This document shows, piece after piece, positions 1 through 64,000 of a stretch of DNA of 64,000 nt. A model generated the notes under the pieces. It ran no database searches. It was not told the origin of the DNA and saw only the letters and a program-made list of their open reading frames with translations. Numbering within the stretch: the stretch's first letter is position 1; each line of letters starts with the position of its first letter. The stretch comes from Embleya scabrispora (GTDB lineage: Bacteria; Actinomycetota; Actinomycetes; Streptomycetales; Streptomycetaceae): contig NZ_MWQN01000001.1 of assembly GCF_002024165.1 (NCBI RefSeq), positions 1-64,000 on the forward strand, written 5' to 3'. The position numbers and the translations under genes were made by a program.

Positions 1-363
1 GCGGACGCGCTGCTGGATCCGGTCATGGCGCAGCGGTTGTGGCGCGACGGCGGTGCCGGGCGGCCTGGGATGTTGCGGGCGGACGGAGAGTTTGGCCGCG
101 AGCTCGGGGTACGGGTCGGGCGGCCGTGGCTGGGGTCGGTGATCGCGGTCGAGGACGGCGGGCCCTTGATCGCGTGGATGGGCGCCGTCATCCGCAGGCG
201 GCGTGGGGACGCGGGTGCGGGTCCCGCTCGGTCCGGGTGTGAACTTGAGTGGTGGTGGGTGTTACCAGGAGGTGATTTGGAGGATGTAGACGCGTTCGTG
301 GCGTGGGACGACCTGGTAGACGAACATGCCGTTCGCGACCAGGGCCGTGCCGCCCTGGGGTGA
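1..363 (+). CDS. possible 3' end of an unknown gene (left edge)
   Basis: An open frame enters from the left edge and ends in TGA. Its first 85 or so codons have strongly G/C third positions and encode an acidic/hydrophobic mix (for example VGRPWLGSVIAVEDGG), so this looks like the C-terminal part of a real protein. The last 100 bases lie antisense to the next gene, which is unusual; the true end may have been altered by a frameshift. No family recognised, and the gene is incomplete here. Confidence 0.3.
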   Translation, partial: ADALLDPVMAQRLWRDGGAGRPGMLRADGEFGRELGVRVGRPWLGSVIAVEDGGPLIAWMGAVIRRRRGDAGAGPARSGCELEWWWVLPGGDLEDVDAFVAWDDLVDEHAVRDQGRAALG

Positions 364-513
364 TAGTCCCTCGTAGGTCTCGCCGCGGAGGTAGAGCGCT
401 TCGGCGGCGCGGACGAGTTCGGCGGCCTTGTCCTCGACCTGGACGATCAGGACCGGTGGGGCGTCGGCGGTCACGTACGCCTCGTCGGGTTCGTATTCCC
501 AGGCCCAGGTCAC
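262..513 (-). CDS. small unknown protein, last gene of a coupled trio
   Basis: An 83-aa protein starting at GTG (VTWAWEYEPDEAYV...) and ending in TAA. The GTG overlaps the stop of the upstream gene as GTGA, so translation is almost certainly coupled; this is why I choose this start over the longer open frame, whose extra N-terminus is low-complexity Arg/Pro. The protein has an alternating hydrophobic/charged pattern with a central helix (VEDKAAELVRAAEALYLRG), suggesting a small alpha/beta fold. No signal peptide or membrane segment. I do not recognise the family; its place as the third gene of a compact operon suggests a role with the two preceding proteins. Confidence 0.65.
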   Translation of the reverse strand: MTWAWEYEPDEAYVTADAPPVLIVQVEDKAAELVRAAEALYLRGETYEGLSPQGGTALVANGMFVYQVVPRHERVYILQITSW

Positions 514-866
514 GCGGTGGCCTCGCGGGCCTCGGTGAGGACGGCGAGGAGTTCCGCGCGGGCGGCCTGCCAGGCGGGGTCGTGGCGTTGCAGGGTTTGC
601 AGGGTTTGTTCGGCCGTGTGGCGGCGGGTGAGGAGGTCGGGGCGGCGTTCGATCTCGACCTCGCCCGCCCACACCGTCAGCCAGCCCTGGATCGGGCCCA
701 GGTGTGCGGTCTGGGCGGCGAGTTGGAAGGCTTCGTTCTTCTGGCGTTCCATCTCGGGCAGGCGGTGCGGTGCGACGCGTGCGAGGGCTACGCGCAGGGC
801 GTCGGGAGTGCGCTCGGGGCGGGGCAGGCGTGCACCGTTCGGTAGGGGGGTGGTGGGCTCGCTCAT
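510..866 (-). CDS. unknown 118-aa helical protein, middle gene of a coupled trio
   Basis: The start ATG (MSEPTTPLPNG) overlaps the stop of the upstream gene by ATGA, and its own stop overlaps the downstream GTG. Residues 25-118 are rich in Ala, Leu, Glu, Gln and Arg and look like a largely alpha-helical, possibly coiled-coil bundle (RQKNEAFQLAAQTAHL; HTAEQTLQTLQRHDPAW). No catalytic motif, membrane segment or known domain is seen. The paired start/stop overlaps indicate the trio is co-translated and perhaps forms a complex. Function unknown. Confidence 0.65.
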   Translation of the reverse strand: MSEPTTPLPNGARLPRPERTPDALRVALARVAPHRLPEMERQKNEAFQLAAQTAHLGPIQGWLTVWAGEVEIERRPDLLTRRHTAEQTLQTLQRHDPAWQAARAELLAVLTEAREATA

Positions 867-1315
867 GCCGCGTCGTCCTCTCGGTGGGTGCGGGGTACGT
901 GGCCGGTCGCGGTCAGCGTGGTGGTCAGGTGTGCGTCGACGTAGCCGCCGAGGAGCAGTTCGCACAGGACCGGCATGGACTTCACGCCCGCCGCCGCGCG
1001 ACGGCGGTCGGCGCGCGACCACACCCGGTGGGACAGCGGGCCCGTGCGGCATCCCGTGCGGGGAGTTCCGTCGCGTGTGGGGCCCAGGGAGCGACCCGGG
1101 GGTGGGGTCACCGTCACCCGGCCGTCGGCGAAGGCGTCCAGGAGGGCCTCGAGGACCGGGGTCAGGTCCAAGGCGTCGCCGGCCGCGCGGGCGCGGGCCC
1201 GGCGCCATACGGCGACGTCCATCCACAGCAGGCGCTCACGCGCACCGTCCGCGGGGTCTTCGACCGTCCTGCGAGGCACATGGGCGTGGGTGGCGGGGTC
1301 GGCGGCTTCCGGCAT
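863..1315 (-). CDS. unknown 150-aa protein, first gene of a coupled trio
   Basis: ATG start with a purine-rich GGGGAG stretch about ten bases upstream; it ends by ATGA overlap with the next gene. The middle of the protein carries an acidic helix (LDLTPVLEALLDAFADGRV) and an Arg-rich stretch around residues 95-110 (SRADRRRAAAG), followed by a hydrophobic segment (VLCELLLGGYVDAHL) that resembles a packed helix rather than a membrane span. I do not recognise a family. As the promoter-proximal gene it sets expression of the two downstream proteins. Third-position G/C content supports real coding. Confidence 0.6.
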   Translation of the reverse strand: MPEAADPATHAHVPRRTVEDPADGARERLLWMDVAVWRRARARAAGDALDLTPVLEALLDAFADGRVTVTPPPGRSLGPTRDGTPRTGCRTGPLSHRVWSRADRRRAAAGVKSMPVLCELLLGGYVDAHLTTTLTATGHVPRTHREDDAA

Positions 1316-2518
1316 GACATCATCTCCCCTCTCGCGGCGGGCTCCCTCTCGAACCGATCACAATCCTAGATGCGCCACATCAAGCCCCGTAAACCCCTGC
1401 GGCATCGACTCTTCCTGTCTCCTGCGGGGGTCATTCGGCCGGAACGCCCCACCTTCCACGGCTGCGAGCTGCCTCGTTCGCGATGTCGACCATCACACGT
1501 ACGAGATCCGTCCGACTCCTGACGTGAGAGAAGGAGCGTTGCGGAGCGTGCTACGCGCCTGCATCCGACCCGCTCCCGTCCGCAGGGAGTTTGGTACAGG
1601 GCGGGCGGGACTCGGCACGGTCCATCATCCACCGCTCCAAAACGGGAGACACACGGCCGACCAACGCCGTGCCGTCCGCGAGGACTTGTATTCCGCACCA
1701 GGCGTTCGACCACGACACCCGCGAGTCGCTCACCCCGGTACCACAGATGCAGACCGCGCTCCGGATTCAGGCCCTCCCCGACTGTGTAGACGTTCGCGTC
1801 CACCGGACGACTGCGTCTGTACCGCTCGGTTTCCGCCGTGGCCTCGCTCGTCGCGGCCGCCAACTCGTCGGGGTCCATCCCGCAGCGCAGGGGCCCAATC
1901 CTTACGAACAGCTCCGGGCATCCGGGTCCGCCGCTCGTCGTCCGCTGACACACGCCATCCCACCCCCCGAACACGATCACGGCTCGTACAGGCTTCCGCG
2001 GACACCGCCGCGATGCCGTGGACCCGCCGTCCCCGACGGTTCCAGGATGCGGCTCGCCGACGACCTCCGACTCGGCCTCGAAACCGACCCTGTCGTCCGC
2101 CGCCACCGAGGCGTCCCTCCTGTCCGGGCCGGGCGGGCGTGGGCGCGAGGCCCGCCGGTGGGGCCGGTCCGGTCCCGTCGTGGTTTCCGGCGGGCACCCC
2201 TTCCGCGCCGCACGCCCGCGTGCGGACAGCCCCCGGGAAACGTCCCCTCGCCGAACCGTCCGGCGCTTGGCGCCGTTCCGGGAGCATCCATGTGCAACAC
2301 CCGGGGCGGACGCCAACGGGCACGAGGTCGTACTCGTTCGGCTGATGGTGAACCACGCGAATACCGCGACCGACGCCTTGGACCATCTGCACAACCGGCG
2401 CGCCCACGTGGCCCCCACCTCGTTCACCGACCGCGATGCCGCCTCGGATGGCCCGTTCATCCCTGACATCGCCCCTGCCGGCCACATCCCGCACCCTCAC
2501 ATCGGCGCTGCGGGGGTC
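1316..2518. other. 1.2-kb stretch without an intact gene
   Basis: Six-frame reading shows only long shadow frames typical of GC-rich DNA. The one recognisable item is a decayed copy of the GPLRFGM family on the minus strand (1678-1920). The short box TGCAACAC at 2293-2300 also recurs twice to the right of tniB. The part just left of 1400 would hold the promoter of the coupled trio, but no clear -35/-10 pair stands out. Confidence 0.5.
1678..1920 (-). pseudogene. decayed member of the GPLRFGM family (copy 1)
   Basis: Within a longer meaningless open frame the minus strand encodes FVRIGPLRCGMDPDELA followed about 35 residues later by GLHLWYRGERLAGVVV. Three other proteins in this window (17733-18287, 23206-23814, 40464-41213) share GPLRFGMT near the N-terminus and a hydrophobic beta-rich stretch at the same distance. 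Here the second conserved block (GPxVxxDGxxLxGR) is missing and the start is lost, so only about 80 codons of the N-terminal half survive. Identification rests on the motif and its spacing only. Confidence 0.5.
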
Positions 2519-3967
2519 TCAGCGTCGGAAGCCGCGGCCGGGGTCGCGCGCCGGGGTGTTCCCGAAGGGCTCGAACCAGTTGTTCCGGCGAAGGTCTCCG
2601 ATGCCGAAATGTTGGTTCACCTCGCCCGCAGGATCCTCGATGCCGTCGAAGCGGGCGTTGAAGAGCATGAGGACGTCATGGTCCTGGAAGAACAGGTCCG
2701 AGCACATGTCCCAGTCGTAGTCGTCCTCGTGCTCGGGCAAGCGGCCATGAGCGTCGTTCGACTCGTCGATGTCGTCCAGGTAGGAGGGTGCGTCCTCGAT
2801 CGCGAGATGGAGCGCCATCTCCTCAGCGGTACAGGAGGGTTGAGGCCACGTGCCTCGCTCCAGATCGTCGGCGAGGTCGTCGAAGGCTCGGGCCATGCGG
2901 CGACGCCACTCGCGGTTCGCGGCGAAGGTCAACGGGGGCAGGCGCATGAACGTCTCCCAGTTGCCGGTGTCGTGATCGGATACCGGTCGGTCGCCGAGCT
3001 CCTCGGCGTCGTCGTACGCCTGATCGGCCAAAACGCTCAGCGCGGTCAGCAGCAAGTCGACCGTACGCGGCGTGAATTGCCAGCAGCCTTCCTCGCAGCC
3101 CTCACCACCGCAGTCGCACTCCCTGACGGGGAACAGCGCGACCAGGTCCGGCGTCTCCTCGTCGGGGGTGGGTGTCGACGCCTCGGGATCGATTGCCGCT
3201 TCTTCGTGCTCCCGCCCGAGCCGCCACCCGTGGGTGAAGTCGGTGCGGATGGGCCGTGCGCTCCAGTCCGCGAGTTCGTCGCCGTCCTGGACGCGCAGAA
3301 GACGCGCGCTGCTCTGATCCGTCAGCGTTTCCGCGCCGGCGATCCAGCTGTCGCTGTCGCTGAGCGTCATCACCGCGCCGACCAGGTCACGGGGATCGTC
3401 CTCCGTCAAATCCGACGCGGGGAGCGGTTCCCAACCCTGGCTCATGGCCTCTCGCACGAGTGTGTCCTCGTCCGTGATGTGGAATTCCCGCAGGTGCGCG
3501 ATACGTACGACGCTGCCGGCGAGGTCCTTCAGTCGTGCCTCGTCGGGCGACGCAGCCGCCGAGGTGTCGTCCGGCTCGTCGGACGCCCCGGCGTCTTCCC
3601 GCCCTTCGAGCTCTTCGTCTTGGGCGCCCGCCTCCGGCACCGGAACATACAGAATGCCGGTGCCGGCGGGCCATGTCCCGGTTGCGGCGTGGGCGACGGC
3701 CTGTCTGAGTGAACTCCCCGGCGCGTCCGGCAGCGCGGCGACCAGTGTGCGCAGGCTCTCTGCTCCCTCCGTGGCATCGCGGGCCGCGAGTACGCGTCGC
3801 AGCATGCGCTGTGCCGCGTGGGCGTGCGCCTTGTCCTTGCAGGTCAACACGGCGGCGAGGGAACGAGGGATGTCGAAGGTCCCGATCAGGGCCATGACAC
3901 GACTTTTGCTGGGGGTGTGCTCACAGAGGAAGTCGAACAGGCGGACCTGCTCGAAACCGGCATTCAT
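2519..3967 (-). CDS. unknown 482-aa acidic protein
   Basis: Start chosen at ATG (MNAGFEQVRLFDF) because GGAG sits nine bases upstream; the longer open frame adds a low-quality N-terminus. Residues 1-75 look helical (CEHTPSKSRVMALIGTF; AQRMLRRVLAARDATEGA). Residues 95-145 are an acidic low-complexity linker. Around residues 280-300 a Cys-rich cluster (CDCGGEGCEEGC) could bind a metal. The C-terminal 150 residues are very acidic with many Asp/Glu/Trp (DDYDWDMCSDLFFQDHD). No signal peptide or membrane helix, so it is probably cytoplasmic. I do not recognise the family. It stands alone between decayed regions, with no obvious partner. Confidence 0.75.
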   Translation of the reverse strand: MNAGFEQVRLFDFLCEHTPSKSRVMALIGTFDIPRSLAAVLTCKDKAHAHAAQRMLRRVLAARDATEGAESLRTLVAALPDAPGSSLRQAVAHAATGTWPAGTGILYVPVPEAGAQDEELEGREDAGASDEPDDTSAAASPDEARLKDLAGSVVRIAHLREFHITDEDTLVREAMSQGWEPLPASDLTEDDPRDLVGAVMTLSDSDSWIAGAETLTDQSSARLLRVQDGDELADWSARPIRTDFTHGWRLGREHEEAAIDPEASTPTPDEETPDLVALFPVRECDCGGEGCEEGCWQFTPRTVDLLLTALSVLADQAYDDAEELGDRPVSDHDTGNWETFMRLPPLTFAANREWRRRMARAFDDLADDLERGTWPQPSCTAEEMALHLAIEDAPSYLDDIDESNDAHGRLPEHEDDYDWDMCSDLFFQDHDVLMLFNARFDGIEDPAGEVNQHFGIGDLRRNNWFEPFGNTPARDPGRGFRR

Positions 3968-4639
3968 GCGGGAACTCCAATGACACAGCGGCACTCGAAG
4001 GAGCGCGAAGGGTGGAAGGTTCCGCTGGTGGGCACGCTGCGCACGCGCCCCCGAACGAGAGTCGAGATCGACGGCTACGGCTGGTTCCCCCGGTGTGAGC
4101 GGCGGTCCGGACCGTGCGCAAGAACGGTAGCGCATACCACCGACCCGCAGGCGCGAAATCGTACCGTCGGGATTCGCGACGATCGGTCGGGTGTCGTTCT
4201 TGCAGCACCCGGAACGTGGAGGACCGTGGCCTGAGTTCACGGGTTCGTCCGAACAGTCGCGACCGGGTACGGACGAATCCGGCGCAGCGGTGTGTGCGGT
4301 CCCGGGTCACCAGTCGGAAACGAGTGCCACGGACTCGGCGGGCACGGTCGCGGTGTGCACGATCAGTACCACTCCACCCACGTGCCGAGCACGCACGTCT
4401 TCCGAGTACCGCCGAACGCCGGTCGAGTCTTCGGTCGGTGTCCGTGCCGTCCACGTACGTACTCGACAGTGCGCCGCTCCTCGCCGCAGAGAAGGCCCGC
4501 AAGACCCGCGCGTGATCATCCTGCACGCCGGCATCGTCGAGACACCGGCCCTCGGAGACACGAATCCGGACCTGCCTGCTCGCCGACAACACGGTCCGCC
4601 CCGGCGCCCACCCGGTCGTCCCCGCGCTGTGCCCGACGC
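3968..4639. other. 670-base stretch with no clear gene
   Basis: No frame keeps coding-like third positions across this stretch. A minus-strand run at about 4307-4450 ending in a hydrophobic peptide (VGGVVLIVHTATVPAES) is coding-like and may be the tail of a lost gene, but it has no recognisable family. The DNA lies between the unknown 482-aa gene and the transposon remnant and probably holds the broken left part of the transposase gene. Confidence 0.4.
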
Positions 4640-4837
4640 GGGCACGAAGAGCTGGAGCAGGACCCCGGCGACACCGTCCCGGGGAAGGGCGAGGAGAGCC
4701 TCGACGAACTCGACGACGGTCCCGACGAGTCACCGCTCCCGGGCCCGGACGCCGCCGAAGAAGACCCCGGCTCCCCCGCACCGCCGTACACGGGGTACGG
4801 GCTCTACGACGCACACGAGGAGGCCCTGAAATGGTGA
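4640..4837 (+). pseudogene. C-terminal fragment, probably of a TniA-type transposase
   Basis: About 65 codons with strongly G/C third positions run in one frame to a TGA shortly before tniB. They encode an acidic, Pro-rich tail (GHEELEQDPGDTV...; YTGYGLYDAHEEALKW). Upstream the same frame is not coding-like and I see no DDE integrase core. TniB is normally preceded directly by the DDE transposase TniA (established for Tn5053/Tn7-like elements), so position plus coding character suggest this is the last part of a truncated tniA. The assignment rests mostly on context. Confidence 0.4.
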
Positions 4838-4904
4838 GCCCCGGTGCGCAATCGGGCGACGACGCGAGGGGCGTCGTGCGCAGACGACGGAACAGTCCCG
4901 GCCG

Positions 4905-5870
4905 ATGACCACCTGGCAGGGCTGGCAGGACTTCGTCGCCGCAGCACCACCCGCGCCACCGGAACCCGATGCACCGCCCCGCGGCCGGGAAGAACGCCTG
5001 GCCTACCACTCCGCGTTCGTGACCATCCGCACCCCGGCCATCGACACCCTAGCCACGAACATACGCACGCTGATGATCCTGGGCCGCCACCAACGGACCA
5101 CCGCCCGACCGGCGTTGATCGCCGGCGGCCCCGCCGCGGCCGGGAAAACCACCGCGCTGCTCCACGTCGGACGCGCCTGCCACCTCACGGAGGCCGCCCG
5201 ACGCGGCGGGAGGGCGGAGGGCGTGTCGGTGGCGTACGTCCTCGTACCGCCCGGCGCGACCGCCAAGGCCCTCGCCGCCGAGTTCGCCCGCTACCTCGGC
5301 ATCCCCGTCACGGCCCGGATGACGCAGGCACAGATCACCGAAGCCGTCTGCCACACCTACAACCGGGCAGGCGTCCACCTCGTCCTCATCGACGAGATCC
5401 ACCGCCTCAACCCCCGCACCACCACCGGTGCGGAGACCGCCGACCTGTTGAAGGACCTCACCGAACGCATCGGGGCGACCTTCGTGTACGCGGGCATCGA
5501 CGTGACCGCCACACCGTTGTTCGGCGGGGTACGCGGAGCGCAACTCGCCGGTCGGGCCTCGTTGGTCGAGTGCGGGGCGTTCCCCGCGCGGCTCGGCACA
5601 CGCGAACCGTTCAAAGAATTGATCGCCGGAGTGGAAGCCGCCCTCGACCTGCACGCACACCGCGCGGGGACACTCCCCCGCCTCGCGCCCTATCTCCACA
5701 GGCGCACCGCCGGCCGGATCGGCAGCCTCACCCGCCTCATCCGCCAAGCCGCGATCACCGCGATCGTGGACGGCACCGAACGCATCACCAGAACCAGCCT
5801 CGACCGGATCCGCTTGGACCATCTCGCCGAAACCCGGCACCAGCCGCGATCACCCACGTCCGGACGGTAG
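4905..5870 (+). CDS. tniB: TniB-like AAA ATPase of a Tn7/Tn5053-family transposon
   Basis: A 321-aa AAA-fold ATPase. Walker A is seen at about residues 69-78 (GPAAAGKTT) and Walker B at about 160-167 (HLVLIDEIHRL), followed by a sensor-like segment (IGATFVYAGID). The length and the DE-IHRL Walker B are typical of TniB, the transposition helper that uses ATP to regulate the DDE transposase and choose the target (established for the family). The C-terminal third (GRIGSLTRLIRQAAITAI) fits the helical lid. A short 24-codon GTG frame (4834-4908) ends in TGA overlapping this ATG. The partners are missing: only a tail of the transposase lies upstream and no TniQ zinc-ribbon gene follows. The ATPase is thus an orphan, although its own frame is intact. 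Confidence 0.8.
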   Translation: MTTWQGWQDFVAAAPPAPPEPDAPPRGREERLAYHSAFVTIRTPAIDTLATNIRTLMILGRHQRTTARPALIAGGPAAAGKTTALLHVGRACHLTEAARRGGRAEGVSVAYVLVPPGATAKALAAEFARYLGIPVTARMTQAQITEAVCHTYNRAGVHLVLIDEIHRLNPRTTTGAETADLLKDLTERIGATFVYAGIDVTATPLFGGVRGAQLAGRASLVECGAFPARLGTREPFKELIAGVEAALDLHAHRAGTLPRLAPYLHRRTAGRIGSLTRLIRQAAITAIVDGTERITRTSLDRIRLDHLAETRHQPRSPTSGR

Positions 5871-6291
5871 ACCGCCCTGCGACCCACGCCAAAACGCTGT
5901 GACCAGCACAAACACGATCCGGGCCTTTAGACGCACCCGGCTATGTGCAACACATCCGCGCATTCTCAACAAAAACGCGAAACCCCCAGGTCAGACCCCC
6001 ACAGCCTCCACCCGGACAGCCCCGAAACGTTCTCAACCCACCTGCAACACCCCAGCCCACACCACCACCCACACACCAACCACCACCCCCGGAATCACAA
6101 CGAGCCGAGAAGGCCGGACACCGCCTCGACCGGGAACCCGCGCCGGGACGTATGGCGACCGCGCCGGTTGCCGGACCGAATCAGGGCGCTGCCGGCCCGG
6201 TCCGGGGCGCGGTGTGCCGCTCCGCGGTGGGCACCTTCTCGGCGTTCGGTGGGTCCGTTCTGTGAAGCGGGCGGGCGGACAGGGCCTAGAC
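5871..6291. other. A/C-rich non-coding stretch to the right of tniB
   Basis: No gene is seen. Composition changes sharply: 5930-6110 is rich in A and C, with runs such as CACCACCCACACACC and much less G than its surroundings. It holds two copies each of TGCAACAC and TTCTCAAC (see the repeat feature). This is where tniQ or the right end of the transposon would be expected. Confidence 0.5.
5946..6050. repeat. paired short repeats, possible transposon-end boxes
   Basis: TGCAACAC occurs at 5946-5953 and 6043-6050; TTCTCAAC occurs at 5963-5970 and 6030-6037. All are in the same orientation, arranged A-B then B-A. Multiple short transposase-binding repeats at the ends are typical of Tn7/Tn5053-like elements (established), and these lie just outside tniB. 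A third TGCAACAC is at 2293-2300. The boxes are short, so chance occurrence is possible. Confidence 0.3.
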
Positions 6292-6516
6292 CTACCCGGC
6301 CGAGTCCGGTGAGACGACGTCCCAGGTCCCGAATCGAGTCAGGCCGGCTGCTCCGGCCGCCGCCACCGAGGCGTGGTTGTCGAGTTGGCAGCGGTACTGC
6401 GGCTGGTACCCCCGGGCGAGGGCGTGCCGGGAGATCGCGCGCACGAGGCGGCGAGCGTGGCCCTTGCCGCGGTACGGGGGCAGCGTCAGGACGCCGAGGT
6501 CGGCCAGCGGCGCGGA
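6292..6516 (-). pseudogene. C-terminal remnant of a GNAT acetyltransferase
   Basis: The minus strand encodes about 72 codons ending in TAG, with a clear acetyl-CoA pyrophosphate-binding motif (LGVLTLPPYRGKGHARRLV, the R/Q-x-x-G-x-G/A signature of GNAT motif A) followed by a typical motif B segment (NHASVAAAGAAGLTRFG). An in-frame TGA lies directly upstream and there is no start, so the N-terminal half is lost. It sits between the transposon remnant and the catabolic operon, consistent with a gene cut during an insertion or deletion event. Confidence 0.7.
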
Positions 6517-6549
6517 TCACTGCGGGGGCGTGACGCGGGACGTCCGAGC

Positions 6550-7128
6550 CTATGCGCGGGTGCGGACGGTGCCGCCTGTACAGGGGACGATCTGGCCGGT
6601 CAGGGACGGGAGGTCGGGGTCGCCGAGGAAGGCGATGGTCTGGGCAACGTGGTGCGGTGTGGGTTCGGTGAACCCGCCCTGGGGCGAAGCCGAAACCGCC
6701 ACCGCGTTGACCGCGACGCCCACCGGACCCAGTTCGCGGGCCAGGGATTTGGTCAGCGCGATCGCCGCCGAACCGACCGTCGCGTCGACGGTGGCGCCCG
6801 CTTCCCCCGCCAGACCGCGCGCGTCGAGCACGAGTACGATTCGTCCCCCGCCCGCGGCGGCCAGGTCCCGACCCGCCGCCTGGGCCAGGGCGAACAGCGC
6901 GGACAGCCGCCGCTCGACGGCGGCCCACCAGTTCACCGGGTCGGTGTCGGCGAAGTCCGCGGCCGGCCCCGGCTCGGTGGTCCCGATCACGAACAGATCG
7001 GGCGCGGGCACGTCCACGTCGGCGGGCGACGTCACCCGTCCGCCGCGCGCGCTCAGCACCTGCGTCGCGGCCCGGCCGACCTCGGCCGGCAGGCCGACGA
7101 GTACAGCGTGGTGGGAGAGCGACTGCAT
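6550..7128 (-). CDS. degenerate SDR-fold protein, last gene of the guanidino-type operon
   Basis: 192 aa with the overall pattern of a short-chain dehydrogenase/reductase but without its key residues. The N-terminal glycine motif TGxxxGxG is replaced by VGLPAEVG. Where the upstream paralogue has YVTAK (catalytic Tyr and Lys), this protein has DATVG just before the matching helix (SAAIALTKSLARELG). The C-terminal block (LTGQIVPCTGGT) matches the usual SDR end. It is therefore probably a non-catalytic subunit. Its ATG overlaps the stop of the active SDR gene (ATGA), favouring co-assembly. Heteromeric SDRs with one inactive subunit are known (BbsCD of anaerobic toluene degradation); that comparison is inference. 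Confidence 0.8.
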   Translation of the reverse strand: MQSLSHHAVLVGLPAEVGRAATQVLSARGGRVTSPADVDVPAPDLFVIGTTEPGPAADFADTDPVNWWAAVERRLSALFALAQAAGRDLAAAGGGRIVLVLDARGLAGEAGATVDATVGSAAIALTKSLARELGPVGVAVNAVAVSASPQGGFTEPTPHHVAQTIAFLGDPDLPSLTGQIVPCTGGTVRTRA

Positions 7129-7847
7129 CAGATCACCGTTCCTGCGTTGGGGGACACGACCTGCCCCGTGAGCGCGCCGCGGCCGGACAGCAGGAAGGCC
7201 GCGGTGATCGCGATTTCCTCCGGCCGGACCAGCGCACCGGTGGGCAAAGTGGCCAGGTACGTCGGGTCGCGCCAGATCGTGCCGGCGGCCAGCATCGCGG
7301 TGTCTGTGGGGCCGGGGGCCACCACGTTCACCAGGACCCCGGTCGGCGCCTGCTCGGCGGCCAACGCCCGGGTCAGGCCCAGCAGTGCCCCCTTGGCGGT
7401 CACGTAGTGGGCGGCGTCCTCGCCACCGGTGATCGCCAGTTCGGAGGCCACCGCGACGATCGCGCCGGCGCCTCGATCCACCATGGCCGGCAGGGTGGCG
7501 CGGGTAAGGTTGTGCAGGCCGCCGAGGTGCACGCCGAGCATCCGGCGGAAGGCCGCCGGTGAGATTTCGGCGAGCGGGATCTCCTCCACGTATCCGGCCG
7601 CGCTCAACACGCCTGTGGGCGAGCCGAGTTCGGCGGTGACCCGAGCCACGAAGCGCGCGACGGCCGCCGGATCGGCGACGTCCACCACCGCGTCGAGGTC
7701 CGCCTCGCCGCCGGCTCGCAGGTCGCATCCGGCCACCAGCCAACCCTGTCGCCGCAGTTCGCGGACACAGGCCAGGCCGATCCCGGCGGCCGCGCCGCTG
7801 ACCACGGCCACCTTGGCCGGCTTGCCGCCGTCCGTACCCATGCTCAT
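7128..7847 (-). CDS. short-chain dehydrogenase/reductase (SDR family)
   Basis: 239 aa, the standard length of a classical SDR. Visible: the cofactor motif VVSGAAAGIGLA near residue 15, an Asp in the second beta-strand region (GCDLRAGGEAD) suggesting NAD(H) use, LSAAG in place of NNAG, the catalytic Ser (VASELAITGG) and Tyr-x-x-x-Lys (YVTAK), and the C-terminal block LTGQVVSPNAG. It would oxidise or reduce a hydroxyl/carbonyl group of an unknown intermediate. The start (MSMGTDGG) overlaps the stop of the creatininase gene, and its stop overlaps the start of the degenerate SDR. Expression should follow the operon controlled from near 13.7 kb. Confidence 0.9.
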   Translation of the reverse strand: MSMGTDGGKPAKVAVVSGAAAGIGLACVRELRRQGWLVAGCDLRAGGEADLDAVVDVADPAAVARFVARVTAELGSPTGVLSAAGYVEEIPLAEISPAAFRRMLGVHLGGLHNLTRATLPAMVDRGAGAIVAVASELAITGGEDAAHYVTAKGALLGLTRALAAEQAPTGVLVNVVAPGPTDTAMLAAGTIWRDPTYLATLPTGALVRPEEIAITAAFLLSGRGALTGQVVSPNAGTVI

Positions 7848-8620
7848 CGCTCCACTCCCCCGGCCACGCCGAACTCGGTCCGCACCACCGCGGCGATCGC
7901 GTCGGCGGCGCCCTCGAAGATCGCCTCGCCGATCGCCGCCGAGCTGCCATGCGCGGTGCGCAGCACGCCGGAGGGGTCGACCAGGCCCGGCCGTTCCGGC
8001 AGCACCGTGTACGGCGGCGGGGTGATCTCGACGGTCAGCGGGCTGATCGCGTCGGTGTGGACCCGGGTCGGGTCCAGGTGCATCATCAGCGATGTCTCGA
8101 CGATCCCGGCGTGCTCGGCCTCCCAGCCGGGGAAGTCGCCGGCGAAGATTCGGTCGAGCGCGTCGGCGCCGATCACCTCCCACCAGTTCACCATCAACAC
8201 CCGTGCGTCGGCCCCGCGTTCGAGGGCCAGGTCGACTCCCTCGACGGCCGGCGCGGTGTTCTCGAAGTGGCCGTTGACCAGCACGATCCGCCGATGCCCG
8301 TGCCGGGCGTAGTTGACCACCAGGTCATTCACGAGCGCGCTGTGTGTGGCGGCGCTCAGCGAAACCGTGCCGGGGAACCGCTCGCCGCCGCCGCTGATCG
8401 GCCGCGATCGCGAGCCGTAGGCGTACCCCGGGGCAACCAGTCCGCCGACGCGGGCGCAGACAGCCGCGGCGAAGCGCTCGGCGATGTGCGTGTCGGTGTC
8501 CACCGGCAGGTGCGGGCCGTGTTGTTCGATCGAGCCGAGCGGCAGGAACAGCACCTCGTGCGCCGCTCGGGCGGCGATCTCGGGGCCGGTGAGGTCGCGC
8601 AGCCGGGTCCGGTCGGTCAT
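7844..8620 (-). CDS. creatininase-family amidohydrolase
   Basis: 258 aa. Metal-binding motifs of the creatininase fold are all visible: GSIEQHGPHLPVDTD (Glu, His, Asp ligands, residues about 30-45), NGHFENTAPAVEGVDLAL (residues about 118-135) and GWEAEHAGIVETSLM (residues about 168-182). NGHxEN followed by VEGxDLAL is closer to true creatinine amidohydrolase than to the NGHGGN subgroup that includes MftE-type enzymes, as far as I can recall. Creatininase opens the cyclic amide of creatinine to creatine. In this operon, next to a ureohydrolase, a cyclic guanidino substrate is a reasonable inference; the exact substrate is open. ATG start overlaps the upstream stop (ATGA). Confidence 0.9.
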   Translation of the reverse strand: MTDRTRLRDLTGPEIAARAAHEVLFLPLGSIEQHGPHLPVDTDTHIAERFAAAVCARVGGLVAPGYAYGSRSRPISGGGERFPGTVSLSAATHSALVNDLVVNYARHGHRRIVLVNGHFENTAPAVEGVDLALERGADARVLMVNWWEVIGADALDRIFAGDFPGWEAEHAGIVETSLMMHLDPTRVHTDAISPLTVEITPPPYTVLPERPGLVDPSGVLRTAHGSSAAIGEAIFEGAADAIAAVVRTEFGVAGGVER

Positions 8621-9513
8621 GGGGTCCTCCGGTGAAGGTCGTGGCGATGCCGGGTGAGGAGGTCGGTGAACCGCCCGCGCGGTTCCCAACCGAGGCCGGC
8701 GCGCGCCCCGTCGGCGCAGACCGCGCCGGCGTGTGGGTCGCGGGTGAATCGGTCCCGGTCGAGGTCGGCGGGTACCTCGCCCACCTCACGGGCGTACCAG
8801 TCCAGCGTCGGGTCCGGGTGGGCGCAGTCCGCCGCGGCGAGCAGGTACGGCCCGAAGGTCGGCGCGGTGGTTTCCACGGCGGCTCGGAAGGCCCGCGCGA
8901 CGTCCTCCGCCGTGACGTAGTCGTGCAGCGTGCGCGGGCCGGCTCCCGGTGCCGGGTCGACGAAGGTGTGCAGGTTCTCCGGGAAGACCACCGCGCAGGG
9001 GCGCAGGCACACCACTTCCACATCGCCCGCGTCGGCGAAGCCGCGCGCGGTCACCTCGACGATCGCCTTGCTGATGCCGTACGCGTCCACCGGCCGGCTC
9101 GGGTGCGTGTCGTCCACGGGCAGCCGGGTCGGGGTCCATCCGGCGCGCAGCTCGTGCAGTCCGGTAGCCGCGACGCTGGAGCACACCACGACCCGCGCGA
9201 CGCCTTGTTCGCGGGCCGCCTGGAGCACGTTCCAGCAGCCGAGGGTGTTCACCCTGACGCAGTCCCGCGGGTCGGTCGCCCAGTCGTAGTCGATCCCGGC
9301 GAGGTGGACCACCACGTCGGCCCCGGCGAACGAGGAGGCCAGGGTTGCGGGTTCGAGGATGTCCGTGCGGCGGAAGGCGACATCGGGGCCGTCCTTCCCA
9401 GGGGCCAGGTCGGCGTTCAGCACGTCGTGCGCGTCCGCGAGTTCGGCCAGTACGTACCGGCCCACCCGACCGGAACCACCGGTGACTACGACCCGCTTGC
9501 CCGAGGCGCTCAT
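8617..9513 (-). CDS. NAD-dependent epimerase/dehydratase (extended SDR)
   Basis: 298 aa. Extended-SDR features: Rossmann motif VVVTGGSGRVGRYV at the N-terminus, acidic second strand (NADLAPGKDG), VVHLAGIDYDW, the strand-helix segment VNTLGCWNVLQAA, catalytic Ser (VVVCSSVAATG) and Tyr-x-x-x-Lys (DAYGISKAIVE). Pattern and length resemble the uronate dehydrogenase/UDP-sugar epimerase branch, but nothing here points to a nucleotide sugar, so a small-molecule dehydrogenase or epimerase in the pathway is equally likely. Coupled at both ends by ATGA overlaps with the permease and creatininase genes. Confidence 0.87.
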   Translation of the reverse strand: MSASGKRVVVTGGSGRVGRYVLAELADAHDVLNADLAPGKDGPDVAFRRTDILEPATLASSFAGADVVVHLAGIDYDWATDPRDCVRVNTLGCWNVLQAAREQGVARVVVCSSVAATGLHELRAGWTPTRLPVDDTHPSRPVDAYGISKAIVEVTARGFADAGDVEVVCLRPCAVVFPENLHTFVDPAPGAGPRTLHDYVTAEDVARAFRAAVETTAPTFGPYLLAAADCAHPDPTLDWYAREVGEVPADLDRDRFTRDPHAGAVCADGARAGLGWEPRGRFTDLLTRHRHDLHRRTP

Positions 9514-11024
9514 CGGACCGGCGCCTCGGTCGCGCCCGGACGCGCGGCCTCGGGCGGCTCGTCGTCGAGCCCGCGCCTGCGGACGAGCAGCAGGACCAGG
9601 CCGCCGACCATCCACACGACGACCACCGGCAGTGCCCACACGAACGGGCTTTCCGGAAGCGGGTCGAGTGATTCGTAGGCCACCAGGATCAGCGCGGCGC
9701 TGCCGAGGAACGGCACCACGGCGTGCTTGACCCAGTTGAACTCGTGCCGGGCCATGGTCCGGTACATCCGCCACACCGCGACGCTGCCCATCACGTACAC
9801 CACGGCGAGGGCGAAGGTGAACATCAGCCCGGTGAACGAGTAGACGTTGTACAGCCCGACCGTGCCGATCATCGCCAGTCCGACCACCACGTTGATCACC
9901 GTCTGCACTCCGATCGCCGCGACCGGCGTCTGATGCCGACTCAGCCGGGCGAGCGGCCCGGGCAGCGCACCGGATCGGGCCATGCCGTACATGAACCGGG
10001 CCGACGCGTTCATGCACGCGATGGCGCCGCCGACGATCGAGTTGAGCAGCGCCAGCAAGGCCAGGAACCACAGTGGGCCCCAGTATTTGTGCGCGAGCAC
10101 GAACACCGGGAGCTGCTCGGAGTCGACGAAGCCCTGGATGTCGCGGGTTCCCCAGCCCGCCAGTTGCCCCCATGTGGTCAGCACGACGAACACGCCCAGG
10201 ATGACGATCGAGCCGAGCACCGCCTTGGGGATGTTCCGGCGTGGGTTCGCGGTCTCCTCTCCGAGTGACGCCGCCGCGTCCCAGCCGGTGTAGGTGTAGA
10301 TGCTGAACACGAAACCGAGGAAGAAGCCGTTGCCGGTGGGCGCCCCGCTCCCGGTGAGCCAGTTGAGACTGGTCCCGCCGTCACCGGGCTGGAGCAGGCC
10401 CCAGACGGAGAGCGCGACCATCACCAGGATCTCGAACACGCCCAGCGCCACGGTCACGCCCACGGCCAGTTCGACACCTCGGTAGGCCAGTGCGGCGACG
10501 GCCACCAAAAGCAGCATCATCGGCGCCCACCACGGCACGTCCCAGCCGTATTCGCTCAGCAGCACCCGGTGCGTCGTCGAGCCGAACAGTCCGCACAGCA
10601 TCGCGGTGGCGACCGGATAGAACAGCAAGTATGCCCACGCGGCGAGGAATCCCCAGCGCGGACCGAGCAGTCGGCTGACGAAGCTGTGGTAGGTGCCCGC
10701 GGAGGTTATGTGTCGGGTGAGTTGGGCGAGCGAGTAGCCGAGCAGGTAGGACACCACGGCGGCGAGCAGCACCACCAGCGGGCTCGCCACGCCGGCGGTG
10801 CCGGCCAGGAACGGCACGGTGAAGGCGACCGTGATGGCCGGCGACATCGTGGTCACCGACTGCATGAGGGCGCCCGGGAGCCCGATGGCGTTCGCCTTCA
10901 AGCCGGCCGCGGGCGGCTGCCCCGCCGAGACTCGGTCGTCGGTTCTCATCGTCGTGCTCCTCGCGTGGGCCGGGATGGGGTCGGAGTGGGCGGGACGGGC
11001 GTCGCTGCCCGAAGGCGTGGTCAT
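9510..11024 (-). CDS. APC-family amino acid/amine permease
   Basis: 504 aa with about 12 hydrophobic segments, starting after a 45-residue cytoplasmic N-terminus. The first segment carries the APC signature (LPGALMQSVTTMSPAITVAF), and the consensus central segment has FVFSIYTYTGWDAAASLGEETANPRR, typical of amino acid/polyamine/organocation transporters. It should import the operon's substrate across the cytoplasmic membrane. The ATG at 11024 overlaps the stop of the ThDP-enzyme gene, which favours this start over an internal Met (MRTDDRVS) 25 codons later. The C-terminus ends in a short charged tail. The substrate is not readable from sequence; context suggests a guanidino or amino compound. 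Confidence 0.9.
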   Translation of the reverse strand: MTTPSGSDARPAHSDPIPAHARSTTMRTDDRVSAGQPPAAGLKANAIGLPGALMQSVTTMSPAITVAFTVPFLAGTAGVASPLVVLLAAVVSYLLGYSLAQLTRHITSAGTYHSFVSRLLGPRWGFLAAWAYLLFYPVATAMLCGLFGSTTHRVLLSEYGWDVPWWAPMMLLLVAVAALAYRGVELAVGVTVALGVFEILVMVALSVWGLLQPGDGGTSLNWLTGSGAPTGNGFFLGFVFSIYTYTGWDAAASLGEETANPRRNIPKAVLGSIVILGVFVVLTTWGQLAGWGTRDIQGFVDSEQLPVFVLAHKYWGPLWFLALLALLNSIVGGAIACMNASARFMYGMARSGALPGPLARLSRHQTPVAAIGVQTVINVVVGLAMIGTVGLYNVYSFTGLMFTFALAVVYVMGSVAVWRMYRTMARHEFNWVKHAVVPFLGSAALILVAYESLDPLPESPFVWALPVVVVWMVGGLVLLLVRRRGLDDEPPEAARPGATEAPVR

Positions 11025-12682
11025 CTGCCGTCGGTCCGTTCCGCGTGGGTGGGCGCGAACATCCGCAGCAGGGCCGAGAGGACGACCACCCGAGGACCGG
11101 GCGCGGTCAGGGCCGCGGCGAGATCGCTTCTCAGCGTGGCGGGTGTGGCGCGTGTGGCCGGGACGCCGAAGGATTCGGCGAGCCGGACGAAGTCGGGGCG
11201 GGCCAGTTCGGTCCCGGTCGCCTCACCGAAGGTGTCCGTCATGTACTCGCGCAATATCCCGTAGCCGCCGTCGTCGACGATCAGCCACGTGACGTCCAGG
11301 TTCTCCTGGCGGGCGGTGGCCAGTTCGGCGATCGAGTACATCGCGCCGCCGTCACCGGAGACCGCGAGCACCGGACGTGCCGGGTCGGCGGTCGCCGCGC
11401 CGAGCGCTGCGGGGTAGCCGTAGCCCAGCCCGCCCGCGCCCTGTGCGGAGTGCATCGCGCCGGGCCGTCGAGCGTCCCAGGCGGACCAGGCCCAGTAGCC
11501 GAGGATGGTCATGTCGAAGAAGACCGGCGAGTCGTCGGGCAACGCCGCCCGCACCGCGGCGAGCACGGCCTGTTCGAGATCGAGCCCTTGGTCCGCGATC
11601 CGCGCGCCGACCCGCTCGCGGAGGGTACGGGCGATCGTCGCGCCCCGGCCGGGCGGTCGCGGCGAGACCGAGTCGCCGAGAACGGCGAGCGCGGTGCGCG
11701 CGTCGGCGTGGATGCCGAACGCGGGATGGACGGACTCCAGCTTGCTCGGGTCGGCCTCGATCTGGATGATCCGGCCTCGCGGGGCCAGCGTGTGGTAGTT
11801 GGTGGAGAGTTCGCCCAGTCCGGAGCCGACCACGAGCAACACGTCTGCGTCGTCCAGGAGTTCGGTGGTGTGCCGATCCTCCAACCACGACTGGAGCGAG
11901 AGCGGGTGCGTCCATGGGAAGGCGCCCTTGGCGCCGAACGTGCAGGCGACCGGCGCGTCCAGGATGTGCGCCAGGCGCAGCAGTTCCGCGCTCGCGCCGG
12001 CGCGGACCACGCCGCCGCCGGCCAGGATCACCGGCCGTTCGGCGGCGACCAGCAGCGCTGCCGCCTCGGCGAGCAGTTCGGGTCGGGCGAGCGGCACGCG
12101 AGGGCGCGCCCGCAGCCCGGTCACCCGGGGCACCTCGGTGGTGGCGAGCAGCACGTCCTGGGGGATCTCCACCCACACCGGGCCGTACGGCGGGGTGAGC
12201 GCGGACTCCCACGCCGCCGCGAGCACCGAGGGGATCTGCGAGGCCGCCCCCACCAGGTGCACGGACTTGACCACGTCGCGAAAGCTCGCCTGTTGGTCCA
12301 CCAGTTCGTGCAGGTAGCCGCGTCGTCGACCGCCGAGGCCGGCCGAGGGAATCTGGCTGGAGACGGCCAGGACCGGCACCGAGGCGGCGGCCGATTCCTG
12401 GAGCGCCGGCAACGCGGTCAGTGCGCCGGGGCCGGTGGACAGCAGCAGCGGGGCCACCGTGTCGGCGCTGCGCGCGTAGCCGTCCGCGGCGAAGCCCGCG
12501 TTGTTCTCCACCCGCAGTCCCGTGTAGCGCAGCGACGAGCGGCGCAGCGCGTCGAACAGGCCGAGCGCGTGTTGACCGGGCACCCCGAAGACGCGGTCCG
12601 CGCCCAGGTTGACGAGCGATTCGACGACCAGGTCGCCGCCGTTGCGGGTCGCGGGCGCTTTGGGTTCGCGGTCGGGATTCAT
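11021..12682 (-). CDS. ThDP-dependent enzyme of the acetolactate synthase/2-ketoarginine decarboxylase group
   Basis: 553 aa with the three-domain layout of ThDP enzymes: PYR domain with the cofactor-activating Glu ([15 protein letters not shown], residue about 58), central domain (residues about 195-330; [14 protein letters not shown]) and PP domain with the ThDP motif [12 protein letters not shown] followed after about 26 residues by DDGGYG. The usual NN of the motif is DD here, a notable substitution near the Mg site. Annotated homologues are often called acetolactate synthase, but pairing with an agmatinase-family gene recalls AruI, the 2-ketoarginine decarboxylase that works upstream of guanidinobutyrase. 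That role is inference. Both gene ends overlap neighbours by ATGA. Confidence 0.85.
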
Positions 12683-13641
12683 GCCCGCTCACCGGCGATC
12701 CGGCGCGCCATCAGCGTGGTCAGCTCGTAGGCGACATGCGCGGCGGCCACCGAGGTGATCTCGGCGTGGTCGTAGGCGGGGGCGACCTCGACCACGTCGG
12801 CGGAGACCACGTTGCACGCGGCCAGGCCGCGCAGGATCTCCAGGAGCTCGCGCGAGGTGAGGCCGCCGGCCTCGGGGGTGCCGGTGCCCGGGGCGTGGGC
12901 GGGGTCCAGGACGTCGATGTCGATCGAGATGTACAGGGGGCGGTCGCCGATCCGCTCGCGCAGTTGCGCGGCGACCTCGTCGACGCCGCGGCGCATGACG
13001 TCGGCCGACGTGACGATGCCGAAGCCCATCTTCTGGTCGTCGGTCAGGTCCCCTTTGCCGTACAGCGGGCCGCGGGTGCCCACGTGGGAAAGCGCCTCGG
13101 TGTCGAGGATGCCTTCCTCGACGGCGCGCCGGAACGGGGTGCCGTGGGTGTACTCGGCGCCGAAGTAGGTGTCCCAGGTGTCCAGGTGGGCGTCGAAGTG
13201 CAGGAGGGCGACCGGTCCGTGTCGGCGGGCGACCGCGCGCAGCAGGGGCAGCGCGATGGTGTGGTCGCCGCCGAGGGTCATCAGCCGGGTGCCGGACCTG
13301 AGCAGTTCCTCGGCCGCGGCCTCGACGGTGGCGACGGCCTCGTGGATGTCGAAGGGATTGGCCGCGATGTCGCCGGCGTCGGCGACCTGGGCGAGGGCGA
13401 ACGGCAAAGCGTCCTGAGCCGCGTTGTACGGGCGTAGCAGTCGAGACGCCTCGCGGATCGCGTTTCCGCCGAAGCGCGCGCCGGGCCGGTAGGAGACGCC
13501 CGAGTCGAAGGGCACCCCGACCACCGCGATGTCGGTGTGCGGGACTTCGTCCGTACGGGGCAGGCGAGCGAAGGTGGCGGGGCCCGCGTAGCGCGGGATG
13601 CGGGAGGAGTCGACGGGGCCGCGGGCGGCGGTGGAACTCAT
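12679..13641 (-). CDS. agmatinase/guanidinobutyrase-family ureohydrolase
   Basis: 320 aa. All binuclear Mn motifs of the arginase/agmatinase fold are present: LGGDHTI (residues about 122-128), [14 protein letters not shown] (about 146-158) and [19 protein letters not shown] (about 228-246). The enzyme hydrolyses a guanidino group to an amine plus urea. Agmatinase, guanidinobutyrase (GbuA) and guanidinopropionase (GpuA) share these motifs, so the substrate is open; the ThDP-enzyme neighbour and the aldehyde dehydrogenase remnant near the regulator fit a 4-guanidinobutyrate-type route. It is the first gene of the seven-gene operon, 262 bases from the divergent PucR-type regulator, with GAGG about ten bases before the ATG. 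Confidence 0.92.
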
Positions 13642-13903
13642 GGCGGAGGACCTCGCAAGGACAGCAGGAATCGCCTGCGGAAGGGGAATGTCGGGGCGCC
13701 CCGGAAAGCGCGGGCGCTGCCTGGAGCCGGGGCCGGAGCCCGAAGCGGCGGGGTCGGCGGTGGTTGTCGTACCGGGGGCGGCGCGGCAACCGCTCGCCTT
13801 GTGGGTATGAACCTACGTCCGGCCGGCGGCACCGGTGAAGTGGCTTTTCTGTCCATTACGATGAGTCAGGATAGATGAATCGTCCTGAACGGAAGGTGCC
13901 GCC
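13642..13903. promoter_or_regulatory. divergent promoter region of operon and PucR gene, with candidate operator
   Basis: The only intergenic space in this locus. At 13866-13888 there is an exact inverted repeat, TCAGGA, 11 bases, TCCTGA, nested in a second pair CGAT (13859-13862) and ATCG (13879-13882). This block is unusually A/T-rich for the window, lies 16 bases before the PucR start, and could be the regulator's own operator or its promoter region (GGATAGAT resembles a -10). The half nearer the agmatinase gene is GC-rich with no obvious motif. Operator assignment is inference. Confidence 0.5.
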
Positions 13904-15571
13904 ATGCCGTCGGCCGACGTGCCTCCTCCGACCGGCCCAGCCCAGGACGGACCAGGGCTCGACCTCGCCAACGACCCGAGCGTTCCGAGTGTCCCGCTGA
14001 GCGTGCTGCTCGCCGACCCGGCGCTGGGGCTGCGGCAGATTGCCGGCCCGCGCGAGGACCGGCCGATCTCCTCGACCGGGGTCACCGAGTTGGAGGATCC
14101 GACTCCGTACCTGATCGGCGGCGAACTCTTGCTCACCGCCGGGGTGCCGTTGCCCAAGACGCCCGAGGGCATCGACGCGTACGCGGGTCGGATCGCGCGG
14201 GCGGGCGCCGGCGCTTTGGGCTTCGGCCTGGTGCCGGTGTACGACGACGTGCCGAGCGCGCTGATCGAGGCATGCGACCGGCACGGGCTGCCTTTGTTGC
14301 GGGTGCCCGACGGCACGCCGTTCGTCGCGGTCAGCCAGGCCGCGCACGCCGCGATGACCGAGTCGCGTTATCGGGACCTGCGCCGGATCAGTCGGGCACA
14401 GGGCGCGTTGGTCACGGCCGCGGTCCGCGCCGACGCGCTGCGGTCCGTGCTCGATCGGCTCACGGTGCAACTCGACGCGTGGACCGTGCTGCTCGATCCG
14501 GCCGGCAACGAACTGGTGGCGTCGGGCGTACGGCCGGATTCGGGGGCGGTGGAGCGGTTGCGCGCATTGATGGCGCGCACCATCGCGCTGTCGCGCCACG
14601 GCGAGGCCGGTCGGGATCGGGTCGCACCCTCGACCGCCGCGGACCACCACGGCGGGCTGCACCTGACCGTGCACGCTTTGCCGGGCGGGGACGCCGGCGG
14701 CGTGCCGCCGGCGATCGGGGTCGTCGCGGGTACCGCACCGACGGCGGTACAACACTCGGTGACCGCGGTGGCGGCCGTGCTGTTGTCCCTGCTGACCAGC
14801 CCGCGGCACGCCCTCGGCGGCGACAGCCGCAGCTCGGCCGCGCTGGTGCGGCTGATGCTCGGCGGGTCACCGCAGGATGTGGCATCGCTGTTGATGCCGT
14901 CGACGCCGGGGGCCGGTTGGATCGTGGTCCGCGGTCGGCTCGGCGGGCAGCGACCGGGCCCGGGGCCCGATTCGGGAGACTACCCGGTGCAACTGGCCGC
15001 GTTGGGGACCGCTTTGGCCACGCCGTATCTGGACCTGCGCGAGCGCGAAGTCCACGCGTTGGTGCCCACCGCGCCCGGCTCGCCGGCCCCCGACCCCGCG
15101 GCGGCGAATCGGCTCGGGTGGACGCTCGGCTTCAGCGCGCCGTCGGCCACGGTCGACCTCGCGGTGGCTGCCAATCAGGCCGAGCGCGCGTTGCGGTACG
15201 CGCTCGCGGCGGGGGTCCCGAACCGGCGGCATCGACATCAGGACCTGAGCATGCACTCGCTCGTTTCGGCGGCCGACGCGGCCGCCCTGGCACACGCCCG
15301 ATTCGCGGCGCTGGCCGATGCGCCCTCGCCCGGCTACGACGTACTGCTCGAAACCCTGCGCACCTGGCTCGCCCATCACGGGAGCTGGGACCGCACCGCG
15401 ACCGCGCTCGGACTGCACCGCAACACCGTGCGCCAGCGCGTCGTCAGGATCGGCGATCTGCTGGACCTGAATCTGCACGACCCGGACGTTCGGATGGAAT
15501 TGTGGTTCGCCCTGCGCTGGCTGCCGGGCGAACGGCCGAGCACCGAGCGGGCGGGCACCGGCCCCGAGTAG
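13904..15571 (+). CDS. PucR-family transcriptional regulator of the divergent operon
   Basis: 555 aa. Residues about 30-160 match the PucR N-terminal sensory domain (VTELEDPTPYLIGGELLLTAGV, like the 'GELVLTTG' signature). A middle GGDEF-like region follows (residues about 310-430). The C-terminal 60 residues form the PucR-type helix-turn-helix (WDRTATALGLHRNTVRQRVVRIGDLL...DVRMELWFALRW). Start ATG follows GGAAGGTG seven bases upstream. PucR-type regulators control purine, polyamine or amine catabolism genes, usually divergent neighbours; EpuRI of Streptomyces coelicolor regulates polyamine use. Divergence from the ureohydrolase operon makes it the likely substrate-responsive regulator. Confidence 0.9.
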   Translation: MPSADVPPPTGPAQDGPGLDLANDPSVPSVPLSVLLADPALGLRQIAGPREDRPISSTGVTELEDPTPYLIGGELLLTAGVPLPKTPEGIDAYAGRIARAGAGALGFGLVPVYDDVPSALIEACDRHGLPLLRVPDGTPFVAVSQAAHAAMTESRYRDLRRISRAQGALVTAAVRADALRSVLDRLTVQLDAWTVLLDPAGNELVASGVRPDSGAVERLRALMARTIALSRHGEAGRDRVAPSTAADHHGGLHLTVHALPGGDAGGVPPAIGVVAGTAPTAVQHSVTAVAAVLLSLLTSPRHALGGDSRSSAALVRLMLGGSPQDVASLLMPSTPGAGWIVVRGRLGGQRPGPGPDSGDYPVQLAALGTALATPYLDLREREVHALVPTAPGSPAPDPAAANRLGWTLGFSAPSATVDLAVAANQAERALRYALAAGVPNRRHRHQDLSMHSLVSAADAAALAHARFAALADAPSPGYDVLLETLRTWLAHHGSWDRTATALGLHRNTVRQRVVRIGDLLDLNLHDPDVRMELWFALRWLPGERPSTERAGTGPE

Positions 15572-15654
15572 CGCGGCGCGGGTTGGATGTCGCGAGCCGG
15601 CACCGCTTGCTCGGCTCGCGGACCGGACCGGAGTCCGGGCTGTGATCCGAGTGA

Positions 15655-15869
15655 TCCGGTGGGGTTGCTCACCTACTCCGGGGAGTCCAACGCGAAAGCG
15701 GTGCACCTCGAACCCGGCGGCACGAGCCCGCAGTTGGTGTTCGCCGACGCGCCAAGCCGCGAGAACCGCAGCCTGGGCGATCACCTTCAACGCGGGCCAG
15801 ATGTGCACGGCGGGCTCCCGGCTCCTGGTCCAGGACACCATTGCCGAGCGGTTCGTCGCCGACGTGATC
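15655..15869 (+). pseudogene. aldehyde dehydrogenase fragment containing the active-site Cys region
   Basis: Two adjoining pieces in different frames read as one stretch of an ALDH: LLTYSGESNAKAVHLEPGG...PQLVFADAP (frame starting near 15655) and, after a frameshift near 15755, AWAITFNAGQMCTAGSRLLV...VADVIA. The second contains the catalytic Cys context (N-x-G-Q-x-C-x-A-G-S-R). About 70 of the usual 490 residues remain; both ends are missing and the 3' end runs directly into an unrelated repeat protein. An ALDH is the expected step between the ThDP decarboxylase and the ureohydrolase in a guanidinobutyrate-type pathway, so its loss beside the PucR gene is telling (inference). Confidence 0.75.
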
Positions 15870-17502
15870 GCCGAGCACCTGGCCGAACCGCGCCGCACCA
15901 CCGTCCTGAACCGGGCCCTCGATACCGCCCTCGCGCTCACCCACGAGCGCGACCGGGCCTGGGCGCTCGCGAACGTCGTACCGCACCTGCCCGAGCCGCA
16001 ACGCGCGAGCGTCCTGGCTCAGGCCCTCGGCACGCTCCGCGCGCTCCCGCACGAACTCCCGTATATGCACGCTCGGGAACACGCGCTGACACACCTCGCA
16101 TGCCACCTTCCCGAGGCGGAGCTGGGTCACGTCCTCGACGCGGGCCTCGCGCTCACCGACGAGAGCCGCCGGTTCTCGGTGGTCGAGCAGATCGGGGCGC
16201 GTCTGTCCGGGCCGCAAGGCGCCGCCGTCCTGGCCCAATCCCTCGACATGGCCCTCGCACTCGACGACGACGGCAACCGGGCCCGGGCGCTCGCGGACAT
16301 CTCGACCCGCCTACCTGAGCCGCAACGCACCACCCTCCTGACCGAAGCCCTCGACACAGCACGCACACTCGACGACGCGCGCGACCGCGCCTGGGCGCTC
16401 ACGCGCGTCGCGGCGCATCTGCCCGGGCCGCAGTGCACTGTCGTCCTGGCCCAAGCCCTCGACTCGGCCCTCGCCCTCCACGACGCGAACGACCGGGCAC
16501 CGGCGCTCGGGGGTATCGTGCCGCGTCTGTCCGAGCCACAACGCACCACCGTCCTGACCCGACTCCTCGACGGCACCCCCTCACCCACCCACGCGGCGTG
16601 CCGGGCACTGGCGCTCGTGGGCCTCGTGCCGCACCTCTCCGAGTCGGAATCGGGGCGGGCCTTCGACGCGGCCCTGGAGTTCACCGAGGAGATCCACCGG
16701 GCGCAAGCGCTCGTGGGCCTCGCTCCGTGCCTGTCCGAGTCGCAGATACGCAGAGCGCTCGACGCGGCTGGAGTTCACCGAGGAGATCCACCGGGCCTGG
16801 GTACCCCTGGGCCTGGTGCCGTACCTGTCCGCTTCGCAGCTCTCCCGAGCGCTCGACATGGTGCCCACGTTCACCAACGAGAACGACCGGTTCAGGTTGT
16901 TCGAGCGTGTCGTGTCGCGTGTGTCCGGGGCGCAGCGTGCCAGGGTCCTGGCCCTGGCCCTGGACACGGCCCGCGCGCTCGCCCGCCCGGGCCCCCGGTC
17001 GCGGGCACTCGCGGGCATCGTGCCGCATCTGTCCGAGCCGCAGCGTGCGGAGGTCGTCGTCCAGGCTCTCGACACCGCGCTCGTGGTCACCAACGACTTC
17101 GACCGGGCCCGGGCACTCGCCGGCCTCGTACCGTACCTGTCCGCGTCACAGGTGAGCCGGGCTCTCGACGCCACCCTCGCGCTGGCCTACGACCACGAGC
17201 GCGTCCAGGTGTTCGAGGTCATCGCGCCGCTCCTGACGGAAGCGGACCTGCACTGCGTCCTCGCCCGGGGTGAGGAGATCACGAAGGCGTTCCTCGGAAC
17301 CTCCTTGGGGCCGCGGCAGCTCGCGCGCCTGTCTCGGGACGCCGTCCTGCACGTGTTCCGGTCGGGCGTCGACCACGGGGCCAGGGCGGACGTCCTGGGC
17401 CACCTCGTGGCATGTCTACCCGCCCTGCGAGCCCACGGTGTGGACATGGAGGCCGACGATGTGTGTCGCGTCCTCGACGACGTCGTACGGATCTGGCCCT
17501 GA
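15870..17502 (+). pseudogene. helical-repeat protein with ~32-residue repeats, 5' truncated and frameshifted
   Basis: The protein is an array of about a dozen alpha-helical repeats with the consensus LPEPQRTTVLxxALDTALAL-x(2-3)-DRAxALAxIxP. It has no start of its own: the frame comes straight out of the aldehyde dehydrogenase fragment. Near 16768 the array shifts frame: the coding sequence for LEFTEEIHRA occurs at 16674 and again 94 bases later, where a 96-base unit is expected, that is, a 2-base deletion. After the shift the array continues to a non-repeat C-terminus (HGVDMEADDVCRVLDDVVRIWP). Arrays of this style occur as C-terminal sensor regions of large STAND/NACHT-type proteins in actinomycetes (recalled, not checked), so this may be the tail of such a protein. 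Confidence 0.7.
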
Positions 17503-17732
17503 ACACGTCGGACCCGGCGGCGCAGTCGGAACCATCCCCGGCCGGGCACTGTGCGCGGGTGACACGCCCATGCCGGAACCCGTCAGTGCGCCGCTCCGCT
17601 CCCGGTATCGCTCGCGTGTTCCGGGTCCGGGGCCGACGGCCCGGCACGGCGAACGATGCCGTCGCACGGATGGTTGCCACGGCGTCGACCGCAGCGCGGG
17701 CCGGGAATCCGTGAGCGGTCGGGGGTTTCGGG

Positions 17733-18287
17733 GTGGCGGGTGTGTGGGACGTGGTCGAGGAGTCGCGGCGCGAGGTGTGGTCGTTCACACCGTTCGAGCA
17801 CGTGGGCCCGTTGAGGTTCGGCATGACCCACGAGCGGGCGGCGGCCGCGGTCGACGGGGTCCTGAAGACCATCGTTTCGCAGGGGGACGGCACCGGGTGG
17901 GTGTCACAGGCCGACATGTGGCCCGTCCACTACGGCGCGGGGGCGGGGGTGCACCTGTACTACGACCGGGCGATCGGGCTGGCCGCGATCGCGATCGACG
18001 CGCGGATGGGTCCGCAGGTGGACCTGGACGGGATCCCGCTGGTGGGCCGGGTGCCGTCCCTCCTGGAGGACGCGTTGATCGACCATCTCACCGCACACTC
18101 CATCGAACCGGCGTTCTCCCTGGAGGCGAACCCGTGCGCGCCCGACATCGGTGTCGTGATGCGCGTCCAACGCGCCGGGGACCGCGTCCCGACCCGGCCG
18201 GTCCTCGTCGCCCGGGACTGGGCACCCCGATGCTCGGACGCATCCGAGGGCCGCATCCCCGACGACGAATGGCGCAGGTTCTCCTGA
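17733..18287 (+). CDS. GPLRFGM-family protein (copy 2)
   Basis: 184 aa from a GTG start. It shares with copies 3 and 4 the N-terminal block FxxVGPLRFGMT (residues about 20-33), a beta-rich middle (GVHLYYDRAIGLAAIAIDA) and the block GPQVDLDGIPLVGR (residues about 92-105), ending in IPDDEWRRF. The GM(T/S) helix start resembles the GM-T-x-x-x-V element of SmpA/BamE-like folds, but there is no signal peptide or lipobox here, so a cytoplasmic protein is likely. Function unknown. It lies between the broken repeat protein and the graspetide locus, on its own strand, with no obvious partner. Confidence 0.72.
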   Translation: MAGVWDVVEESRREVWSFTPFEHVGPLRFGMTHERAAAAVDGVLKTIVSQGDGTGWVSQADMWPVHYGAGAGVHLYYDRAIGLAAIAIDARMGPQVDLDGIPLVGRVPSLLEDALIDHLTAHSIEPAFSLEANPCAPDIGVVMRVQRAGDRVPTRPVLVARDWAPRCSDASEGRIPDDEWRRFS

Positions 18288-18363
18288 GCACACGCCCGAT
18301 TCCGGGCGAAGGGATCGGCATCTCCGGTCCGACGCGCCCTCTCCCACGCCCTGGTACCCGAAG

Positions 18364-19164
18364 TCAGTCGGGTGCACTGGTGGCGTGTGCGATGAGGGCT
18401 TCGAGTTCCGGGGCCGGCCACGGGCGGGCCTGGGCGAGGGAAACGTGGTGTCGGCCGGTGGCGATGTCCTCGAGGAGGTCGTCGAGGGTGACGCCCGGCC
18501 CGACGTCCCGGGTGGTCTGGGGGGTGGTTCCGGTCCAGGCCCAGCGCAGGGCGGCGGCGAGGGCGTGGCGTTCGTCGGCGGGGGTGAGTCGGATGTGGGT
18601 GTCGGGTGCGCTGTGCAGGAGTCGTTGGGCGACGCCGGGTGTGGTGGCGTGGTCCATGCCACCGCGGTACGGGGCCGCCGGTGGCAACAGGTCGGGGTGA
18701 TGGGTGTATTCGTGGTCGACGAACACGGGCTCGTCGGTGGGGCCGATCAGGATGTTCCAGGGTTGGAGGTCACCATGGCGCCATCCGGCGCCGTTCAGGT
18801 GTTCCAACGCCGTGAACGCGCGGTGGGCGACGGTGAGCAGGCGGGGTGCGAAGTCGGGTGGCGGGTCGGGGGCTCGGCCCGGGGCGCACCACTGCCACAG
18901 GTCGACGCCGGGTAGGAACTCCACCGCAGTCCAGATCCCGTCGCCGACGCGCCCGTGTTCGGCGTGCGCGGGATGCAGGCCCTGCGCGTGCAGCAGCCGC
19001 ACCGCGCGGGCCTCGTGCAGGAGCAGGACCGCAGCCGCGGGGTCGGCCGTGGACTTGATCTTCCAGCGGCCGGCGCGCCAGGCGTGGGTGTGGTGTGTGG
19101 TCAGGGCGCGGGGCTCGTCGGTGACATCGAGGGCGGCGACAGCGGCGGCGAGCAGCGGGTCCAT
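18364..19164 (-). CDS. kinase-fold protein (APH/choline-kinase type) of the graspetide locus
   Basis: 266 aa. The phosphotransferase catalytic motif HGDLQPWNILIG is at about residues 145-156, followed by the metal-binding FVDHEYTHH. The N-terminal lobe keeps a candidate ATP-binding Lys (AGRWKIKSTADP). An acidic/hydrophobic C-terminus follows. ATG 19164 is chosen because GAGG lies eight bases upstream; a GTG two codons earlier overlaps the stop of the ATP-grasp gene as GTGA but would have almost no spacing. It is the third gene after the precursor and the ATP-grasp ligase, where a methyltransferase is more usual. It may phosphorylate the peptide or a small molecule; unproven. Confidence 0.8.
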   Translation of the reverse strand: MDPLLAAAVAALDVTDEPRALTTHHTHAWRAGRWKIKSTADPAAAVLLLHEARAVRLLHAQGLHPAHAEHGRVGDGIWTAVEFLPGVDLWQWCAPGRAPDPPPDFAPRLLTVAHRAFTALEHLNGAGWRHGDLQPWNILIGPTDEPVFVDHEYTHHPDLLPPAAPYRGGMDHATTPGVAQRLLHSAPDTHIRLTPADERHALAAALRWAWTGTTPQTTRDVGPGVTLDDLLEDIATGRHHVSLAQARPWPAPELEALIAHATSAPD

Positions 19165-19166
19165 CG

Positions 19167-20141
19167 TCACATCCTCGCGCGAATGGGCACCACGCGGTGT
19201 CGGGTGGCGGTCGTGCGGGTGTGGTGGGTGAGGAGTCGGGCGATCTCGGTGGAGATCGGCAGGCCGGCCAGGGCTTCGATCCAGCCGAATTCGCCCGCGC
19301 AGTTGGTCTCCAGGTAGGTCCAGCCGTCGGCGGTGACGACGAAGTCCAACGCGGCGTAGCGCAGGCCCAGGTCGCGTACGTGCTCCCGGCAGGCGCGTTC
19401 GACGTCGGCGGGTGGAGTGATCGGGGCGTGCCGGCAGTCCGCGGCGAGGACGGTGCGCCAGTCGAGGGCGCCGGGGGTGGTGATGGAGGCGGCGAAAACG
19501 CGGTCGCCGACCACGGTCACCCGGGCATCGAAGAGGCGGTTCTCGACGAGGGCTTGGAGGTAGTGGAGGGTGCCGGCAATGGCGTCGAGGTCGTCGGACG
19601 CGCGCAGGCGGGTGGTGGGGACGAAGGTTGTGTGGCGTTGGGTCAGGGCCTTGACCACGACCTTGTCGTGGTGGTCGGTCACGAACGCGCGGGCTCGGGC
19701 CGGGTCGCTCGTGAACAGCGTGTCGGGTACGCGCATGCCGTGACTGGCGGCGGACGCGAGTTGGGCGGGTTTGTGCTCGGCGGCGTCCACCACGACCGGA
19801 TCGTTGACCCACAGCACCGGTTGGGCGCGCAGCAGTCCCAGGAGGGCGATGGTGTTCTCCTCGGCGCGCCATCGGTCGTCCGGGTCGGGGTGTGTGTCGG
19901 GATGGGTGGGTTTGCGCCAGTACACCGCGCATCCGGGGCCGATCCTCGCGGTGCGCCAAACGTCGTCGACGACGGTGGTCCAGGCACCGGCGGCGAACCG
20001 GCCGCCGACGGTGAGGCTTTCGTGGAGGCGGCCGGGGTCCATGCGGACGAACGCGTCGCGGTCGAGGCGACTCACCACCAGGTCGGCGGTGAAATCGCTC
20101 TCGGCCGCGACGACGATCACGCGGGCTTCGCGAAGGCGCAT
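19167..20141 (-). CDS. tgmB: ATP-grasp RiPP maturase (graspetide ligase, SAV_5884/TgmB type)
   Basis: 324 aa. ATP-grasp features: a conserved N-terminal pre-ATP-grasp domain with AVYWRKPTHP and RWRAEENTIALLGLL, the KVVVKAL nucleotide-binding strand (residues about 180-186) and a C-terminal catalytic block DFVVTADGWTYLETNCAGEFGWIE with Asp, Glu and Asn Mg ligands. Such ligases activate Asp/Glu side chains of a precursor peptide and form ester or amide cross-links to Ser/Thr/Lys (established for graspetides). The ATG shares bases with the TAA of the precursor gene (TAATG), and the stop lies two bases before the kinase-like gene. Confidence 0.9.
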   Translation of the reverse strand: MRLREARVIVVAAESDFTADLVVSRLDRDAFVRMDPGRLHESLTVGGRFAAGAWTTVVDDVWRTARIGPGCAVYWRKPTHPDTHPDPDDRWRAEENTIALLGLLRAQPVLWVNDPVVVDAAEHKPAQLASAASHGMRVPDTLFTSDPARARAFVTDHHDKVVVKALTQRHTTFVPTTRLRASDDLDAIAGTLHYLQALVENRLFDARVTVVGDRVFAASITTPGALDWRTVLAADCRHAPITPPADVERACREHVRDLGLRYAALDFVVTADGWTYLETNCAGEFGWIEALAGLPISTEIARLLTHHTRTTATRHRVVPIRARM

Positions 20142-20356
20142 TACTTGGGGTCGTCCTTGCGGCGCACGCCGCCCTGGTCCTGGGTGCTGGTGTAGTTCGC
20201 CACCGTCGCGGGATCGACCGCCTTCACCAGCAGGCGACCGTCCGCGACCACGTTCGCGCCGACCAGCGGGTCATAGTGGTGGTCGGGAAGCGGGGACGCA
20301 TCGCGGGTCGGTGCGGGGGCCGCGAGGCGGCGGGTCAGGAGCAGCGGTGTGGCCAT
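20141..20356 (-). CDS. tgmA: graspetide precursor peptide
   Basis: 71 aa from the ATG preceded by AGGG. The leader contains HHYDPLVGANVVADGRLL, resembling the YDP...DG leader element of ATP-grasp-targeted peptides; the C-terminal 20 residues (TSTQDQGGVRRKDDPK) hold three Asp as likely acceptors with Thr, Ser and Lys as possible partners. The gene ends in TAA overlapping the ATG of the ATP-grasp ligase. Family and length match the putative ATP-grasp-modified RiPP group found beside SAV_5884-type ligases. Ring pattern cannot be read from sequence. Confidence 0.82.
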   Translation of the reverse strand: MATPLLLTRRLAAPAPTRDASPLPDHHYDPLVGANVVADGRLLVKAVDPATVANYTSTQDQGGVRRKDDPK

Positions 20357-20528
20357 GGGGGAAGCCCTTTCAGGTGTCGGGTCGCCTTGGCGGGTGGTGT
20401 GAACTGCTGTGCGTTTCCAGGAGAGCGCGTCGTCCCTGGCGTGGGAAGGGTGTGTGCGGATCGTGCAATCGGTGTGCGTGTCGTGCACACGGCGTCGACG
20501 CAGGGTGATTCACCTGCACAATGCGGTC
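20357..20528. promoter_or_regulatory. divergent promoter region of the graspetide locus, with inverted repeat
   Basis: Between the precursor gene and an unknown gene on the other strand. An inverted repeat GTGTGC, 7 bases, GCACAC lies at 20472-20490, and a nearly palindromic GTGATTCAC at about 20506-20514. Either could bind a dimeric regulator that controls both directions. No clear -35/-10 pair is seen. Confidence 0.4.
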
Positions 20529-21179
20529 ATGGTCGAAGACGAGCACAGTGGCGCAGAACCGCGTTCCTTCTCGGCATGCGTGTCGGAGGTGGCTCGGCTG
20601 CTGGGCGTCGTAGACGTCGCCACGAAGTCGAACGATCAGGTCCGTCGCCTCGCCCTCGCGGTGCGCCGGCCCCTGCTCGAACGCGCAAGTCTGCCGGACG
20701 AATTGTTCGCTCCGCTAATGGCGGCGGCTGTCCACGACCCGGATCCCAGTTTCTGCCGCTGGTTCGTCGAGCCGGCCGTCTACGCGTTCGGGCGCCGCCG
20801 CGTGATGGCGGCACTGGTCGAGTACCTGCGGGTCGGCACGGATGCCGAGCGTGCGGGTGCCGTGCGGGCCTGGTACATGGCCCATGTTCCTTTGCGTGCG
20901 GATCGGTCTCCGGCCTACGGACCCGGCGGGGTGCGCGATCCCGCCCTGGACGAGTCACAGCAGGCCCGGACCGCGTGGCTCGAGGCATCCATGCGCGTGT
21001 TCGCGAACGCCACCGACCTGCAGATGCGCCACCGTGTCCTGGTGAATCTGCCCACGTCCCCCACGGCGTACCCGCCATCTCTGCACGAACTATGCGAACA
21101 CACACTCGCATCCGCCCGGGCCCACCCCGATCCACACGTCCGCCACTGGGCAGCGACAGCGGACCGCGAGCGAGCCTGA
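20529..21179 (+). CDS. unknown 216-aa helical protein divergent from the graspetide locus
   Basis: Start chosen at ATG (MVEDEHSGAEPRS), since the longer frame adds Cys/Arg-rich sequence that does not look coding. The protein is helix-rich, soluble, with hydrophobic/charged alternation (VRRLALAVRRPLLERASLPDELFAPLMAAAV; HDPDPSFCRWFVEPAVYAFGRRRV) and resembles HEAT-like helical proteins common in Streptomyces. The C-terminus carries repeated HPDPHVRHWA-type loops. Family not recognised. It is divergent from the graspetide precursor and may share its control region. Confidence 0.6.
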   Translation: MVEDEHSGAEPRSFSACVSEVARLLGVVDVATKSNDQVRRLALAVRRPLLERASLPDELFAPLMAAAVHDPDPSFCRWFVEPAVYAFGRRRVMAALVEYLRVGTDAERAGAVRAWYMAHVPLRADRSPAYGPGGVRDPALDESQQARTAWLEASMRVFANATDLQMRHRVLVNLPTSPTAYPPSLHELCEHTLASARAHPDPHVRHWAATADRERA

Positions 21180-21729
21180 GCCCGATTCCCACAGGCCCCG
21201 ACAGTTACGGGACAACCCGTCGAGAGCCGGACACCGGAGCGCGGGATCCGTACCGCCCCGACCACCCCGTGTCACCACGAACGGCCCGCCGGCCCGGCGA
21301 ACCAGGTGGGGCCGGTGTCATTGCGCGGCGACCACGTGGACGCGCAGGTCGCCGGTGATCGCGGGGACGGACGCGCCCCGTGGGCGTCCAGACGGGTCCG
21401 ACAGAGGGTCGTGGCGCCGGATCCGGCACGGGAGACGAACAGCACGGTGTACGGCGGACACCGGAGTGGCGGCCGGCTCGATACCGAGAGCGCCGAGGCG
21501 GCGGGTCTCGCTGATCGGCTCTGTACCAAAGCCGGCGGCCTGCAATCGAGTTGTCGTCGGTAACGGCCTCGACCGTGCCCACCGGGCCCGGCCGGGCGTC
21601 ACGTGCCGGGGCGGGGTCGTGCCGGAGCGAAGGCTTGCCGCGTCGTGGCGCACCAAGCGGCGTGGCGGGGCGGGTTGCGAGTGCGCAACGACCGCCGATG
21701 CGGGCGCGGTTGCGGGCCACGATGGGGGC
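21180..21729. other. 550-base stretch with only a possible gene tail
   Basis: The minus strand at about 21318-21380 encodes a short coding-like end (GASVPAITGDLRVHVVAA) followed by TGA, perhaps the last codons of a lost gene. No other frame shows sustained coding third positions. No repeats or hairpins of note. Confidence 0.35.
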
Positions 21730-22449
21730 ATGTCTTCGCGTCCCGATACGCGGCCGATGGGTGGTTGCCTGTTGTGGCTCGGCCGGTTCGTCCTGGCCGT
21801 GATCACCCTGGCCTTCGTGACCGTCCTCGGCGGACTGTACGCGTGCCACCGGCAGTTCGCTGCGGACGAAAGGGAAGGGGAGGCACACGAGAGGCATCGC
21901 GCGGAGGAACGGCGTGCCCGGGACGATGTGGAGGTGCCTTTCCGGGTGTTCGGCCGGCCGACGAATGCGGAGTTCGAGCGCTTCGTCTTCGACCGGTGTT
22001 GGCGCGACACCGCGCCCCGGACGAAGCCGCAGGCGGGCATGATGGGCGTGATCTGCACCTCCACGGTCGTGTACTTCTACGGTGCGGACGATCCCACGAC
22101 GTCGACGGCCGAGTTCGAGCGCGAGGCGCGAAGGCTCGGGTCGACACCGGACACGGCAACCTGGGCGAGACCACAACCGGTTCCGGACCTGCGCCCCCCG
22201 GACCCGACGCCCCCACCGGGCGCGGGCGAGCAATATAGCCCGCTCGGAGGGAGTTGGAGCAGCCCGTACGCCGAACCCGTGCGTTGGCAACACGCCTACA
22301 CCGAGCACCCGTTCGTCGTCCGCGCATCCGTGACGATCCACTACCGGACCGAACGCACCAGGCCGAAACCCACCCCGCCCCACACCCCGATGTTCCCCCA
22401 ACCATCCGCGACCTGCGCAGGCGGCAACCGCCCGTGGAGCTGCCTGTGA
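21730..22449 (+). CDS. unknown membrane-anchored protein
   Basis: 239 aa from an ATG preceded by GGGGG. Residues about 11-35 form one membrane helix (CLLWLGRFVLAVITLAFVTVLGGL), with a basic N-side, so the remaining 200 residues are probably outside the cell. They begin with a highly charged helix (DEREGEAHERHRAEERRAR), then a mixed domain with a Cys pair (DRCWRDT, VICTSTVVYFYG), and end in a Pro-rich part. No catalytic motif recognised. No operon partner: the next gene is a truncated BRCT piece. Confidence 0.6.
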   Translation: MSSRPDTRPMGGCLLWLGRFVLAVITLAFVTVLGGLYACHRQFAADEREGEAHERHRAEERRARDDVEVPFRVFGRPTNAEFERFVFDRCWRDTAPRTKPQAGMMGVICTSTVVYFYGADDPTTSTAEFEREARRLGSTPDTATWARPQPVPDLRPPDPTPPPGAGEQYSPLGGSWSSPYAEPVRWQHAYTEHPFVVRASVTIHYRTERTRPKPTPPHTPMFPQPSATCAGGNRPWSCL

Positions 22450-22748
22450 CCCACGACGGCCTCTCCTCGCGCCCGCCCGCGCGGGCATGTGCACAACCGA
22501 ACTCGGTGACCATCTCGACGGGGCGCATCCCGTGGTCCGCCGCAGATCACCAGGCTCAGGCAGCCAAGCCGCGGTCGACGGCGAGGGATGCGCTGTGCCC
22601 ATGGGCAGCGGCAGAGGGAGAGGACCTCGGAGGGCATCATGCCTCGGCACCGGGTCAGGTCGAGTCGACCGTTGGTGTCGCCCGGGAGCGGCCGGGCCAG
22701 GACGGGTCCCCGTGGTGATCGAGTCGGGCGTGGACATGTCCGTCTCAG

Positions 22749-23006
22749 TTGCCGTTGGCAGGCCAAGCAGTGGTCGTCACGGGCGCCATGGTCGGGCCCC
22801 TGGCCGCGCTCTCCCGCAACGAGATGAACGAACTCGTCGAACGCGCCGGCGGGGGCGCCGCCTCGAGCGTCTCCGCCAAGACGACCCTTGTCGTGGCCGG
22901 CGACAAGGCCGGATCCAAACGAGCCAAGGCCGAAGGCTTGGGCATCCGCATCGTGACCCCGGAGGAGTTCACGACGCTGGTGGCGCCGCTCCTGGAGGGT
23001 CGTTGA
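22749..23006 (+). CDS. stand-alone BRCT domain, probably a 5'-truncated gene
   Basis: 85 aa from a TTG. The whole length is one BRCT fold: [12 protein letters not shown] at the first strand, [32 protein letters not shown] in the middle and the typical end [15 protein letters not shown] domains bind phosphopeptides or DNA ends and occur at the end of NAD-dependent DNA ligases and of exonuclease-BRCT proteins. Only 11 codons upstream there is an in-frame stop, and no ribosome site is evident, so I think the N-terminal catalytic part has been lost. It could still be a small expressed protein. Confidence 0.6.
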
Positions 23007-23205
23007 CGAGTCGGGCTCGGCCGGCCGTGTGAGGTCCGTCTTCGCCGCGATGGTTGCCCGGGGTGGCTGTCACATCGCCGGCACGCGATCCTCGGGCCGG
23101 CGTCGGGATCGACAGGGTTTCCGGGCACCGGACGGCGGTTGCGCGTTGTCGGGGCCGGTGGGGTGGTACGCCGGGTGTGCACGACGATGTTCCGGGGAGG
23201 TTGAC

Positions 23206-23814
23206 GTGTGGTGGATGGAGCAGTGGGCCGTGATCGCCGAGGGCGAGCGCGCGCACTGGGACTACGTGCCGTTCGAGCGGGTCGGGCCGCTGCGTTTCGG
23301 TATGACCCGCGAGGGCGCGGGGGTGGTGATGCGGGAGGCGGGTTTCGTCGCCGAGTTCGAGGCGATCGACCGGCGCGGTCCCCACGGGCAACAGCGGGGC
23401 ACCTTCCGCAGGCACAGGACCGACCCCTGGGCACCTTCCTACGACGTCCTCGCGTACTTCGTGGACACGATCGGTCTGGCATGCGTCGTCGTCGGTGCCC
23501 GCAGTGGTCCCCAGGTGGTGATGGACGGAATCCGGCTCATCGGCCGCCCACCCTCCGACGTGGCGAGCGAACTTGTTGCGTACCTCGAACAGCGGAACAT
23601 GCTCATCCAGTTCATGCCGAGCGGGGACGTCGGCTCGACGGACCTGGGATTCTTCCCGGACGCCCAACGAGGCGGTGACACCCTCGTCTCCTGCGCGCTG
23701 TTCGGCCGACCCAACGCGCGGGCCCTCAGCGTGTGGGACAGCATTCCGAACGACGCCTGGGATTGGATCCGACCCGCCGCCGGGCGGAACGTGCCGGCGG
23801 TGGGACACCGGTGA
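23206..23814 (+). CDS. GPLRFGM-family protein (copy 3)
   Basis: 202 aa starting at GTG (VWWMEQWAVIAEGE), with GGGGAGG five bases upstream. The motif YVPFERVGPLRFGMT is at residues about 20-34; the second block GPQVVMDGIRLIGR is at about 103-116, preceded by the beta-rich IGLACVVVGAR. The C-terminal part differs from copies 2 and 4 (DLGFFPDAQRGGDTLVSCALF) but keeps the final W-D-x-I-P element. No signal peptide. Function unknown; it is monocistronic between the BRCT piece and a Nudix gene. Confidence 0.75.
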   Translation: MWWMEQWAVIAEGERAHWDYVPFERVGPLRFGMTREGAGVVMREAGFVAEFEAIDRRGPHGQQRGTFRRHRTDPWAPSYDVLAYFVDTIGLACVVVGARSGPQVVMDGIRLIGRPPSDVASELVAYLEQRNMLIQFMPSGDVGSTDLGFFPDAQRGGDTLVSCALFGRPNARALSVWDSIPNDAWDWIRPAAGRNVPAVGHR

Positions 23815-24005
23815 CGACGCCGCGGACCGGACGACCGGAGTGTCGTACTCCCGGCGACGCCGGCGCGGTCCTACTACCTCGCGCGTACGTAGGGGGTGTC
23901 TGTGATGTCGTCTCCGTGAAGGTGGGGTGGGTGTCGGCGATGGGGATGGCGGGGTGCACGGGGGTCCTTCCGGGTCGGGTGCGCCGACCCGGAAGGTTGT
24001 CCGGG

Positions 24006-24512
24006 TCAGCGGTCGTCGGGTGTGGGGGTGTTGCCGTGGTGGAGGTAGGCGGTGGTGCCGGTGGCGAGGGCGTGGGCGCAGGCGTGGAGGCGGCGGGCCA
24101 TGTGGGGGGCCATCAGCCGGTCCCACTCGGCCGGTTCGGCCAGGTGCCAGGAGGAAAGCTCGTCGTCGGCGAGGTGCAGGTGTCGTTCGGCGTCGGCGCG
24201 GGTGAGGGTGCCGCCGTCGAACAGGTGGTTCGCGAGCGCGGGGCGGCCGTCGGGCTGTGGGGGGACCCGGTCGACGACGAGGAGTCGGCCGGGTAGCAGG
24301 TCGAGTCCGAGTTCCTCTTTGACTTCGCGGCGGGCGGTGTCCCAGGGGTATTCGCCCTCGTCCATGGCGCCGCCGGGGATCTCCCAGTGGCCGTCGCCGT
24401 AGGCGGGTTCGACCAGGAGGATCCGGCCGTGGGGGTCGTGGAGGATCGCTCCGGCGCCGCCGATGTGCTTGGGCAGCGTGCCGTAGTACTCGGCGGGAGG
24501 AAGGTGGGTCAT
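24006..24512 (-). CDS. Nudix hydrolase
   Basis: 168 aa from ATG (MTHLPPAEYYG). The full Nudix box GGAMDEGEYPWDTARREVKEELGL follows the G-x5-E-x7-R-E-U-x-E-E-x-G-U rule (residues about 47-69). An N-terminal strand precedes it (HIGGAGAILHDPHGRILLV). Nudix enzymes cleave nucleoside diphosphates linked to other groups; the substrate here is unknown. The longer open frame upstream is low complexity. Next to it on the same strand lies an integrase remnant, with no sign of an operon. Confidence 0.85.
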   Translation of the reverse strand: MTHLPPAEYYGTLPKHIGGAGAILHDPHGRILLVEPAYGDGHWEIPGGAMDEGEYPWDTARREVKEELGLDLLPGRLLVVDRVPPQPDGRPALANHLFDGGTLTRADAERHLHLADDELSSWHLAEPAEWDRLMAPHMARRLHACAHALATGTTAYLHHGNTPTPDDR

Positions 24513-24582
24513 GCCCGGGGACGGTAGTGCCGTGCCGCCGCCGGGGTGAGGCGGCACGGCGGGTTGCGACGAGCGTGTGTTG

Positions 24583-24825
24583 TCAGTCCGCATTGGCGGT
24601 CTCCTCGCGTTGGTTCTGGCCGTCCTCCAGCTCGCTGATCCTGCGCTTGGGGTTGTCGGCGACCTGCTGGTTCATCTCGGCGACGCGGGCGTGGCCGCAG
24701 CCGGTGGCGTTGTCGATCAGTGTCTGGGTTCGGGTTCGTTGGTCGCGGAGTTGGGGCAGGAACTCGGGTCCGGTGAGGAAGACAGGGCAGGTCGAGCAGG
24801 CTTCTCTGAACTTGGCCCGGATCTC
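24583..24825 (-). pseudogene. C-terminal remnant of a phage/ICE-type integrase
   Basis: The minus strand reads EIRAKFREACSTCPVFLTG...QLRDQRTRTQTLIDNATG...MNQQVADNPKRRISELEDGQ and ends in TGA. This Cys-x-x-Cys start (CSTCPVFL) and Gln/Arg-rich helical tail match the C-terminal extension I recall from Streptomyces site-specific recombinases of the tyrosine type. About 80 codons are left; upstream the frame meets a stop within 17 codons and there is no catalytic domain. It marks an excised or deleted mobile element. Confidence 0.55.
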
Positions 24826-24873
24826 GATGCATGTCGTTGTAGGCGACAGCCCGCTTGTCGGTCCTGAAGGTCA

Positions 24874-25116
24874 TTGCCGGACTTGATGCAATGGATCGGC
24901 GGCTACTCGGCCGCGCTGACGGTGCATGGCTTGGACGAGGGCTTCGAACTTGGCATAGCCGGTCCGTTCACGAACTGGTTGAGCTGGAACTATGGCACAT
25001 CGCTTTCCGGCGGGTGGGTTGCTGCTGTTGAGCAACTGGCCCAGGAAGGTGAATCGTCAGTCGAGGCGTTCTTTCAACTACTGGACGCCTACCGTGCCGA
25101 GTCCGCAGCCATCTGA
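24874..25116 (+). CDS. small unknown protein, possibly N-terminally truncated
   Basis: 80 aa from a TTG (or 76 aa from ATG 24886). Pattern: WIGGYSAALTVHGLDEGFELG, then FTNWLSWNYGTSLSGGWVAAVEQLA, then a helix EAFFQLLDAYRAE. It recalls a family of about 110-120-aa actinobacterial proteins with an N-terminal RPGMYLG motif followed by the same blocks. That motif is missing here because an in-frame stop lies three codons upstream. No ribosome site is evident. It may therefore be a leftover rather than a working gene. Confidence 0.5.
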   Translation: MPDLMQWIGGYSAALTVHGLDEGFELGIAGPFTNWLSWNYGTSLSGGWVAAVEQLAQEGESSVEAFFQLLDAYRAESAAI

Positions 25117-25388
25117 CCCACGCTTCGGGCCCGACTCAGGCGGCCTTTTCGGCAGCCGCTCAGATGCGGCTGGGTGCGGCGACGGGACCGGCCCATCCCG
25201 CGCCTCACGCACTTGCGGAACTGGTCGCGGATCTGTCCGCGGTCCACCGCCGTCCTGGGCTCGTCCTCGTCCCCGCCCGCGGCAGGTGCCTCCCCTCATC
25301 CGTCACGGGGCCATGGTGTCACGGTCGGGCATGAGGAGCACCTGAACGCGGACGACGTGGGCGGTCGTCGTGGACCCGGGTGGGCACG

Positions 25389-26482
25389 TCAGCGAGGTCG
25401 CCCTCGCCGGAGTCGGAGGGCGCCCCAGACCGAACCCGCGAGGATCACGGCCGATACGCCGATCAATACGATCGGGGAAACGGTGTTGTCCGGTTCGTCG
25501 AGCGCCACGCGAACGGGTGCGGGCGGCGCGAAGGGAGCCGGCGGTGTCGAGGGATCCGGCGGAGGGGTGGACGGTGTGCTCTTCGCGGTGTGGCCGATGA
25601 AGGAGTTCACGTCGGGGGACCGGGATCGGCGGTGGACTGCAGCGCCTGACGCGGCCGCACGACGCCGTATCCGACGAAGTCGTTCGGAGTGGTGCTGTCC
25701 GGCAGTTGCACCGCCGTGTCCACAAGACGCCGGATCGCCTGGTTGTCGGTCCAGTCGGGATGCTTCGACCAGACCAGGGCGGCGGTACCCGCCACGATCG
25801 GCGAGGAGAACGACGTGCCGTTCGTGACGCAGCAGCGCGACGCGTGCTGCGTGGGCAGGCACGCAACAGGAATGGCTTCCACCGGCGCGGCCAGGGACAC
25901 CTGGGGTCCGCGGGTCGCCCGGTCCCACAGTTCCGCGCGGGTGGTTCCGTCCTTCGTGCTCTTGACACCCGCGACCGCGAGTACCCCCGGATAAGCGGCC
26001 GAATATCCGACGGCGGTGTTGGCCAAGACCTCGTTTCCTCTGGAGGCCACGATCAACCTGCCTTTTCCCAGGGCGTATCGGACGGCTTCCTCTTCCTGGC
26101 GCCACGGCGTTCCCGAGAGGGAGATGTTGTTGATTTTCGCCTCGGAGTCCGCCGCGGCGCGAATCGCGGTGGGTTCGATCGCGTGCGACCCGAACGGGTT
26201 GTCCCTGTCGTGCGCCTTGATCGGCAGGATCCGGGCGTCCGGAGCGATGCCGATCACGCCGGGTGTCGAGCCGTGCCCGGCGCCGGTGCCGGCGATGACG
26301 CTGGACACGGACGTTACGTGGCCGTCGACGTCGCTCTGGCCGGTGTCGACACGGCCGGTCCTGAAGCCGGTCACGACGTCGATTCCCGGCAGGACCCGCC
26401 CCCGCAGATCCGGATGGCCTCCGTCGACGCCCGTGTCGATGACGGCCACGGTCACTCCCGCGCCGCGTGAGATGGTCCACAC
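25389..26482 (-). pseudogene. S8 serine protease of mycosin (MycP) type, 5' truncated and frameshifted
   Basis: Most of a subtilisin domain is readable: AVIDTGVDGGHPDL (Asp), SDVDGHVTSVSSVIAGT (His), INNISLSG (oxyanion Asn) and NGTSFSSPIVAGTAAL (Ser). The first frame stops at 25607 (GPPT, then TGA). One base out of phase the rest continues: a Pro-rich stalk, one membrane helix (SPIVLIGVSAVILAGSVWGALRL) and a basic tail ending at 25389. This Pro-rich stalk and C-terminal anchor are typical of type VII secretion mycosins. The shift lies in a run of five Cs, so a sequencing error is possible. At the 5' end, signal peptide and pro-region are absent and an in-frame TAG precedes the domain. Confidence 0.75.
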
Positions 26483-26510
26483 CTCGTCTTCGGGTCCGAC
26501 CTACTGTCAG

Positions 26511-26692
26511 GCCATACGGCGGCGGTCTGCGGCGCAAGGCCGTCGTCGGTGAACTCGACGAGGTCGTCGATCACCTGTGCAACCCCGCCCCGCGCACATC
26601 CTGGCGACCATGGCTTCACGGCCGCCGAATTCGCCGGGACCATAGCGTGCGACCACCGCGGTCTCGCCGTCCACGAGCGGGGGCAACTCGCC
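26511..26692 (-). pseudogene. coding-like remnant upstream of the mycosin remnant
   Basis: Two out-of-frame coding-like pieces on the minus strand: ELPPLVDGETAVVARYGPGEFGG...MVARM and then VAQVIDDLVEFTDDGLAPQTAAVW. Third positions are strongly G/C in each piece, so this is a decayed gene rather than random sequence. I do not recognise the family. The rest of the interval 26483-26940 shows nothing readable. Confidence 0.35.
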
Positions 26693-26940
26693 CGCTCCGC
26701 GGACCGCTTCGAACGATCACCGGCTCGCAGTCGGTCAAGGCCGCCGCAACGGTGGGCAAGGAGGGAGAGGCTGCCTCAGCACAGCACGGCTTCGATCACG
26801 TGGGCCGCCATCACCCTGACGACGAGGAGCTTGGCCCGGCTCGATCAAGGATCGTTCCCGTTGTGCCGACGCTCCTCATGCCGCGTGAAGATCGCGACCG
26901 GGGCGATCACGAGGAGGCGGATGGTTGCTGCAGATCGTCC

Positions 26941-27447
26941 CTACGTTCTCGAACTGCTTACGGGGGCGCCCTGGCGGAGCCGCCTCGGGGCAGGTGCCTT
27001 CCGGCGGGCGGCCGCGAGGATGAACATCGTCACTGCAGTGAGCCCGGGACCGTAGGCACCGAAGGTCACATACCTGGGGATTTCGTCTGCGCGGAAGCCG
27101 CTTCCGTCCGGGGTGGTGCATGTGAGGTCGAACGGCAGGATGCTTCCTTCGATGCCGTTGACATGCATCGACTTGTCCGCTCCGCCCGCGTTGATGCAGG
27201 CCCGGGGCGGGCTGGAGTTCGTGCCGCCGTCGGTGGAATCCAGGATCGCGAATCCGACCGCCAGGAAGCCCAAGGTGAAGAACACCGCTGCGACGGCGCC
27301 TATGACGGAGGCGGCACCGAAGAGCACATCTCGCCTTCCGGGTCTTCCGGCGGTATGACGGATAAGAGCGGAAAGTCCCGTGACGGCAAGAATGAGGGAG
27401 ATGCAGGCAGCGATGAGTGCGAGAAGCAGATAGCCCGTCAGCTGCAC
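26941..27447 (-). CDS. small integral membrane protein
   Basis: 168 aa with a GTG start (VQLTGYLLLALIAACISLILAVTG). Three hydrophobic helices are seen: residues about 4-26, 38-66 (LFGAASVIGAVAAVFFTLGFLAVGFAIL) and 135-150 (YGPGLTAVTMFILAAA), with a loop between helices 2 and 3 that holds two Cys (RACINAGG, DLTCTTPDG) and may be extracellular. The tail is strongly basic. The start is uncertain: an out-of-phase ATG just upstream (MVNMELSAPAP) would be a more natural N-terminus, hinting at a frameshift. Function unknown. Confidence 0.55.
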   Translation of the reverse strand: MQLTGYLLLALIAACISLILAVTGLSALIRHTAGRPGRRDVLFGAASVIGAVAAVFFTLGFLAVGFAILDSTDGGTNSSPPRACINAGGADKSMHVNGIEGSILPFDLTCTTPDGSGFRADEIPRYVTFGAYGPGLTAVTMFILAAARRKAPAPRRLRQGAPVSSSRT

Positions 27448-27789
27448 CGCACCGGCGCCGGCGCCGACAATTCCATGTTCACCATGAAGCGATGCTAGGG
27501 GACCTTGCCATCCGCAGTTTCCCGCGCGACGGGAACTTCCGCTTCCGTTCCGGAAGTTCGTACAAGCGGATACCTCAACGGGAACCGATACATACACGCC
27601 GCCGTCGACGACCGCACCACTGCCGCCGCACACGCCGCCCTCGACCCCGAGCTCTTGGCCCACGAACACGGCCGATGGGACGCGAGTCGCGGACGGGCGT
27701 CGATCAACGCGGCCGACCCCTGCGGGACATGAACCGGGCACCACGTCGTAGCGGGCGGCAGCAACTCGGGGCAGAAACGCTGGTAAGGG

Positions 27790-27978
27790 GGAGTTTGCGC
27801 GCCGCGCCCCGTGCACGGTCCTGTACGCCGGGAGCAGGTGCTTCACCCGGATGCAGACGATCCGCTCGTCGTCGCTCATCCCCGCCGGAACCCGGGCGCG
27901 CAACCTCGCGGTGCCGGCGAACGCGTCCGCCTCCGGCACGCTCACGTCCACGTCGACACTGTCGACGGAGAAGGACAC
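27790..27978 (-). pseudogene. 5' fragment of an unknown gene
   Basis: An ATG starts a frame with strong coding third positions for about 63 codons (MSFSVDSVDVDVSVPEADA; MSDDERIVCIRVKHLLPAYRTVHG). The frame then continues without coding character until it meets the membrane protein gene, so the 3' part appears to be lost. No family recognised. The intervening 27448-27789 shows nothing I can name. Confidence 0.35.
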
Positions 27979-28095
27979 GACTCAGCGTCCCGTGCCGAAC
28001 GGTGTGCTCTCGCGACCCAACGGCTGCGCGCCCGCCCGGACGAGCGTGTGCACCGTCGTCACCGCGCCGTCCCGACCGCCGACGCGCTTTTGCGC

Positions 28096-29013
28096 TCAGG
28101 CGTTGTCGACCCGTCGGAGCAGCGCGGACGTGAGTGGGTTCGGCTCGACCTGGAGTTGCAGTGGTGGAGCCATGTCGCCGAAGGAGTCGCTGAACTCGCT
28201 CGGCGATCGGGCCGCTTCCAGCAGCAGCCGGTCCGCTGCGTCGTCGCCGACAAGGTCGGGCGCCAGCGCTGCGCAGGTTCTGACTCCGATGTTCGGATCT
28301 GTCAGCCAGGGGCGTGTGTCACCGCCGAGGTGGCCGATGGCGATCAGAATCGTCGCGATGTGGTGCGCGGAGTCGGCGGCGCCGGCCGTCGACGTCAACT
28401 GGTCCAGCAGTGCCGGGCGTTGCGTCGATGCCGAGGGGTGTCGGGCGAGTGTCCCGATGGCTGCGGCTGCGCACGATCTGCGGCTGCCGTGTGCCGACGA
28501 AAGGTGCGGCAGTGCCCGCTGGAGCAGCGAGGGAGCCAGGTCGAAACAGGCGAGCACCGCCTGGTCGAGAACGAGTTCGCCCAGACTCGTGCCGTCCTGC
28601 CACATCCGGCCCCGGGTGTCGTCATCGGCTGCCAGGTAGTCGCCGGTCCACTCCCGCATCTGCGATGCGCGGTCCTCGACGCGGGTGCGGATCTCCGCGG
28701 CTCGGGTGGTGCCGAGATCGGCGGCTGTGCCGACCGCGTACAGGTAGGCGAGCATCGCGTCCGGCATCGAGGGGTCGTCACGCCCGAGCCGCAGATCGTC
28801 CAGGAGTTCGGCGACGATCAACGCGGTCGGAGCCGTGGCGGGCCAGGCCTTCCCTTGGCGGCGAAGCGTCGTCGACCAAAGGTGTGAGTAGCCGGCGACG
28901 AATGCCCCCGCGTCGTCGCGGAGGAGTGCCGCCAGGTGCTGCGGCGTATCGGTGGCGGGCCCCAGAGCGTGGAACAGTCCGGACCAGTCCACGTCATCCA
29001 GGCGATCAATCAC
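28096..29013 (-). CDS. HEAT-like helical repeat protein
   Basis: 305 aa from a GTG start (VIDRLDDVDWSGLFHALGPATDTP). The N-terminus matches a Streptomyces family beginning xLDxVDWxxLxHAxGxAxDxP, followed by helix pairs about 40 residues long (APTALIVAELLDDLRLG; CAAAAIGTLARHPS; SAHHIATILIAIGHLGGDT). Soluble, no catalytic motif. Such proteins often sit in variable regions among toxin-immunity-like genes; an immunity or scaffold role is inference. It lies at the edge of a decayed zone and has no obvious partner. Confidence 0.7.
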   Translation of the reverse strand: MIDRLDDVDWSGLFHALGPATDTPQHLAALLRDDAGAFVAGYSHLWSTTLRRQGKAWPATAPTALIVAELLDDLRLGRDDPSMPDAMLAYLYAVGTAADLGTTRAAEIRTRVEDRASQMREWTGDYLAADDDTRGRMWQDGTSLGELVLDQAVLACFDLAPSLLQRALPHLSSAHGSRRSCAAAAIGTLARHPSASTQRPALLDQLTSTAGAADSAHHIATILIAIGHLGGDTRPWLTDPNIGVRTCAALAPDLVGDDAADRLLLEAARSPSEFSDSFGDMAPPLQLQVEPNPLTSALLRRVDNA

Positions 29014-29125
29014 AGCAGGGATGGTGGCACCACGCACCGACAGGCTTCCACCGGCCAGATCCGACATCCCAGCCCGTGTCCATGGGGGACGAGGCGATCG
29101 AATCCGGCGACGTGCGCCTGCTTGA

Positions 29126-29323
29126 GTCCGCGAACGGCGGTCGCAGCGGGTGTCATTCCTCGCCCACTCGGCCCCGCGCGTGGCGGGCCTCGCACCGCCA
29201 GGTGCCCGTGCGTCGTGCACCTGGGCCGACGGGCGCCACCTCGTCACCGTCGACGCCGAGAACGCGGACATCGCGACCGTCCACGCCATACGAACCGGAA
29301 CCCCCGTCACCGCGCGCCACTGA
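29126..29323 (+). pseudogene. C-terminal gene fragment, WD40-like end
   Basis: After an in-frame TGA, 65 codons with strongly G/C third positions run to TGA at 29321: FLAHSAPRVAGLAPP, then CTWADGRHLVTVDAENADIATVHAI. The hydrophobic/Asp pattern resembles the last blade of a beta-propeller. There is no start. Family not certain. Confidence 0.35.
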
Positions 29324-29550
29324 CCCCGCGGCCGCTGCGCGGGCGTGGAGAGCCGGCCGTCGGGTCGTTCGGCCCGACGCGCGACCGGCGAGCGGGACTC
29401 GTCCGTCGTCGCGACGTCGTCGGCCCGGTTTCGTTCGACGTTCCCCGTGTGCCCACCGCAGTCGGACGGGGGACGCGCGGGCATGTCGATCTCCTCCGTA
29501 TGTACGTGTGAACTCGGCTGCGCGGCGCTGGACCGCAGGGCCCGGAGGCG

Positions 29551-29640
29551 TTGTTCCAGTGCCTGACCCGACGCGAGGAGAAGAACAGCGCCGCCATCGC
29601 CCCCAACGAGTCGTTCGGCGAAGCGCACTTGTTCCGGCGA
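29551..29640 (+). mobile_element. tiny IstB (IS21 helper ATPase) remnant
   Basis: About 30 codons read LFQCLTRREEKNSAAIAPNESFGE, which matches the conserved segment LFQ-x-L-x-x-REE-x-x-S-x-A-x-A-x-N-x-x-F near the end of IstB-like proteins, the ATP-binding partners of IS21 transposases. Nothing else of the element is found nearby. The rest of 29014-29737 is non-coding as far as I can see. Confidence 0.45.
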
Positions 29641-29737
29641 ACCCGTGCCGGGCGGCGCCGAATGTCCACAGGTTCAACCAGGAGGTTCGGCACCGCCGAC
29701 AACTGCGGCCGCCGTGAGAAAGAACCGATGCGTCGGG

Positions 29738-30093
29738 TCACGTCCATTTCCCGGGCAATGTCGCGAACGCGCGGGAGAAGTCGGTGGCGAACATCCTGCT
29801 CCGGTTCGGCGCATGCTCCACGACGCGGGAGCGGCACTCGGCCGCAAAGGACTCCTCGTCCGTGTCGCGGGTGCCGTCGAAGAGGGAGTCCCTTGGTCAA
29901 GGCGCCCCTGTGCGTCATTGACGGCCGTGTACGCGGGATGCGATCGGCCCTGTTCCTTGTACAGGCGGGGGTCGCAGAGGGCGTCGAGGCAGTCGACGGT
30001 GATCAGGGCCGCGTCCGGATCGATGTGCCGCAGCCGTGCGAGGTTGGCATCCATGATCCACGCATACAGGCCCCGACGAACACCGAGAGACAC
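29738..30093 (-). pseudogene. frameshifted unknown gene
   Basis: The minus strand reads MDANLARLRHIDPDAALITVDC...DPRLYKEQGRSHPAYTAVNDAQ, then after a one-base shift near 29895 DSLFDGTRDTDEESFAAECRS...FATDFSRAFATLPGKW and TGA. Both halves have strong coding third positions, so one gene has been split by an indel. I do not recognise the family. Confidence 0.5.
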
Positions 30094-30101
30094 GGCGGTG
30101 G

Positions 30102-30790
30102 TTGTGGGACGTCCTCCTCGCCACCACGGCCCGCGCACTCGCGCCACAGGACAGTGAGAGCAAGCCCCAGGCACACCTGGCCGCGCACAAGGGCATCGGC
30201 CGGCGCATGTTCGACGGCCGCCGGATCGCGGTCCTCACCCGCGCCACAACCGGCGACCGGCCGGAGCCCTCGAACAGTGTGCACCACAGTGCCCGGCGAG
30301 CCGTGGGAACAAGCCGTCACCGCCTGCCTCGCCACGCTCTGCCGGCCGAAGGACCCGGCCGCCGAACTCCCGCTCTATCGGGCGGCCGTCGAACCCCGTC
30401 TCCCGGGACTGGGCGTCTTCCGCTGCCGCCTCGGTCTGGCCGTCGTCGACGCTTTCTCCCCACAGCACGCCGTCCCGGCCCGCACGGTCGCCCACGACCT
30501 CGTCCGGCACGTCACCGCCGAGCCGACGGATACACCGCCCGCGACCTCCTCGCACACCCCATGTCCACCACATTCCTCGCCGCCACCCGGACACGACGAC
30601 TCGCCACCATCGTCCGCACCTGCGCACTCGGCATCGCCACCCTGCCCCGCTGCGGTACGCACCGAACTCGACACCACACTCGCGGTCGCGAAAACCGTGG
30701 TCGCGAACCCCGCGAACCCGTATCGGCCCGCACCACCGGAACGCAACGCCGAAGCAACCGCGAATGCCCGGCCACGACGCAACCGACATC
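30102..30790 (+). pseudogene. unknown gene broken by at least three frameshifts
   Basis: Consecutive coding-like pieces alternate between two frames: LLATTARALAPQDSESKPQ...RRMFDGRRIAVLT, then PWEQAVTACLATLCRPKDP...LGLAVVDAFSPQHAVPA, then YTARDLLAHPMSTTFLAAT...LATIVRTCALGI, then VRTELDTTLAVAKTVVANPANPY. Read together they would make one soluble helix-rich protein of about 220 aa. No family recognised. The number of shifts points to true decay rather than sequencing error. Confidence 0.5.
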
Positions 30791-30987
30791 GCAACGCGCC
30801 GAACCGGGTCCTCGGAGCTCCAGGCGCAGCGGGCCGGCATCGCAGGGGTGTGAAGGGTGTCGGTGGTCCTGCCTTTCGGCTCTGTTCGGGACCTGGTGAT
30901 GCCGCACGACCCGGAGTATTGGACCACCCACCTTTGGAACGGCCGGGCAGGTCGTTCTGTACCGTTGCGGCCTCGTCCCTTGATGCC

Positions 30988-31554
30988 ATGGGCGATACAA
31001 ACGTGAGGGGACGGGTCGAGTTGACACACGAGGATATCCACGCCGGTGAGCACGGTGCCCGCGCGCGGTGTCTGCCCGAGCCGTGGATGTGCGAGGTCTT
31101 CTACCTTGACGGCAGCCTGAGGGACATCCGGGTCCTCGACACGACCCGCGCCGAGTGGATAGCGGTCCTCGAACGCCTGCGTATCGTGGCCGACGAGACC
31201 GAGGTAGAGCATCCCTACCCCCGGCTCGATCCCGTGCATCCCGACCTCGCCGACCTCTTCCGCGCCTGGGCAGACGACCCGGAGGGCCAAGGGACGAGCT
31301 TCGCCTTCCGGGCCCGCTTCGGCGCCGTGTGGTTCTTCGCTCTGCCCTACGACGAGGAGGAGATCGAGTTCTCCGTCTGGCCCGAGGACGTCCTCGACGG
31401 GGCCGGGGTGGCCGCCGTGCTGCGGTTCCTTGTCGAAGTAGCGACGGCCAGTCGACGACGGGCCCTGCTGACCGCTGAGGTCGTCCGGTATGCCCCGGGG
31501 CTACCGACGCTGATCTCCCACGACCCTGATACCGGCCTCACTTCCCACATCTGA
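30988..31554 (+). CDS. unknown 188-aa protein
   Basis: ATG start (MGDTNVRGRVELTHEDIHAG); strong coding third positions throughout. Pattern: an N-terminal beta-rich part (EVFYLDGSLRDIRVLDTTRAEW), a middle helix (HPDLADLFRAWADDPEG), two strands with aromatic residues (FAFRARFGAVWFFALPYDEEEIEF) and a C-terminal helix (GVAAVLRFLVEVATASRRRALL). Acidic and soluble. It could belong to the broad group of small immunity-like proteins in variable regions, but no motif proves this. It stands alone after decayed DNA. Confidence 0.65.
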   Translation: MGDTNVRGRVELTHEDIHAGEHGARARCLPEPWMCEVFYLDGSLRDIRVLDTTRAEWIAVLERLRIVADETEVEHPYPRLDPVHPDLADLFRAWADDPEGQGTSFAFRARFGAVWFFALPYDEEEIEFSVWPEDVLDGAGVAAVLRFLVEVATASRRRALLTAEVVRYAPGLPTLISHDPDTGLTSHI

Positions 31555-31635
31555 AGAATGTTGTGGACGTCCGAAGTGCGTGACCGTCCACACTCGCTTG
31601 ACTTGGTGCAGAGAAGGTTTTTCTGAGCTGTGGCG

Positions 31636-31790
31636 GCGGCGATGGCTTGGCGTTCGTCGGCTGGTACCTGGCGCCGAACCTCTACCCGGCCGAGCAGACC
31701 GCCGAGCAGGCACGCGAGCTGGGTCTGGAGGTCACCGACGACCCGCAGTCGCACCGGTTCACCGTACACATCGCTCGACCGCGACCACTC
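31636..31790 (+). pseudogene. short gene fragment
   Basis: About 50 codons with clear coding character: GLAFVGWYLAPNLYPAEQT, ELGLEVTDDPQSHRFTVHI. Neither a start nor a proper end is present. No family recognised with confidence. Confidence 0.3.
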
Positions 31791-31869
31791 GCGAAGTCCG
31801 GGTCGGCACGGCCCGATCGCCGCGCGGAACAAGGCTGCTCCGGAAACCGCAGGACGCTGCCTCGGTCAC

Positions 31870-32577
31870 TCACGCCCTCGCGTGCACCGCTGGGCCCGAC
31901 CACCAGGTGGGACCGGACGGCGAGTCCAACCAGACACGTTGACGGCCGTCGGATTCCACCGCCAGGCCGAAGCGCTCCGGTTCCGGACGGCCCCGGGCCG
32001 TCCAACGGGCGTGGACGTCCTCGATGTCGGCCCACACGTCGCGGTCGCCGTGCACAGTGACCGCGAACGGGCCCTGGTCGGCGCCGCGTTCGTGGTCCAC
32101 GTCCGCCCAATTCGCTCCGGTGGCGTCGACCACCCGCAACGTGCAACACCACCCGCCCGGCGCGGGATCCTCGGCGCGGGCGGGTGAGGAAACGGTACCC
32201 GGGCAGCGTCGCCCCGACGACGAACGACGCCTCGGCCTCCTCCGGTTGCACCGCCCACGGCGCCAGAGCGGACACCCGCTCGCAAACGAGCGCGTCGTGG
32301 TCCACGGTCGGCGGGCTCTCGTCGTAGCCGGCCGCGGCCGCCCGCAGCGGCATGAACGAACCCAGCGGGACGAACGGGCCCACCGCCCCCCGTCGTGATC
32401 GCGGGTCAGGCGGGCGATGCCGTAGGACACCCACGGCGACGTCCACGGGACCGGGAGTACCCCGCCGGGTCGCGTCTGCGCGATCCACGCGGGCGGCACG
32501 GTATTCACCGAGCTCGTCGCGACCACAGCCGCGTACGGGGCGCCGGCCGGGTACCCGAGAGTGCCGTCGGCGGTGAC
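31870..32577 (-). pseudogene. graspetide/PCMT-type methyltransferase, 5' truncated, two frameshifts
   Basis: Three pieces on the minus strand join into one protein: DGTLGYPAGAPYAAVVATSS...PAWIAQTRPGGVLPVPW, next (other frame) VGPFVPLGSFMPLRAAAAGYD...ATLPGYRFLTRP, and then (first frame again) CTLRVVDATGANWADVDHERG...FGLAVESDGRQRVWLD. The WI-x-QTRPGG-x-L-x-PW block is the hallmark of isoaspartyl-methyltransferase-like enzymes that accompany ATP-grasp peptide maturases. The SAM-binding N-terminal half is missing. The enzyme type matches what is absent from the locus at 18.4-20.4 kb. Confidence 0.65.
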
Positions 32578-32876
32578 TATCTGCGGGTGGCGGCGACGGC
32601 GCCGGGGCCGCCCCGGCGCCGAGGCGCGGGCGGGGCGCGTGGGGGACGGCGTTCGCCGCGGCCGTCGCCTACCGCCAACGCGAAGGGGACCTCGAAGTAC
32701 CCCGCGCGCACGTCGAGATCCGCCGGCCCGCCTAGCCGATCCATCGGGCTGCGGAGGCGAGATCCTCACCGGTGAAAGGTGGTGCACTGCGGGGGAATAC
32801 GGCTGAGTGGGCCCTTGCTGTGTGGTCTCGTGGGTAACGCCGAGGTGGTCGAGGGTCCGGGGCGGGCGGCCGCGAT

Positions 32877-33734
32877 GTGTCGGGAGATCCTGGGGGCGGG
32901 TCGGGAACCAGACGTCCTCTGGCCAAGGATTCGTCCCTCGACATTGTCGAGATCATCTGTTGTGACGATCGGCGGTCGTTTCGTCCGCCGATCTTGGTTT
33001 CCGAGCCCGAGGCCGGGGTCACGCGGATGCTGTTGGTCCGCTCCGGCGGGTTCTTGGCGCGGGTCAACGGCCGTGAGGAGTTCATCGACCCGGTCTCGGG
33101 ATTTGTGCTCCGCCCGGGCGATGAAGTGGCCTTCGCCCACCCGGCCCACACCCGCGACGTCAGCACGCTGCTCGATCTCGGTCAGGACGCCTACGGTGAC
33201 CTCCTCCTGCCACCGGCCCGGAATCCCGTCGTACCGGTTACCGCCGCGCTCGACTTGGCCCATCGGCGGCTGGTCTGCGCCTGCCGGGCCGGGATCGACC
33301 GCTTCGAGGTCGCCGAGCGGGTGCATCACCTGCTCACCACAGCCCCCACCGCGCAGACTCCGGCACGAACCGGGCGGCGCGCCGCGACTGTCCTGGCGCA
33401 CCGCAGGCTGGTCGAACACACGCGGGCGGTGCTGATCGATGGGCCGCTGACGGTGAGCCTGGAGGAACTCGGCCGCCAGGTGGGCTGCTCCCCCTTCCAC
33501 CTCAGCAGGGTGTTCCATCGGGTCACCGGGCAGACCCTCAACCACTACCGCAACCAGCTACGGGTCCGCGCCGTGGCCGAAGACCTCGCCGAGGGCGACT
33601 CCTCACTGCGGACGCTGGCGGCCACGTACGGCTTCGCCGACCAGGCCCACCTGACCCGCGTGTTCCGGCAGCACACGGGCCAGGTACCCAGCGCGGTCCG
33701 GGCGATGCTGAGGCCGGCCGGCCCGGGTCGGTGA
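32877..33734 (+). CDS. AraC-family transcriptional regulator
   Basis: 285 aa from a GTG start. N-terminal cupin-like sensor (residues about 30-120; MLLVRSGGFLARVNGREEFIDPVSG, LRPGDEVAFAHPA) and C-terminal AraC double helix-turn-helix: VSLEELGRQVGCSPFHLSRVFHRVTG and LRTLAATYGFADQAHLTRVFRQHTG. It sits 260 bases upstream of an aldo/keto reductase on the same strand, a common regulator-target arrangement, so that gene is the likely target. The effector is unknown. Confidence 0.85.
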   Translation: MSGDPGGGSGTRRPLAKDSSLDIVEIICCDDRRSFRPPILVSEPEAGVTRMLLVRSGGFLARVNGREEFIDPVSGFVLRPGDEVAFAHPAHTRDVSTLLDLGQDAYGDLLLPPARNPVVPVTAALDLAHRRLVCACRAGIDRFEVAERVHHLLTTAPTAQTPARTGRRAATVLAHRRLVEHTRAVLIDGPLTVSLEELGRQVGCSPFHLSRVFHRVTGQTLNHYRNQLRVRAVAEDLAEGDSSLRTLAATYGFADQAHLTRVFRQHTGQVPSAVRAMLRPAGPGR

Positions 33735-33994
33735 ATGTGCACAAGAATCTTCTACGACGCCGCGGTACGGCTCCGTGATGATCATCGACATGAAAGCCGC
33801 TGCGTTCTCCGGCCTTCCAACCGGATCCATGCGCTGTCGCGTACAGAGGGCTGTTCAGGACTCCGGTTCGGGCGGCCCGGGGCGCGGTCGACCTCTTTGG
33901 AGATCGGCGTCGGAGCGATTCGTCAGCGCCCGGGACGCGTTGCGGAGCTGCTGTCTGCGCGGCCACTGGCCAGGCTGAATGAGAGGGAACTCCC

Positions 33995-35005
33995 GTGAAA
34001 TACCGCACCATCGGCGCCGACCCGGCGACGCGGCGCGAGGTGAGCGTGCTCAGTCTGGGCGCGATGTTGTTCGGCACGACCATCGACGAGGAGACGTCGT
34101 TCGCGATTCTCGATCGCTATGTCGAGGCCGGCGGCACGTTCATCGACACCGCGAACAACTACGCGTACTGGAACACCGGCAGTCAAGGCGGGGAAAGCGA
34201 GGCGCTGCTCGGTCGCTGGCGGCGCAGCCGCGGCGTCGGCGAGGAGATCACCATCGCCACCAAGCTCGGCGGCCGGCCGATCGCCACCACCGAGCCGACG
34301 GGCTCCACGAGCAGGCTGGTTCCCTCGGACGGCGTGGAGGGGGTGAACGCCAAGGTGATCCGCGAGGCCTCGGCCGCCAGCCGCGAGCGGCTCGGCGTGG
34401 AGAGGCTGGACCTGTTGTATGCGCACATCGGGTTCCCCGACGCACCGTGGGAGGAGATCGTCGAGGCTTTCGGCACACTGGTCGCAGACGGCACGGTGGG
34501 TCTGCTGGGCGCCAGCAACCACTGGGCGTGGAGTGTGGAGCGGGCCCGGAACCTGGCCGCCGCTGCGGGCCTGCCCGGCTACGAGGTTCTCCAGTACCAC
34601 CACAGCTACCTGCGGCGGCGGGGGGATCTGCCCGGCAGGCGCTCCCCGGACGGGGAGATCGGCACGGTCTCCGGTGATCTGCTCAGCTACGTGCGGGCCG
34701 AGCCCGGTCTCGCGCTGGTCGCCTACTCCCCGCTGTTGGGCGGCGCCTACGTACGCCGGGACAAGCCCCTGGACGCCGGCTTCGATCACGCGGGCACGCC
34801 CGCCCGCCTCGCGGCGCTGCACCAGGTGGCCGACGAAACCGGTGCAACCTTGAACCAGGTGGTGCTGTCCTGGCTCATCGGCGGCGAGGTACCGGTCATC
34901 CCCCTGGTCGGCGCGTCCTCGGTGGCGCAACTGGAGGAGAGCCTGGCGGCCGTGGACTTGGAGCTGACCGTGGAGCAGCGCACCAAACTGGACGCCGCAC
35001 ACTGA
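33995..35005 (+). CDS. aldo/keto reductase
   Basis: 336 aa from a GTG preceded by AGAGGGA at seven bases. TIM-barrel AKR signatures: VSVLSLGAMLFGTT, the catalytic Asp (FIDTANNYAYW; Asp and Tyr of the tetrad), the Lys (IATKLGG), a His strand (LDLLYAHIGFPDAPW) and the NADPH-binding C-terminus (VIPLVGASSVAQLEESLAAVDLEL). It reduces an aldehyde or ketone with NADPH; substrate unknown. The AraC-type gene upstream probably regulates it. Confidence 0.9.
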   Translation: MKYRTIGADPATRREVSVLSLGAMLFGTTIDEETSFAILDRYVEAGGTFIDTANNYAYWNTGSQGGESEALLGRWRRSRGVGEEITIATKLGGRPIATTEPTGSTSRLVPSDGVEGVNAKVIREASAASRERLGVERLDLLYAHIGFPDAPWEEIVEAFGTLVADGTVGLLGASNHWAWSVERARNLAAAAGLPGYEVLQYHHSYLRRRGDLPGRRSPDGEIGTVSGDLLSYVRAEPGLALVAYSPLLGGAYVRRDKPLDAGFDHAGTPARLAALHQVADETGATLNQVVLSWLIGGEVPVIPLVGASSVAQLEESLAAVDLELTVEQRTKLDAAH

Positions 35006-36381
35006 GCCCAAGGCGTCGGTGTGGACAACGACGTCGAGAAGCGGTTCTTTTTCGTGCGGTTCGTGACCGGCAACGGCCTCGCCCTGTCGGCCGACGTCGT
35101 CGAACTGCGCGTCATCGACCCCGAACGTCGGGACTGGCGCCGGGGCTGCCCGGCCGCCGGCGCGCCACCCACGGCGACCTGCGCGTCCCTCGGGACGCCG
35201 TTCGAATATGGCCCCGACTCGGGAACCTCGCACCCCGTCGGGGCGCGGATCGCCGAACAACGACGCGCACGAACCGGCGGTGTGATGCACCCACACCGGA
35301 TCGAACTGCCGGACGAACCGGGCGTGGGGTGGAACGCCGACGACGACGCTTCCGAGAACGGGCCGGCGATGTGCCGCGGCTACCACGGCCATGTACGGCC
35401 GCCTCGCCGCGCCCGAGGCCGCGGCCGTCAACGCTTACCCCGTCGGCCAGTTCCTCGCGAACTGTCGACGCCCCCTGGGCCACCAGGAACGATCTCGACC
35501 GATGGCGCACCCTCCGGGAGCGAATCGCCGGATCGACCCCGGATGGAACCCGACCGGATGGCCACTGACGTGGCAACGCGTGCTCTCCCTGATCCGACTG
35601 CACCTCGAACAAGGCGGCACCTCGACGAACTCGCCCCCGGACACGCCTTGGACGGCAGCGACGTTGGTACCCGGCCCGACCGACAACGACGCGAGTGGCG
35701 ACGAGCACAGCGTGAAATTGGGTGTGGCGCTCACCAACGCACGCCGACGGCGGTTCATGGGCGCGGGAGCGCGTGGTGGCGACCGGCTCGGCGTGCGAGG
35801 CTTCACCAGCGAGCGAAGCGCGGGGAACAGGGGTGCGATCTCGCTCCGGGGCACGGGAGTTCCCGGGAATTCCACGACGATCTCCCCCGGCTCGAGGGAC
35901 GGGATCGACACGGTGGAGCGCGGATCCGACGAGCGCGGGCGAAGCTCGTCCGACAGGCGGGCAGGCGTCGCGCCGAATCACGCTCGCAGAGCTTCGGCGT
36001 CGACTCCGCGCCCGATACCTGTGCTGAGCCCGGTGACCCGCATGGCCGATCGTCAGGCCGCCTGCCCGCCCGCACTTGCCGCCGCATCCGGCCCCGGATA
36101 AGGCGGGCACCGGCTACCGCAGGACGTACTCGGCCGAGCACGTCCGGGTACTCGGACATCGGGGCATCCGCGCCCGCGTCGCGACGGCTCCCGGTAGGGC
36201 CACACATCCACCGCCCGGGACCGTCGCGGCGCGGGCGCGGTGGATGCCGCGGTCGGACCAACGAGCAGGCGGACGTGCGAAACCGTGCAGAGGGCGCTGT
36301 AGCCGCGAAAGAGGACGAGGCCACCGGCCACTGCGGCTGGCCCTGAAAGCCGGTGATCGACGCCATCATGAGGGCGGGAGA
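35006..36381. other. 1.4-kb decayed stretch
   Basis: No intact gene. A GTG-started run at 35021-35160 (VEKRFFFVRFVTGNGLALSADVV) is coding-like for about 45 codons and then fades. Further on is a helicase-associated remnant (35385-35760). Right of 35850 nothing readable was found on either strand. Confidence 0.45.
35385..35760 (+). pseudogene. helicase-associated-domain gene remnant with several frameshifts
   Basis: Pieces in three frames follow in the order expected for the tandem helicase-associated repeats of actinobacterial helicase-like proteins: VNAYPVGQFLANCR, then PWATRNDLDRWRTLRE, then RIDPGWNPTGWPLTWQRVL, then DELAPGHALDGSDVGT...DRQRREW. The elements W-N-P-x-W-P-x-x-WQR and D-G-x-D-x-G-x-W are typical. 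Such proteins are frequent near chromosome ends and on plasmids of Streptomyces (recalled). Only fragments remain. Confidence 0.45.
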
Positions 36382-36585
36382 CTACGTCTGCTCGGAGGCC
36401 GGGCGGTCGGAGCGGGTCTTCGTCAGCCTCTGATCCAAGTGGGAGAAGTTGACAGCGGCTTGGACCACGAGCACCACAGGCAGGGCGACGAGCAGGGACC
36501 ACGGGACCGCGCCGAGCGCGGCCAAGAGGCAAATGACGGGAAGAGTGAGGAGAGTGGGGATCGTCGAGGTCAGAGCGATACGCAT
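36382..36585 (-). CDS. small two-helix membrane protein downstream of MerR
   Basis: 67 aa from ATG (MRIALTSTIPTLLTLPVICLL), preceded by GGAT; a GTG 20 codons further upstream is also possible. Two hydrophobic stretches (residues about 6-24 and 26-47) with a short turn between them, then a charged tail (RLTKTRSDRPASEQT). It begins 75 bases after the stop of the MerR-type gene on the same strand, so the two are probably co-transcribed and it may serve in the response that MerR controls. Family unknown. Confidence 0.65.
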   Translation of the reverse strand: MRIALTSTIPTLLTLPVICLLAALGAVPWSLLVALPVVLVVQAAVNFSHLDQRLTKTRSDRPASEQT

Positions 36586-36659
36586 ACGGATCCGTCGGTT
36601 TATCGGCAGACTCCTCGGGGCGAATGTGAATGCGGGGGCGACCACGCGGCGGGCGCAGG

Positions 36660-37427
36660 TCAGGCGGAGCCGTGGCGAGCACGGTCCAGATACTCGGCCA
36701 GATCTCGCCAGTCGTCGGCCGGTGCATCGGGGTCTGCCGACATGGCGGCCGGATCATCGTGCCAGGCAGCCCTCACGCCGGCGGAGATACCCGCATCGCC
36801 GCCGGTGAACAACGCGCTCAGTTCATCCATCCGGGCCACCAGTCGGCGGACCGCCTGATCGGTGGCAGGAGTGCCGGCCGCACGGTGTCGTTCGGCTCTT
36901 CGGTACAACCCGGGCCATTCGACTTCGAGCAGGTAATGCGTCGCGGGCCCCAGAGCAGCGGCACGGGTCCGTAGGACCTCTATCTCGTCGGCCTCCAAAT
37001 GGCACCCCAGCGTACGCTCGCCCTCCGGACCGGTGCCGCCGATCGCCCGCAGCGCATCGAGCAGAGCCGTGGCCGCCGGAGCCTCGTCGCCCGACAACTC
37101 CTCACCGAGTCGCACGAGCCGCTCGCGCAGGACGCCGAGCGCTTCGATGGACGCCTCCACACCCGCCAAGTGATCCCGGACCAGCCGCAGCGGGTCGATA
37201 CCCGCATCGAGACAGGCCGCGATGGAGTCCAGCGCCAGCCCCAGACTACGCAGCGCCAACACCTGATAGAGACGGACGAGGTCGTCCTCGGTGTATTCCC
37301 TGTGTCCCCCCGGGGTGCGTTGTGAGGGTCTGAGCAGACCGATCGTGTCCCAGTGGTGCAGCGTGCGCACGGTCAGACCGCTGGACTCCGCGAGCCGGCC
37401 TACTTTCCAGGTTGCAGAAGTGGTCAT
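36660..37427 (-). CDS. MerR-family regulator with drug-binding-type C-terminus
   Basis: 255 aa (MTTSATWKVGRLAES). Winged HTH at residues about 8-75: GLTVRTLHHWDTIGLLRPSQRTPGGHREYTEDDLVRLYQVLALRSLG is the canonical MerR motif. A linking helix (VEASIEALGVLRERLVRLGEEL) follows, and a C-terminal helical region (HYLLEVEWPGLYRRAERHRAAGTP) resembles the TipAS antibiotic-recognition domain. It should activate from an over-long promoter spacer; the candidate promoter/operator lies directly at its own start, so it is probably autoregulated. Confidence 0.9.
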   Translation of the reverse strand: MTTSATWKVGRLAESSGLTVRTLHHWDTIGLLRPSQRTPGGHREYTEDDLVRLYQVLALRSLGLALDSIAACLDAGIDPLRLVRDHLAGVEASIEALGVLRERLVRLGEELSGDEAPAATALLDALRAIGGTGPEGERTLGCHLEADEIEVLRTRAAALGPATHYLLEVEWPGLYRRAERHRAAGTPATDQAVRRLVARMDELSALFTGGDAGISAGVRAAWHDDPAAMSADPDAPADDWRDLAEYLDRARHGSA

Positions 37428-37433
37428 GGAGCC

Positions 37434-37464
37434 ACGATGCATCCTCACACCACGTGAGGTTCAA
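37434..37464 (-). promoter_or_regulatory. MerR-type promoter/operator, probably leaderless
   Basis: Minus-strand -35 TTGAAC (37459-37464), then a 19-base spacer, then a weak -10 at 37434-37439. The spacer holds a perfect inverted repeat CCTCAC-5-GTGAGG (37443-37459). The 19-base spacer and centred repeat are the signature of MerR-activated promoters. The -10 ends six bases before the ATG, so transcription would begin at about the A of the start codon. Confidence 0.7.
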
Positions 37465-38071
37465 GCCATGGCGGCGCCCTTCCCACCGCGACGCCTCGGG
37501 ATGCGCGAAAGACGGCGACGGCGAGTTGACCGGCAACCGGCAATATGTCCATACCTGAAGACGAGGATGCTCAGGTTTCCGCAGGGCCGCCACGGTCGAC
37601 TGCGCCGGTGCGGTTCGTATGTTGCGCTGCGGTTTAGGAAGGCTCGGCGTCGGCCGACGACCGTGCGGCGTGCGTGTTCCGGTCGCAGCACCGCACCCCC
37701 GTGTCGTCGCCGCGCGGGGTGCCCGGCAGCGGTTGGAGGGCCCATGCCGTCCGGTTGAGCCGACGCCGCCCGTTCGACGAGCTCCGGGAAGGGCTGCCCG
37801 GGTCCGACGCCGGCACGGTCGTCGTCGGAGCGCCCTCGAGGTCTCCGTCGGTGGCCGCCGACGTGCCGGAAGCGGCGGAGTCGTGACGGCGCGAGCATGG
37901 TCGGGCCGTGGGCCTGTCCGCCGGCCGGCGAGGCCGATGGGCCGATGGGCCGATGGGCCGATGGGCCGATGGGCCGATGGCGGATTCTGTCCGAAAAAGC
38001 AGGCACGAAACGCGGCCTTTTCAGTGAATGCTCTCCCGGGGGCGGGGCAGACGTGGGTCGGAGGTAAAACA
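37465..38071. other. 600-base gap holding a short tandem repeat
   Basis: No gene recognised. A plus-strand run ending at about 37885 (RRPFDELREGLPGSDAGTVVV...) is mildly coding-like. The six-copy 8-bp repeat at 37932-37979 is the main feature. The last 30 bases carry the ribosome site of the small hydrophobic gene (GGAGG). Confidence 0.45.
37932..37979. repeat. six tandem copies of an 8-bp unit
   Basis: GGCCGATG is repeated six times without error (48 bases). The unit length is not a multiple of three, so the repeat is probably not part of a protein. It lies about 90 bases upstream of the small hydrophobic protein gene and could vary in copy number. Confidence 0.85.
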
Positions 38072-38242
38072 ATGATTCCCCTTCTGGTTGTTCTTCTGCT
38101 CGCTCTGATCCTTTTCGGCGCCGGTTTCGCGCTCAAGGCCCTGTGGTGGATTGCCGTCATCGTTCTGGTCGTGTGGGCGTTGGGCTTCGTGTTCCGCTCT
38201 GCCGGCACGGGTGGCCGGCGTGGCCGGTGGTACCGCTGGTAG
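38072..38242 (+). CDS. small hydrophobic membrane protein
   Basis: 56 aa, ATG preceded by GGAGG at seven bases. Residues 1-40 are almost wholly hydrophobic and form two short membrane helices (LLVVLLLALILFGAGFALK; WWIAVIVLVVWALGFVF), followed by a Gly/Arg-rich tail ending RRGRWYRW. This is the common short hydrophobic protein of Streptomyces; its function is not established. It is monocistronic: a strong terminator starts 52 bases after the stop. Confidence 0.85.
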   Translation: MIPLLVVLLLALILFGAGFALKALWWIAVIVLVVWALGFVFRSAGTGGRRGRWYRW

Positions 38243-38294
38243 ATGCCACCGTCGGCACCGCCGGCGCTCCGACGTGATCCGTGCCGCACCGAAA

Positions 38295-38352
38295 GGGGCG
38301 CGGTGGGCGCGATCCCGAGACACACGGGATCGCGCCCACCGCGCCCCTTTTT
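38295..38352 (+). terminator. strong intrinsic terminator
   Basis: A perfect 23-bp stem (38295-38317 with 38325-38347), a 7-base loop AGACACA, and a run of five T (38348-38352). It ends transcription of the small hydrophobic gene. Three A precede the stem, so it may also weakly stop transcription from the other side. Confidence 0.92.
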
Positions 38353-38820
38353 GGTCGCGCGCCCATTTGGGGATTCCCGAAAGCACGCCCGGTGTTTGCC
38401 GAAGTGAAATCCGACTTTCCGGGTAGGGGTGAATCAAGCCGGGGCGACCGTGAAATGCAGGGGATCATCTGCACCTCCAACCGGCCGCCCCGGCTCCGCC
38501 CGAACGGCAATGGGCCCTGTGAACGCGCGAACAGGTGAAAGCAACACCGAGATCCTTCACCGCGGGTCCGTCGCCGAGAGGCGTGCGTCACCGCCGCATA
38601 TTGCCTTCCTCGGCCGGCGGGTGCGCAGTCCGCAGCTTTCGCGCGAATGGACGACGGGGCCGATCCCCTCGCGGGATAAGGACCGTTGGGCCGGATGGAA
38701 GATGTCCACAACGGGGCCTCGTCCACGTCGCGGCCCGCGCCGGTCCTCACGCTTGCATCCCGTGGACTGAGAAGACACGCCCCTGAACAACCCTTCTCAG
38801 GCGCCCTCTAGGGTCGCCGC
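38353..38820. other. 470-base gap, nothing recognised
   Basis: No coding-like frame or repeat stands out between the terminator and the next gene on either strand. The last part should hold the promoter of the gene that starts at 38821. Confidence 0.4.
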
Positions 38821-40104
38821 ATGACAACTCCCATACCCGAATGGGCCCCCCGTGACGCGCGCGGGGTATGTCCGCATCTCACCGCGGACGACGCGTCGTT
38901 CCTGCGGGTCTTCCGTCCGGGCCGGCGCACGTTCGACTACCTCTGCGAGCCCTGCGCGGAGCGCGCGCCCGCGGCGGAAAACCGTGCCGGCACGGATCTC
39001 GCCCTCGCCTCGGCCGAGGACGTCGAACGCCTGGAACGCGAGGGCTCCTGGGAAGGCGTCGTGGGATTCCCCGGGGCGATCGACGGCCCGGACCGGCTCG
39101 CGCTGCTGCGCCGCCCGGCGGATGTTCGCCTCGACGGGTTTCGGGCCGCGGTCCCGGTCGTCGACGCCCCCGGCGAACGCTGGATCGTCGCGTGTGACGA
39201 CATGCTGCTGGAGTTGGACGGGCGGACGGGACTCACGCGTGAGATCACCGCGATCCCCCTGGACTCGCAGGACAAGGGCGCGAACGCCGAACTCGTCGTC
39301 GCCTGCGACCGTGCCGGACGTTTCGTCGCCGTCGCACAGGCGAAGGGCCGACACGGAGCAGTCCTGGAAACCGCGTCCGGACGAGTCTCGATGCGACTCG
39401 ATCGCGGTGACTATCGCGTGCGCAACTGCGAGTTCCCCGTCGCCTTCGCCGACGTCGCCGGACGCACCGTGCTCGTGCACGCCACCGCGTGGAACCGGCT
39501 CGACTGCTCCGACCCGTCGACGGGCGCCAACCTCACCCACCGCGCATCCCCCGGCCCGCGACGCGAGATGCCCGTCGACGAGCACTACCTCGACTACTTC
39601 TTCTGCGGCCTGAGCGTCTCGCCCACCGGCCGCCGCATCGTGTCGGACGGATGGATGTGGTCCCCGTGCGGCGTCCTCGCGACGTGGGACCTCCAGGCCT
39701 GGCTGACCGACAACCCCTACGAATCCGAGGACGGCCCCACCCGCCGTGAACTCGGCCCCAGAATCGACTTCTGGGACGCCCCGCGAGTCTGGCTCGACGA
39801 CCGACGACTGGCGGTCTGGGGATTCGGCGTGGACGATCGAATGCACGACGGCGTACGGATCTTCGACACGGAATCCGGGACGGAGACCGATTGGTTCCCC
39901 GGACCGGTCGCCAACCTCGCCACCGACGGCACCCTCCTGTACTCCCTCCGCCCCCACCTGGCCGTCTACGAGATCGCCACCGGCCTGCGACTCCTCGCCG
40001 AACCGGACTTCGCGGCCCGGGCCCGCCACCCCCGCACCGGACGCCTGCTCGCGATCGACGACACCGGACGCGTCGAATTCGCCGAGGTGACCGACCCCCG
40101 GTAG
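38821..40104 (+). CDS. unknown 427-aa protein, probable beta-propeller
   Basis: ATG start (MTTPIPEWAPRDARGVCPHL). An N-terminal part with a Cys-x-x-Cys (YLCEPCAERA) follows a single Cys (GVCPHL) and may bind zinc. From residue 100 on the protein is a run of four-stranded beta units with loops (ERWIVACDDMLLELDGRTG; AELVVACDRAGRFVAVAQA; VVSPTGRRIVSDGW-like; VRIFDTESGTE; DGTLLYSLRPHLAVYEIATG), the pattern of a WD40/YVTN-like propeller. No signal peptide, so it is cytoplasmic. Ligand and partner unknown. No operon partner on the same strand. Confidence 0.75.
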   Translation: MTTPIPEWAPRDARGVCPHLTADDASFLRVFRPGRRTFDYLCEPCAERAPAAENRAGTDLALASAEDVERLEREGSWEGVVGFPGAIDGPDRLALLRRPADVRLDGFRAAVPVVDAPGERWIVACDDMLLELDGRTGLTREITAIPLDSQDKGANAELVVACDRAGRFVAVAQAKGRHGAVLETASGRVSMRLDRGDYRVRNCEFPVAFADVAGRTVLVHATAWNRLDCSDPSTGANLTHRASPGPRREMPVDEHYLDYFFCGLSVSPTGRRIVSDGWMWSPCGVLATWDLQAWLTDNPYESEDGPTRRELGPRIDFWDAPRVWLDDRRLAVWGFGVDDRMHDGVRIFDTESGTETDWFPGPVANLATDGTLLYSLRPHLAVYEIATGLRLLAEPDFAARARHPRTGRLLAIDDTGRVEFAEVTDPR

Positions 40105-40463
40105 ACCCGCAGCCGGAGATCCTCGAGGCCGACCCCATCTTCGGCGAAGCACGCGTCGTCGCCCCGGCCGCGCACGCGGCGGACGTAGCCGACCTGCGCA
40201 GACACGCGGCGGATCTCTACCACAATCTCGGTTCCGGCCGGCCGCCGATCAGTTCGAGGTACCCGCAGGTGGATCCCGGCCCGGTCGCACGCCCGACGGG
40301 GTGGTGTGCGGCGGCACCGGCGCGTTCGTCGGAGCCGATCTCTTCGACGGGTTGTCGAACGGGGCCCGTCCGGTGGCGGTTTCGTCGCGTCCGGCGCGCC
40401 GCCGCGTCCCGTCGGTCGTGTGGTCGACCGTCCCGTCGGCGTGGGTGATGGCGGCGCACGGCG
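40105..40463. other. 360-base gap, nothing recognised
   Basis: A short plus-strand run (ADPIFGEARVVAPAAHAADV) just after the previous stop is coding-like but has no start or family. No repeat or hairpin of note lies in the rest. Confidence 0.35.
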
Positions 40464-41213
40464 TCAGTTGGTGCAGGGACCGTTGCCCGGGTACTCCTCG
40501 GCGGGGAGCGAGTCCCATTCGGTGTTCGCGCCGTCGCGCGTGACCATGAACAACGGACGTGACCGCATGACGGATCCAATGGGCTGCTCGCACATCACGA
40601 GCCCGGAAACGTCCGGCCCCGCGTAGCCCGTGACCGAGTAGCAAAGGTCCACGCCCCTTGCCTTGACGTACGCGATCACGTCGCGCTCCAGCCCCGCCCG
40701 GTCCCTGCCCACCAACGCGAGTCCGTCGAAGGAGACCCGGGGGCCGTGCACGGCGTCGACGGCAAGGCAGAACAGCCCTACGGCCCGACTGACGTACGCC
40801 GTGACCGCGAGCGGCGAAGCGGCCGGTTCGTGGCGGCGGACCTCGATCCTCCACGTCCGGGAGAAGATCGCGTGGCTCGGCGCGCAATCGCCGACGCTCG
40901 TCCGGCCGGGTATGCCGGCCGCGGCCTCGAGCACTTCGCCGACGGTCATACCGAACCGGAACGGTCCGACGCCCACAGCCGGCGCATACGACCACTCGTC
41001 CCATCCGGCGGCCCCGATCCCGGACACCGCGGTCAGCCCCGTGCAGGCCCCCGCGACCGGGGCATCGTCCGGCACCCGGGTCGGTGGCCCCTCCCACTCG
41101 CCCGCACCCGCCGGCGCGGCCGGGACCGGCGGGTGCGGGGGCCGGTCGGCGAGGACCTCCTCGAGGTGTTCGTGCTCGTACCGCTCGATCGCGTACGCCA
41201 AAGCCCGGTACAC
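40464..41213 (-). CDS. GPLRFGM-family protein (copy 4) with extra N-terminal region
   Basis: The family part begins near residue 63: WSYAPAVGVGPFRFGMT, then VTAYVSRAVGLFCLAVDA, then GPRVSFDGLALVGRDRAG, ending W-D-S-L-P. A GTG at 41027 would give a 187-aa protein like copies 2 and 3. However, the same frame continues upstream with clear coding sequence (YRALAYAIERYEHEHLEEVLADR) to a GTG at 41213, and beyond that in another frame (see 41214-41350). The protein may thus be a fusion of a helical N-terminal domain to the family domain. I give the longer form. Function unknown. Confidence 0.65.
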   Translation of the reverse strand: MYRALAYAIERYEHEHLEEVLADRPPHPPVPAAPAGAGEWEGPPTRVPDDAPVAGACTGLTAVSGIGAAGWDEWSYAPAVGVGPFRFGMTVGEVLEAAAGIPGRTSVGDCAPSHAIFSRTWRIEVRRHEPAASPLAVTAYVSRAVGLFCLAVDAVHGPRVSFDGLALVGRDRAGLERDVIAYVKARGVDLCYSVTGYAGPDVSGLVMCEQPIGSVMRSRPLFMVTRDGANTEWDSLPAEEYPGNGPCTN

Positions 41214-41350
41214 GTCGTCGGCCGGTCGAGGCTCCGTGCCCGTGCCGCGGGCGTCGTCCGCCGCAGGACGGCGGCGACCGCCCCGGTGTACGCGTCGAAA
41301 TCGGCGAGAGGGGCGTCGGGCGCCGGAATGTCGGTCACGGAAGCGATCAT
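41214..41350 (-). pseudogene. out-of-frame N-terminal piece of the copy-4 gene
   Basis: From ATG 41350 the minus strand reads MIASVTDIPAPDAPLADFDA, then YTGAVAAVLRRTTPAARAR with strong coding third positions. Coding character then switches by one phase near 41245 to GTGTEPRPADDVYRALAYAIERY, which leads into the gene above. A single indel in this GC-rich stretch would restore one frame of about 295 codons. Sequencing error and real mutation are both possible. Confidence 0.5.
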
Positions 41351-41914
41351 CACCGACGGCCCCGACACCGGGCGCACGACTCCATCGGCGCGGCGCCGTG
41401 TCGTGGGGCTGTGGTTGGCGCCCTGCGGCAGGAGGAAAATCGTGTCGGGGGTGGCCTGTTCGAGTCGGGTCGCGAGGTGGCGGGGAAGCGTCGGCTCTGC
41501 GGGTGGGGCCTCGCGGCGCGTGGCCGGTCGGGCTTCTGCTGAATCCTCGCTGTCAGCGTTCGCCACAACGCCGGCCACGAGCCTCTGCCCTCGGGAGCGC
41601 TTTTGCCCGTCCGGGCGCGTGGGTGCTCGATGGGGAGCCGAATCGGCTCCGTGTGCAGCGGTCCGCCGTGGTGTTCGGGGCGGGCCTGCAACACATCGAA
41701 ACCGGGGACCTCGGGGCTGGTGGGAACGGCGCCGTACGCGGTCTCGGCGGGCCCGCGGCCGCGTTGCGCGGGCAGGTCACGACCCTGGGGCCGACCGCCG
41801 TCGGGCAGGCGTTCACACACTCGTCCACGCTTTCGGCACATGGGCTCTGACCTGGTGTTTTCTTGGGATTCGCCTAGGCTGGGGCTTTCGCCGCACACCC
41901 TCGGAGGGGACATC
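41351..41914. other. 560-base gap with coding-like traces
   Basis: The plus strand at about 41629-41850 reads LDGEPNRLRVQRSAVVFGAGL, then GGPAAALRGQVTTLGPTAVGQAF and TGA, with fairly strong coding third positions; it might be the tail of a small helical (WXG-like) protein, but this is weak. The minus strand above 41350 stays open and is mildly coding-like (LATRLEQATPDTIFLLPQG). The last 15 bases carry GGAGGGG, the ribosome site of the GyrB-like gene. Confidence 0.3.
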
Positions 41915-43078
41915 GTGAGTGGGGAATCGATTGGGTACGGTGCCGGCGACATCCGGGTGTTGGAGGGGTGGGAGGCCGTTCGGAAGCGACCCGGGATGTA
42001 TATCGGCTCTACCGGCGAACGCGGCCTGCACCAGTTGGTGTTCGACGTCGCCGACCGGGCGGTGACCGAGGTCCTGACCGGCCGCACGAACCGTGTCGAC
42101 GTCGCTGTCACGCCCGACGGCGGCGTGCGTGTCGCCGACGACGGGCCGGGTATCCCCGTCGAGGACGGCGGGGATACCGGCGGTCCCGGTCTCGAAGCCC
42201 TGCTGACCCGCCAACTCGTGGGGCCGAGGCCCGGTGGCCGCCACGACGTGACGCTCGGCTGGTTCGGCGCGGGGCTCTTCGAGGCCAATGCCCTGTCGAG
42301 TCGGACGACGGCCGAGGTGCGGCGCGAGGGGTTCCGTTGGGTGCAGGAGTACGCGCGCGGCGTCGCGGTCACACCGCTCAGCAACGCGGGGCCGGCATCC
42401 GGGAGCGGGACCACCATCACCTTTTGGCCGGATGCCGAGATCTTCGGCACGGCGCAGTGCTCGTTCGACACTCTGGCGGAGCGTTTTAGGGAACTGGCTT
42501 TTCTGAACCGGGACTTGGAGATTTCGCTGACGGACCGGCGTCGCCCGGACCAGTCGCGGTCGGAGCGGTTCCGGTCCCCGGGCGGAGCGCGGGACTTCGT
42601 CGCCTTCCTCGACGCACAGGCGGCGGCGCCCGTTCACCCGGACGTCATCGGCTTCGACCGCGAGGACCCGCGCATGGCCGGGACGATGGAGGTGGCGTTG
42701 CGGTGGCGTGACTCCGGTATGGAGCGGCTCCGCAGTTTCGCCAACAGCAGGCCCACATCCGGCGGCACCCACGAGGCGGGCCTGCGCGACGGGATGGCCG
42801 ACGTAATCAACGCGTACGCGCGCAAACGGCGGCTGCTGAGGGCCACGGACCCCGATCTCGGCGCGGACCGCATCGGCGAGGGCCTGACGGCGGTCGTGTC
42901 GGTGAAACTGGACCGCCCGGAATTCCAGGGCTCCACACGCGAAGTGCTGGGCAACCCCGAAGTAGCCACCTGCGTCCGGCAGGCCGTCCGGGAACATCTG
43001 GGCACCTGGCTGGAGGAGCACCCGGAGTCGGCCACGGCCGTGATCGACCGGATCGTCCGGAGTGGCCGCCGGGACTGA
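41915..43078 (+). CDS. GyrB-like GHKL protein without TOPRIM domain, probable pseudoenzyme
   Basis: 387 aa from GTG, with GGAGGGG six bases upstream. It aligns with the N-terminal ATPase half of GyrB: VLEGWEAVRKRPGMYIGSTGERGLHQLVF, ADDGPGIPVEDGG, GWFGAGLFEANALS, GTTITFWPDAEIF, and the transducer part ending EFQGSTREVLGN. Key residues are changed: FEVVDN (catalytic Glu, Mg-binding Asn) reads FDVADR; the GLHGVG loop reads GWFGAG; the QTK switch Lys is STR. The whole TOPRIM/DNA-cleavage half is missing. ATP hydrolysis is probably lost; it might bind gyrase, DNA or a gyrase inhibitor (inference). It stands alone, on the opposite strand to GPLRFGM copy 4. Confidence 0.85.
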   Translation: MSGESIGYGAGDIRVLEGWEAVRKRPGMYIGSTGERGLHQLVFDVADRAVTEVLTGRTNRVDVAVTPDGGVRVADDGPGIPVEDGGDTGGPGLEALLTRQLVGPRPGGRHDVTLGWFGAGLFEANALSSRTTAEVRREGFRWVQEYARGVAVTPLSNAGPASGSGTTITFWPDAEIFGTAQCSFDTLAERFRELAFLNRDLEISLTDRRRPDQSRSERFRSPGGARDFVAFLDAQAAAPVHPDVIGFDREDPRMAGTMEVALRWRDSGMERLRSFANSRPTSGGTHEAGLRDGMADVINAYARKRRLLRATDPDLGADRIGEGLTAVVSVKLDRPEFQGSTREVLGNPEVATCVRQAVREHLGTWLEEHPESATAVIDRIVRSGRRD

Positions 43079-43124
43079 CCGGCAACGGACCACCGCGCCT
43101 GATCCCGCGTCCGGGACCGAAGGA

Positions 43125-43436
43125 GCGGCCGTCGGCACACGGACACCCGGCCGGGCGATCGCCTTGTCCTTCTTCTTCGCGATCAGCGCGAACGAGGGGA
43201 TCGTCTTCCAGGCCGCGTGCTTCGCGGGCTGCCCGCATCCCTCGATGGCGATCGGCCGCTGCGAGGCGGCCATCGCCGCGGCGGTCTTCGCAGGGACGTC
43301 GGCGGCGAACGCGCCGTGAACCAGCACCACGGTCGGCTTGGGCGCCGTGGTGCTCGGACGCGGGGGACGGGGCCACGGAGGCTATCGTGGCGGCGAGCGC
43401 GGCGGCGGTGCCGAGGGCGTGCTTGGGGGCGTTCAT
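43125..43436 (-). pseudogene. secreted alpha/beta-hydrolase with internal deletion
   Basis: From ATG 43436 a signal peptide is readable (MNAPKHALGTAAALAATIA...). After a one-base shift comes PTVVLVHGAFA, the first strand and oxyanion loop of an alpha/beta-hydrolase, followed at once by ADVPAKTAAAMAASQRP...AAWKTIPSFALIAKKKDKAI, which belongs near the C-terminus of such enzymes. About 110 residues in between, including the nucleophile elbow, are missing. The gene cannot make an active enzyme. Confidence 0.65.
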
Positions 43437-43501
43437 GGGGTGTCCTCCATGGAGTCGGGTGCGGCGAGTGGCCGCGGTGCGAGCACCGGGCGGGGTGTGT
43501 G

Positions 43502-44021
43502 CCGCACTCCGGAGGCCGGCCGCGTGACCCGGCGATCGAGGAGGCCATCCTGCGGGCGACCCGCGCCCGCCTGGCCTCGGACGGGGTACTCGCGTACGAC
43601 CGTCGCCGATGCCGGCGTCACCCGCCCGACCCTGTACCGGCGCCGGCCCGGCAAGCACGAGCTCGTCGCGGACGCCATCCGCTACGGCCTGCGCGAACAG
43701 CGCGACGCCCATCCGCCGCTCGACACGGACGCGATGACCCCGCGCGAGGCGTTCACCGAAGCCGTCCGCCGCCTGGATCCGCGCCACCACAACCCGCGCG
43801 CCGTGCAGCTGCACGGCAACTTCATGGGTGAGGCCGAACGCGAACCGGATCTGTTCACCCTTATCCGTGACGACGGCAACCGGCCCCGGTGCGACGAACT
43901 CCTGGACACGCTGCGACGCCTCCAGAACCGCGGCGCCGTCCGCGCCGACGTCGATCTGGTCACCTCCGGCCCGAGGCAAGCGGCGACGTTGACCGCATAC
44001 GCGTCGGGGCAGCCTCCCGTC
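43502..44021 (+). pseudogene. TetR-family regulator, frameshifted, damaged HTH
   Basis: The N-terminus reads GGRPRDPAIEEAILRATRARLASDG in one frame and continues in the next frame as YSRTTVADAGVTRPTLYRRRPGKHELVADAIRYGL. The shift is explained by one extra G in GGGG at 43583-43586. The turn has also lost four residues compared with the usual TVADVAARAGVTRPTLYRRW. The ligand-binding part (FTEAVRRLDPRHHNPRAVQLHGNF...) is good up to about DVDLVTS and then decays. With no stop, the frame runs on into the TspO gene. Confidence 0.7.
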
Positions 44022-44573
44022 ATGAGACTTCTCCGAAACGGTGACTCCGCCCGGGCGGCGGTGAGCGTGCGCCCGTACGTCGCGGCGGCGATGGCCGTGG
44101 CGGCGACCGCGGTGATCGGGGCACGCGCGGTCGACCCCGACGACGCCTGGTACCGCCGTCTGGACAAGCCCCCGTGGCAGCCGCCCGGCTGGGCCTTCGG
44201 CGCCGTGTGGACCCCGGTGTACGCGAGCGTGGCCGCCGCAGGAGGGCGGGCCCTTCGCCGCACCGGCGGAGCGCCCCGCACCGCACTGGCCGCCGGCCTG
44301 GCAACGAACCTGGCCTTGAACGCCGCCTGGAATTGGATGTTCTTCCGCCTGCGCAGCCCCATCGCGGGCCTGGTCGGCACCCTCGCGCTCGACGCGTCGA
44401 ACGCGCACCTGATCCGACTCACCGCACGGGCCGACCCCACCGCCGCCGCGCTCCTGGCCCCCTACACCGCCTGGTGCGCGTTCGCCACCGTCCTGAACGC
44501 GGACATCGCACGGCGCAACACACGCGCGCCACGCCGCCGGAACCTCCACCGGTCGAGCGTGCCGTCGCAATAG
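44022..44573 (+). CDS. tspO: TspO/MBR family membrane protein
   Basis: 183 aa if started at ATG 44022 (MRLLRNGDSARAA). Five membrane helices and the TspO signatures are visible: YRRLDKPPWQPPGWAFGAVWTPVYA, LNAAWNWMFFRLRSP and APYTAWCAFATVLNADIARRN. TspO proteins bind porphyrins and other hydrophobic ligands and act in stress or tetrapyrrole handling. The same frame is open upstream through the TetR remnant, so a TetR-TspO read-through protein is formally possible; lack of a good ribosome site before 44022 leaves the start uncertain. Confidence 0.85.
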   Translation: MRLLRNGDSARAAVSVRPYVAAAMAVAATAVIGARAVDPDDAWYRRLDKPPWQPPGWAFGAVWTPVYASVAAAGGRALRRTGGAPRTALAAGLATNLALNAAWNWMFFRLRSPIAGLVGTLALDASNAHLIRLTARADPTAAALLAPYTAWCAFATVLNADIARRNTRAPRRRNLHRSSVPSQ

Positions 44574-44743
44574 GGCCGGTCCCCGCCGAACAGGCTCGTC
44601 GGCCACGCGGCCGGCATGCGTGTTGTGCGGTTCCGGGCCGTTCTCGTTCGTCGCGCGGTCCTTCGAAGGAGGGGAAGGACCGGTTGCCGGCGGCCGGGCC
44701 CATCCCCTCGCGCCGGCCTGGCTCCCCCTGTCGGGCAGCCGGT

Positions 44744-46735
44744 TCAGTCCCGGGTCCAGCCGGGTCCGTCTCCGCGCTCGACCAAGTCCCAGGCGTGGGC
44801 GAACAGTTCGGGTAGGGTCAGCCGCCAGGTGAGGTCGCCCCAGATGTGTTTGCGGCCGTGCAGCGGTATGCCGAGCAGGTCCGCCTTCCACGTCTCCATC
44901 GGCCACTGCGGCTTGTGGGCCTTGGCCCAGACGCAGGGGAGGAAGAGTTCGCGGCCGGCGTGCGGCCGTTTGCCGGTGATCACCACGCCGGCCGCCACGA
45001 GTGCGGCGGCGGCCTGTCGGTGGCGGGCGATGTTCCAGCCGTTCCACCGGCGGACCCGGCGATCGGCCGGCCGTGGCAGCGCGAGCAGTTGCAGGTACAG
45101 CGCGGCGGCGTCGGCGCTCACTCCGAGCGCCTGCTCGACGCGCGTGACGGTCTCGGGGGCACTGAGCGCGGGATTGCTCTCGTACCCGCCCACCGGCAGC
45201 GTGTCGTCGGCGACCCGCTCCAGCACGCGTGTGCACCAGTCGCCGCGCAGCACGTCCACGGCGTGGCGAACGGCCGATGGCTCGGGGACGACCTCGCGCA
45301 GCAACGCCGAACGCTCGTCGTCCCCGTAGTGGGCGGGACGGAAATGCACGCGTGCGGCGGTGCGCGAAGAGCGCTCGGTGGGTTCCTCGATGGTGGCGAC
45401 GGTCAATCCGTCGTCGAAACTCGCCGCGGTGAGCGGGACCGGGCCCGCGTACGGCCGTTTGCCGAACGCACCCCGCAGCCGATCGAGGTCCCGGTGGAGG
45501 TACGGGGTGTGATCGGCGGGCAACAGCAGTCGCGGATGGTCGAGTCGGGCGCGCAACGCGGCCACGGTCGCGGGCAGCCCGGCGCGGACGGGATCCCCGG
45601 CGGGCAGCTCGGCGTAGACGACGGGCAGCGTCCCGGCCATCACGACCAGAAACCTCTTGAAGCGGAGGTGGTTTTCGTCCTCGCCGCTGCAGCGCACTCC
45701 GTCGACAGCCTCCGTCAGCCACGTGTCGTGGTCCCGGCCGGCCAGGGGGTGCGTCTGCGGGGACAGGAAGGCGGAGCAGACATCCGCTGCCGATATGGCC
45801 CAGTCGACGGGGGCGAGTTCGGCCACCACGGCCAGGCTCGCCTCGGGGGCCGGGTCCGAGCGGCCGTACCGGGTCCGCCAGGCTGCGCCGATCCGGTCGG
45901 CGAGCACGGTGGGGCCGGCCGGCTCCCACAACTCGGCCGGGTCCTCGGGCAACACCCGCGCGAGCAGATCCAGCCGGTCGAAGTTCCCCGTCCACCCCAA
46001 CTCGTCGTACCCGGCCTCTGTTTCGGCCGGTTTGAGCCCGAGCAACCTGCACTGATCGCGATCGAGTGGTTCCGTGAAACGCATCCCGCCGGCGTCGCCG
46101 ATCAGCAGCAGTGCCGCCCCGGCTCGGGACACGCCGGTCTGCTTGCTCAACCGTCCCGCCGCCCCCGGATCCCAGGCCATGGGCCCGCGTTCGCGTACCA
46201 GCGCGACCAGGCGGCGCAGTTGCTCCCGGTCGCCCCAACCCCGCTCCACCTCGACCCAGCCGGTCGGCTCACCGAACTCGGGCGGATCGGCCTCCCCGAA
46301 ACGCGCCTGGAGCACGACACACCGGTCGCCGTACGGCCGCCCGGTCGCGATGGTGGCGCCCGCCTCGCCGCGCACCGCCCCGGCTTCGGCACGCGCACCA
46401 CCCGTACGCAGCCGGACCGTCGGGTCGGCCAACGGCGTGCCCGCCCACACCTCGAGGAGCCCGAGCAGCGCCTCGCGATGCTCGTCCCGCGTCGAGGCGG
46501 CCGCCGCCCGCAGCGCGACCGCGCCCATGCGGCCGATCAACGCCGTCCAGGACCCGTCGCCCACGACGGGCGGCCCGTCCGACCCGGCCGGAGGGTCCCA
46601 GGTGCCGCAGAGGTAGCCGCCAACCTGTTCGAGGCCCGTCAACGCCTCCGGATGACCGAGTTCGTCGTCGAGGATCAGACCCCGCAACGCGGAGGACAGA
46701 CACGCACTCGGGGAATCCACCTGCCTGGATGTCAT
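44744..46735 (-). CDS. unknown 663-aa protein
   Basis: ATG start (MTSRQVDSPSACLSSALRG) after GGGAT. A mainly helical, soluble protein with strong coding character throughout. Recognisable parts: GWGDREQLRRLVALVRERGPMAWDP, the region KPAETEAGYDELGW, a long helical middle with VHFRPAHYGDDERSALL, and a characteristic C-terminus PELFAHAWDLVERGDGPGW. The C-terminal pattern recalls very large (over 1,000 aa) Streptomyces proteins found with MoxR/VWA genes, so this could be a shortened relative, but no such partners are nearby. Function unknown. Confidence 0.75.
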   Translation of the reverse strand: MTSRQVDSPSACLSSALRGLILDDELGHPEALTGLEQVGGYLCGTWDPPAGSDGPPVVGDGSWTALIGRMGAVALRAAAASTRDEHREALLGLLEVWAGTPLADPTVRLRTGGARAEAGAVRGEAGATIATGRPYGDRCVVLQARFGEADPPEFGEPTGWVEVERGWGDREQLRRLVALVRERGPMAWDPGAAGRLSKQTGVSRAGAALLLIGDAGGMRFTEPLDRDQCRLLGLKPAETEAGYDELGWTGNFDRLDLLARVLPEDPAELWEPAGPTVLADRIGAAWRTRYGRSDPAPEASLAVVAELAPVDWAISAADVCSAFLSPQTHPLAGRDHDTWLTEAVDGVRCSGEDENHLRFKRFLVVMAGTLPVVYAELPAGDPVRAGLPATVAALRARLDHPRLLLPADHTPYLHRDLDRLRGAFGKRPYAGPVPLTAASFDDGLTVATIEEPTERSSRTAARVHFRPAHYGDDERSALLREVVPEPSAVRHAVDVLRGDWCTRVLERVADDTLPVGGYESNPALSAPETVTRVEQALGVSADAAALYLQLLALPRPADRRVRRWNGWNIARHRQAAAALVAAGVVITGKRPHAGRELFLPCVWAKAHKPQWPMETWKADLLGIPLHGRKHIWGDLTWRLTLPELFAHAWDLVERGDGPGWTRD

Positions 46736-46940
46736 GAGACATCCCTACCGTGCCGCACCGACGTCCACGCCGGGACCCCGAGGGTCGCCCGCTCGCCCCG
46801 GGGGCCCGAATTCGGAGCCGGGTAAATCAACGTGGCCCACCCCGTTGTGATGGTGCCCGGCTTCGCCCTGTTCCTCGCCTCCATGGCGGCGGGAACGAAC
46901 CGGCGACGCCGCGTCCGCTTCGGGGAGTCGGTGCCACCGG

Positions 46941-47780
46941 TCATTGCGCCCAGTCGAAGACATCCGATTCGAGGTCGATCTGTGCGTTGCCGCCGCCGAA
47001 GTCGGCGCCGCCGACGCCGTCTTCGAGTTCGAACACGTATGGGGTCAGCCCCTCCGGTACGGCCTGGCAGGGCAACACCGTCCCGCCGAGATGGGAGCGG
47101 CCCATGGCGGCGGTCCAGAACTCCTGCAACTGCGGATCGTTCGAGGACCAGGCCCCGACGTAGTCGCCGTCGTCGTCCTCCGACGGGGCGATGCCGGTGT
47201 TCATGTCGCCGACGCGCTCGCCGATCCAGACCGTGCTTTCGGGAACGCTGTCGTCCCAGGCGTTGCAACCCAGGTTGTCGAAGCGGCCGGTGGGTCGTAT
47301 CTCGGCCGGGGGTGCGATGCGGGGCGCGCCGAACTCCGCCGCGGTGAGCCGGATCAGCGCGTGTGTCCCGCCGATGAAATCCTCCAGGTCCCGTTGATGG
47401 GGATGGCGTGCCGCGGCTGCGGCCGCCAGGGCGACGAAGAACGGATCGCGGGCCTGCTCGGCCGTGAGTGGGGAGCCCCCCAACGCGTCGGCGGCTCCGG
47501 CGACGTCGACGGCCACGTGATCGTCGGCCTGGAAGAAGGCGATCGCAACCAGGCCCGGGCCCTTGCGCCGGTATTCCAGGGGCAGTTCGATCGTGATCAC
47601 GTGCACCATCGGCAGGCCGGTGATCGGGCTCCGAGGCCAACTCGCCGTCCCGATGCCGGGCCCACGACCGCCACACCACCCGGCAACCCGGGCGCCGGGC
47701 AAATCGATGACGCTGCCCGCCCCCGGTCGCGCCCGCAGCGCATCCGCCGACTCCCCGAAACCCGAATCGTATGCCCGCAC
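46941..47780 (-). CDS. unknown 279-aa protein, YwqG/DUF1963-like pattern
   Basis: The start is uncertain: ATG 47780, or a later one near VHVITIELPLEYRRKGPG. The core has strands and acidic loops: LVAIAFFQADDHVAVDV, DPFFVALAAAAAARHPHQR, a helix near GTHALIRLTAAEFG, and a C-terminus VPEGLTPYVFELEDGVGG...FGGGNAQIDLESDVFDW. The Trp/Asp-rich ending with a Gly-rich loop resembles YwqG-type proteins of unknown function. Soluble, no motif for catalysis. Confidence 0.6.
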   Translation of the reverse strand: MRAYDSGFGESADALRARPGAGSVIDLPGARVAGWCGGRGPGIGTASWPRSPITGLPMVHVITIELPLEYRRKGPGLVAIAFFQADDHVAVDVAGAADALGGSPLTAEQARDPFFVALAAAAAARHPHQRDLEDFIGGTHALIRLTAAEFGAPRIAPPAEIRPTGRFDNLGCNAWDDSVPESTVWIGERVGDMNTGIAPSEDDDGDYVGAWSSNDPQLQEFWTAAMGRSHLGGTVLPCQAVPEGLTPYVFELEDGVGGADFGGGNAQIDLESDVFDWAQ

Positions 47781-48083
47781 TTCGCCTCCATTCGACGATG
47801 GCCGTGTGGAACCTACGCGAGAGCGCCGACAGGACGACAGACGAAGAACAAAGGACGAAGGACGAAGAGGCCGATGGATGCCTACGGGAACCGAGGGCCG
47901 CCGTGCGTCACTCCGCTACCCGCGACGGTGACCGCGGCGATGGGCCGATCATTCCCACCGCGAATGCCGGGGCGAAAGCCCGCGCAACGCAGGCGTCCGC
48001 CGCGCGCTCTCGGGGTCGACCCGCGCCGCCCTCGACCGGTGGTTCCGTGGTCCCCGGCCGCCGGAAGCGGTGGTTTCGAGCGA
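47781..48083. other. 300-base gap, nothing recognised
   Basis: No coding-like frame. Contains a purine-rich run (GAAGAACAAAGGACGAAGGACGAAGA) at about 47842-47870 with a repeated AAGGACGA unit, of no known role. Confidence 0.35.
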
Positions 48084-49304
48084 TCAATGCTCCGGACCGC
48101 GAAGGGCGCCAATGGGCGAACCCTGATCGGGACGGGCGCGGGCGGCCCGCCGGCTCGTCCACCACAGGGTGCCCGCGGCGAGGGCGGCGAGGATCGACAG
48201 GGACCGGCCCGGGGCGAGTACGGGTTCGGCCGCCGCGAGCACGAACGGAACGGCGAAGCCGAGGTAGGTGACCGCCTGGTAGACGGCGGTCAGCCCGGCC
48301 AACTCGTCGGCGGCGGCGATGCGTTGCACCTCGGCGAAGCCGGCCACCTGACAGCAGCCGTAGCCCGCACCGAGCACCGCCGCCGCCGCGAGCACCAGAG
48401 CCGGCTCGGTACTCGCCGCAGCCGTCGCGGCGGCGAGTACGCCCAGGGCCACGAGGGTGAGCGAGACCCGGATCGGCCGGCCGGCGCCGGCTTGCTCCAG
48501 GCGACGGGCCAGTGGCTGCACGGCGATCCCCGCGCCCGCGGTCAATCCGGCGTTGCCGGCGCTGAACACGACGGCGTGGCCGGCCACCCGGTCGGCGACC
48601 AGTCCCGGCAGGTAGGACAGCGCGATCGACGCGGACGCGAACACCCAGGGGGCCAGGGGCAGGACCACGGTACGAAAGCGATGGTCGTGGGTGCCGGTCG
48701 GCCGCAGTTGCCGCCACAGACCGCCGGCGGGTCGGGCGTGTCGGATCTCGGGGGTGCGCAGCGCCGCGCCGATCGCGGCCGCGGTCAGGGCCAGGTGCGG
48801 GAGGTAGGGCACCACGGTGGGTGCGGGGGCCCACTGGGCCAGGACGCCGGCCACGAGGGGGCCGGCCGCGAAGCCGACGGTCATCGCCACGGTCGCCCGG
48901 CGGGGGCCGCGTCGGGCACCGGTCGGCGATCCCGCGGCGGACAACTCCTTGATCCAGGCCGCGCCGGAGGCAAAGGCCGCACCACTGGCCACGCCCGCGA
49001 TCAGCCGGCCGGCGTAGAGGCCGCCGCAGGTGCCGGCGCTCAGCAAAGTGGTGGCGAGCAGGGACGTGGCCAGCGCGAGCAGGGCGACCCGGCGGCGGCC
49101 GTGGCGGTCCGAAATGGGGCCGCCGAGCAGGAGGCCCGGGACGAGACCGAGGGCGTACAGGCCGAAGAGCGCCTGAAGGGTGGCTGTGGAGAGGTCGAGG
49201 CGGTCCCGGTAGAGGAGCAGCAGCGGAACGAACTGGTTCGCGCCCCAGCCGACCGCCGCCACCGCGAGCGCGGCGCCCCACCAGGCACGGGGTGTCGTAG
49301 TCAC
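48084..49304 (-). CDS. MFS transporter
   Basis: 406 aa with 12 hydrophobic segments. The cytoplasmic loop between helices 2 and 3 has the MFS signature (GGPISDRHGRRRVALLA), and helix 4-5 has GRLIAGVASGAAFASGAAWIKEL. Many drug-efflux carriers look like this, but the substrate cannot be told. It is divergent from a GlxA-type regulator only 71 bases away, which probably controls it. Confidence 0.9.
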   Translation of the reverse strand: MTTTPRAWWGAALAVAAVGWGANQFVPLLLLYRDRLDLSTATLQALFGLYALGLVPGLLLGGPISDRHGRRRVALLALATSLLATTLLSAGTCGGLYAGRLIAGVASGAAFASGAAWIKELSAAGSPTGARRGPRRATVAMTVGFAAGPLVAGVLAQWAPAPTVVPYLPHLALTAAAIGAALRTPEIRHARPAGGLWRQLRPTGTHDHRFRTVVLPLAPWVFASASIALSYLPGLVADRVAGHAVVFSAGNAGLTAGAGIAVQPLARRLEQAGAGRPIRVSLTLVALGVLAAATAAASTEPALVLAAAAVLGAGYGCCQVAGFAEVQRIAAADELAGLTAVYQAVTYLGFAVPFVLAAAEPVLAPGRSLSILAALAAGTLWWTSRRAARARPDQGSPIGALRGPEH

Positions 49305-49375
49305 GGCATCCAGCGTGGTGTCGAAGGACGGCGATCACGAGTGACGGGAACGACAGCGTGCGTACACTTTGCGCC

Positions 49376-50404
49376 ATGGCCACTGTTGCCCTCGCCGTGA
49401 CCGAGGGCGTCACCATCTTCGAAGTCGCGCTGCCGTGCGAGGTGTTCGGCGTGAACCGGTCGGACATCGTCGATCCCTGGTACGACTTCACCGTCTGCGC
49501 GCCGGGCGCGGTGCGCTTCGGCGACTGGTTCCGGACCGACACCGCCCACGGTCTGGATGCGCTGGTCGCCGCCGACACCGTGGTGGTGCCGGCCTGTCGC
49601 AGCGTGCACACCGAGCCGCCGCCCGATCTGGTCGACGCGGTCCGGGCCGCGCACGAGGCCGGCGCGCGGGTGGCCTCGATCTGCTCGGGGGCGTTCATAC
49701 TGGCCGAGGCGGGGCTGCTGGACGGGCGGCGGGCCACCACGCACTGGATGCATGCGGCGCAACTGGCCGCCCGATACCCCCGGGTCCGGGTCGACCCGGA
49801 CGTGCTGTACATCGACGATGGCAGCATCCTGACCTCGGCCGGCAAGGCGGCCGGTCTCGACCTGTGCCTGCACATCGTCCGGACCGACCACGGCGCCGCC
49901 GCCGCCAACGCACTCGCCCGGCGCCTCGTGGTCCCCCCGCATCGCCCGGGCGGGCAGGCCCAGTTCGTCACCGCGCCGGTGCCCTCCGACGGCGACCACC
50001 GCCTCGCCGAACTGCTCGACTGGATCCTCGCCAACCTCGAACGACCTCTGGCGGTAAGGGATTTGGCCCGCCGGGCGAACGTGAGCACGCGCACCCTCGA
50101 TCGGCGCTTCCACGCGGTGACCGGCACCACTCCGCTGCGCTGGCTGCTGAACCAGCGCATCCGCCGGGCCCAGGAACTGCTCGAGATGACCGACGACAGC
50201 GTGGAGCGGATCGCGGTGCGGACGGGGATGGGGACGGCGACCACGCTGCGCCGGCACTTCAATCGGACGGTGGGCGTGCCGCCGGACGCCTACCGACGCA
50301 CGTTCCGCGGGGACGCGCGGCAGGACGGCGGCCGACCGGCCGATGCCGTGACTTGGAATGGCTCCCCGGTCCAAGGTGTCCGTCTTCCGGCTGAAGCCAC
50401 CTGA
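49376..50404 (+). CDS. GlxA-type regulator (DJ-1/PfpI domain plus AraC HTH)
   Basis: 342 aa from ATG (MATVALAVTEGVTIFEVALPCEVFG). N-terminal DJ-1/PfpI-like domain to residue about 190, with the nucleophile-elbow region ASICSGAFILAEAGLLDGRRATTHW. C-terminal AraC domain (residues about 215-310): AVRDLARRANVSTRTLDRRFHAVTG and ERIAVRTGMGTATTLRRHFNRTVGV. Divergent from the MFS gene, its likely target. A longer GTG start is possible, but DJ-1 begins exactly at this Met. Confidence 0.9.
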   Translation: MATVALAVTEGVTIFEVALPCEVFGVNRSDIVDPWYDFTVCAPGAVRFGDWFRTDTAHGLDALVAADTVVVPACRSVHTEPPPDLVDAVRAAHEAGARVASICSGAFILAEAGLLDGRRATTHWMHAAQLAARYPRVRVDPDVLYIDDGSILTSAGKAAGLDLCLHIVRTDHGAAAANALARRLVVPPHRPGGQAQFVTAPVPSDGDHRLAELLDWILANLERPLAVRDLARRANVSTRTLDRRFHAVTGTTPLRWLLNQRIRRAQELLEMTDDSVERIAVRTGMGTATTLRRHFNRTVGVPPDAYRRTFRGDARQDGGRPADAVTWNGSPVQGVRLPAEAT

Positions 50405-50636
50405 CGGAGCGGAGCCACCGCATCCTGTCCGGTGCGCCACGGGCGGGATCGGCGGGGCGGATCGGGGACCGAAGCGGCTTCGTATCCGGTACGGAACACA
50501 AACAGGGTACGCAACGGTCGCCCCGAGGGTTTTGCCGCGCGCTCCCGTCCTCGCCCCGAGGGATTGCCCAGGCCCGGGGTCTACCGACAACCGTCGGTCG
50601 CCACCGGATCGAAGCCGGTGTTCCCCGCGACGAAGG

Positions 50637-51590
50637 TCAATCGCGCGGAACGGCCTCCGGCGCGTCCCCGGTATGCCACGTCGGCGGCACGACGGCGCCG
50701 GTGTGGGCGAGGCGGAGTTCGCGGACGAGCGCGCGCACGGCGGCGGACGCGGCGAGTTCGGGTGTGCTCACGTAGCCCACCGAGCGGGTCGGGCGTCCGG
50801 GGCCGAGATCGGTGATCCGCACGGTGGACGGTGCGGCGGCGAGGGAGAGCGCGGGCATGATCGCCATGCCGAAGCCGCCGGCCACCATGGCCAAGACGGC
50901 TCCGTCGTCCTCCGCCTCGATCGTCGCCCGGGGGATCCAGTCCTGGCTCGCCCACCACTCGCGGGTGTACGAGGAACAGTTCTCGGTCCAGTCGACCAGC
51001 GGCAGCGAGCGGGGCGCGGGGTGTCCGGCCGGGTGCACCAGGGCGTAGGGCTCCTCCACAAGCACGCCGGCGACCAGCCCCGGAGGAGTCGGCGTCGCGG
51101 TCCCCAGGGTGGCGATGCCCACGTCCGCGCGTCCCGCGATCACTTCTCCGGCGGTGCCGGGGCCGACTTCGCGCACGATCCGCACTCGTGGCTCGATGCC
51201 GGGCCGGCGGGCGGTGAGGCGTCCCAGTACGGGCGGCAGCAAGTGGAGGGCGGCGCTGCGGAAGGCGGCGATGTGCAGCGGGCCGTCGGCGGCCTCGTCG
51301 GCGCCTGTGCCGCGGGCCGCCGCACGGGCGTCGACGGCCAGGACGTCCAGCATCCGCAGGACGCGTCGTGCGTGCGCCGCGGCCGTCGTTCCCGCCGCGG
51401 TGGGCCGGGCACCGGTTCGACCGCGTGCGAACAGGACGGCGCCGACCTTGCGTTCGATGCCGCGTACGGCGTGGGAGACGCCCGATTGTGTGGTGCCCAG
51501 CGTCGCGGCGGCCGCCGAGAAACTTCCCGAATCGGCGATGGCGACCAGGATCCGAAGCTCCTGGGGGGAAAGATCGGCGGGGTCGGTCAT
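50637..51590 (-). CDS. LysR-family regulator
   Basis: 317 aa (MTDPADLSPQELRILVAIADSGSFSAAAATLGTTQSGVSHAVRGIERKVG). Winged HTH at residues about 10-65; the substrate-binding domain follows from residue 95 (GPLHIAAFRSAALHLLPPVL). Divergent from an MDR-type oxidoreductase gene 102 bases away, which is the likely target; candidate binding repeats lie between (51610-51648). The inducer is unknown. Confidence 0.9.
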   Translation of the reverse strand: MTDPADLSPQELRILVAIADSGSFSAAAATLGTTQSGVSHAVRGIERKVGAVLFARGRTGARPTAAGTTAAAHARRVLRMLDVLAVDARAAARGTGADEAADGPLHIAAFRSAALHLLPPVLGRLTARRPGIEPRVRIVREVGPGTAGEVIAGRADVGIATLGTATPTPPGLVAGVLVEEPYALVHPAGHPAPRSLPLVDWTENCSSYTREWWASQDWIPRATIEAEDDGAVLAMVAGGFGMAIMPALSLAAAPSTVRITDLGPGRPTRSVGYVSTPELAASAAVRALVRELRLAHTGAVVPPTWHTGDAPEAVPRD

Positions 51591-51609
51591 CGGGGCTCCC
51601 ACCTGCGGG

Positions 51610-51648
51610 CATGAGGGCTGCTCTTGGATACGACGCGGTCATGAGGGC
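51610..51648. promoter_or_regulatory. direct repeats between LysR and MDR genes
   Basis: CATGAGGGC occurs at 51610-51618 and again at 51640-51648, exactly 30 bases apart (three helical turns). LysR-type proteins bind sites spaced along one DNA face between divergent genes, so these are good candidate sites. Confidence 0.5.
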
Positions 51649-51692
51649 AACCTTCTGCCCCGCCCCGGCATTCCTGCCTACGGTGGCGTGTC

Positions 51693-52721
51693 ATGAACGC
51701 GCTTCTGCCGAACACCACGGCGGTCACCGTCCACCAGATCGCCCGCCCCGACGGCGTCCCTACGGCCGCGCACTTCCGGTTCGTCGAGACGCCGCCGCCC
51801 GAGCCGGTGCGAGGCACGGCGTTGGTGGAGAACCTGTACTGGTCGGTGGATCCGTACCACCGCGAAATGATGGACGCCGAGTTCGCCCTCGACGCCCCGC
51901 TGGAGGGCCGTACGCTCGGCCGGGTCGTCGCCTCCCGCGCTGCGGGACTGCCCGAGGGCGCCGTGGTCCTCCACCGCCGAGGATGGCGTACGCACGCGGT
52001 GGTCGGCCCCGAGGAGGCGCACGTGCTTGCGGACCTGCCGGGCGTACCCCTGTCCGCGCATCTGGGCCTGCTCGGCGGTACGGGGCTGACCGCGTACGTC
52101 GCCCTCACCCGTATCGCGCCGCTGCGCGGGGGCGAGGACGTGTTCGTCTCGGGCGCGGCGGGCGGTGTCGGTACCGCCGTCGGGCGTTTCGCCCGCCTGA
52201 TGGGCGCCGGGCGGCTCGTGGGCAGCACGGGAACGGCGGCCAAGGCCGCGTACCTGACCGAACAGGTCGGCTACGACGAGGTCTTCGATTATCGGGAGGG
52301 CCCGGTGGCCGGCCTCCTCGCGCGGGCCGCCCCGGACGGCATCGACGTGTTCGTCGACAACGTCGGCGGCGACCACCTCGCGGCTGCGGTCGGCGCCCTG
52401 CGGGAACGCGGGCGCATCGTGCGGGTCGGCACGATCAGCCAGTACAACCGGCCGGACACCCCGCCCGTGCGCTTCGACCACGCGGACTTCGTGGAGAAGA
52501 GCCTGCGCATGGAGGGCTTCCTCGTTCGCGACCACACGCACGTACGGGACGAGTTGTACGCGTTCGCGGCGCCCCTCCTGCGCGACGGGCGCCTGGTGTC
52601 GGACGAGACGATCGTCGTGGGCTTCGAACGCGTTGTGGAGGCGTTCGTGTCCATGCTGCGCGGCGCCAACATCGGAAAGATGATCGTCGCGGCCGCGACG
52701 CAAACACACACGAGAACGTGA
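51693..52721 (+). CDS. NADP-dependent MDR-family oxidoreductase
   Basis: 342 aa. Zinc-free medium-chain reductase: N-terminal GroES-like domain (VENLYWSVDPYHREMM), the cofactor motif VFVSGAAGGVGTAVGRFARLMGAGRLVGSTG (residues about 150-180) and IDVFVDNVGGDHL. This combination is typical of curcumin/prostaglandin-type 2-alkenal reductases that reduce activated double bonds with NADPH. It ends in TGATG, coupling it to the next small gene. The divergent LysR gene is the likely regulator. Confidence 0.9.
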   Translation: MNALLPNTTAVTVHQIARPDGVPTAAHFRFVETPPPEPVRGTALVENLYWSVDPYHREMMDAEFALDAPLEGRTLGRVVASRAAGLPEGAVVLHRRGWRTHAVVGPEEAHVLADLPGVPLSAHLGLLGGTGLTAYVALTRIAPLRGGEDVFVSGAAGGVGTAVGRFARLMGAGRLVGSTGTAAKAAYLTEQVGYDEVFDYREGPVAGLLARAAPDGIDVFVDNVGGDHLAAAVGALRERGRIVRVGTISQYNRPDTPPVRFDHADFVEKSLRMEGFLVRDHTHVRDELYAFAAPLLRDGRLVSDETIVVGFERVVEAFVSMLRGANIGKMIVAAATQTHTRT

Positions 52722-53233
52722 TGCTCACACCACGGAGACGGGACGGCGTGAGTACCGACGTCGCGTTCGCCTGCGAACGATTCGCCGCGGACGGTACCCA
52801 CGCCGTCGCCCTGGTGTCGGTACCGCGCGCCGCTCAGGAGACGTACATCGCAGTCCACGGCGGCCGACTCCCGTCCGCCGAGTGGGAGATCGGGGCGCTG
52901 CTCGTGGCCGTGGCCCATGACGGCAAGGGGGGTTGCGTCGTCTCGGCGAACCTCGAAGTCGTGCCTTGGTACGGTGCGCGTGCGGCGGGTGAGTCGCCTC
53001 CGGGACACCGTCAGGGTCGGGCGTCGACCCGAGGGGTATGGGACGACATGTTGGAGCAAGGAGGTTGGCGGCGCTTCGGCGACGACCTGCCGGCCCGGTC
53101 CCTCCGGATGCTGATCACCGAGCGTCGCCGGCCACGGTGGTCCAGCGCGGATCGACGTGGCCCAGCCATGTGTCCTGGTCGTCGGCCAGTGGTTGCTTCA
53201 GGGGAAGGGGGAGGAACCGGCAGGCGAAGGTGA
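52721..53233 (+). CDS. unknown 170-aa protein coupled to the MDR gene
   Basis: ATG overlaps the stop of the MDR gene as TGATG; a GTG at 52748 is an alternative. The first 90 residues are well supported by codon use: VAFACERFAADGTHAVALVSVPRAAQETYIAVHGG, then IGALLVAVAHDGKGGCVVSANLEVVPWYGA. The last 40 residues are Arg/Pro-rich and lie antisense to the Nudix gene, so the original stop may have been lost or the genes truly overlap. Family unknown. Confidence 0.5.
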   Translation: MLTPRRRDGVSTDVAFACERFAADGTHAVALVSVPRAAQETYIAVHGGRLPSAEWEIGALLVAVAHDGKGGCVVSANLEVVPWYGARAAGESPPGHRQGRASTRGVWDDMLEQGGWRRFGDDLPARSLRMLITERRRPRWSSADRRGPAMCPGRRPVVASGEGGGTGRRR

Positions 53234-53573
53234 GGCCGGCGTCGTCTCCGTCGCCGTGGACGTGGTGGACCCACGCATCCGAGGTGTCCGCCGGTGCTCG
53301 GAGGAGGAAGAAGCTGGTTCGTCGTGGCCGACCCGTGTCGGGATGGGGCTTGTCCTCCACGGCGATCCGCCGGACCACCGTGGCTCTCGACAGACCGGTC
53401 TCCTCGGCAACCTCTCGAAGGACCGCTTCCTCCAGCCCTTCGCCCGACTCGACTCCTCCCGCGGGGACTTGGGTACCGGCCTCCGGCATACCGATGTGGT
53501 CGAACACCAGAACTTCGGGGACCGCTCGATCCCGAACTACGTATGCGGCGACGCGGATTCCGGGTGAGGTCAC
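53115..53573 (-). CDS. Nudix hydrolase
   Basis: 152 aa from GTG (VTSPGIRVAAYVVRDRAVPEVLVFDH), chosen because this is where the first strand of a Nudix fold begins; the longer open frame upstream is Pro/His-rich and not coding-like. Nudix box GGVESGEGLEEAVLREVAEETGL is complete (residues about 36-58). Later strands (FFLLRAPADTSDAWVHHV, LTFACRFLPLP) fit the fold. Its 3' end overlaps the gene on the opposite strand. The substrate is unknown. Confidence 0.85.
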   Translation of the reverse strand: MTSPGIRVAAYVVRDRAVPEVLVFDHIGMPEAGTQVPAGGVESGEGLEEAVLREVAEETGLSRATVVRRIAVEDKPHPDTGRPRRTSFFLLRAPADTSDAWVHHVHGDGDDAGLTFACRFLPLPLKQPLADDQDTWLGHVDPRWTTVAGDAR

Positions 53574-53795
53574 CCCGGCATTGTCGATCACCAGGGGCGT
53601 ATCGGCTCCATGTCGTGCGAGGTGCCGGGCACCGGGTGGGTGTCCGGGCGGGTGGGTGTCTGCTTGCCGTGGCGCGAGGTTTGGCCGTCCCACAGCAGCC
53701 GCATCATCGTCCGCGGGGCCTCGATCGAATCGGAACCCCGGACGCCACGCCGACACGGCGGGCCGGGTGCCGAGCCCGGCCCGCCGTGGCGACGG

Positions 53796-54203
53796 CTAGG
53801 AAATGGCCTTGCAGCCGGCGGGGAGGCCCACCTCGCACAGGAAGATCCGGACGTCGGCAACGTTGGACTCGCGACCGGAAGCGGCGATCTTGTGGAATTT
53901 CCCGTCATTGATCCAGGAACTGCCGGTCCACCTGGAGTACTTCCTGTAGAGGCTCACAGGGTGAGTGTTGGTGGAACACGTGTCGCTGAGGTCGAAATCC
54001 CAGTCGATCTTGAAGGACGGCTTGCCGTTGTAGACGGTGGAGTCTTTCCAGTGGTACGTGCCGCTGGCATCGCCGCAGTCGTTGTCGAGGTGGGCGCTGT
54101 AGTGGCCGCCGCCGGGAGCGGCTTGGGCGGAGCCGACAAGGGACAGGACGAGGCCGACGCCCGCAGCAGCGACGGCGATCGTACGGGAGATTCTGGATGC
54201 CAC
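53796..54203 (-). CDS. small secreted protein
   Basis: 135 aa from GTG with AAGGAG six bases upstream. Signal peptide: basic RISRT, hydrophobic AVAAAGVGLVLSLVG, cleavage after SAQA. The mature part has four Cys in two pairs (DNDCGDASG, SDTCSTN; FLCEVG, AGCKAI), suggesting two disulfides, and is rich in Tyr, Trp and Ser (YRKYSRWTGSSW). The size and pattern match small exported actinobacterial proteins of unknown role. A perfect 26-bp palindrome lies 210 bases upstream. Confidence 0.8.
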   Translation of the reverse strand: MASRISRTIAVAAAGVGLVLSLVGSAQAAPGGGHYSAHLDNDCGDASGTYHWKDSTVYNGKPSFKIDWDFDLSDTCSTNTHPVSLYRKYSRWTGSSWINDGKFHKIAASGRESNVADVRIFLCEVGLPAGCKAIS

Positions 54204-54412
54204 GACAAACTCCTTGTCGATCAAGGTGTGGAAACGCGACGAGTACCTCGACGCGAACGGATTTCCGAGCAGCCCGAATGATCGATTCCTTGGGCTTTCC
54301 TCGCCGCCAACGTCACTCAGCCACCTGGGAAAAACGTTCGCGGAAGCCGGTGGCACGGGCAGCGCACAGGACCGAGAGTCGACGTCTTGGACCCTGTTCG
54401 GCAACCTTTTGC

Positions 54413-54438
54413 CCTGTCCGGGACATGTCCCGGACAGG
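54413..54438. promoter_or_regulatory. perfect 26-bp palindrome
   Basis: CCTGTCCGGGACA at 54413-54425 is followed directly by its reverse complement, with no mismatch and no spacer. No T run follows, so it is more likely a protein-binding site (or a cruciform) than a terminator. It sits upstream of the small secreted protein gene. Confidence 0.75.
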
Positions 54439-55031
54439 CTTCGGAACGTCGACTGCGCGCCAATCGCCTCGGATGATGTGCCATGTCCGGGGTGGGAAAC
54501 GGGTCGGACGATCACCGCCCGACCGTGCCGGCGGCCGTCGCCGCGCTGCTCGCGGCCGCGGAACCGTTCGCCAACCTCACCCAGGCCGTGGCGCCCCCGA
54601 ACCGGCGCCCCGCGCCGCCGCTGGACGGGCTCCGGTGAACCGGGCGAGCGGCACCTCGTACAACACCCCGCGCTGTGGGGTGAGCACCACGCCCGGCCGG
54701 CCGAACGCACGGACCACGCCCGGCACACCGGTCGGGTTCGTGCGCCGGCTCGACCAAGTCGCCGTCGCCGCGCCGCACTCGGTCGAGCGCCGGATCACCG
54801 GGTGACGGTCACCGCCCGCCGGCTCGGCGCCGAAGTCCCCAAGGCCGCGACCCTGGCCGGCCGGGCGGCGCTCAAGCCGCTGCTGCTCGATCCGGAACGT
54901 CTCGCCCGGGGCCGGGCGGTCGCGGCCACCTCGGCACACCTGCGCGCGACGGCCGGCGCCGACCCGGCGGTACCGCCACGGCCCGACGCCAAGAGGTCGA
55001 AGGTGCCGTACGCGACCCTGACCGACCGTCC
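54439..55031. other. 590-base stretch with coding-like traces
   Basis: Plus-strand pieces in different frames look coding-like: MSGVGNGSDDHRPTVPAAV...LLAAAEPFANLTQAVAPP (54484 to about 54637), VGFVRRLDQVAVAAPHSVERRI (to 54804), and RLGAEVPKAATLAGRAALKPLLLDPERL (from about 54820). They may be one decayed gene. No family recognised. The convergent gene at 55032 limits it on the right. Confidence 0.35.
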
Positions 55032-55718
55032 TCAGCGCTCGCCGCTCCTGGTGAGGGGAAGGCCGGCGAGGACACGTTCGCGAAGGACGGCTCCGCGAAC
55101 GCCGATGTCGGCGAAATCGTCGGTTTCCGGCGTACCGTCGACCAGGAGTTCGGGGACCAGGAGGTCGGCGAGCGGGATTTCGGGTGCCGGGTCGACGAGG
55201 CCACCGATGTTCTCGGCGGCGAGATCCATGTAGGCGGGGGCCAGGGTCCTGCCGTACAGGGTGCCGCCGATCAGGTCGGGGCAGAACTCGTTGCGGAAGA
55301 TCGACACGGTCGCGCGCAGGTCGCCGTGGACCATGACCAGCTTGTCGGTCATGTCGCCGAAGACGGCGTCGGCCGTCACATCACCGAGAACCAGCAGTTT
55401 CGTGTCACCCGCCAGGTAGATGTCCCTCGCCCGCAGATTGCCCAGGACGATCAGTGCGGCGTCACCGTTGTCGATGTCCACTATGGCGCCGTCGACGGTC
55501 AAGTCGCCGTCGATGATGTATCCGGTCGCCGCGTCGGGGGCACCCTTGGCCCACGGCGTGCGTTCGTGCTCGTCCAGCGGGAGTTCCCCGGTCACCGAAG
55601 CCGGGCCCGTCACCAGGATGTACTCCTCCTCGTACAAATTCTCGTACATGCTCGCCGGCAGCCCTCGGCGCTCGAACAGGGCCACCGCGTCGTCCCATTC
55701 CAGGTATTCGCATCGCAT
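55032..55718 (-). CDS. unknown 228-aa protein with beta-solenoid (bactofilin-like) middle
   Basis: ATG start (MRCEYLEWDDAVALFERRG). An N-terminal helical 55 residues is followed by short repeated strands each about 20 residues long: YIIDGDLTVDGAIVDID, ALIVLGNLRARDIYLAGDT, LLVLGDVTADAVFGDMTD, LVMVHGDLRATVSIF. The G-(D/N)-L-x-(A/V) pattern is like the solenoid of bactofilins and polymer-forming proteins. No signal peptide. Probably cytoplasmic; function unknown. A palindrome lies about 135 bases upstream. Confidence 0.7.
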   Translation of the reverse strand: MRCEYLEWDDAVALFERRGLPASMYENLYEEEYILVTGPASVTGELPLDEHERTPWAKGAPDAATGYIIDGDLTVDGAIVDIDNGDAALIVLGNLRARDIYLAGDTKLLVLGDVTADAVFGDMTDKLVMVHGDLRATVSIFRNEFCPDLIGGTLYGRTLAPAYMDLAAENIGGLVDPAPEIPLADLLVPELLVDGTPETDDFADIGVRGAVLRERVLAGLPLTRSGER

Positions 55719-56452
55719 GTGCCGGACCGTAGTACCCGATTCCGACACCCGTCCCACGGGCCCGGGTGCCGAAGCCGTGGGTGGACGACCGGGCAAGGGA
55801 GAGGTGCACTGGGCCGGGCCTCCCGGTACGCGAGCCCGGATCGCTGGAGCCCCGGTATATAACCGGGGCGGCGCAATACACAAACGTGTTGTCGATGCGC
55901 CGGCAACGGCCGTTGCCGCTACCGCTGCACTCCACGCCTGACCGAGGCTCGTCGCCGACACCGACGGAAACGAGCATCGGATGCACCGTGTCGAACACCG
56001 ATCCGGGCTCCATGGGGCTCAGCGTGCAGGTGGCGGCCGACCTTCGGGTCCGCCGGGGATCGCAACGGCGACTGTGCGGGCACGTGGTTCGTGTCTACAG
56101 GCGTGTCGACCGGACTTCGGGTCGGTCGGGGATCGTGCCCCTCGCCTCGCTGAAGTCGCACGCGCCCGCGCGCGTCGGGCCGGCGGATCGGGCGCAGCCG
56201 TCCGATCGCCGCCCACCGACGACATGCGGGATCGGATCGATTCGCGGGCGTCGGCCGATCCGGTCTACTCCGGATCACTCCGACTCGTTTTGGTGCACTT
56301 TGATCTATTTTGGTCGACCTCGCCCGACCTCGGCGTTTCCGGTCTGTTGCGGTCCAATCCGATCCGCCGGTCGCCGGCCCGCGCCGGGCGCGCTTTCCGG
56401 GGCCGTCGGTCGCGTGGTACACCTCGGGGCACGCCACGCAGAGAGACCGCCC
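55719..56452. promoter_or_regulatory. 730-base divergent region with several symmetric elements
   Basis: No gene seen. At 55850-55868 is a perfect inverted repeat CCCCGGT-ATATA-ACCGGGG, followed at about 55870-55902 by a hairpin-forming stretch (GGCGCA paired with TGCGCC, with CACAAACGTGTTG inside). At 56288-56294 and 56308-56314 is a direct repeat TTTTGGT, 20 bases apart, in a locally A/T-rich patch likely to be the promoter of the gene at 56453. Confidence 0.5.
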
Positions 56453-57286
56453 ATGCGCCTGCACCGCCTGCTTCCCGCGACCGTCGTCGCCATTGTGACC
56501 TGCTGCGCGTCGATCGTCGCGGCGCCGGTGGTCTCGGCCGATCCGGAACGGGTGTGCGCGTCGCCGCCGACCTCCGAAGTCGTCGGGCTTCCGGACGAGT
56601 TCATCGCCGGCGGTGAGGCGCAAAGCTTCAAGGTGTCGATCACCAACACCACCCCGGGCGAGCTTCCCTTCGCGCACTATGTCGAGGTCACGGACTGGGC
56701 CCACGGCGAGGAGCCGGCCCGCCACGCGACGCTGGACTACCGCAGTCCGGAGACCGGGGACTGGCTCCCGATGCCCGTGGCATCCCTGGGCTTCGAGATC
56801 CTGATCCCGAAACCGGACGACACCGCTGCCGACCCCGGTCGGCGGTCCGCCCCGTGGAACCTGGCGAGCGGCGCGACCCTCACCCTCGACGTACGCCTGG
56901 CGTTCGACGCGGGGGCGAAGTTCCCGCCGGGCGGCGTCCTGGTGGATTACTGGGCCCATATCGCCGCCGGCGAGTGGACCTGGCAAACGAAGACCCCGCC
57001 CTGTGATCTGACGGTCGTGCCCATCGACGAGCCGACGCCGAGCCCGGGAACGGACACCGGCCCCGATCCGTCGGCGGCCGTCGGTCCGGACGCGCAGTCG
57101 CGCACCCCGTCCTCGGCACCGTCCGCCGGATCCACCCGACCCTCCGGGGCCTCGCCCTCCCCGGACAGCACGGCCGACGGCGGCGGCGACACCGCGAAGA
57201 TCGCCGCCGGGGTCGGCATCGCGGCCCTGGCCATCGGCGCCGTCGCCGCGCTCGTACTCCTCCGCCGACGCCGCGCCTCGCCCTGA
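56453..57286 (+). CDS. secreted, C-terminally membrane-anchored surface protein
   Basis: 277 aa. Signal peptide MRLHRLLPATVVAIVTCCASIVAAPVVSA is evident by charge and hydrophobicity, with cleavage after Ala. The mature domain (residues 30-185) is beta-rich and Ig-like: FIAGGEAQSFKVSITNTTPGE, RYSP-like loops and LASGATLTLDVRLAFD. A long Pro/Ser/Thr stalk (about 195-245) and a C-terminal membrane helix (IAAGVGIAALAIGAVAALVLL) with RRRRASP follow. No LPxTG-type sorting motif. Function unknown; the layout is common for Streptomyces cell-surface proteins. Confidence 0.8.
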   Translation: MRLHRLLPATVVAIVTCCASIVAAPVVSADPERVCASPPTSEVVGLPDEFIAGGEAQSFKVSITNTTPGELPFAHYVEVTDWAHGEEPARHATLDYRSPETGDWLPMPVASLGFEILIPKPDDTAADPGRRSAPWNLASGATLTLDVRLAFDAGAKFPPGGVLVDYWAHIAAGEWTWQTKTPPCDLTVVPIDEPTPSPGTDTGPDPSAAVGPDAQSRTPSSAPSAGSTRPSGASPSPDSTADGGGDTAKIAAGVGIAALAIGAVAALVLLRRRRASP

Positions 57287-57611
57287 CCCCCCTCACCGTC
57301 CGGCCCGAGGCGGTCGACCCCCATCCGCTCCGCCGGATGCCCCCAACGACCCGTTGCTCCCCCTCCACCGGCGTCAACGCCGACAGCGGCTGCCCCGCCC
57401 GGGTCCGGCGGGACGCCCTCTCCGGATAGCGGTCCACCGTCGGCCGGGTGGCGAGGATCCGCGCCCGGCGCCGGCCAGGTCAGCTCGTTTCCGCTTCGTC
57501 GATGCGGGCGGCCTCGGTGTCGTGGGATTCCTGGTTGTTCTCCGGCGCGGGCGATGAGTTTGTGGCTTCCGGGCGGTCCAAGCTCGTGATACCCGAGGAA
57601 AGGACACCGTC
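57287..57611. other. 325-base gap, nothing recognised
   Basis: No coding-like frame or repeat. The end carries GGAAAGGA, the ribosome site of the next gene. Confidence 0.4.
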
Positions 57612-58217
57612 ATGTCGGAGCTTCTCGTCGACTTCATCACCTCCCTCGATGGCTATGCGTCGGGCGAGGGGTGGCCCGGGTTCTGGGGTCTGGAGGGCCC
57701 GGAGTACCTCGCTTGGCTCGGTGAGCAGCCCGAGGTCACCTACCTGATGGGCGCGAACACCTATCGCCTGATGTCGGGCTTCGCCGCAGGCGCGGTCCCG
57801 AACGGCCAGGACGGGTTCAGGCCCGAGGAAGAGGCGTCCGTCGACGAACTCACGCGGGCGGCCAAGGTGGTGTTCTCCTCCTCGCTCGAGGAGCCGCTGA
57901 CGTGGGCCAACTCCACGCTCGTCCGCGACGACGCCGTCGAGACGGTCCGCGCGATGAAGTCGAGCGGCTCGGGGCTTCTCGGAACGATCGGCAGCCTGAG
58001 CCTGTGTCGGTCCCTGCTGCGCGCCGGACTCGTCGACCGCTTCCGGGTCGTGATGTTCCCGGTGATCACCGGGGCCACGGGCGAAGAACGCATCTACGAC
58101 GGCTACCCGGACGTCGCCCTCGAGATGATCGAGCACCGCACCTTCGACGGCCGCATCCAACTGGTCGAGTACAAGCCCCGCGTGCTCGAACATCCGCCGC
58201 TCGGCGCCCCCGCGTGA
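57612..58217 (+). CDS. dihydrofolate reductase-like (RibD C-terminal fold) oxidoreductase
   Basis: 201 aa with GAAAGGA eight bases before the ATG. Typical of the DHFR/RibD-C family: SELLVDFITSLDGYASG at the N-terminus, YLMGANTYRLMSGF (residues about 45-58), KVVFSSSLEEPLTWANSTLV, and GSLSLCRSLLRAGLVDRFRVVMFPVITG. These small NADPH reductases usually have unknown substrates. Convergent with the carboxylesterase, with only 19 bases between, so no room for a terminator hairpin of size. Confidence 0.88.
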   Translation: MSELLVDFITSLDGYASGEGWPGFWGLEGPEYLAWLGEQPEVTYLMGANTYRLMSGFAAGAVPNGQDGFRPEEEASVDELTRAAKVVFSSSLEEPLTWANSTLVRDDAVETVRAMKSSGSGLLGTIGSLSLCRSLLRAGLVDRFRVVMFPVITGATGEERIYDGYPDVALEMIEHRTFDGRIQLVEYKPRVLEHPPLGAPA

Positions 58218-58236
58218 CGTCGGGGTGGGGGCGCGG

Positions 58237-59754
58237 TCACCTGAAGAACATCGTTTCCGCGCTCTTGGGGCTGTGGGGACTCCAGGTGGGCAGGCCGGGC
58301 CCGTTCGGCGACCCGGTCGCCACGAAGGCGGCCAGTGCCCCGCCGAACGTGGCGAACAGTTCGGTGGCGGCCGCCCGGTCCACGCCGCGCAGCATCAGGC
58401 TTTCCGCGAAGGCGTCGAACGTGCCGAACAGGTACGGAAGTTCGGCGCAGTGCGGTGCGCCCAGACCGAGCTCGGGGGCGGCGATCGGCCGGTCGAAGCG
58501 ATACAGGTAGGCCGGGTGGCCCTGCCAGGCGCGGGCCCGGGCCACGTCGTGCGTACCGGCGTGAAAGATCCGATCGCTCATCACCTCGGTGAACACCTGC
58601 CCCGGGGTGGCCTCGGGGCGACGCGTCGCGTATCGCTCGTAGACGCGTCCGCCTTCGTCGCGCATCATCCGCAGCACGTCCACCCGACCGGCCTCGCGTA
58701 CCGCCGGGTTGAGCCCGAAGAACGCCGCGGCCTCCTCCCTGGTGGTACCGATCAGGACGTCCTTGTCGGCCAGGGCACCTTCGCGCACCGATTCGCGCAG
58801 CCCCCGGCGCACGCCGAAGCCGCCGAGGACCGGATACATCGGCGGGGCCACGCTCGCGGTCGCCGCCATGTCCCGGCCCAGGCCCGCGTACGTGCGCAAC
58901 AGGTGCTCCACCGGAAGCGCGCGCAGGCCCCCGGCGGGGTCGTCGCCGGGAATCAGCCCGAGCAGGGCCAGGTAGTGCACCGCCGCGGCGCGTGCGGCGT
59001 CCCGGGTCTGTTCCGGCAGGCCCAACGGCGCGCTCTGCACCAGCACCCGGCGGATCAGCGGCCCGGTCTCCGGGTCGACCGCGAGCAGCAGCGCGGTCCA
59101 GGCACCCGCCGATTGCCCGCCCACCGTGATCGTGCGCGGGTCGCCGCCGAAGGCCGCGATGTTGTCGTGCACCCACCGCAGTACCGCGCCCTGGTCCCGC
59201 AGGCCGAGGTTGTCCGCGCCCATCTCGGGCCGGTACAGGAAGCCCAGCGGGCCGAGCCGGTAGTTGGCGGTGACCACCACGATGTCGCCGAGCAGGGCGA
59301 GTCGGGCGCCGTCGTACCAGTCCCAGCCGCCGCATCCGCTGGTGAAGCCGCCACCGTGGAACCACACGAGCACCGGTCGCGGAGCGCCGCTCGTGCGCGG
59401 GGCCCACACGTTGAGGGTCAGGCAGTTCGCCTCGGACCAGTCGGGCGTGCGCGGCCCCACCAGACGTTCGAGCCGTGCGGGGCCCTGCGGCACCGACGGG
59501 CCGGAGCGCACGGTGTCGCGGATGCCCGCCCAGTACGGGTGCGGCCGAGGCGGCGCGAAGCGCAGATCGCCCACCGGCGAGGCGGCGTACGGGATGCCCC
59601 GGAAGGATCGCACCGGGCCCTCGTCCTCGCCCCGGATCCGCCCGCGATCCGTGGTCACCACGGTCGAGCGGTGGGGCTGGGTACCCGGCCCGGCGCCTTC
59701 GGTGGGCCGGCCGTGCTCGCGGCGACGGTTGTCATCGTTCCACTCGTTGCTCAT
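58237..59754 (-). CDS. type B carboxylesterase
   Basis: 505 aa from ATG (MSNEWNDDNRRREHG) with AGGGGGA upstream. The alpha/beta-hydrolase triad is readable: Ser in VGGQSAGAWTAL, Glu in GTTREEAAAFF and His in GAPHCAELPYLFG; the oxyanion loop is WFHGGGFTSG, and the family signature EANCLTLNVWAP is present. The first 30 residues are charged and not a signal peptide, so it is intracellular. It cleaves carboxylic esters; the substrate is unknown. It is divergent from salicylate synthase and may belong to the same cluster. Confidence 0.92.
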   Translation of the reverse strand: MSNEWNDDNRRREHGRPTEGAGPGTQPHRSTVVTTDRGRIRGEDEGPVRSFRGIPYAASPVGDLRFAPPRPHPYWAGIRDTVRSGPSVPQGPARLERLVGPRTPDWSEANCLTLNVWAPRTSGAPRPVLVWFHGGGFTSGCGGWDWYDGARLALLGDIVVVTANYRLGPLGFLYRPEMGADNLGLRDQGAVLRWVHDNIAAFGGDPRTITVGGQSAGAWTALLLAVDPETGPLIRRVLVQSAPLGLPEQTRDAARAAAVHYLALLGLIPGDDPAGGLRALPVEHLLRTYAGLGRDMAATASVAPPMYPVLGGFGVRRGLRESVREGALADKDVLIGTTREEAAAFFGLNPAVREAGRVDVLRMMRDEGGRVYERYATRRPEATPGQVFTEVMSDRIFHAGTHDVARARAWQGHPAYLYRFDRPIAAPELGLGAPHCAELPYLFGTFDAFAESLMLRGVDRAAATELFATFGGALAAFVATGSPNGPGLPTWSPHSPKSAETMFFR

Positions 59755-59903
59755 CGACGTTCCCCCTGGAGGCGGTTCGGGAAAGGGTGCGCGCACGGAT
59801 GGCTCATGCCTGCCAGTGGTTGTACGACCCGTGCGAACGACTCACCAGTCAGCGGCCCTGAACTGCCGGAACACCACGTCGGGAAGCGGCGGATTGCCGA
59901 TCT

Positions 59904-59925
59904 GCGTCACCTGTGGCGGTGACGC
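59904..59925. promoter_or_regulatory. inverted repeat upstream of salicylate synthase
   Basis: GCGTCACC, 6 bases, GGTGACGC: an exact 8-bp inverted repeat between the divergent carboxylesterase and salicylate synthase genes, 110 bases before the latter. It is a candidate operator. It does not resemble the A/T-rich iron boxes of DmdR/IdeR regulators. Confidence 0.45.
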
Positions 59926-60036
59926 AATGGGAGCGAAAGCGCGGCGCAAGACACGGCTGCGAGGGTGGCCCGCCGGTGTCGGAGCGGCCGACTGCTCCGG
60001 TACCCACAGGCCCGATTCCCGGTCGAAAGGGAAGCC

Positions 60037-61383
60037 ATGGCACAGCGTCAGTATCCGCACGAGCTGAGAATCCATACCGCTGTCGATCCCCCCGCCGCCG
60101 CCGCGTGCCTGGCCCGCTCGGCCACGTTCGGCAGCTTCGTCGTCTACGAGCGGCACGGAGTGTGGACGTTCGCCGGCGGCGCCGCCGGTGAGGTGATCCT
60201 GGATCGGGCCGGCTTTCGGGTGCGCTGGGGCGCCTACGAGCGGTTGTTGCCGGTAGGCCACGATCCCAGTCGCGACCTGGCAAAAATCATGGCCGACGCC
60301 CCGGTGGAGGACTGGAGCCTGTACGGCTGGGCCGGTTTCGAATTCGCGTACGCGCAGGCGGGCATGCGCGATCTGCTCGACGACGGGACGCTGCTGCACA
60401 TGGTGGTGCCCCAGGTCGAGATCAAGATGTCGGCGAACCACGTGGTGTTGCGGGGCAGCGACCACCGACTGTTGCAGATCCTCGCCGACGTGGTGCAGAA
60501 CGCGCCCGCCGACCCGTATCCCGAGCCGTCGCCGGTATCGGTCGAGGAGATCGGCGCCGACGCCTACCGGGAGGCGGTCGCCTCCGTGGTGCGCGACATC
60601 GACGACGGCAAGCTGCGCAAGGCGATCGTCTCGCGCACGGTGCCCGTCGCGTTCGATGTGGACCTGGTCGCGACCTATCTGGTGGGGCGCCGGCACAACA
60701 CGCCCTCGCGCTCGTTCCTGCTGCGTCTGGGCGAGCTGACGGCGGCCGGGTTCAGCCCGGAAACCGTGGTCGAGGTGGACCCGGACGGCGCGGTGCGCAG
60801 CCACCCGTTGGCCGGTACGCGCGCGTTTTTCCCCCTCGACCGGGCCCGCACCGCCCGGCTCAGGGCCGACCTGCTGGGCGATCCCAAGGAGGTGTTCGAA
60901 CACGCGATCTCGGTTCAGCTCGCCTGCGAGGAGTTGGCCCGGATCTGCGCTCCGGGCTCGGTGCGGGTCGAGGAGTTCATGAACGTTCTCGAACGCGGCT
61001 CGGTCCAGCATCTGGCCTCGGCGGTGGGCGGTCGTCTGGCGGTCGGCATGGACTCCTGGGACGCGTTCGCCGCGTTGTTCCCGGCGGTGACCGCCTCCGG
61101 GATCCCCAAGCGCGCGGCGTTCGAGGCGATCCACCGGTACGAACCGGGTCCGCGGGGCCTGTACAGCGGGACGGTCCTGACCGCGGACGCGCGGGGCGGC
61201 CTGGACGCAGCGCTCGTTTTGCGAACGGTCTTCCAGCGCGAGGGCCGTACCTGGCTGCAGGCGGGCGCGGGCATCGTGGCGGGATCCACGCCGGACCGCG
61301 AACTGGAGGAGACCTGCGAGAAGATGCGCAGCGTCGCCCGGTTCCTGGTGCCCGAGTCGGCCACCGCGATGGCGGCCGGCTGA
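60037..61383 (+). CDS. salicylate synthase (MbtI/Irp9 family)
   Basis: 448 aa from ATG (MAQRQYPHELRIHTA) with AAAGGGA upstream. C-terminal chorismate-binding domain: KLRKAIVSRTVPV (general-base Lys), GRRHNTPSRSFLLRLGEL, SHPLAGTRAFF, DPKEVFEHAISVQLACEEL (Mg ligands), EEFMNVLERGSVQHLASAV, FPAVTASGIPKRAAFEAI, PRGLYSGTV and WLQAGAGIVAGSTPDREL. The E-R-G-S-V-Q-H-L element with GIPK is typical of salicylate synthases rather than anthranilate synthases. The enzyme converts chorismate via isochorismate to salicylate plus pyruvate. Salicylate usually primes siderophores or other nonribosomal peptides; no such synthetase is in the window. Confidence 0.93.
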   Translation: MAQRQYPHELRIHTAVDPPAAAACLARSATFGSFVVYERHGVWTFAGGAAGEVILDRAGFRVRWGAYERLLPVGHDPSRDLAKIMADAPVEDWSLYGWAGFEFAYAQAGMRDLLDDGTLLHMVVPQVEIKMSANHVVLRGSDHRLLQILADVVQNAPADPYPEPSPVSVEEIGADAYREAVASVVRDIDDGKLRKAIVSRTVPVAFDVDLVATYLVGRRHNTPSRSFLLRLGELTAAGFSPETVVEVDPDGAVRSHPLAGTRAFFPLDRARTARLRADLLGDPKEVFEHAISVQLACEELARICAPGSVRVEEFMNVLERGSVQHLASAVGGRLAVGMDSWDAFAALFPAVTASGIPKRAAFEAIHRYEPGPRGLYSGTVLTADARGGLDAALVLRTVFQREGRTWLQAGAGIVAGSTPDRELEETCEKMRSVARFLVPESATAMAAG

Positions 61384-61396
61384 TCTCTCCCGGCAT

Positions 61397-61439
61397 GCGC
61401 GAAGTCCCCCGCATCGCGAGGATGTGGGGGATTTCGCGC
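61397..61439. terminator. bidirectional terminator between convergent genes
   Basis: A 19-bp stem (61397-61415 with 61421-61439, two G-U type mismatches) and a 5-base loop GCGAG. It lies between the convergent ends of salicylate synthase and the methyltransferase. No long T run; such hairpins serve as terminators in GC-rich actinomycetes. Confidence 0.75.
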
Positions 61440-61463
61440 GTCGTGACGGGGCGGGCTCGCGGA

Positions 61464-62525
61464 TCAGTCGGACGGGGTGGCCGCGGTGGGATACGCCTCG
61501 ACGACTCCGTGCGGTGTCCAGCCGCCGATGGTGATCCGGCGGTGCGCCGCGTAGCCGCACTCGTCGAGCCAGCCCTCGTAGGCCCGCCAGGGATAGATCG
61601 TGCTGCTCTCGAAGGGGAGCGTGGTGAAGTACACCCCGTCCAGGGCCGTGTACAGCGGTCCGGCGCCGTCGTCGTCGGAGAACGCGTTGAAGATCAGCAC
61701 TCGGCCGGTGGGGTCGACCGCGCGCAACGCCTTGGCCAGCAGTGCCCGGTTCTGCGCGGCGGACCAGATCACCAACTGGTGGGCGAACAACACGCAGTCG
61801 TAGCCAGGCGGGTACTCGTCGTCGAAGATGTCGGCCGCGTGGGTGTCGATGCGATCCGTCAGGCCGGCTTCGCGAATGTTGTGTTCGGCCACTTCCAGGG
61901 CTCCCGGCCGGTCCAGCACGGTGACCCGCAGGTGCGGGTGTGCGGTGACCAGTGCGATGGCGTTCAGGCCGCCTCCGCCGCCGATGTCCAGGATGCGGCG
62001 GACGCCGCCGTAGTCGACGCCGTCGATCAGCACCGGGTTGGAGATTCGCGACCAGGAGTTCATCCCCTTGTAGAACAGCTCTTCCAGGCCGGGCGTACCC
62101 GCCAGGCGGCTGTACAGATCGCGGGTTCGCCCCGGGAAGTGCCGCAGTCCCAGGTTCTCCCCCGCGCGCAGCGACGCGGTGTACTCGGCGGCGGGCGCGT
62201 AGGCGATCCGGGCCTGGAACTCGACGATGTCGCGCAGGTGGGTCCAGGTTCCGTCGTCGAAGGCGGCCTCCACGACGAAGGCGTTGGCGTATCCGTCGCC
62301 CTGTTTGACGGTCAGCCGCAGCGACGTGGTGCCCAGCAGGAGCACGGCCGCCGAGCGCTCGGGCAGTTCCAGTTCCTTGGCGATCTCCTCCCGGGTGCTG
62401 CCCGGTCGTTCGTGCAGGAGTTCGGGAAGTCGCAGCTCGCAGGCCGCGTTCAGCTGCTGGAACGCGGCGTGGCCGAAGAGCAGCGGCACCAGGTCGGCCA
62501 TGGTCAGGTGCGGGGTCGCGGTCAT
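61464..62525 (-). CDS. class I SAM methyltransferase (plant-type O-MT fold)
   Basis: 353 aa with GGAGG six bases before the ATG. N-terminal dimerisation domain (residues about 1-110; FGHAAFQQLNAACELRLPELL) and SAM domain with ILDIGGGGGLNAIALVTAHPHL (residues about 190-210). The usual catalytic His-Asp-Trp is not present; the corresponding stretch is FAHQLVIWSAAQNRALL, and FNAFSDDDGAGPLYTALDGVYF follows. Together with the upstream tryptophan 2,3-dioxygenase this fits C- or O-methylation of a kynurenine-type aromatic (inference). Same strand, 52 bases after that gene. Confidence 0.85.
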   Translation of the reverse strand: MTATPHLTMADLVPLLFGHAAFQQLNAACELRLPELLHERPGSTREEIAKELELPERSAAVLLLGTTSLRLTVKQGDGYANAFVVEAAFDDGTWTHLRDIVEFQARIAYAPAAEYTASLRAGENLGLRHFPGRTRDLYSRLAGTPGLEELFYKGMNSWSRISNPVLIDGVDYGGVRRILDIGGGGGLNAIALVTAHPHLRVTVLDRPGALEVAEHNIREAGLTDRIDTHAADIFDDEYPPGYDCVLFAHQLVIWSAAQNRALLAKALRAVDPTGRVLIFNAFSDDDGAGPLYTALDGVYFTTLPFESSTIYPWRAYEGWLDECGYAAHRRITIGGWTPHGVVEAYPTAATPSD

Positions 62526-62577
62526 GGGGTACCTCCGGTCGACGGCGGATCAAGCCTGGCGGGGCCGGGCGCACGTG

Positions 62578-63438
62578 TCACAACAGCGTGCGCACCGACC
62601 ACAGTTCGGGGAAGAACCGGTGCTCGTTGATGGTGCGCAGCCACTCCAGGCCGGTGGTGCCCCCGGTGCCCGACTTGCCGCCGAGCATGCGTTCCACCAC
62701 CAGCAGGTGGGTGGAGCGCCAGACCGAGAAGCGGAACGAGACGTCGCTCAGCGCCTCGGCGAGGCGGTGCTCCACGGGTCGGCCCGCCGGGTCGAGGTAG
62801 ATCTCCAACCAGGCCTGCTCCACCAGCGGGTGCGGCTCGTGACGTCGTGTCACGTCCCGTTCCAGGAGTTCCGCGGGCAGCTCCGCGCCCTGTCGGGCCA
62901 GGTATCGAATCGCCTCGTCGTACACGCTCGGCGCCCGCAACTCGGCCCGGAGCATGGGGTATCGCTCCAGTTCGGCCTTCCAGGCCCGGACCGTGTCCGG
63001 GTCCTTGTTGCCCATCGTGAACTCGAGTGCGCGGTACATGAACGACTGGGTGCCGGATGCCTCGCCCAGGATGTCGCGGAACTCCAGGAACTCGTCGGGG
63101 GCCATCGCGCTGAGCACTTCCCAGGACGTCAGCAGCGCCTGTTGGGACCGGGTCGCTCGTTGCAGATGCTCGCAGGCGACGGAGATCTCGTCCTGCCGGA
63201 TCGCGGTCCGGGCCTGGTCCAGTTCGATGTGGATGGTGCGGAACAGGATCTCCTTGACGTGGCTGATCAGGATGAAGGTCAGCTCGCACGGCGAATCGGT
63301 GAGCGGTCGGGCCAGTTCGTGCAGCTCGTCCATGCGCGCGTAGGACACGTACGGGGCGGGCCCGCCCCGGTCGGCACCCGCGCCGAATGGGCAGCGCGCG
63401 GGGGGCGGGACGGTGTCGGCGGCCGACTGGTCCCTCAT
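62578..63438 (-). CDS. tryptophan 2,3-dioxygenase
   Basis: 286 aa, the usual bacterial length. Visible: the distal His region ELTFILISHVKEILF, substrate-binding FRDILGEASGTQSFMYRALEF with its Arg, then MGNKD, and the axial-haem His region WRSTHLLVVERMLGGKSGTGGTTGLEWLR near the C-terminus. It oxidises tryptophan to N-formylkynurenine. Because it is in a cluster with a methyltransferase and salicylate synthase, it probably serves natural-product synthesis rather than general catabolism (inference). ATG overlaps the stop of the amidohydrolase gene (ATGA). Confidence 0.93.
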   Translation of the reverse strand: MRDQSAADTVPPPARCPFGAGADRGGPAPYVSYARMDELHELARPLTDSPCELTFILISHVKEILFRTIHIELDQARTAIRQDEISVACEHLQRATRSQQALLTSWEVLSAMAPDEFLEFRDILGEASGTQSFMYRALEFTMGNKDPDTVRAWKAELERYPMLRAELRAPSVYDEAIRYLARQGAELPAELLERDVTRRHEPHPLVEQAWLEIYLDPAGRPVEHRLAEALSDVSFRFSVWRSTHLLVVERMLGGKSGTGGTTGLEWLRTINEHRFFPELWSVRTLL

Positions 63439-64000
63439 CGAAGCCTCCTCGTGGGGTGTGCGCCGCGAGCGCGGCGCAGTCGGGGGTTGTCGTCCAGAAG
63501 TGGGCGCAGCACCTTCTCGTCGATGCCCAACCGGCGGGCGGAGAAGGAGTGCAACGCGTCGAGGTAGTCCTCCAGGAGCTGCCGCTCGTCCAGCAGTTCG
63601 GCCTGCCCGGCGCGGACCAGGACGCGGCCGGCCACGATGACGGTGTCGACGTCGATGGAGCCGCCCAGGTGCAGGAACGCCTCCAGGGGGCGGGGGTTGA
63701 GCACGTAGCGCCAGTCGTCGGTGGACACCAGCACCAGGTCGGCTCGTTTGCCCGTCTCCAGGCTGCCGATCTCGTCGTCCCAGCGCAGCCCGCGCGCCGG
63801 TAGCCGGGTGGCCATGGCCAGCACGTCGGTGGGCGGCAGGAAGCTCTGGTCGGCCGAGAGTTCGTTGTGCGCCTGCCAGGCCGCGCGCATGTTCTCCGCC
63901 ATGCCGCCGAGCGGGTAGACGACGCCGTCGGTGGACACCGACACGTCCAGACCGGCGCGGATCAGTTCGGTGATCAGCCGGGTCTCGGTCAGCGCGGATT
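63435..64000 (-). CDS. amidohydrolase, 5' part beyond the right edge
   Basis: Only the C-terminal 188 codons lie in the window; the frame is open to the right edge. A metal-binding Asp is seen in LDVSVSTDGVVYPLGG, and the C-terminal signature GSLETGKRADLVLVSTDDWRY and VDTVIVAGRVLV is typical of the guanine deaminase/TRZ-ATZ group of metal-dependent hydrolases. It is coupled by ATGA to tryptophan 2,3-dioxygenase. It might deformylate or deaminate a pathway intermediate, but the substrate is unknown. Confidence 0.85.
   Translation of the reverse strand, partial: SALTETRLITELIRAGLDVSVSTDGVVYPLGGMAENMRAAWQAHNELSADQSFLPPTDVLAMATRLPARGLRWDDEIGSLETGKRADLVLVSTDDWRYVLNPRPLEAFLHLGGSIDVDTVIVAGRVLVRAGQAELLDERQLLEDYLDALHSFSARRLGIDEKVLRPLLDDNPRLRRARGAHPTRRLR

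Follow-up and report, generated by a model that had tools for sequence, protein, structure and literature searches.

The LanL and LanKC lanthipeptide synthetases phosphorylate RiPP precursors, and the phosphate is then eliminated by a lyase. Other kinases of such precursors are described in the available parts of two reports: CaoK phosphorylates a class V lanthipeptide precursor (PMC9486802), and PadeK a lasso peptide precursor (PMC9266682). For the graspetides, Carter et al. (2026; PMC13097080) mention phosphotransferases that co-occur with groups 29 and 37, in Actinomycetota only, and the available part of their article gives no function for them; the available part of PMC8939145 does not mention a phosphotransferase. 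Our literature searches for graspetides in Embleya found no paper, and those pairing graspetide with kinase or phosphotransferase, whose coverage was partial, found no published test of the graspetide-associated kinase.

The locus described here lies in a stretch of 64,000 nucleotides from Embleya scabrispora, called the window in what follows. An earlier note on this DNA had described a graspetide locus whose third gene encodes a protein with a kinase fold, and a precursor, a ligase and a kinase are indeed found at exactly 18364-20356. The Embleya operon is real, conserved and present in several copies. Its product may be a phosphorylated graspetide, which can be put to the test; the co-occurrence as such is already published.

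Layout of the locus, its ligase and its precursor

The features of the locus are given below. The core is a prediction, and the roles of the kinase residues are assigned by analogy.

20141..20356, minus strand: graspetide precursor gene, 71 aa; ATG at 20356, stop at 20141-20143 (stop included)
20144..20194, minus strand: predicted core YTSTQDQGGVRRKDDPK, precursor residues 55-71
19167..20141, minus strand: graspetide synthetase (ATP-grasp ligase), 324 aa; TIGR04187, 6.3e-77
18364..19164, minus strand: LanL-like / protein-kinase-like kinase, 266 aa; ATG at 19164, stop at 18364; NCBIfam LanL, 4.9e-13
18754..18777, minus strand: catalytic motif HGDLQPWN, kinase residues 130-137
18709..18717, minus strand: D150-H-E152, metal-binding motif by analogy
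19054..19056, minus strand: beta-3 lysine K37 of the kinase, role by analogy
18379..20517, minus strand: longest block in common with paralogous loci of other species (L031, L032), covering the operon and ~160 bp upstream; blastn

The last block comes from a blastn comparison of positions 10001-30000 of the window with 17 loci. In the window trio, the stop of the precursor and the start of the ligase overlap in the string TAATG, and the ATG of the kinase lies 2 nt past the stop of the ligase. This second gap is of 2-3 nt in nine of the 15 trios in which it was measured; the remaining six spacings are 35, 85, 85 and 125 nt, and two overlaps. Chance does not account for the order of the three genes, which is the same at each of 16 loci that have an intact Embleya-type ligase.

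The ligase falls in the ATP-grasp synthetase family of the graspetides, as judged by TIGR04187 and by matches to structures of the MdnC/CdnC type. It scores 258.8 bits against TIGR04187 (E = 6.3e-77), short of the curated model cut-off of 350; a profile of its relatives (A3) has its best PDB match in 9bou (7.8e-58); microviridin-type ligases and CdnC come next.

Next to it stands a precursor with a leader and a core containing Ser/Thr/Lys and Asp/Glu, as indicated by TIGR04186 and by the conservation of the core. Against this NCBIfam model, named 'putative ATP-grasp-modified RiPP', the window precursor has an E-value of 0.0025, with a score under the cut-off; ten of the 12 members of the precursor alignment match it at E <= 0.1, the best at 6.8e-05. 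Five residues, Y55, T56, T58, Q59 and D68, are invariant in this 12-member alignment. The unique precursors of the family, that of the window included, number 27 and yield 15 complete core types: Tyr1, Thr4 and the final Asp-Asp are kept in all 15, while Thr2, Gln5 and an acid at position 6 are each kept in 14. The core type of the window has one additional residue and a Pro-Lys tail. In three of the 15, the only Ser, Thr or Tyr residues are Tyr1, Thr2 and Thr4, and one of these three core types is found in a complete trio (L136).

The precursor profile also detects eight orphans of the same family, with no intact ligase or kinase adjoining (L168, L169, L170, L171, L172, L173, L175 and L176). 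Four orphan precursors, forming two ortholog pairs between G000 and G001, were inspected gene by gene: one core is without Thr2 and Gln5.

Family, motifs and predicted fold of the kinase

The third protein had been labelled APH/choline-kinase-like, with an intact HGDxxxxN motif. The motif is present as HGDLQPWN, residues 130-137, and D150-H-E152 is intact as well. The kinase part of the label holds, and the APH/choline part proves too narrow: Pfam APH (PF01636) gives 17.4 bits, under its gathering cut-off of 23.2, and the kinase models of lanthipeptide synthetases score higher. NCBIfam LanL is the top match of the window kinase, with 48.3 bits over the kinase region, a value far below the full-length cut-off of 650. 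The LanL and LanKC models match the kinase region of all 13 kinases scanned, at best with 9.8e-19 and 3.2e-13, far under the full-length cut-offs; the Pfam profiles found in these kinases at E <= 0.01, all of them weak, are APH (11 of 13), Kdo (10 of 13) and Pkinase (8 of 13). PadeK is HPr-kinase-like; the Pfam scans of the kinases contain no HPr-kinase family at E <= 0.01.

Among the sequences of solved structures, the best matches of the kinase are PknA/PknB (1e-08), and lanthipeptide synthetases come lower in the list. The AF2 model has a mean pLDDT of 90.6, and its Foldseek matches are protein kinases: the top rows are eukaryotic, and CuvL (8cav), a class IV lanthipeptide synthetase, holds rank 4, with the highest identity (23%) among the 50 matches listed and a modest TM of 0.57 by query. 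From profiles and predicted fold, the protein appears to be better described as close to protein kinases, notably to the kinase part of LanL/LanKC, than to APH/choline kinase.

In a comparison of 22 kinases, HGD, Asn137 and D150 are each present in all 22, residue 152 is always D or E, and the alpha-C Glu is kept in 21; the roles of all these residues are assigned by analogy. The beta-3 position has Lys in 20 kinases and Arg in two (L046 and L052), both of them without an adjacent ligase. This pattern bears on the idea that the kinase-fold protein mainly binds or folds with the ligase and the precursor, and is not a phosphotransferase. Such partners have precedents in the available text of two sources: some graspetide ligases depend on a partner protein (rosaritide MirC; PMC13097080), and some RiPP clusters contain cyclases that have a kinase fold but no kinase activity (PMC12291118). 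The Arg of some ligase-less copies would suit a partner as well. However, the RosX-type proteins of the latter source are without catalytic residues, whereas all 22 kinases compared here retain HGD, Asn and D-x-[DE], and the kinase gene survives next to the precursor at loci that have lost the adjacent ligase. We therefore hold a partner role to be improbable.

The trio within and outside Embleya

The sample consists of four Embleya genomes (G000-G003) and of records of two further strains. It contains 16 loci where a ligase of the Embleya type is intact, when the pair on contigs C1 and C7 is counted once: two in G000, four in G001, three in G002, three in G003, one in Embleya sp. NBC_00888, and three in Embleya sp. 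NBC_00896 (two records). Two of the G003 loci, C394 and C1130, have the same precursor and ligase sequences, and could represent a single locus that was assembled twice. The earlier note had proposed to look for the same trio in other genomes, and a lack of conservation had been set beforehand as grounds to give up its reading. What we observe is that the kinase gene begins directly downstream of the ligase at all 16 loci and is intact at 14 of them; in the other two it is cut after residue 73 (C394) or has a stop after residue 197 (one trio of NBC_00896). At least nine relics of kinase or ligase, in fragments, are scattered among the Embleya genomes, and given these relics and the common orphan precursors, some copies may be decaying.

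Values of dN/dS range from 0.15 to 0.61 for the kinase (10 pairs) and from 0.16 to 0.52 for the ligase (9 pairs). A Mantel comparison of 11 loci gives a correlation of r = 0.917 (p = 0.0001) between kinase and ligase distances, and of r = 0.846 between kinase and precursor distances; genes travelling together would give such values anyway, and an interaction is not proved by them. With 16 positions out of 16, a dN/dS below 0.62 in 10 pairs out of 10, and a history shared with the ligase, the kinase is not a passenger gene in most copies. More telling than the correlation, as regards the linkage of precursor and kinase, are the pairs that have no ligase: in G002 and in NBC_00888, an intact precursor and an intact kinase stand 112 and 97 nt apart, their dN/dS being 0.44 (precursor) and 0.48 (kinase). 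These loci show that the kinase gene can persist without an adjacent ligase.

The same observations weigh on two other readings. In the first, the kinase acts on the ligase or on a regulator, or else on a small molecule, and its position in the operon is incidental. A protein-kinase-like fold is what one would expect of such an enzyme, and the kinase has relatives elsewhere in other contexts; but its position is fixed at 16 loci, its history is shared with both the ligase and the precursor, at the correlations just given, and it stays beside the precursor when there is no ligase, all of which makes this reading quite unlikely in our eyes. In the second, the kinase protects the producer by inactivating the finished ring peptide inside the cell, like the antibiotic phosphotransferases, and the active product carries no phosphate. 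This agrees with the APH-like scores of 11 of the 13 kinases and the Kdo-like scores of 10, and with a small excess of loci in which the kinase is intact and the ligase absent or broken, four (L046, L135, L052 and G000:C6:76k) against two of the converse kind, which is what orphan immunity genes might show. Yet two of those four kinases have Arg in place of the beta-3 Lys, the nearest family matches include the peptide kinases LanL/LanKC, and neither the operon nor its flanks show an exporter: self-protection seems to us unlikely, if worth keeping in mind.

The window forms the start of contig C1 of its genome, which holds a second trio, identical to the first, on contig C7. Positions 14571-20517 of the window, on C1, are 99.95% identical to G000:C7:1-5946, and the identity ends 161 bp upstream of the precursor start; beyond 20517, C7 and two other species run on together and C1 diverges. 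We interpret the block as the border of a repeated chromosome end, with the ancestral upstream sequence kept in C7. Homology among the loci extends over the operon and at most 160 bp upstream. A common promoter or insertion signature of the dispersed copies was sought in the 260 bp upstream of 15 loci and discarded, no k-mer being common to more than six, and these k-mers revealed no mechanism of spread.

Some features of the surroundings deserve mention. Two ORFs, 17733-18287 and 23029-23814, flank the operon and have a PFExVGPLRFGMT stretch in common; Pfam gives no match for the first, parts of which are also present in L032 and L033. Positions 15866-17209 of the window are self-similar at multiples of ~108 bp, according to blastn self-matches obtained via the C7 copy, and encode LPEPQR-type repeats.

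Outside these loci, the kinase profile detects no kinase near other actinobacterial graspetide ligases (0 of 46 fetched non-Embleya loci, E <= 10), and the HGD....N motif occurs near those ligases in three unrelated upstream ORFs (L091, L101, L127). Within Embleya, coordinates place no kinase beside the other graspetide ligases at 10 loci. Any match to the profile at E <= 1e-15 is found in 42 of 200 Streptomycetaceae genomes, and four of 394 class-level genomes, the window's own included, match it at E <= 1e-28. No ligase or precursor lies within ~1.5 kb of 25 non-Embleya relatives of the kinase (L060-L084), and the complete trio was not found outside Embleya in these samples, which are subsets of genomes and loci. 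At 23 of the Streptomycetaceae loci matched by the kinase profile (L062-L084), HGD....N is absent from every frame of the fetched stretch; they possibly hold diverged kinases.

Two of the three nearest kinases outside Embleya (L054, and L138 on a plasmid of Streptomyces sp. P9-2B-2) are the last genes of an operon that encodes a peptide of 48-50 aa, an MBL-fold protein, a phosphotransferase-like protein, and then the kinase; the 13-kb locus of the third (L055) contains no MBL motif. The unit of peptide, MBL-fold protein and phosphotransferase is found without this kinase in three more genomes, where the peptides end in YHR or YHH. Its positions are as follows.

L138: 3297-6789
L193: 3585-6160
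L194: 2884-5398
L195: 5407-7748 and upstream
L054: MBL 6705-8135, kinase 4985-6634

Over the five loci, the peptide has ~50 aa or fewer and ends in P-x-[TSY]-Y-H-[RH], and the phosphotransferase-like protein has no Pfam match. The unit is possibly an undescribed RiPP-like system, which a kinase of the Embleya type follows at two of the five loci. This suggests that such a kinase has been recruited into more than one peptide operon.

Proposed function and comparison with known systems

Our preferred reading, in which we place moderate confidence given the order of the genes, their conservation, the kinase motifs, the predicted fold and the linkage of precursor and kinase without a ligase, is that of a graspetide operon in which an active LanL-like peptide kinase serves as tailoring enzyme and would put its phosphate on the core of the precursor. 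Going by its family, the ligase would join T56 and T58, as ring esters, to acids close to the C-terminus, namely D68/D69 and perhaps the acid that follows Gln59. The kinase would recognise the same precursor, presumably via the conserved leader, and would phosphorylate a hydroxyl of the core: most likely that of the invariant Tyr55, or else that of Thr56 or Thr58. In the graspetide family generally, both Thr are ring donors; if they are so used here, Tyr55 would be left free. Residues of the leader may be further targets.

The phosphate would stay on the peptide, because no phospho-Ser/Thr lyase accompanies the kinase, and the product would be a phosphorylated graspetide. One can imagine that an unlinked lyase eliminates the phosphate and leaves dehydroamino acids, as in lanthipeptides, and the likeness to the kinase domains of LanL/LanKC goes in that direction. 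But the operon is without a lyase, Cys is absent from all 15 core types, and a search for lyases of the HopA1 type (PF17914), the one type searched, finds none in the four Embleya genomes at E <= 0.001, the control search matching one of 14 named genomes. Phosphorylation as a mere intermediate step is thus, of all the readings considered, one that we find very improbable.

Phosphorylation of a ring-ester peptide, if it takes place, would add a new step to the tailoring of graspetides and account for the phosphotransferases reported next to two of their groups. Thanks to the compactness of the operon, the 15 natural core types and the pairs without ligase, the substrate, the target residue and the order of the steps can be tested directly. 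A wider conjecture, which we put forward tentatively and would not ourselves bet on, is that of a family of phosphorylated graspetides in Embleya: a stand-alone kinase derived from LanL would act on the invariant core Tyr or on a ring Thr, could do so without the ligase, may serve orphan precursors in trans, and would have been recruited again into the unrelated peptide-MBL-phosphotransferase operon, as a portable RiPP kinase.

Among known systems, LanL/LanKC supply the best curated-family match of the kinase, and CuvL a fold match. The Embleya kinase differs in standing alone: its 266 aa match the kinase part of the models only and hold neither the lyase nor the cyclase that class III/IV synthetases carry in the same protein, and the ring former is an ATP-grasp ligase. 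The class V LanK proteins (CaoK, LxmK, RosK) resemble it by description, being stand-alone APH/protein-kinase-like RiPP kinases that act on the precursor, in the available text of PMC9486802 and PMC12291118; they differ by their HopA1-like lyase partner, of which the four Embleya genomes gave no match. The lasso peptide kinases PadeK and PsmK are tailoring kinases of RiPP clusters whose phosphate is retained, and they target a C-terminal Ser, according to the available part of PMC9266682, whereas the last residues of the Embleya cores are Asp-Asp or Asp-Asp-Pro-Lys.

Graspetide groups 29 and 37 are, like the Embleya loci, from Actinomycetota and associated with a phosphotransferase; the comparison is with a text description, which in its available part includes no sequences, genus or function, and in which the word kinase is absent. 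The earlier note had spoken of a 'newly tailored' graspetide. The variant trio with a kinase stands, and the novelty is weakened, because the phosphotransferases beside these two groups are already mentioned in the available text of PMC13097080.

Finally, the Streptomyces-type graspetides of TIGR04187/TIGR04186 are alike in ligase family, in a leader with YDP...NV...G, and in a core with Thr and a C-terminal Asp-Asp. No kinase of the Embleya type is found in 46 fetched loci, and the Streptomyces cores listed are mostly TTTSTAGSKTHFDD-like, without the YTxTQ start of the Embleya cores; the Tyr and the Gln thus belong to the family that is linked to the kinase.
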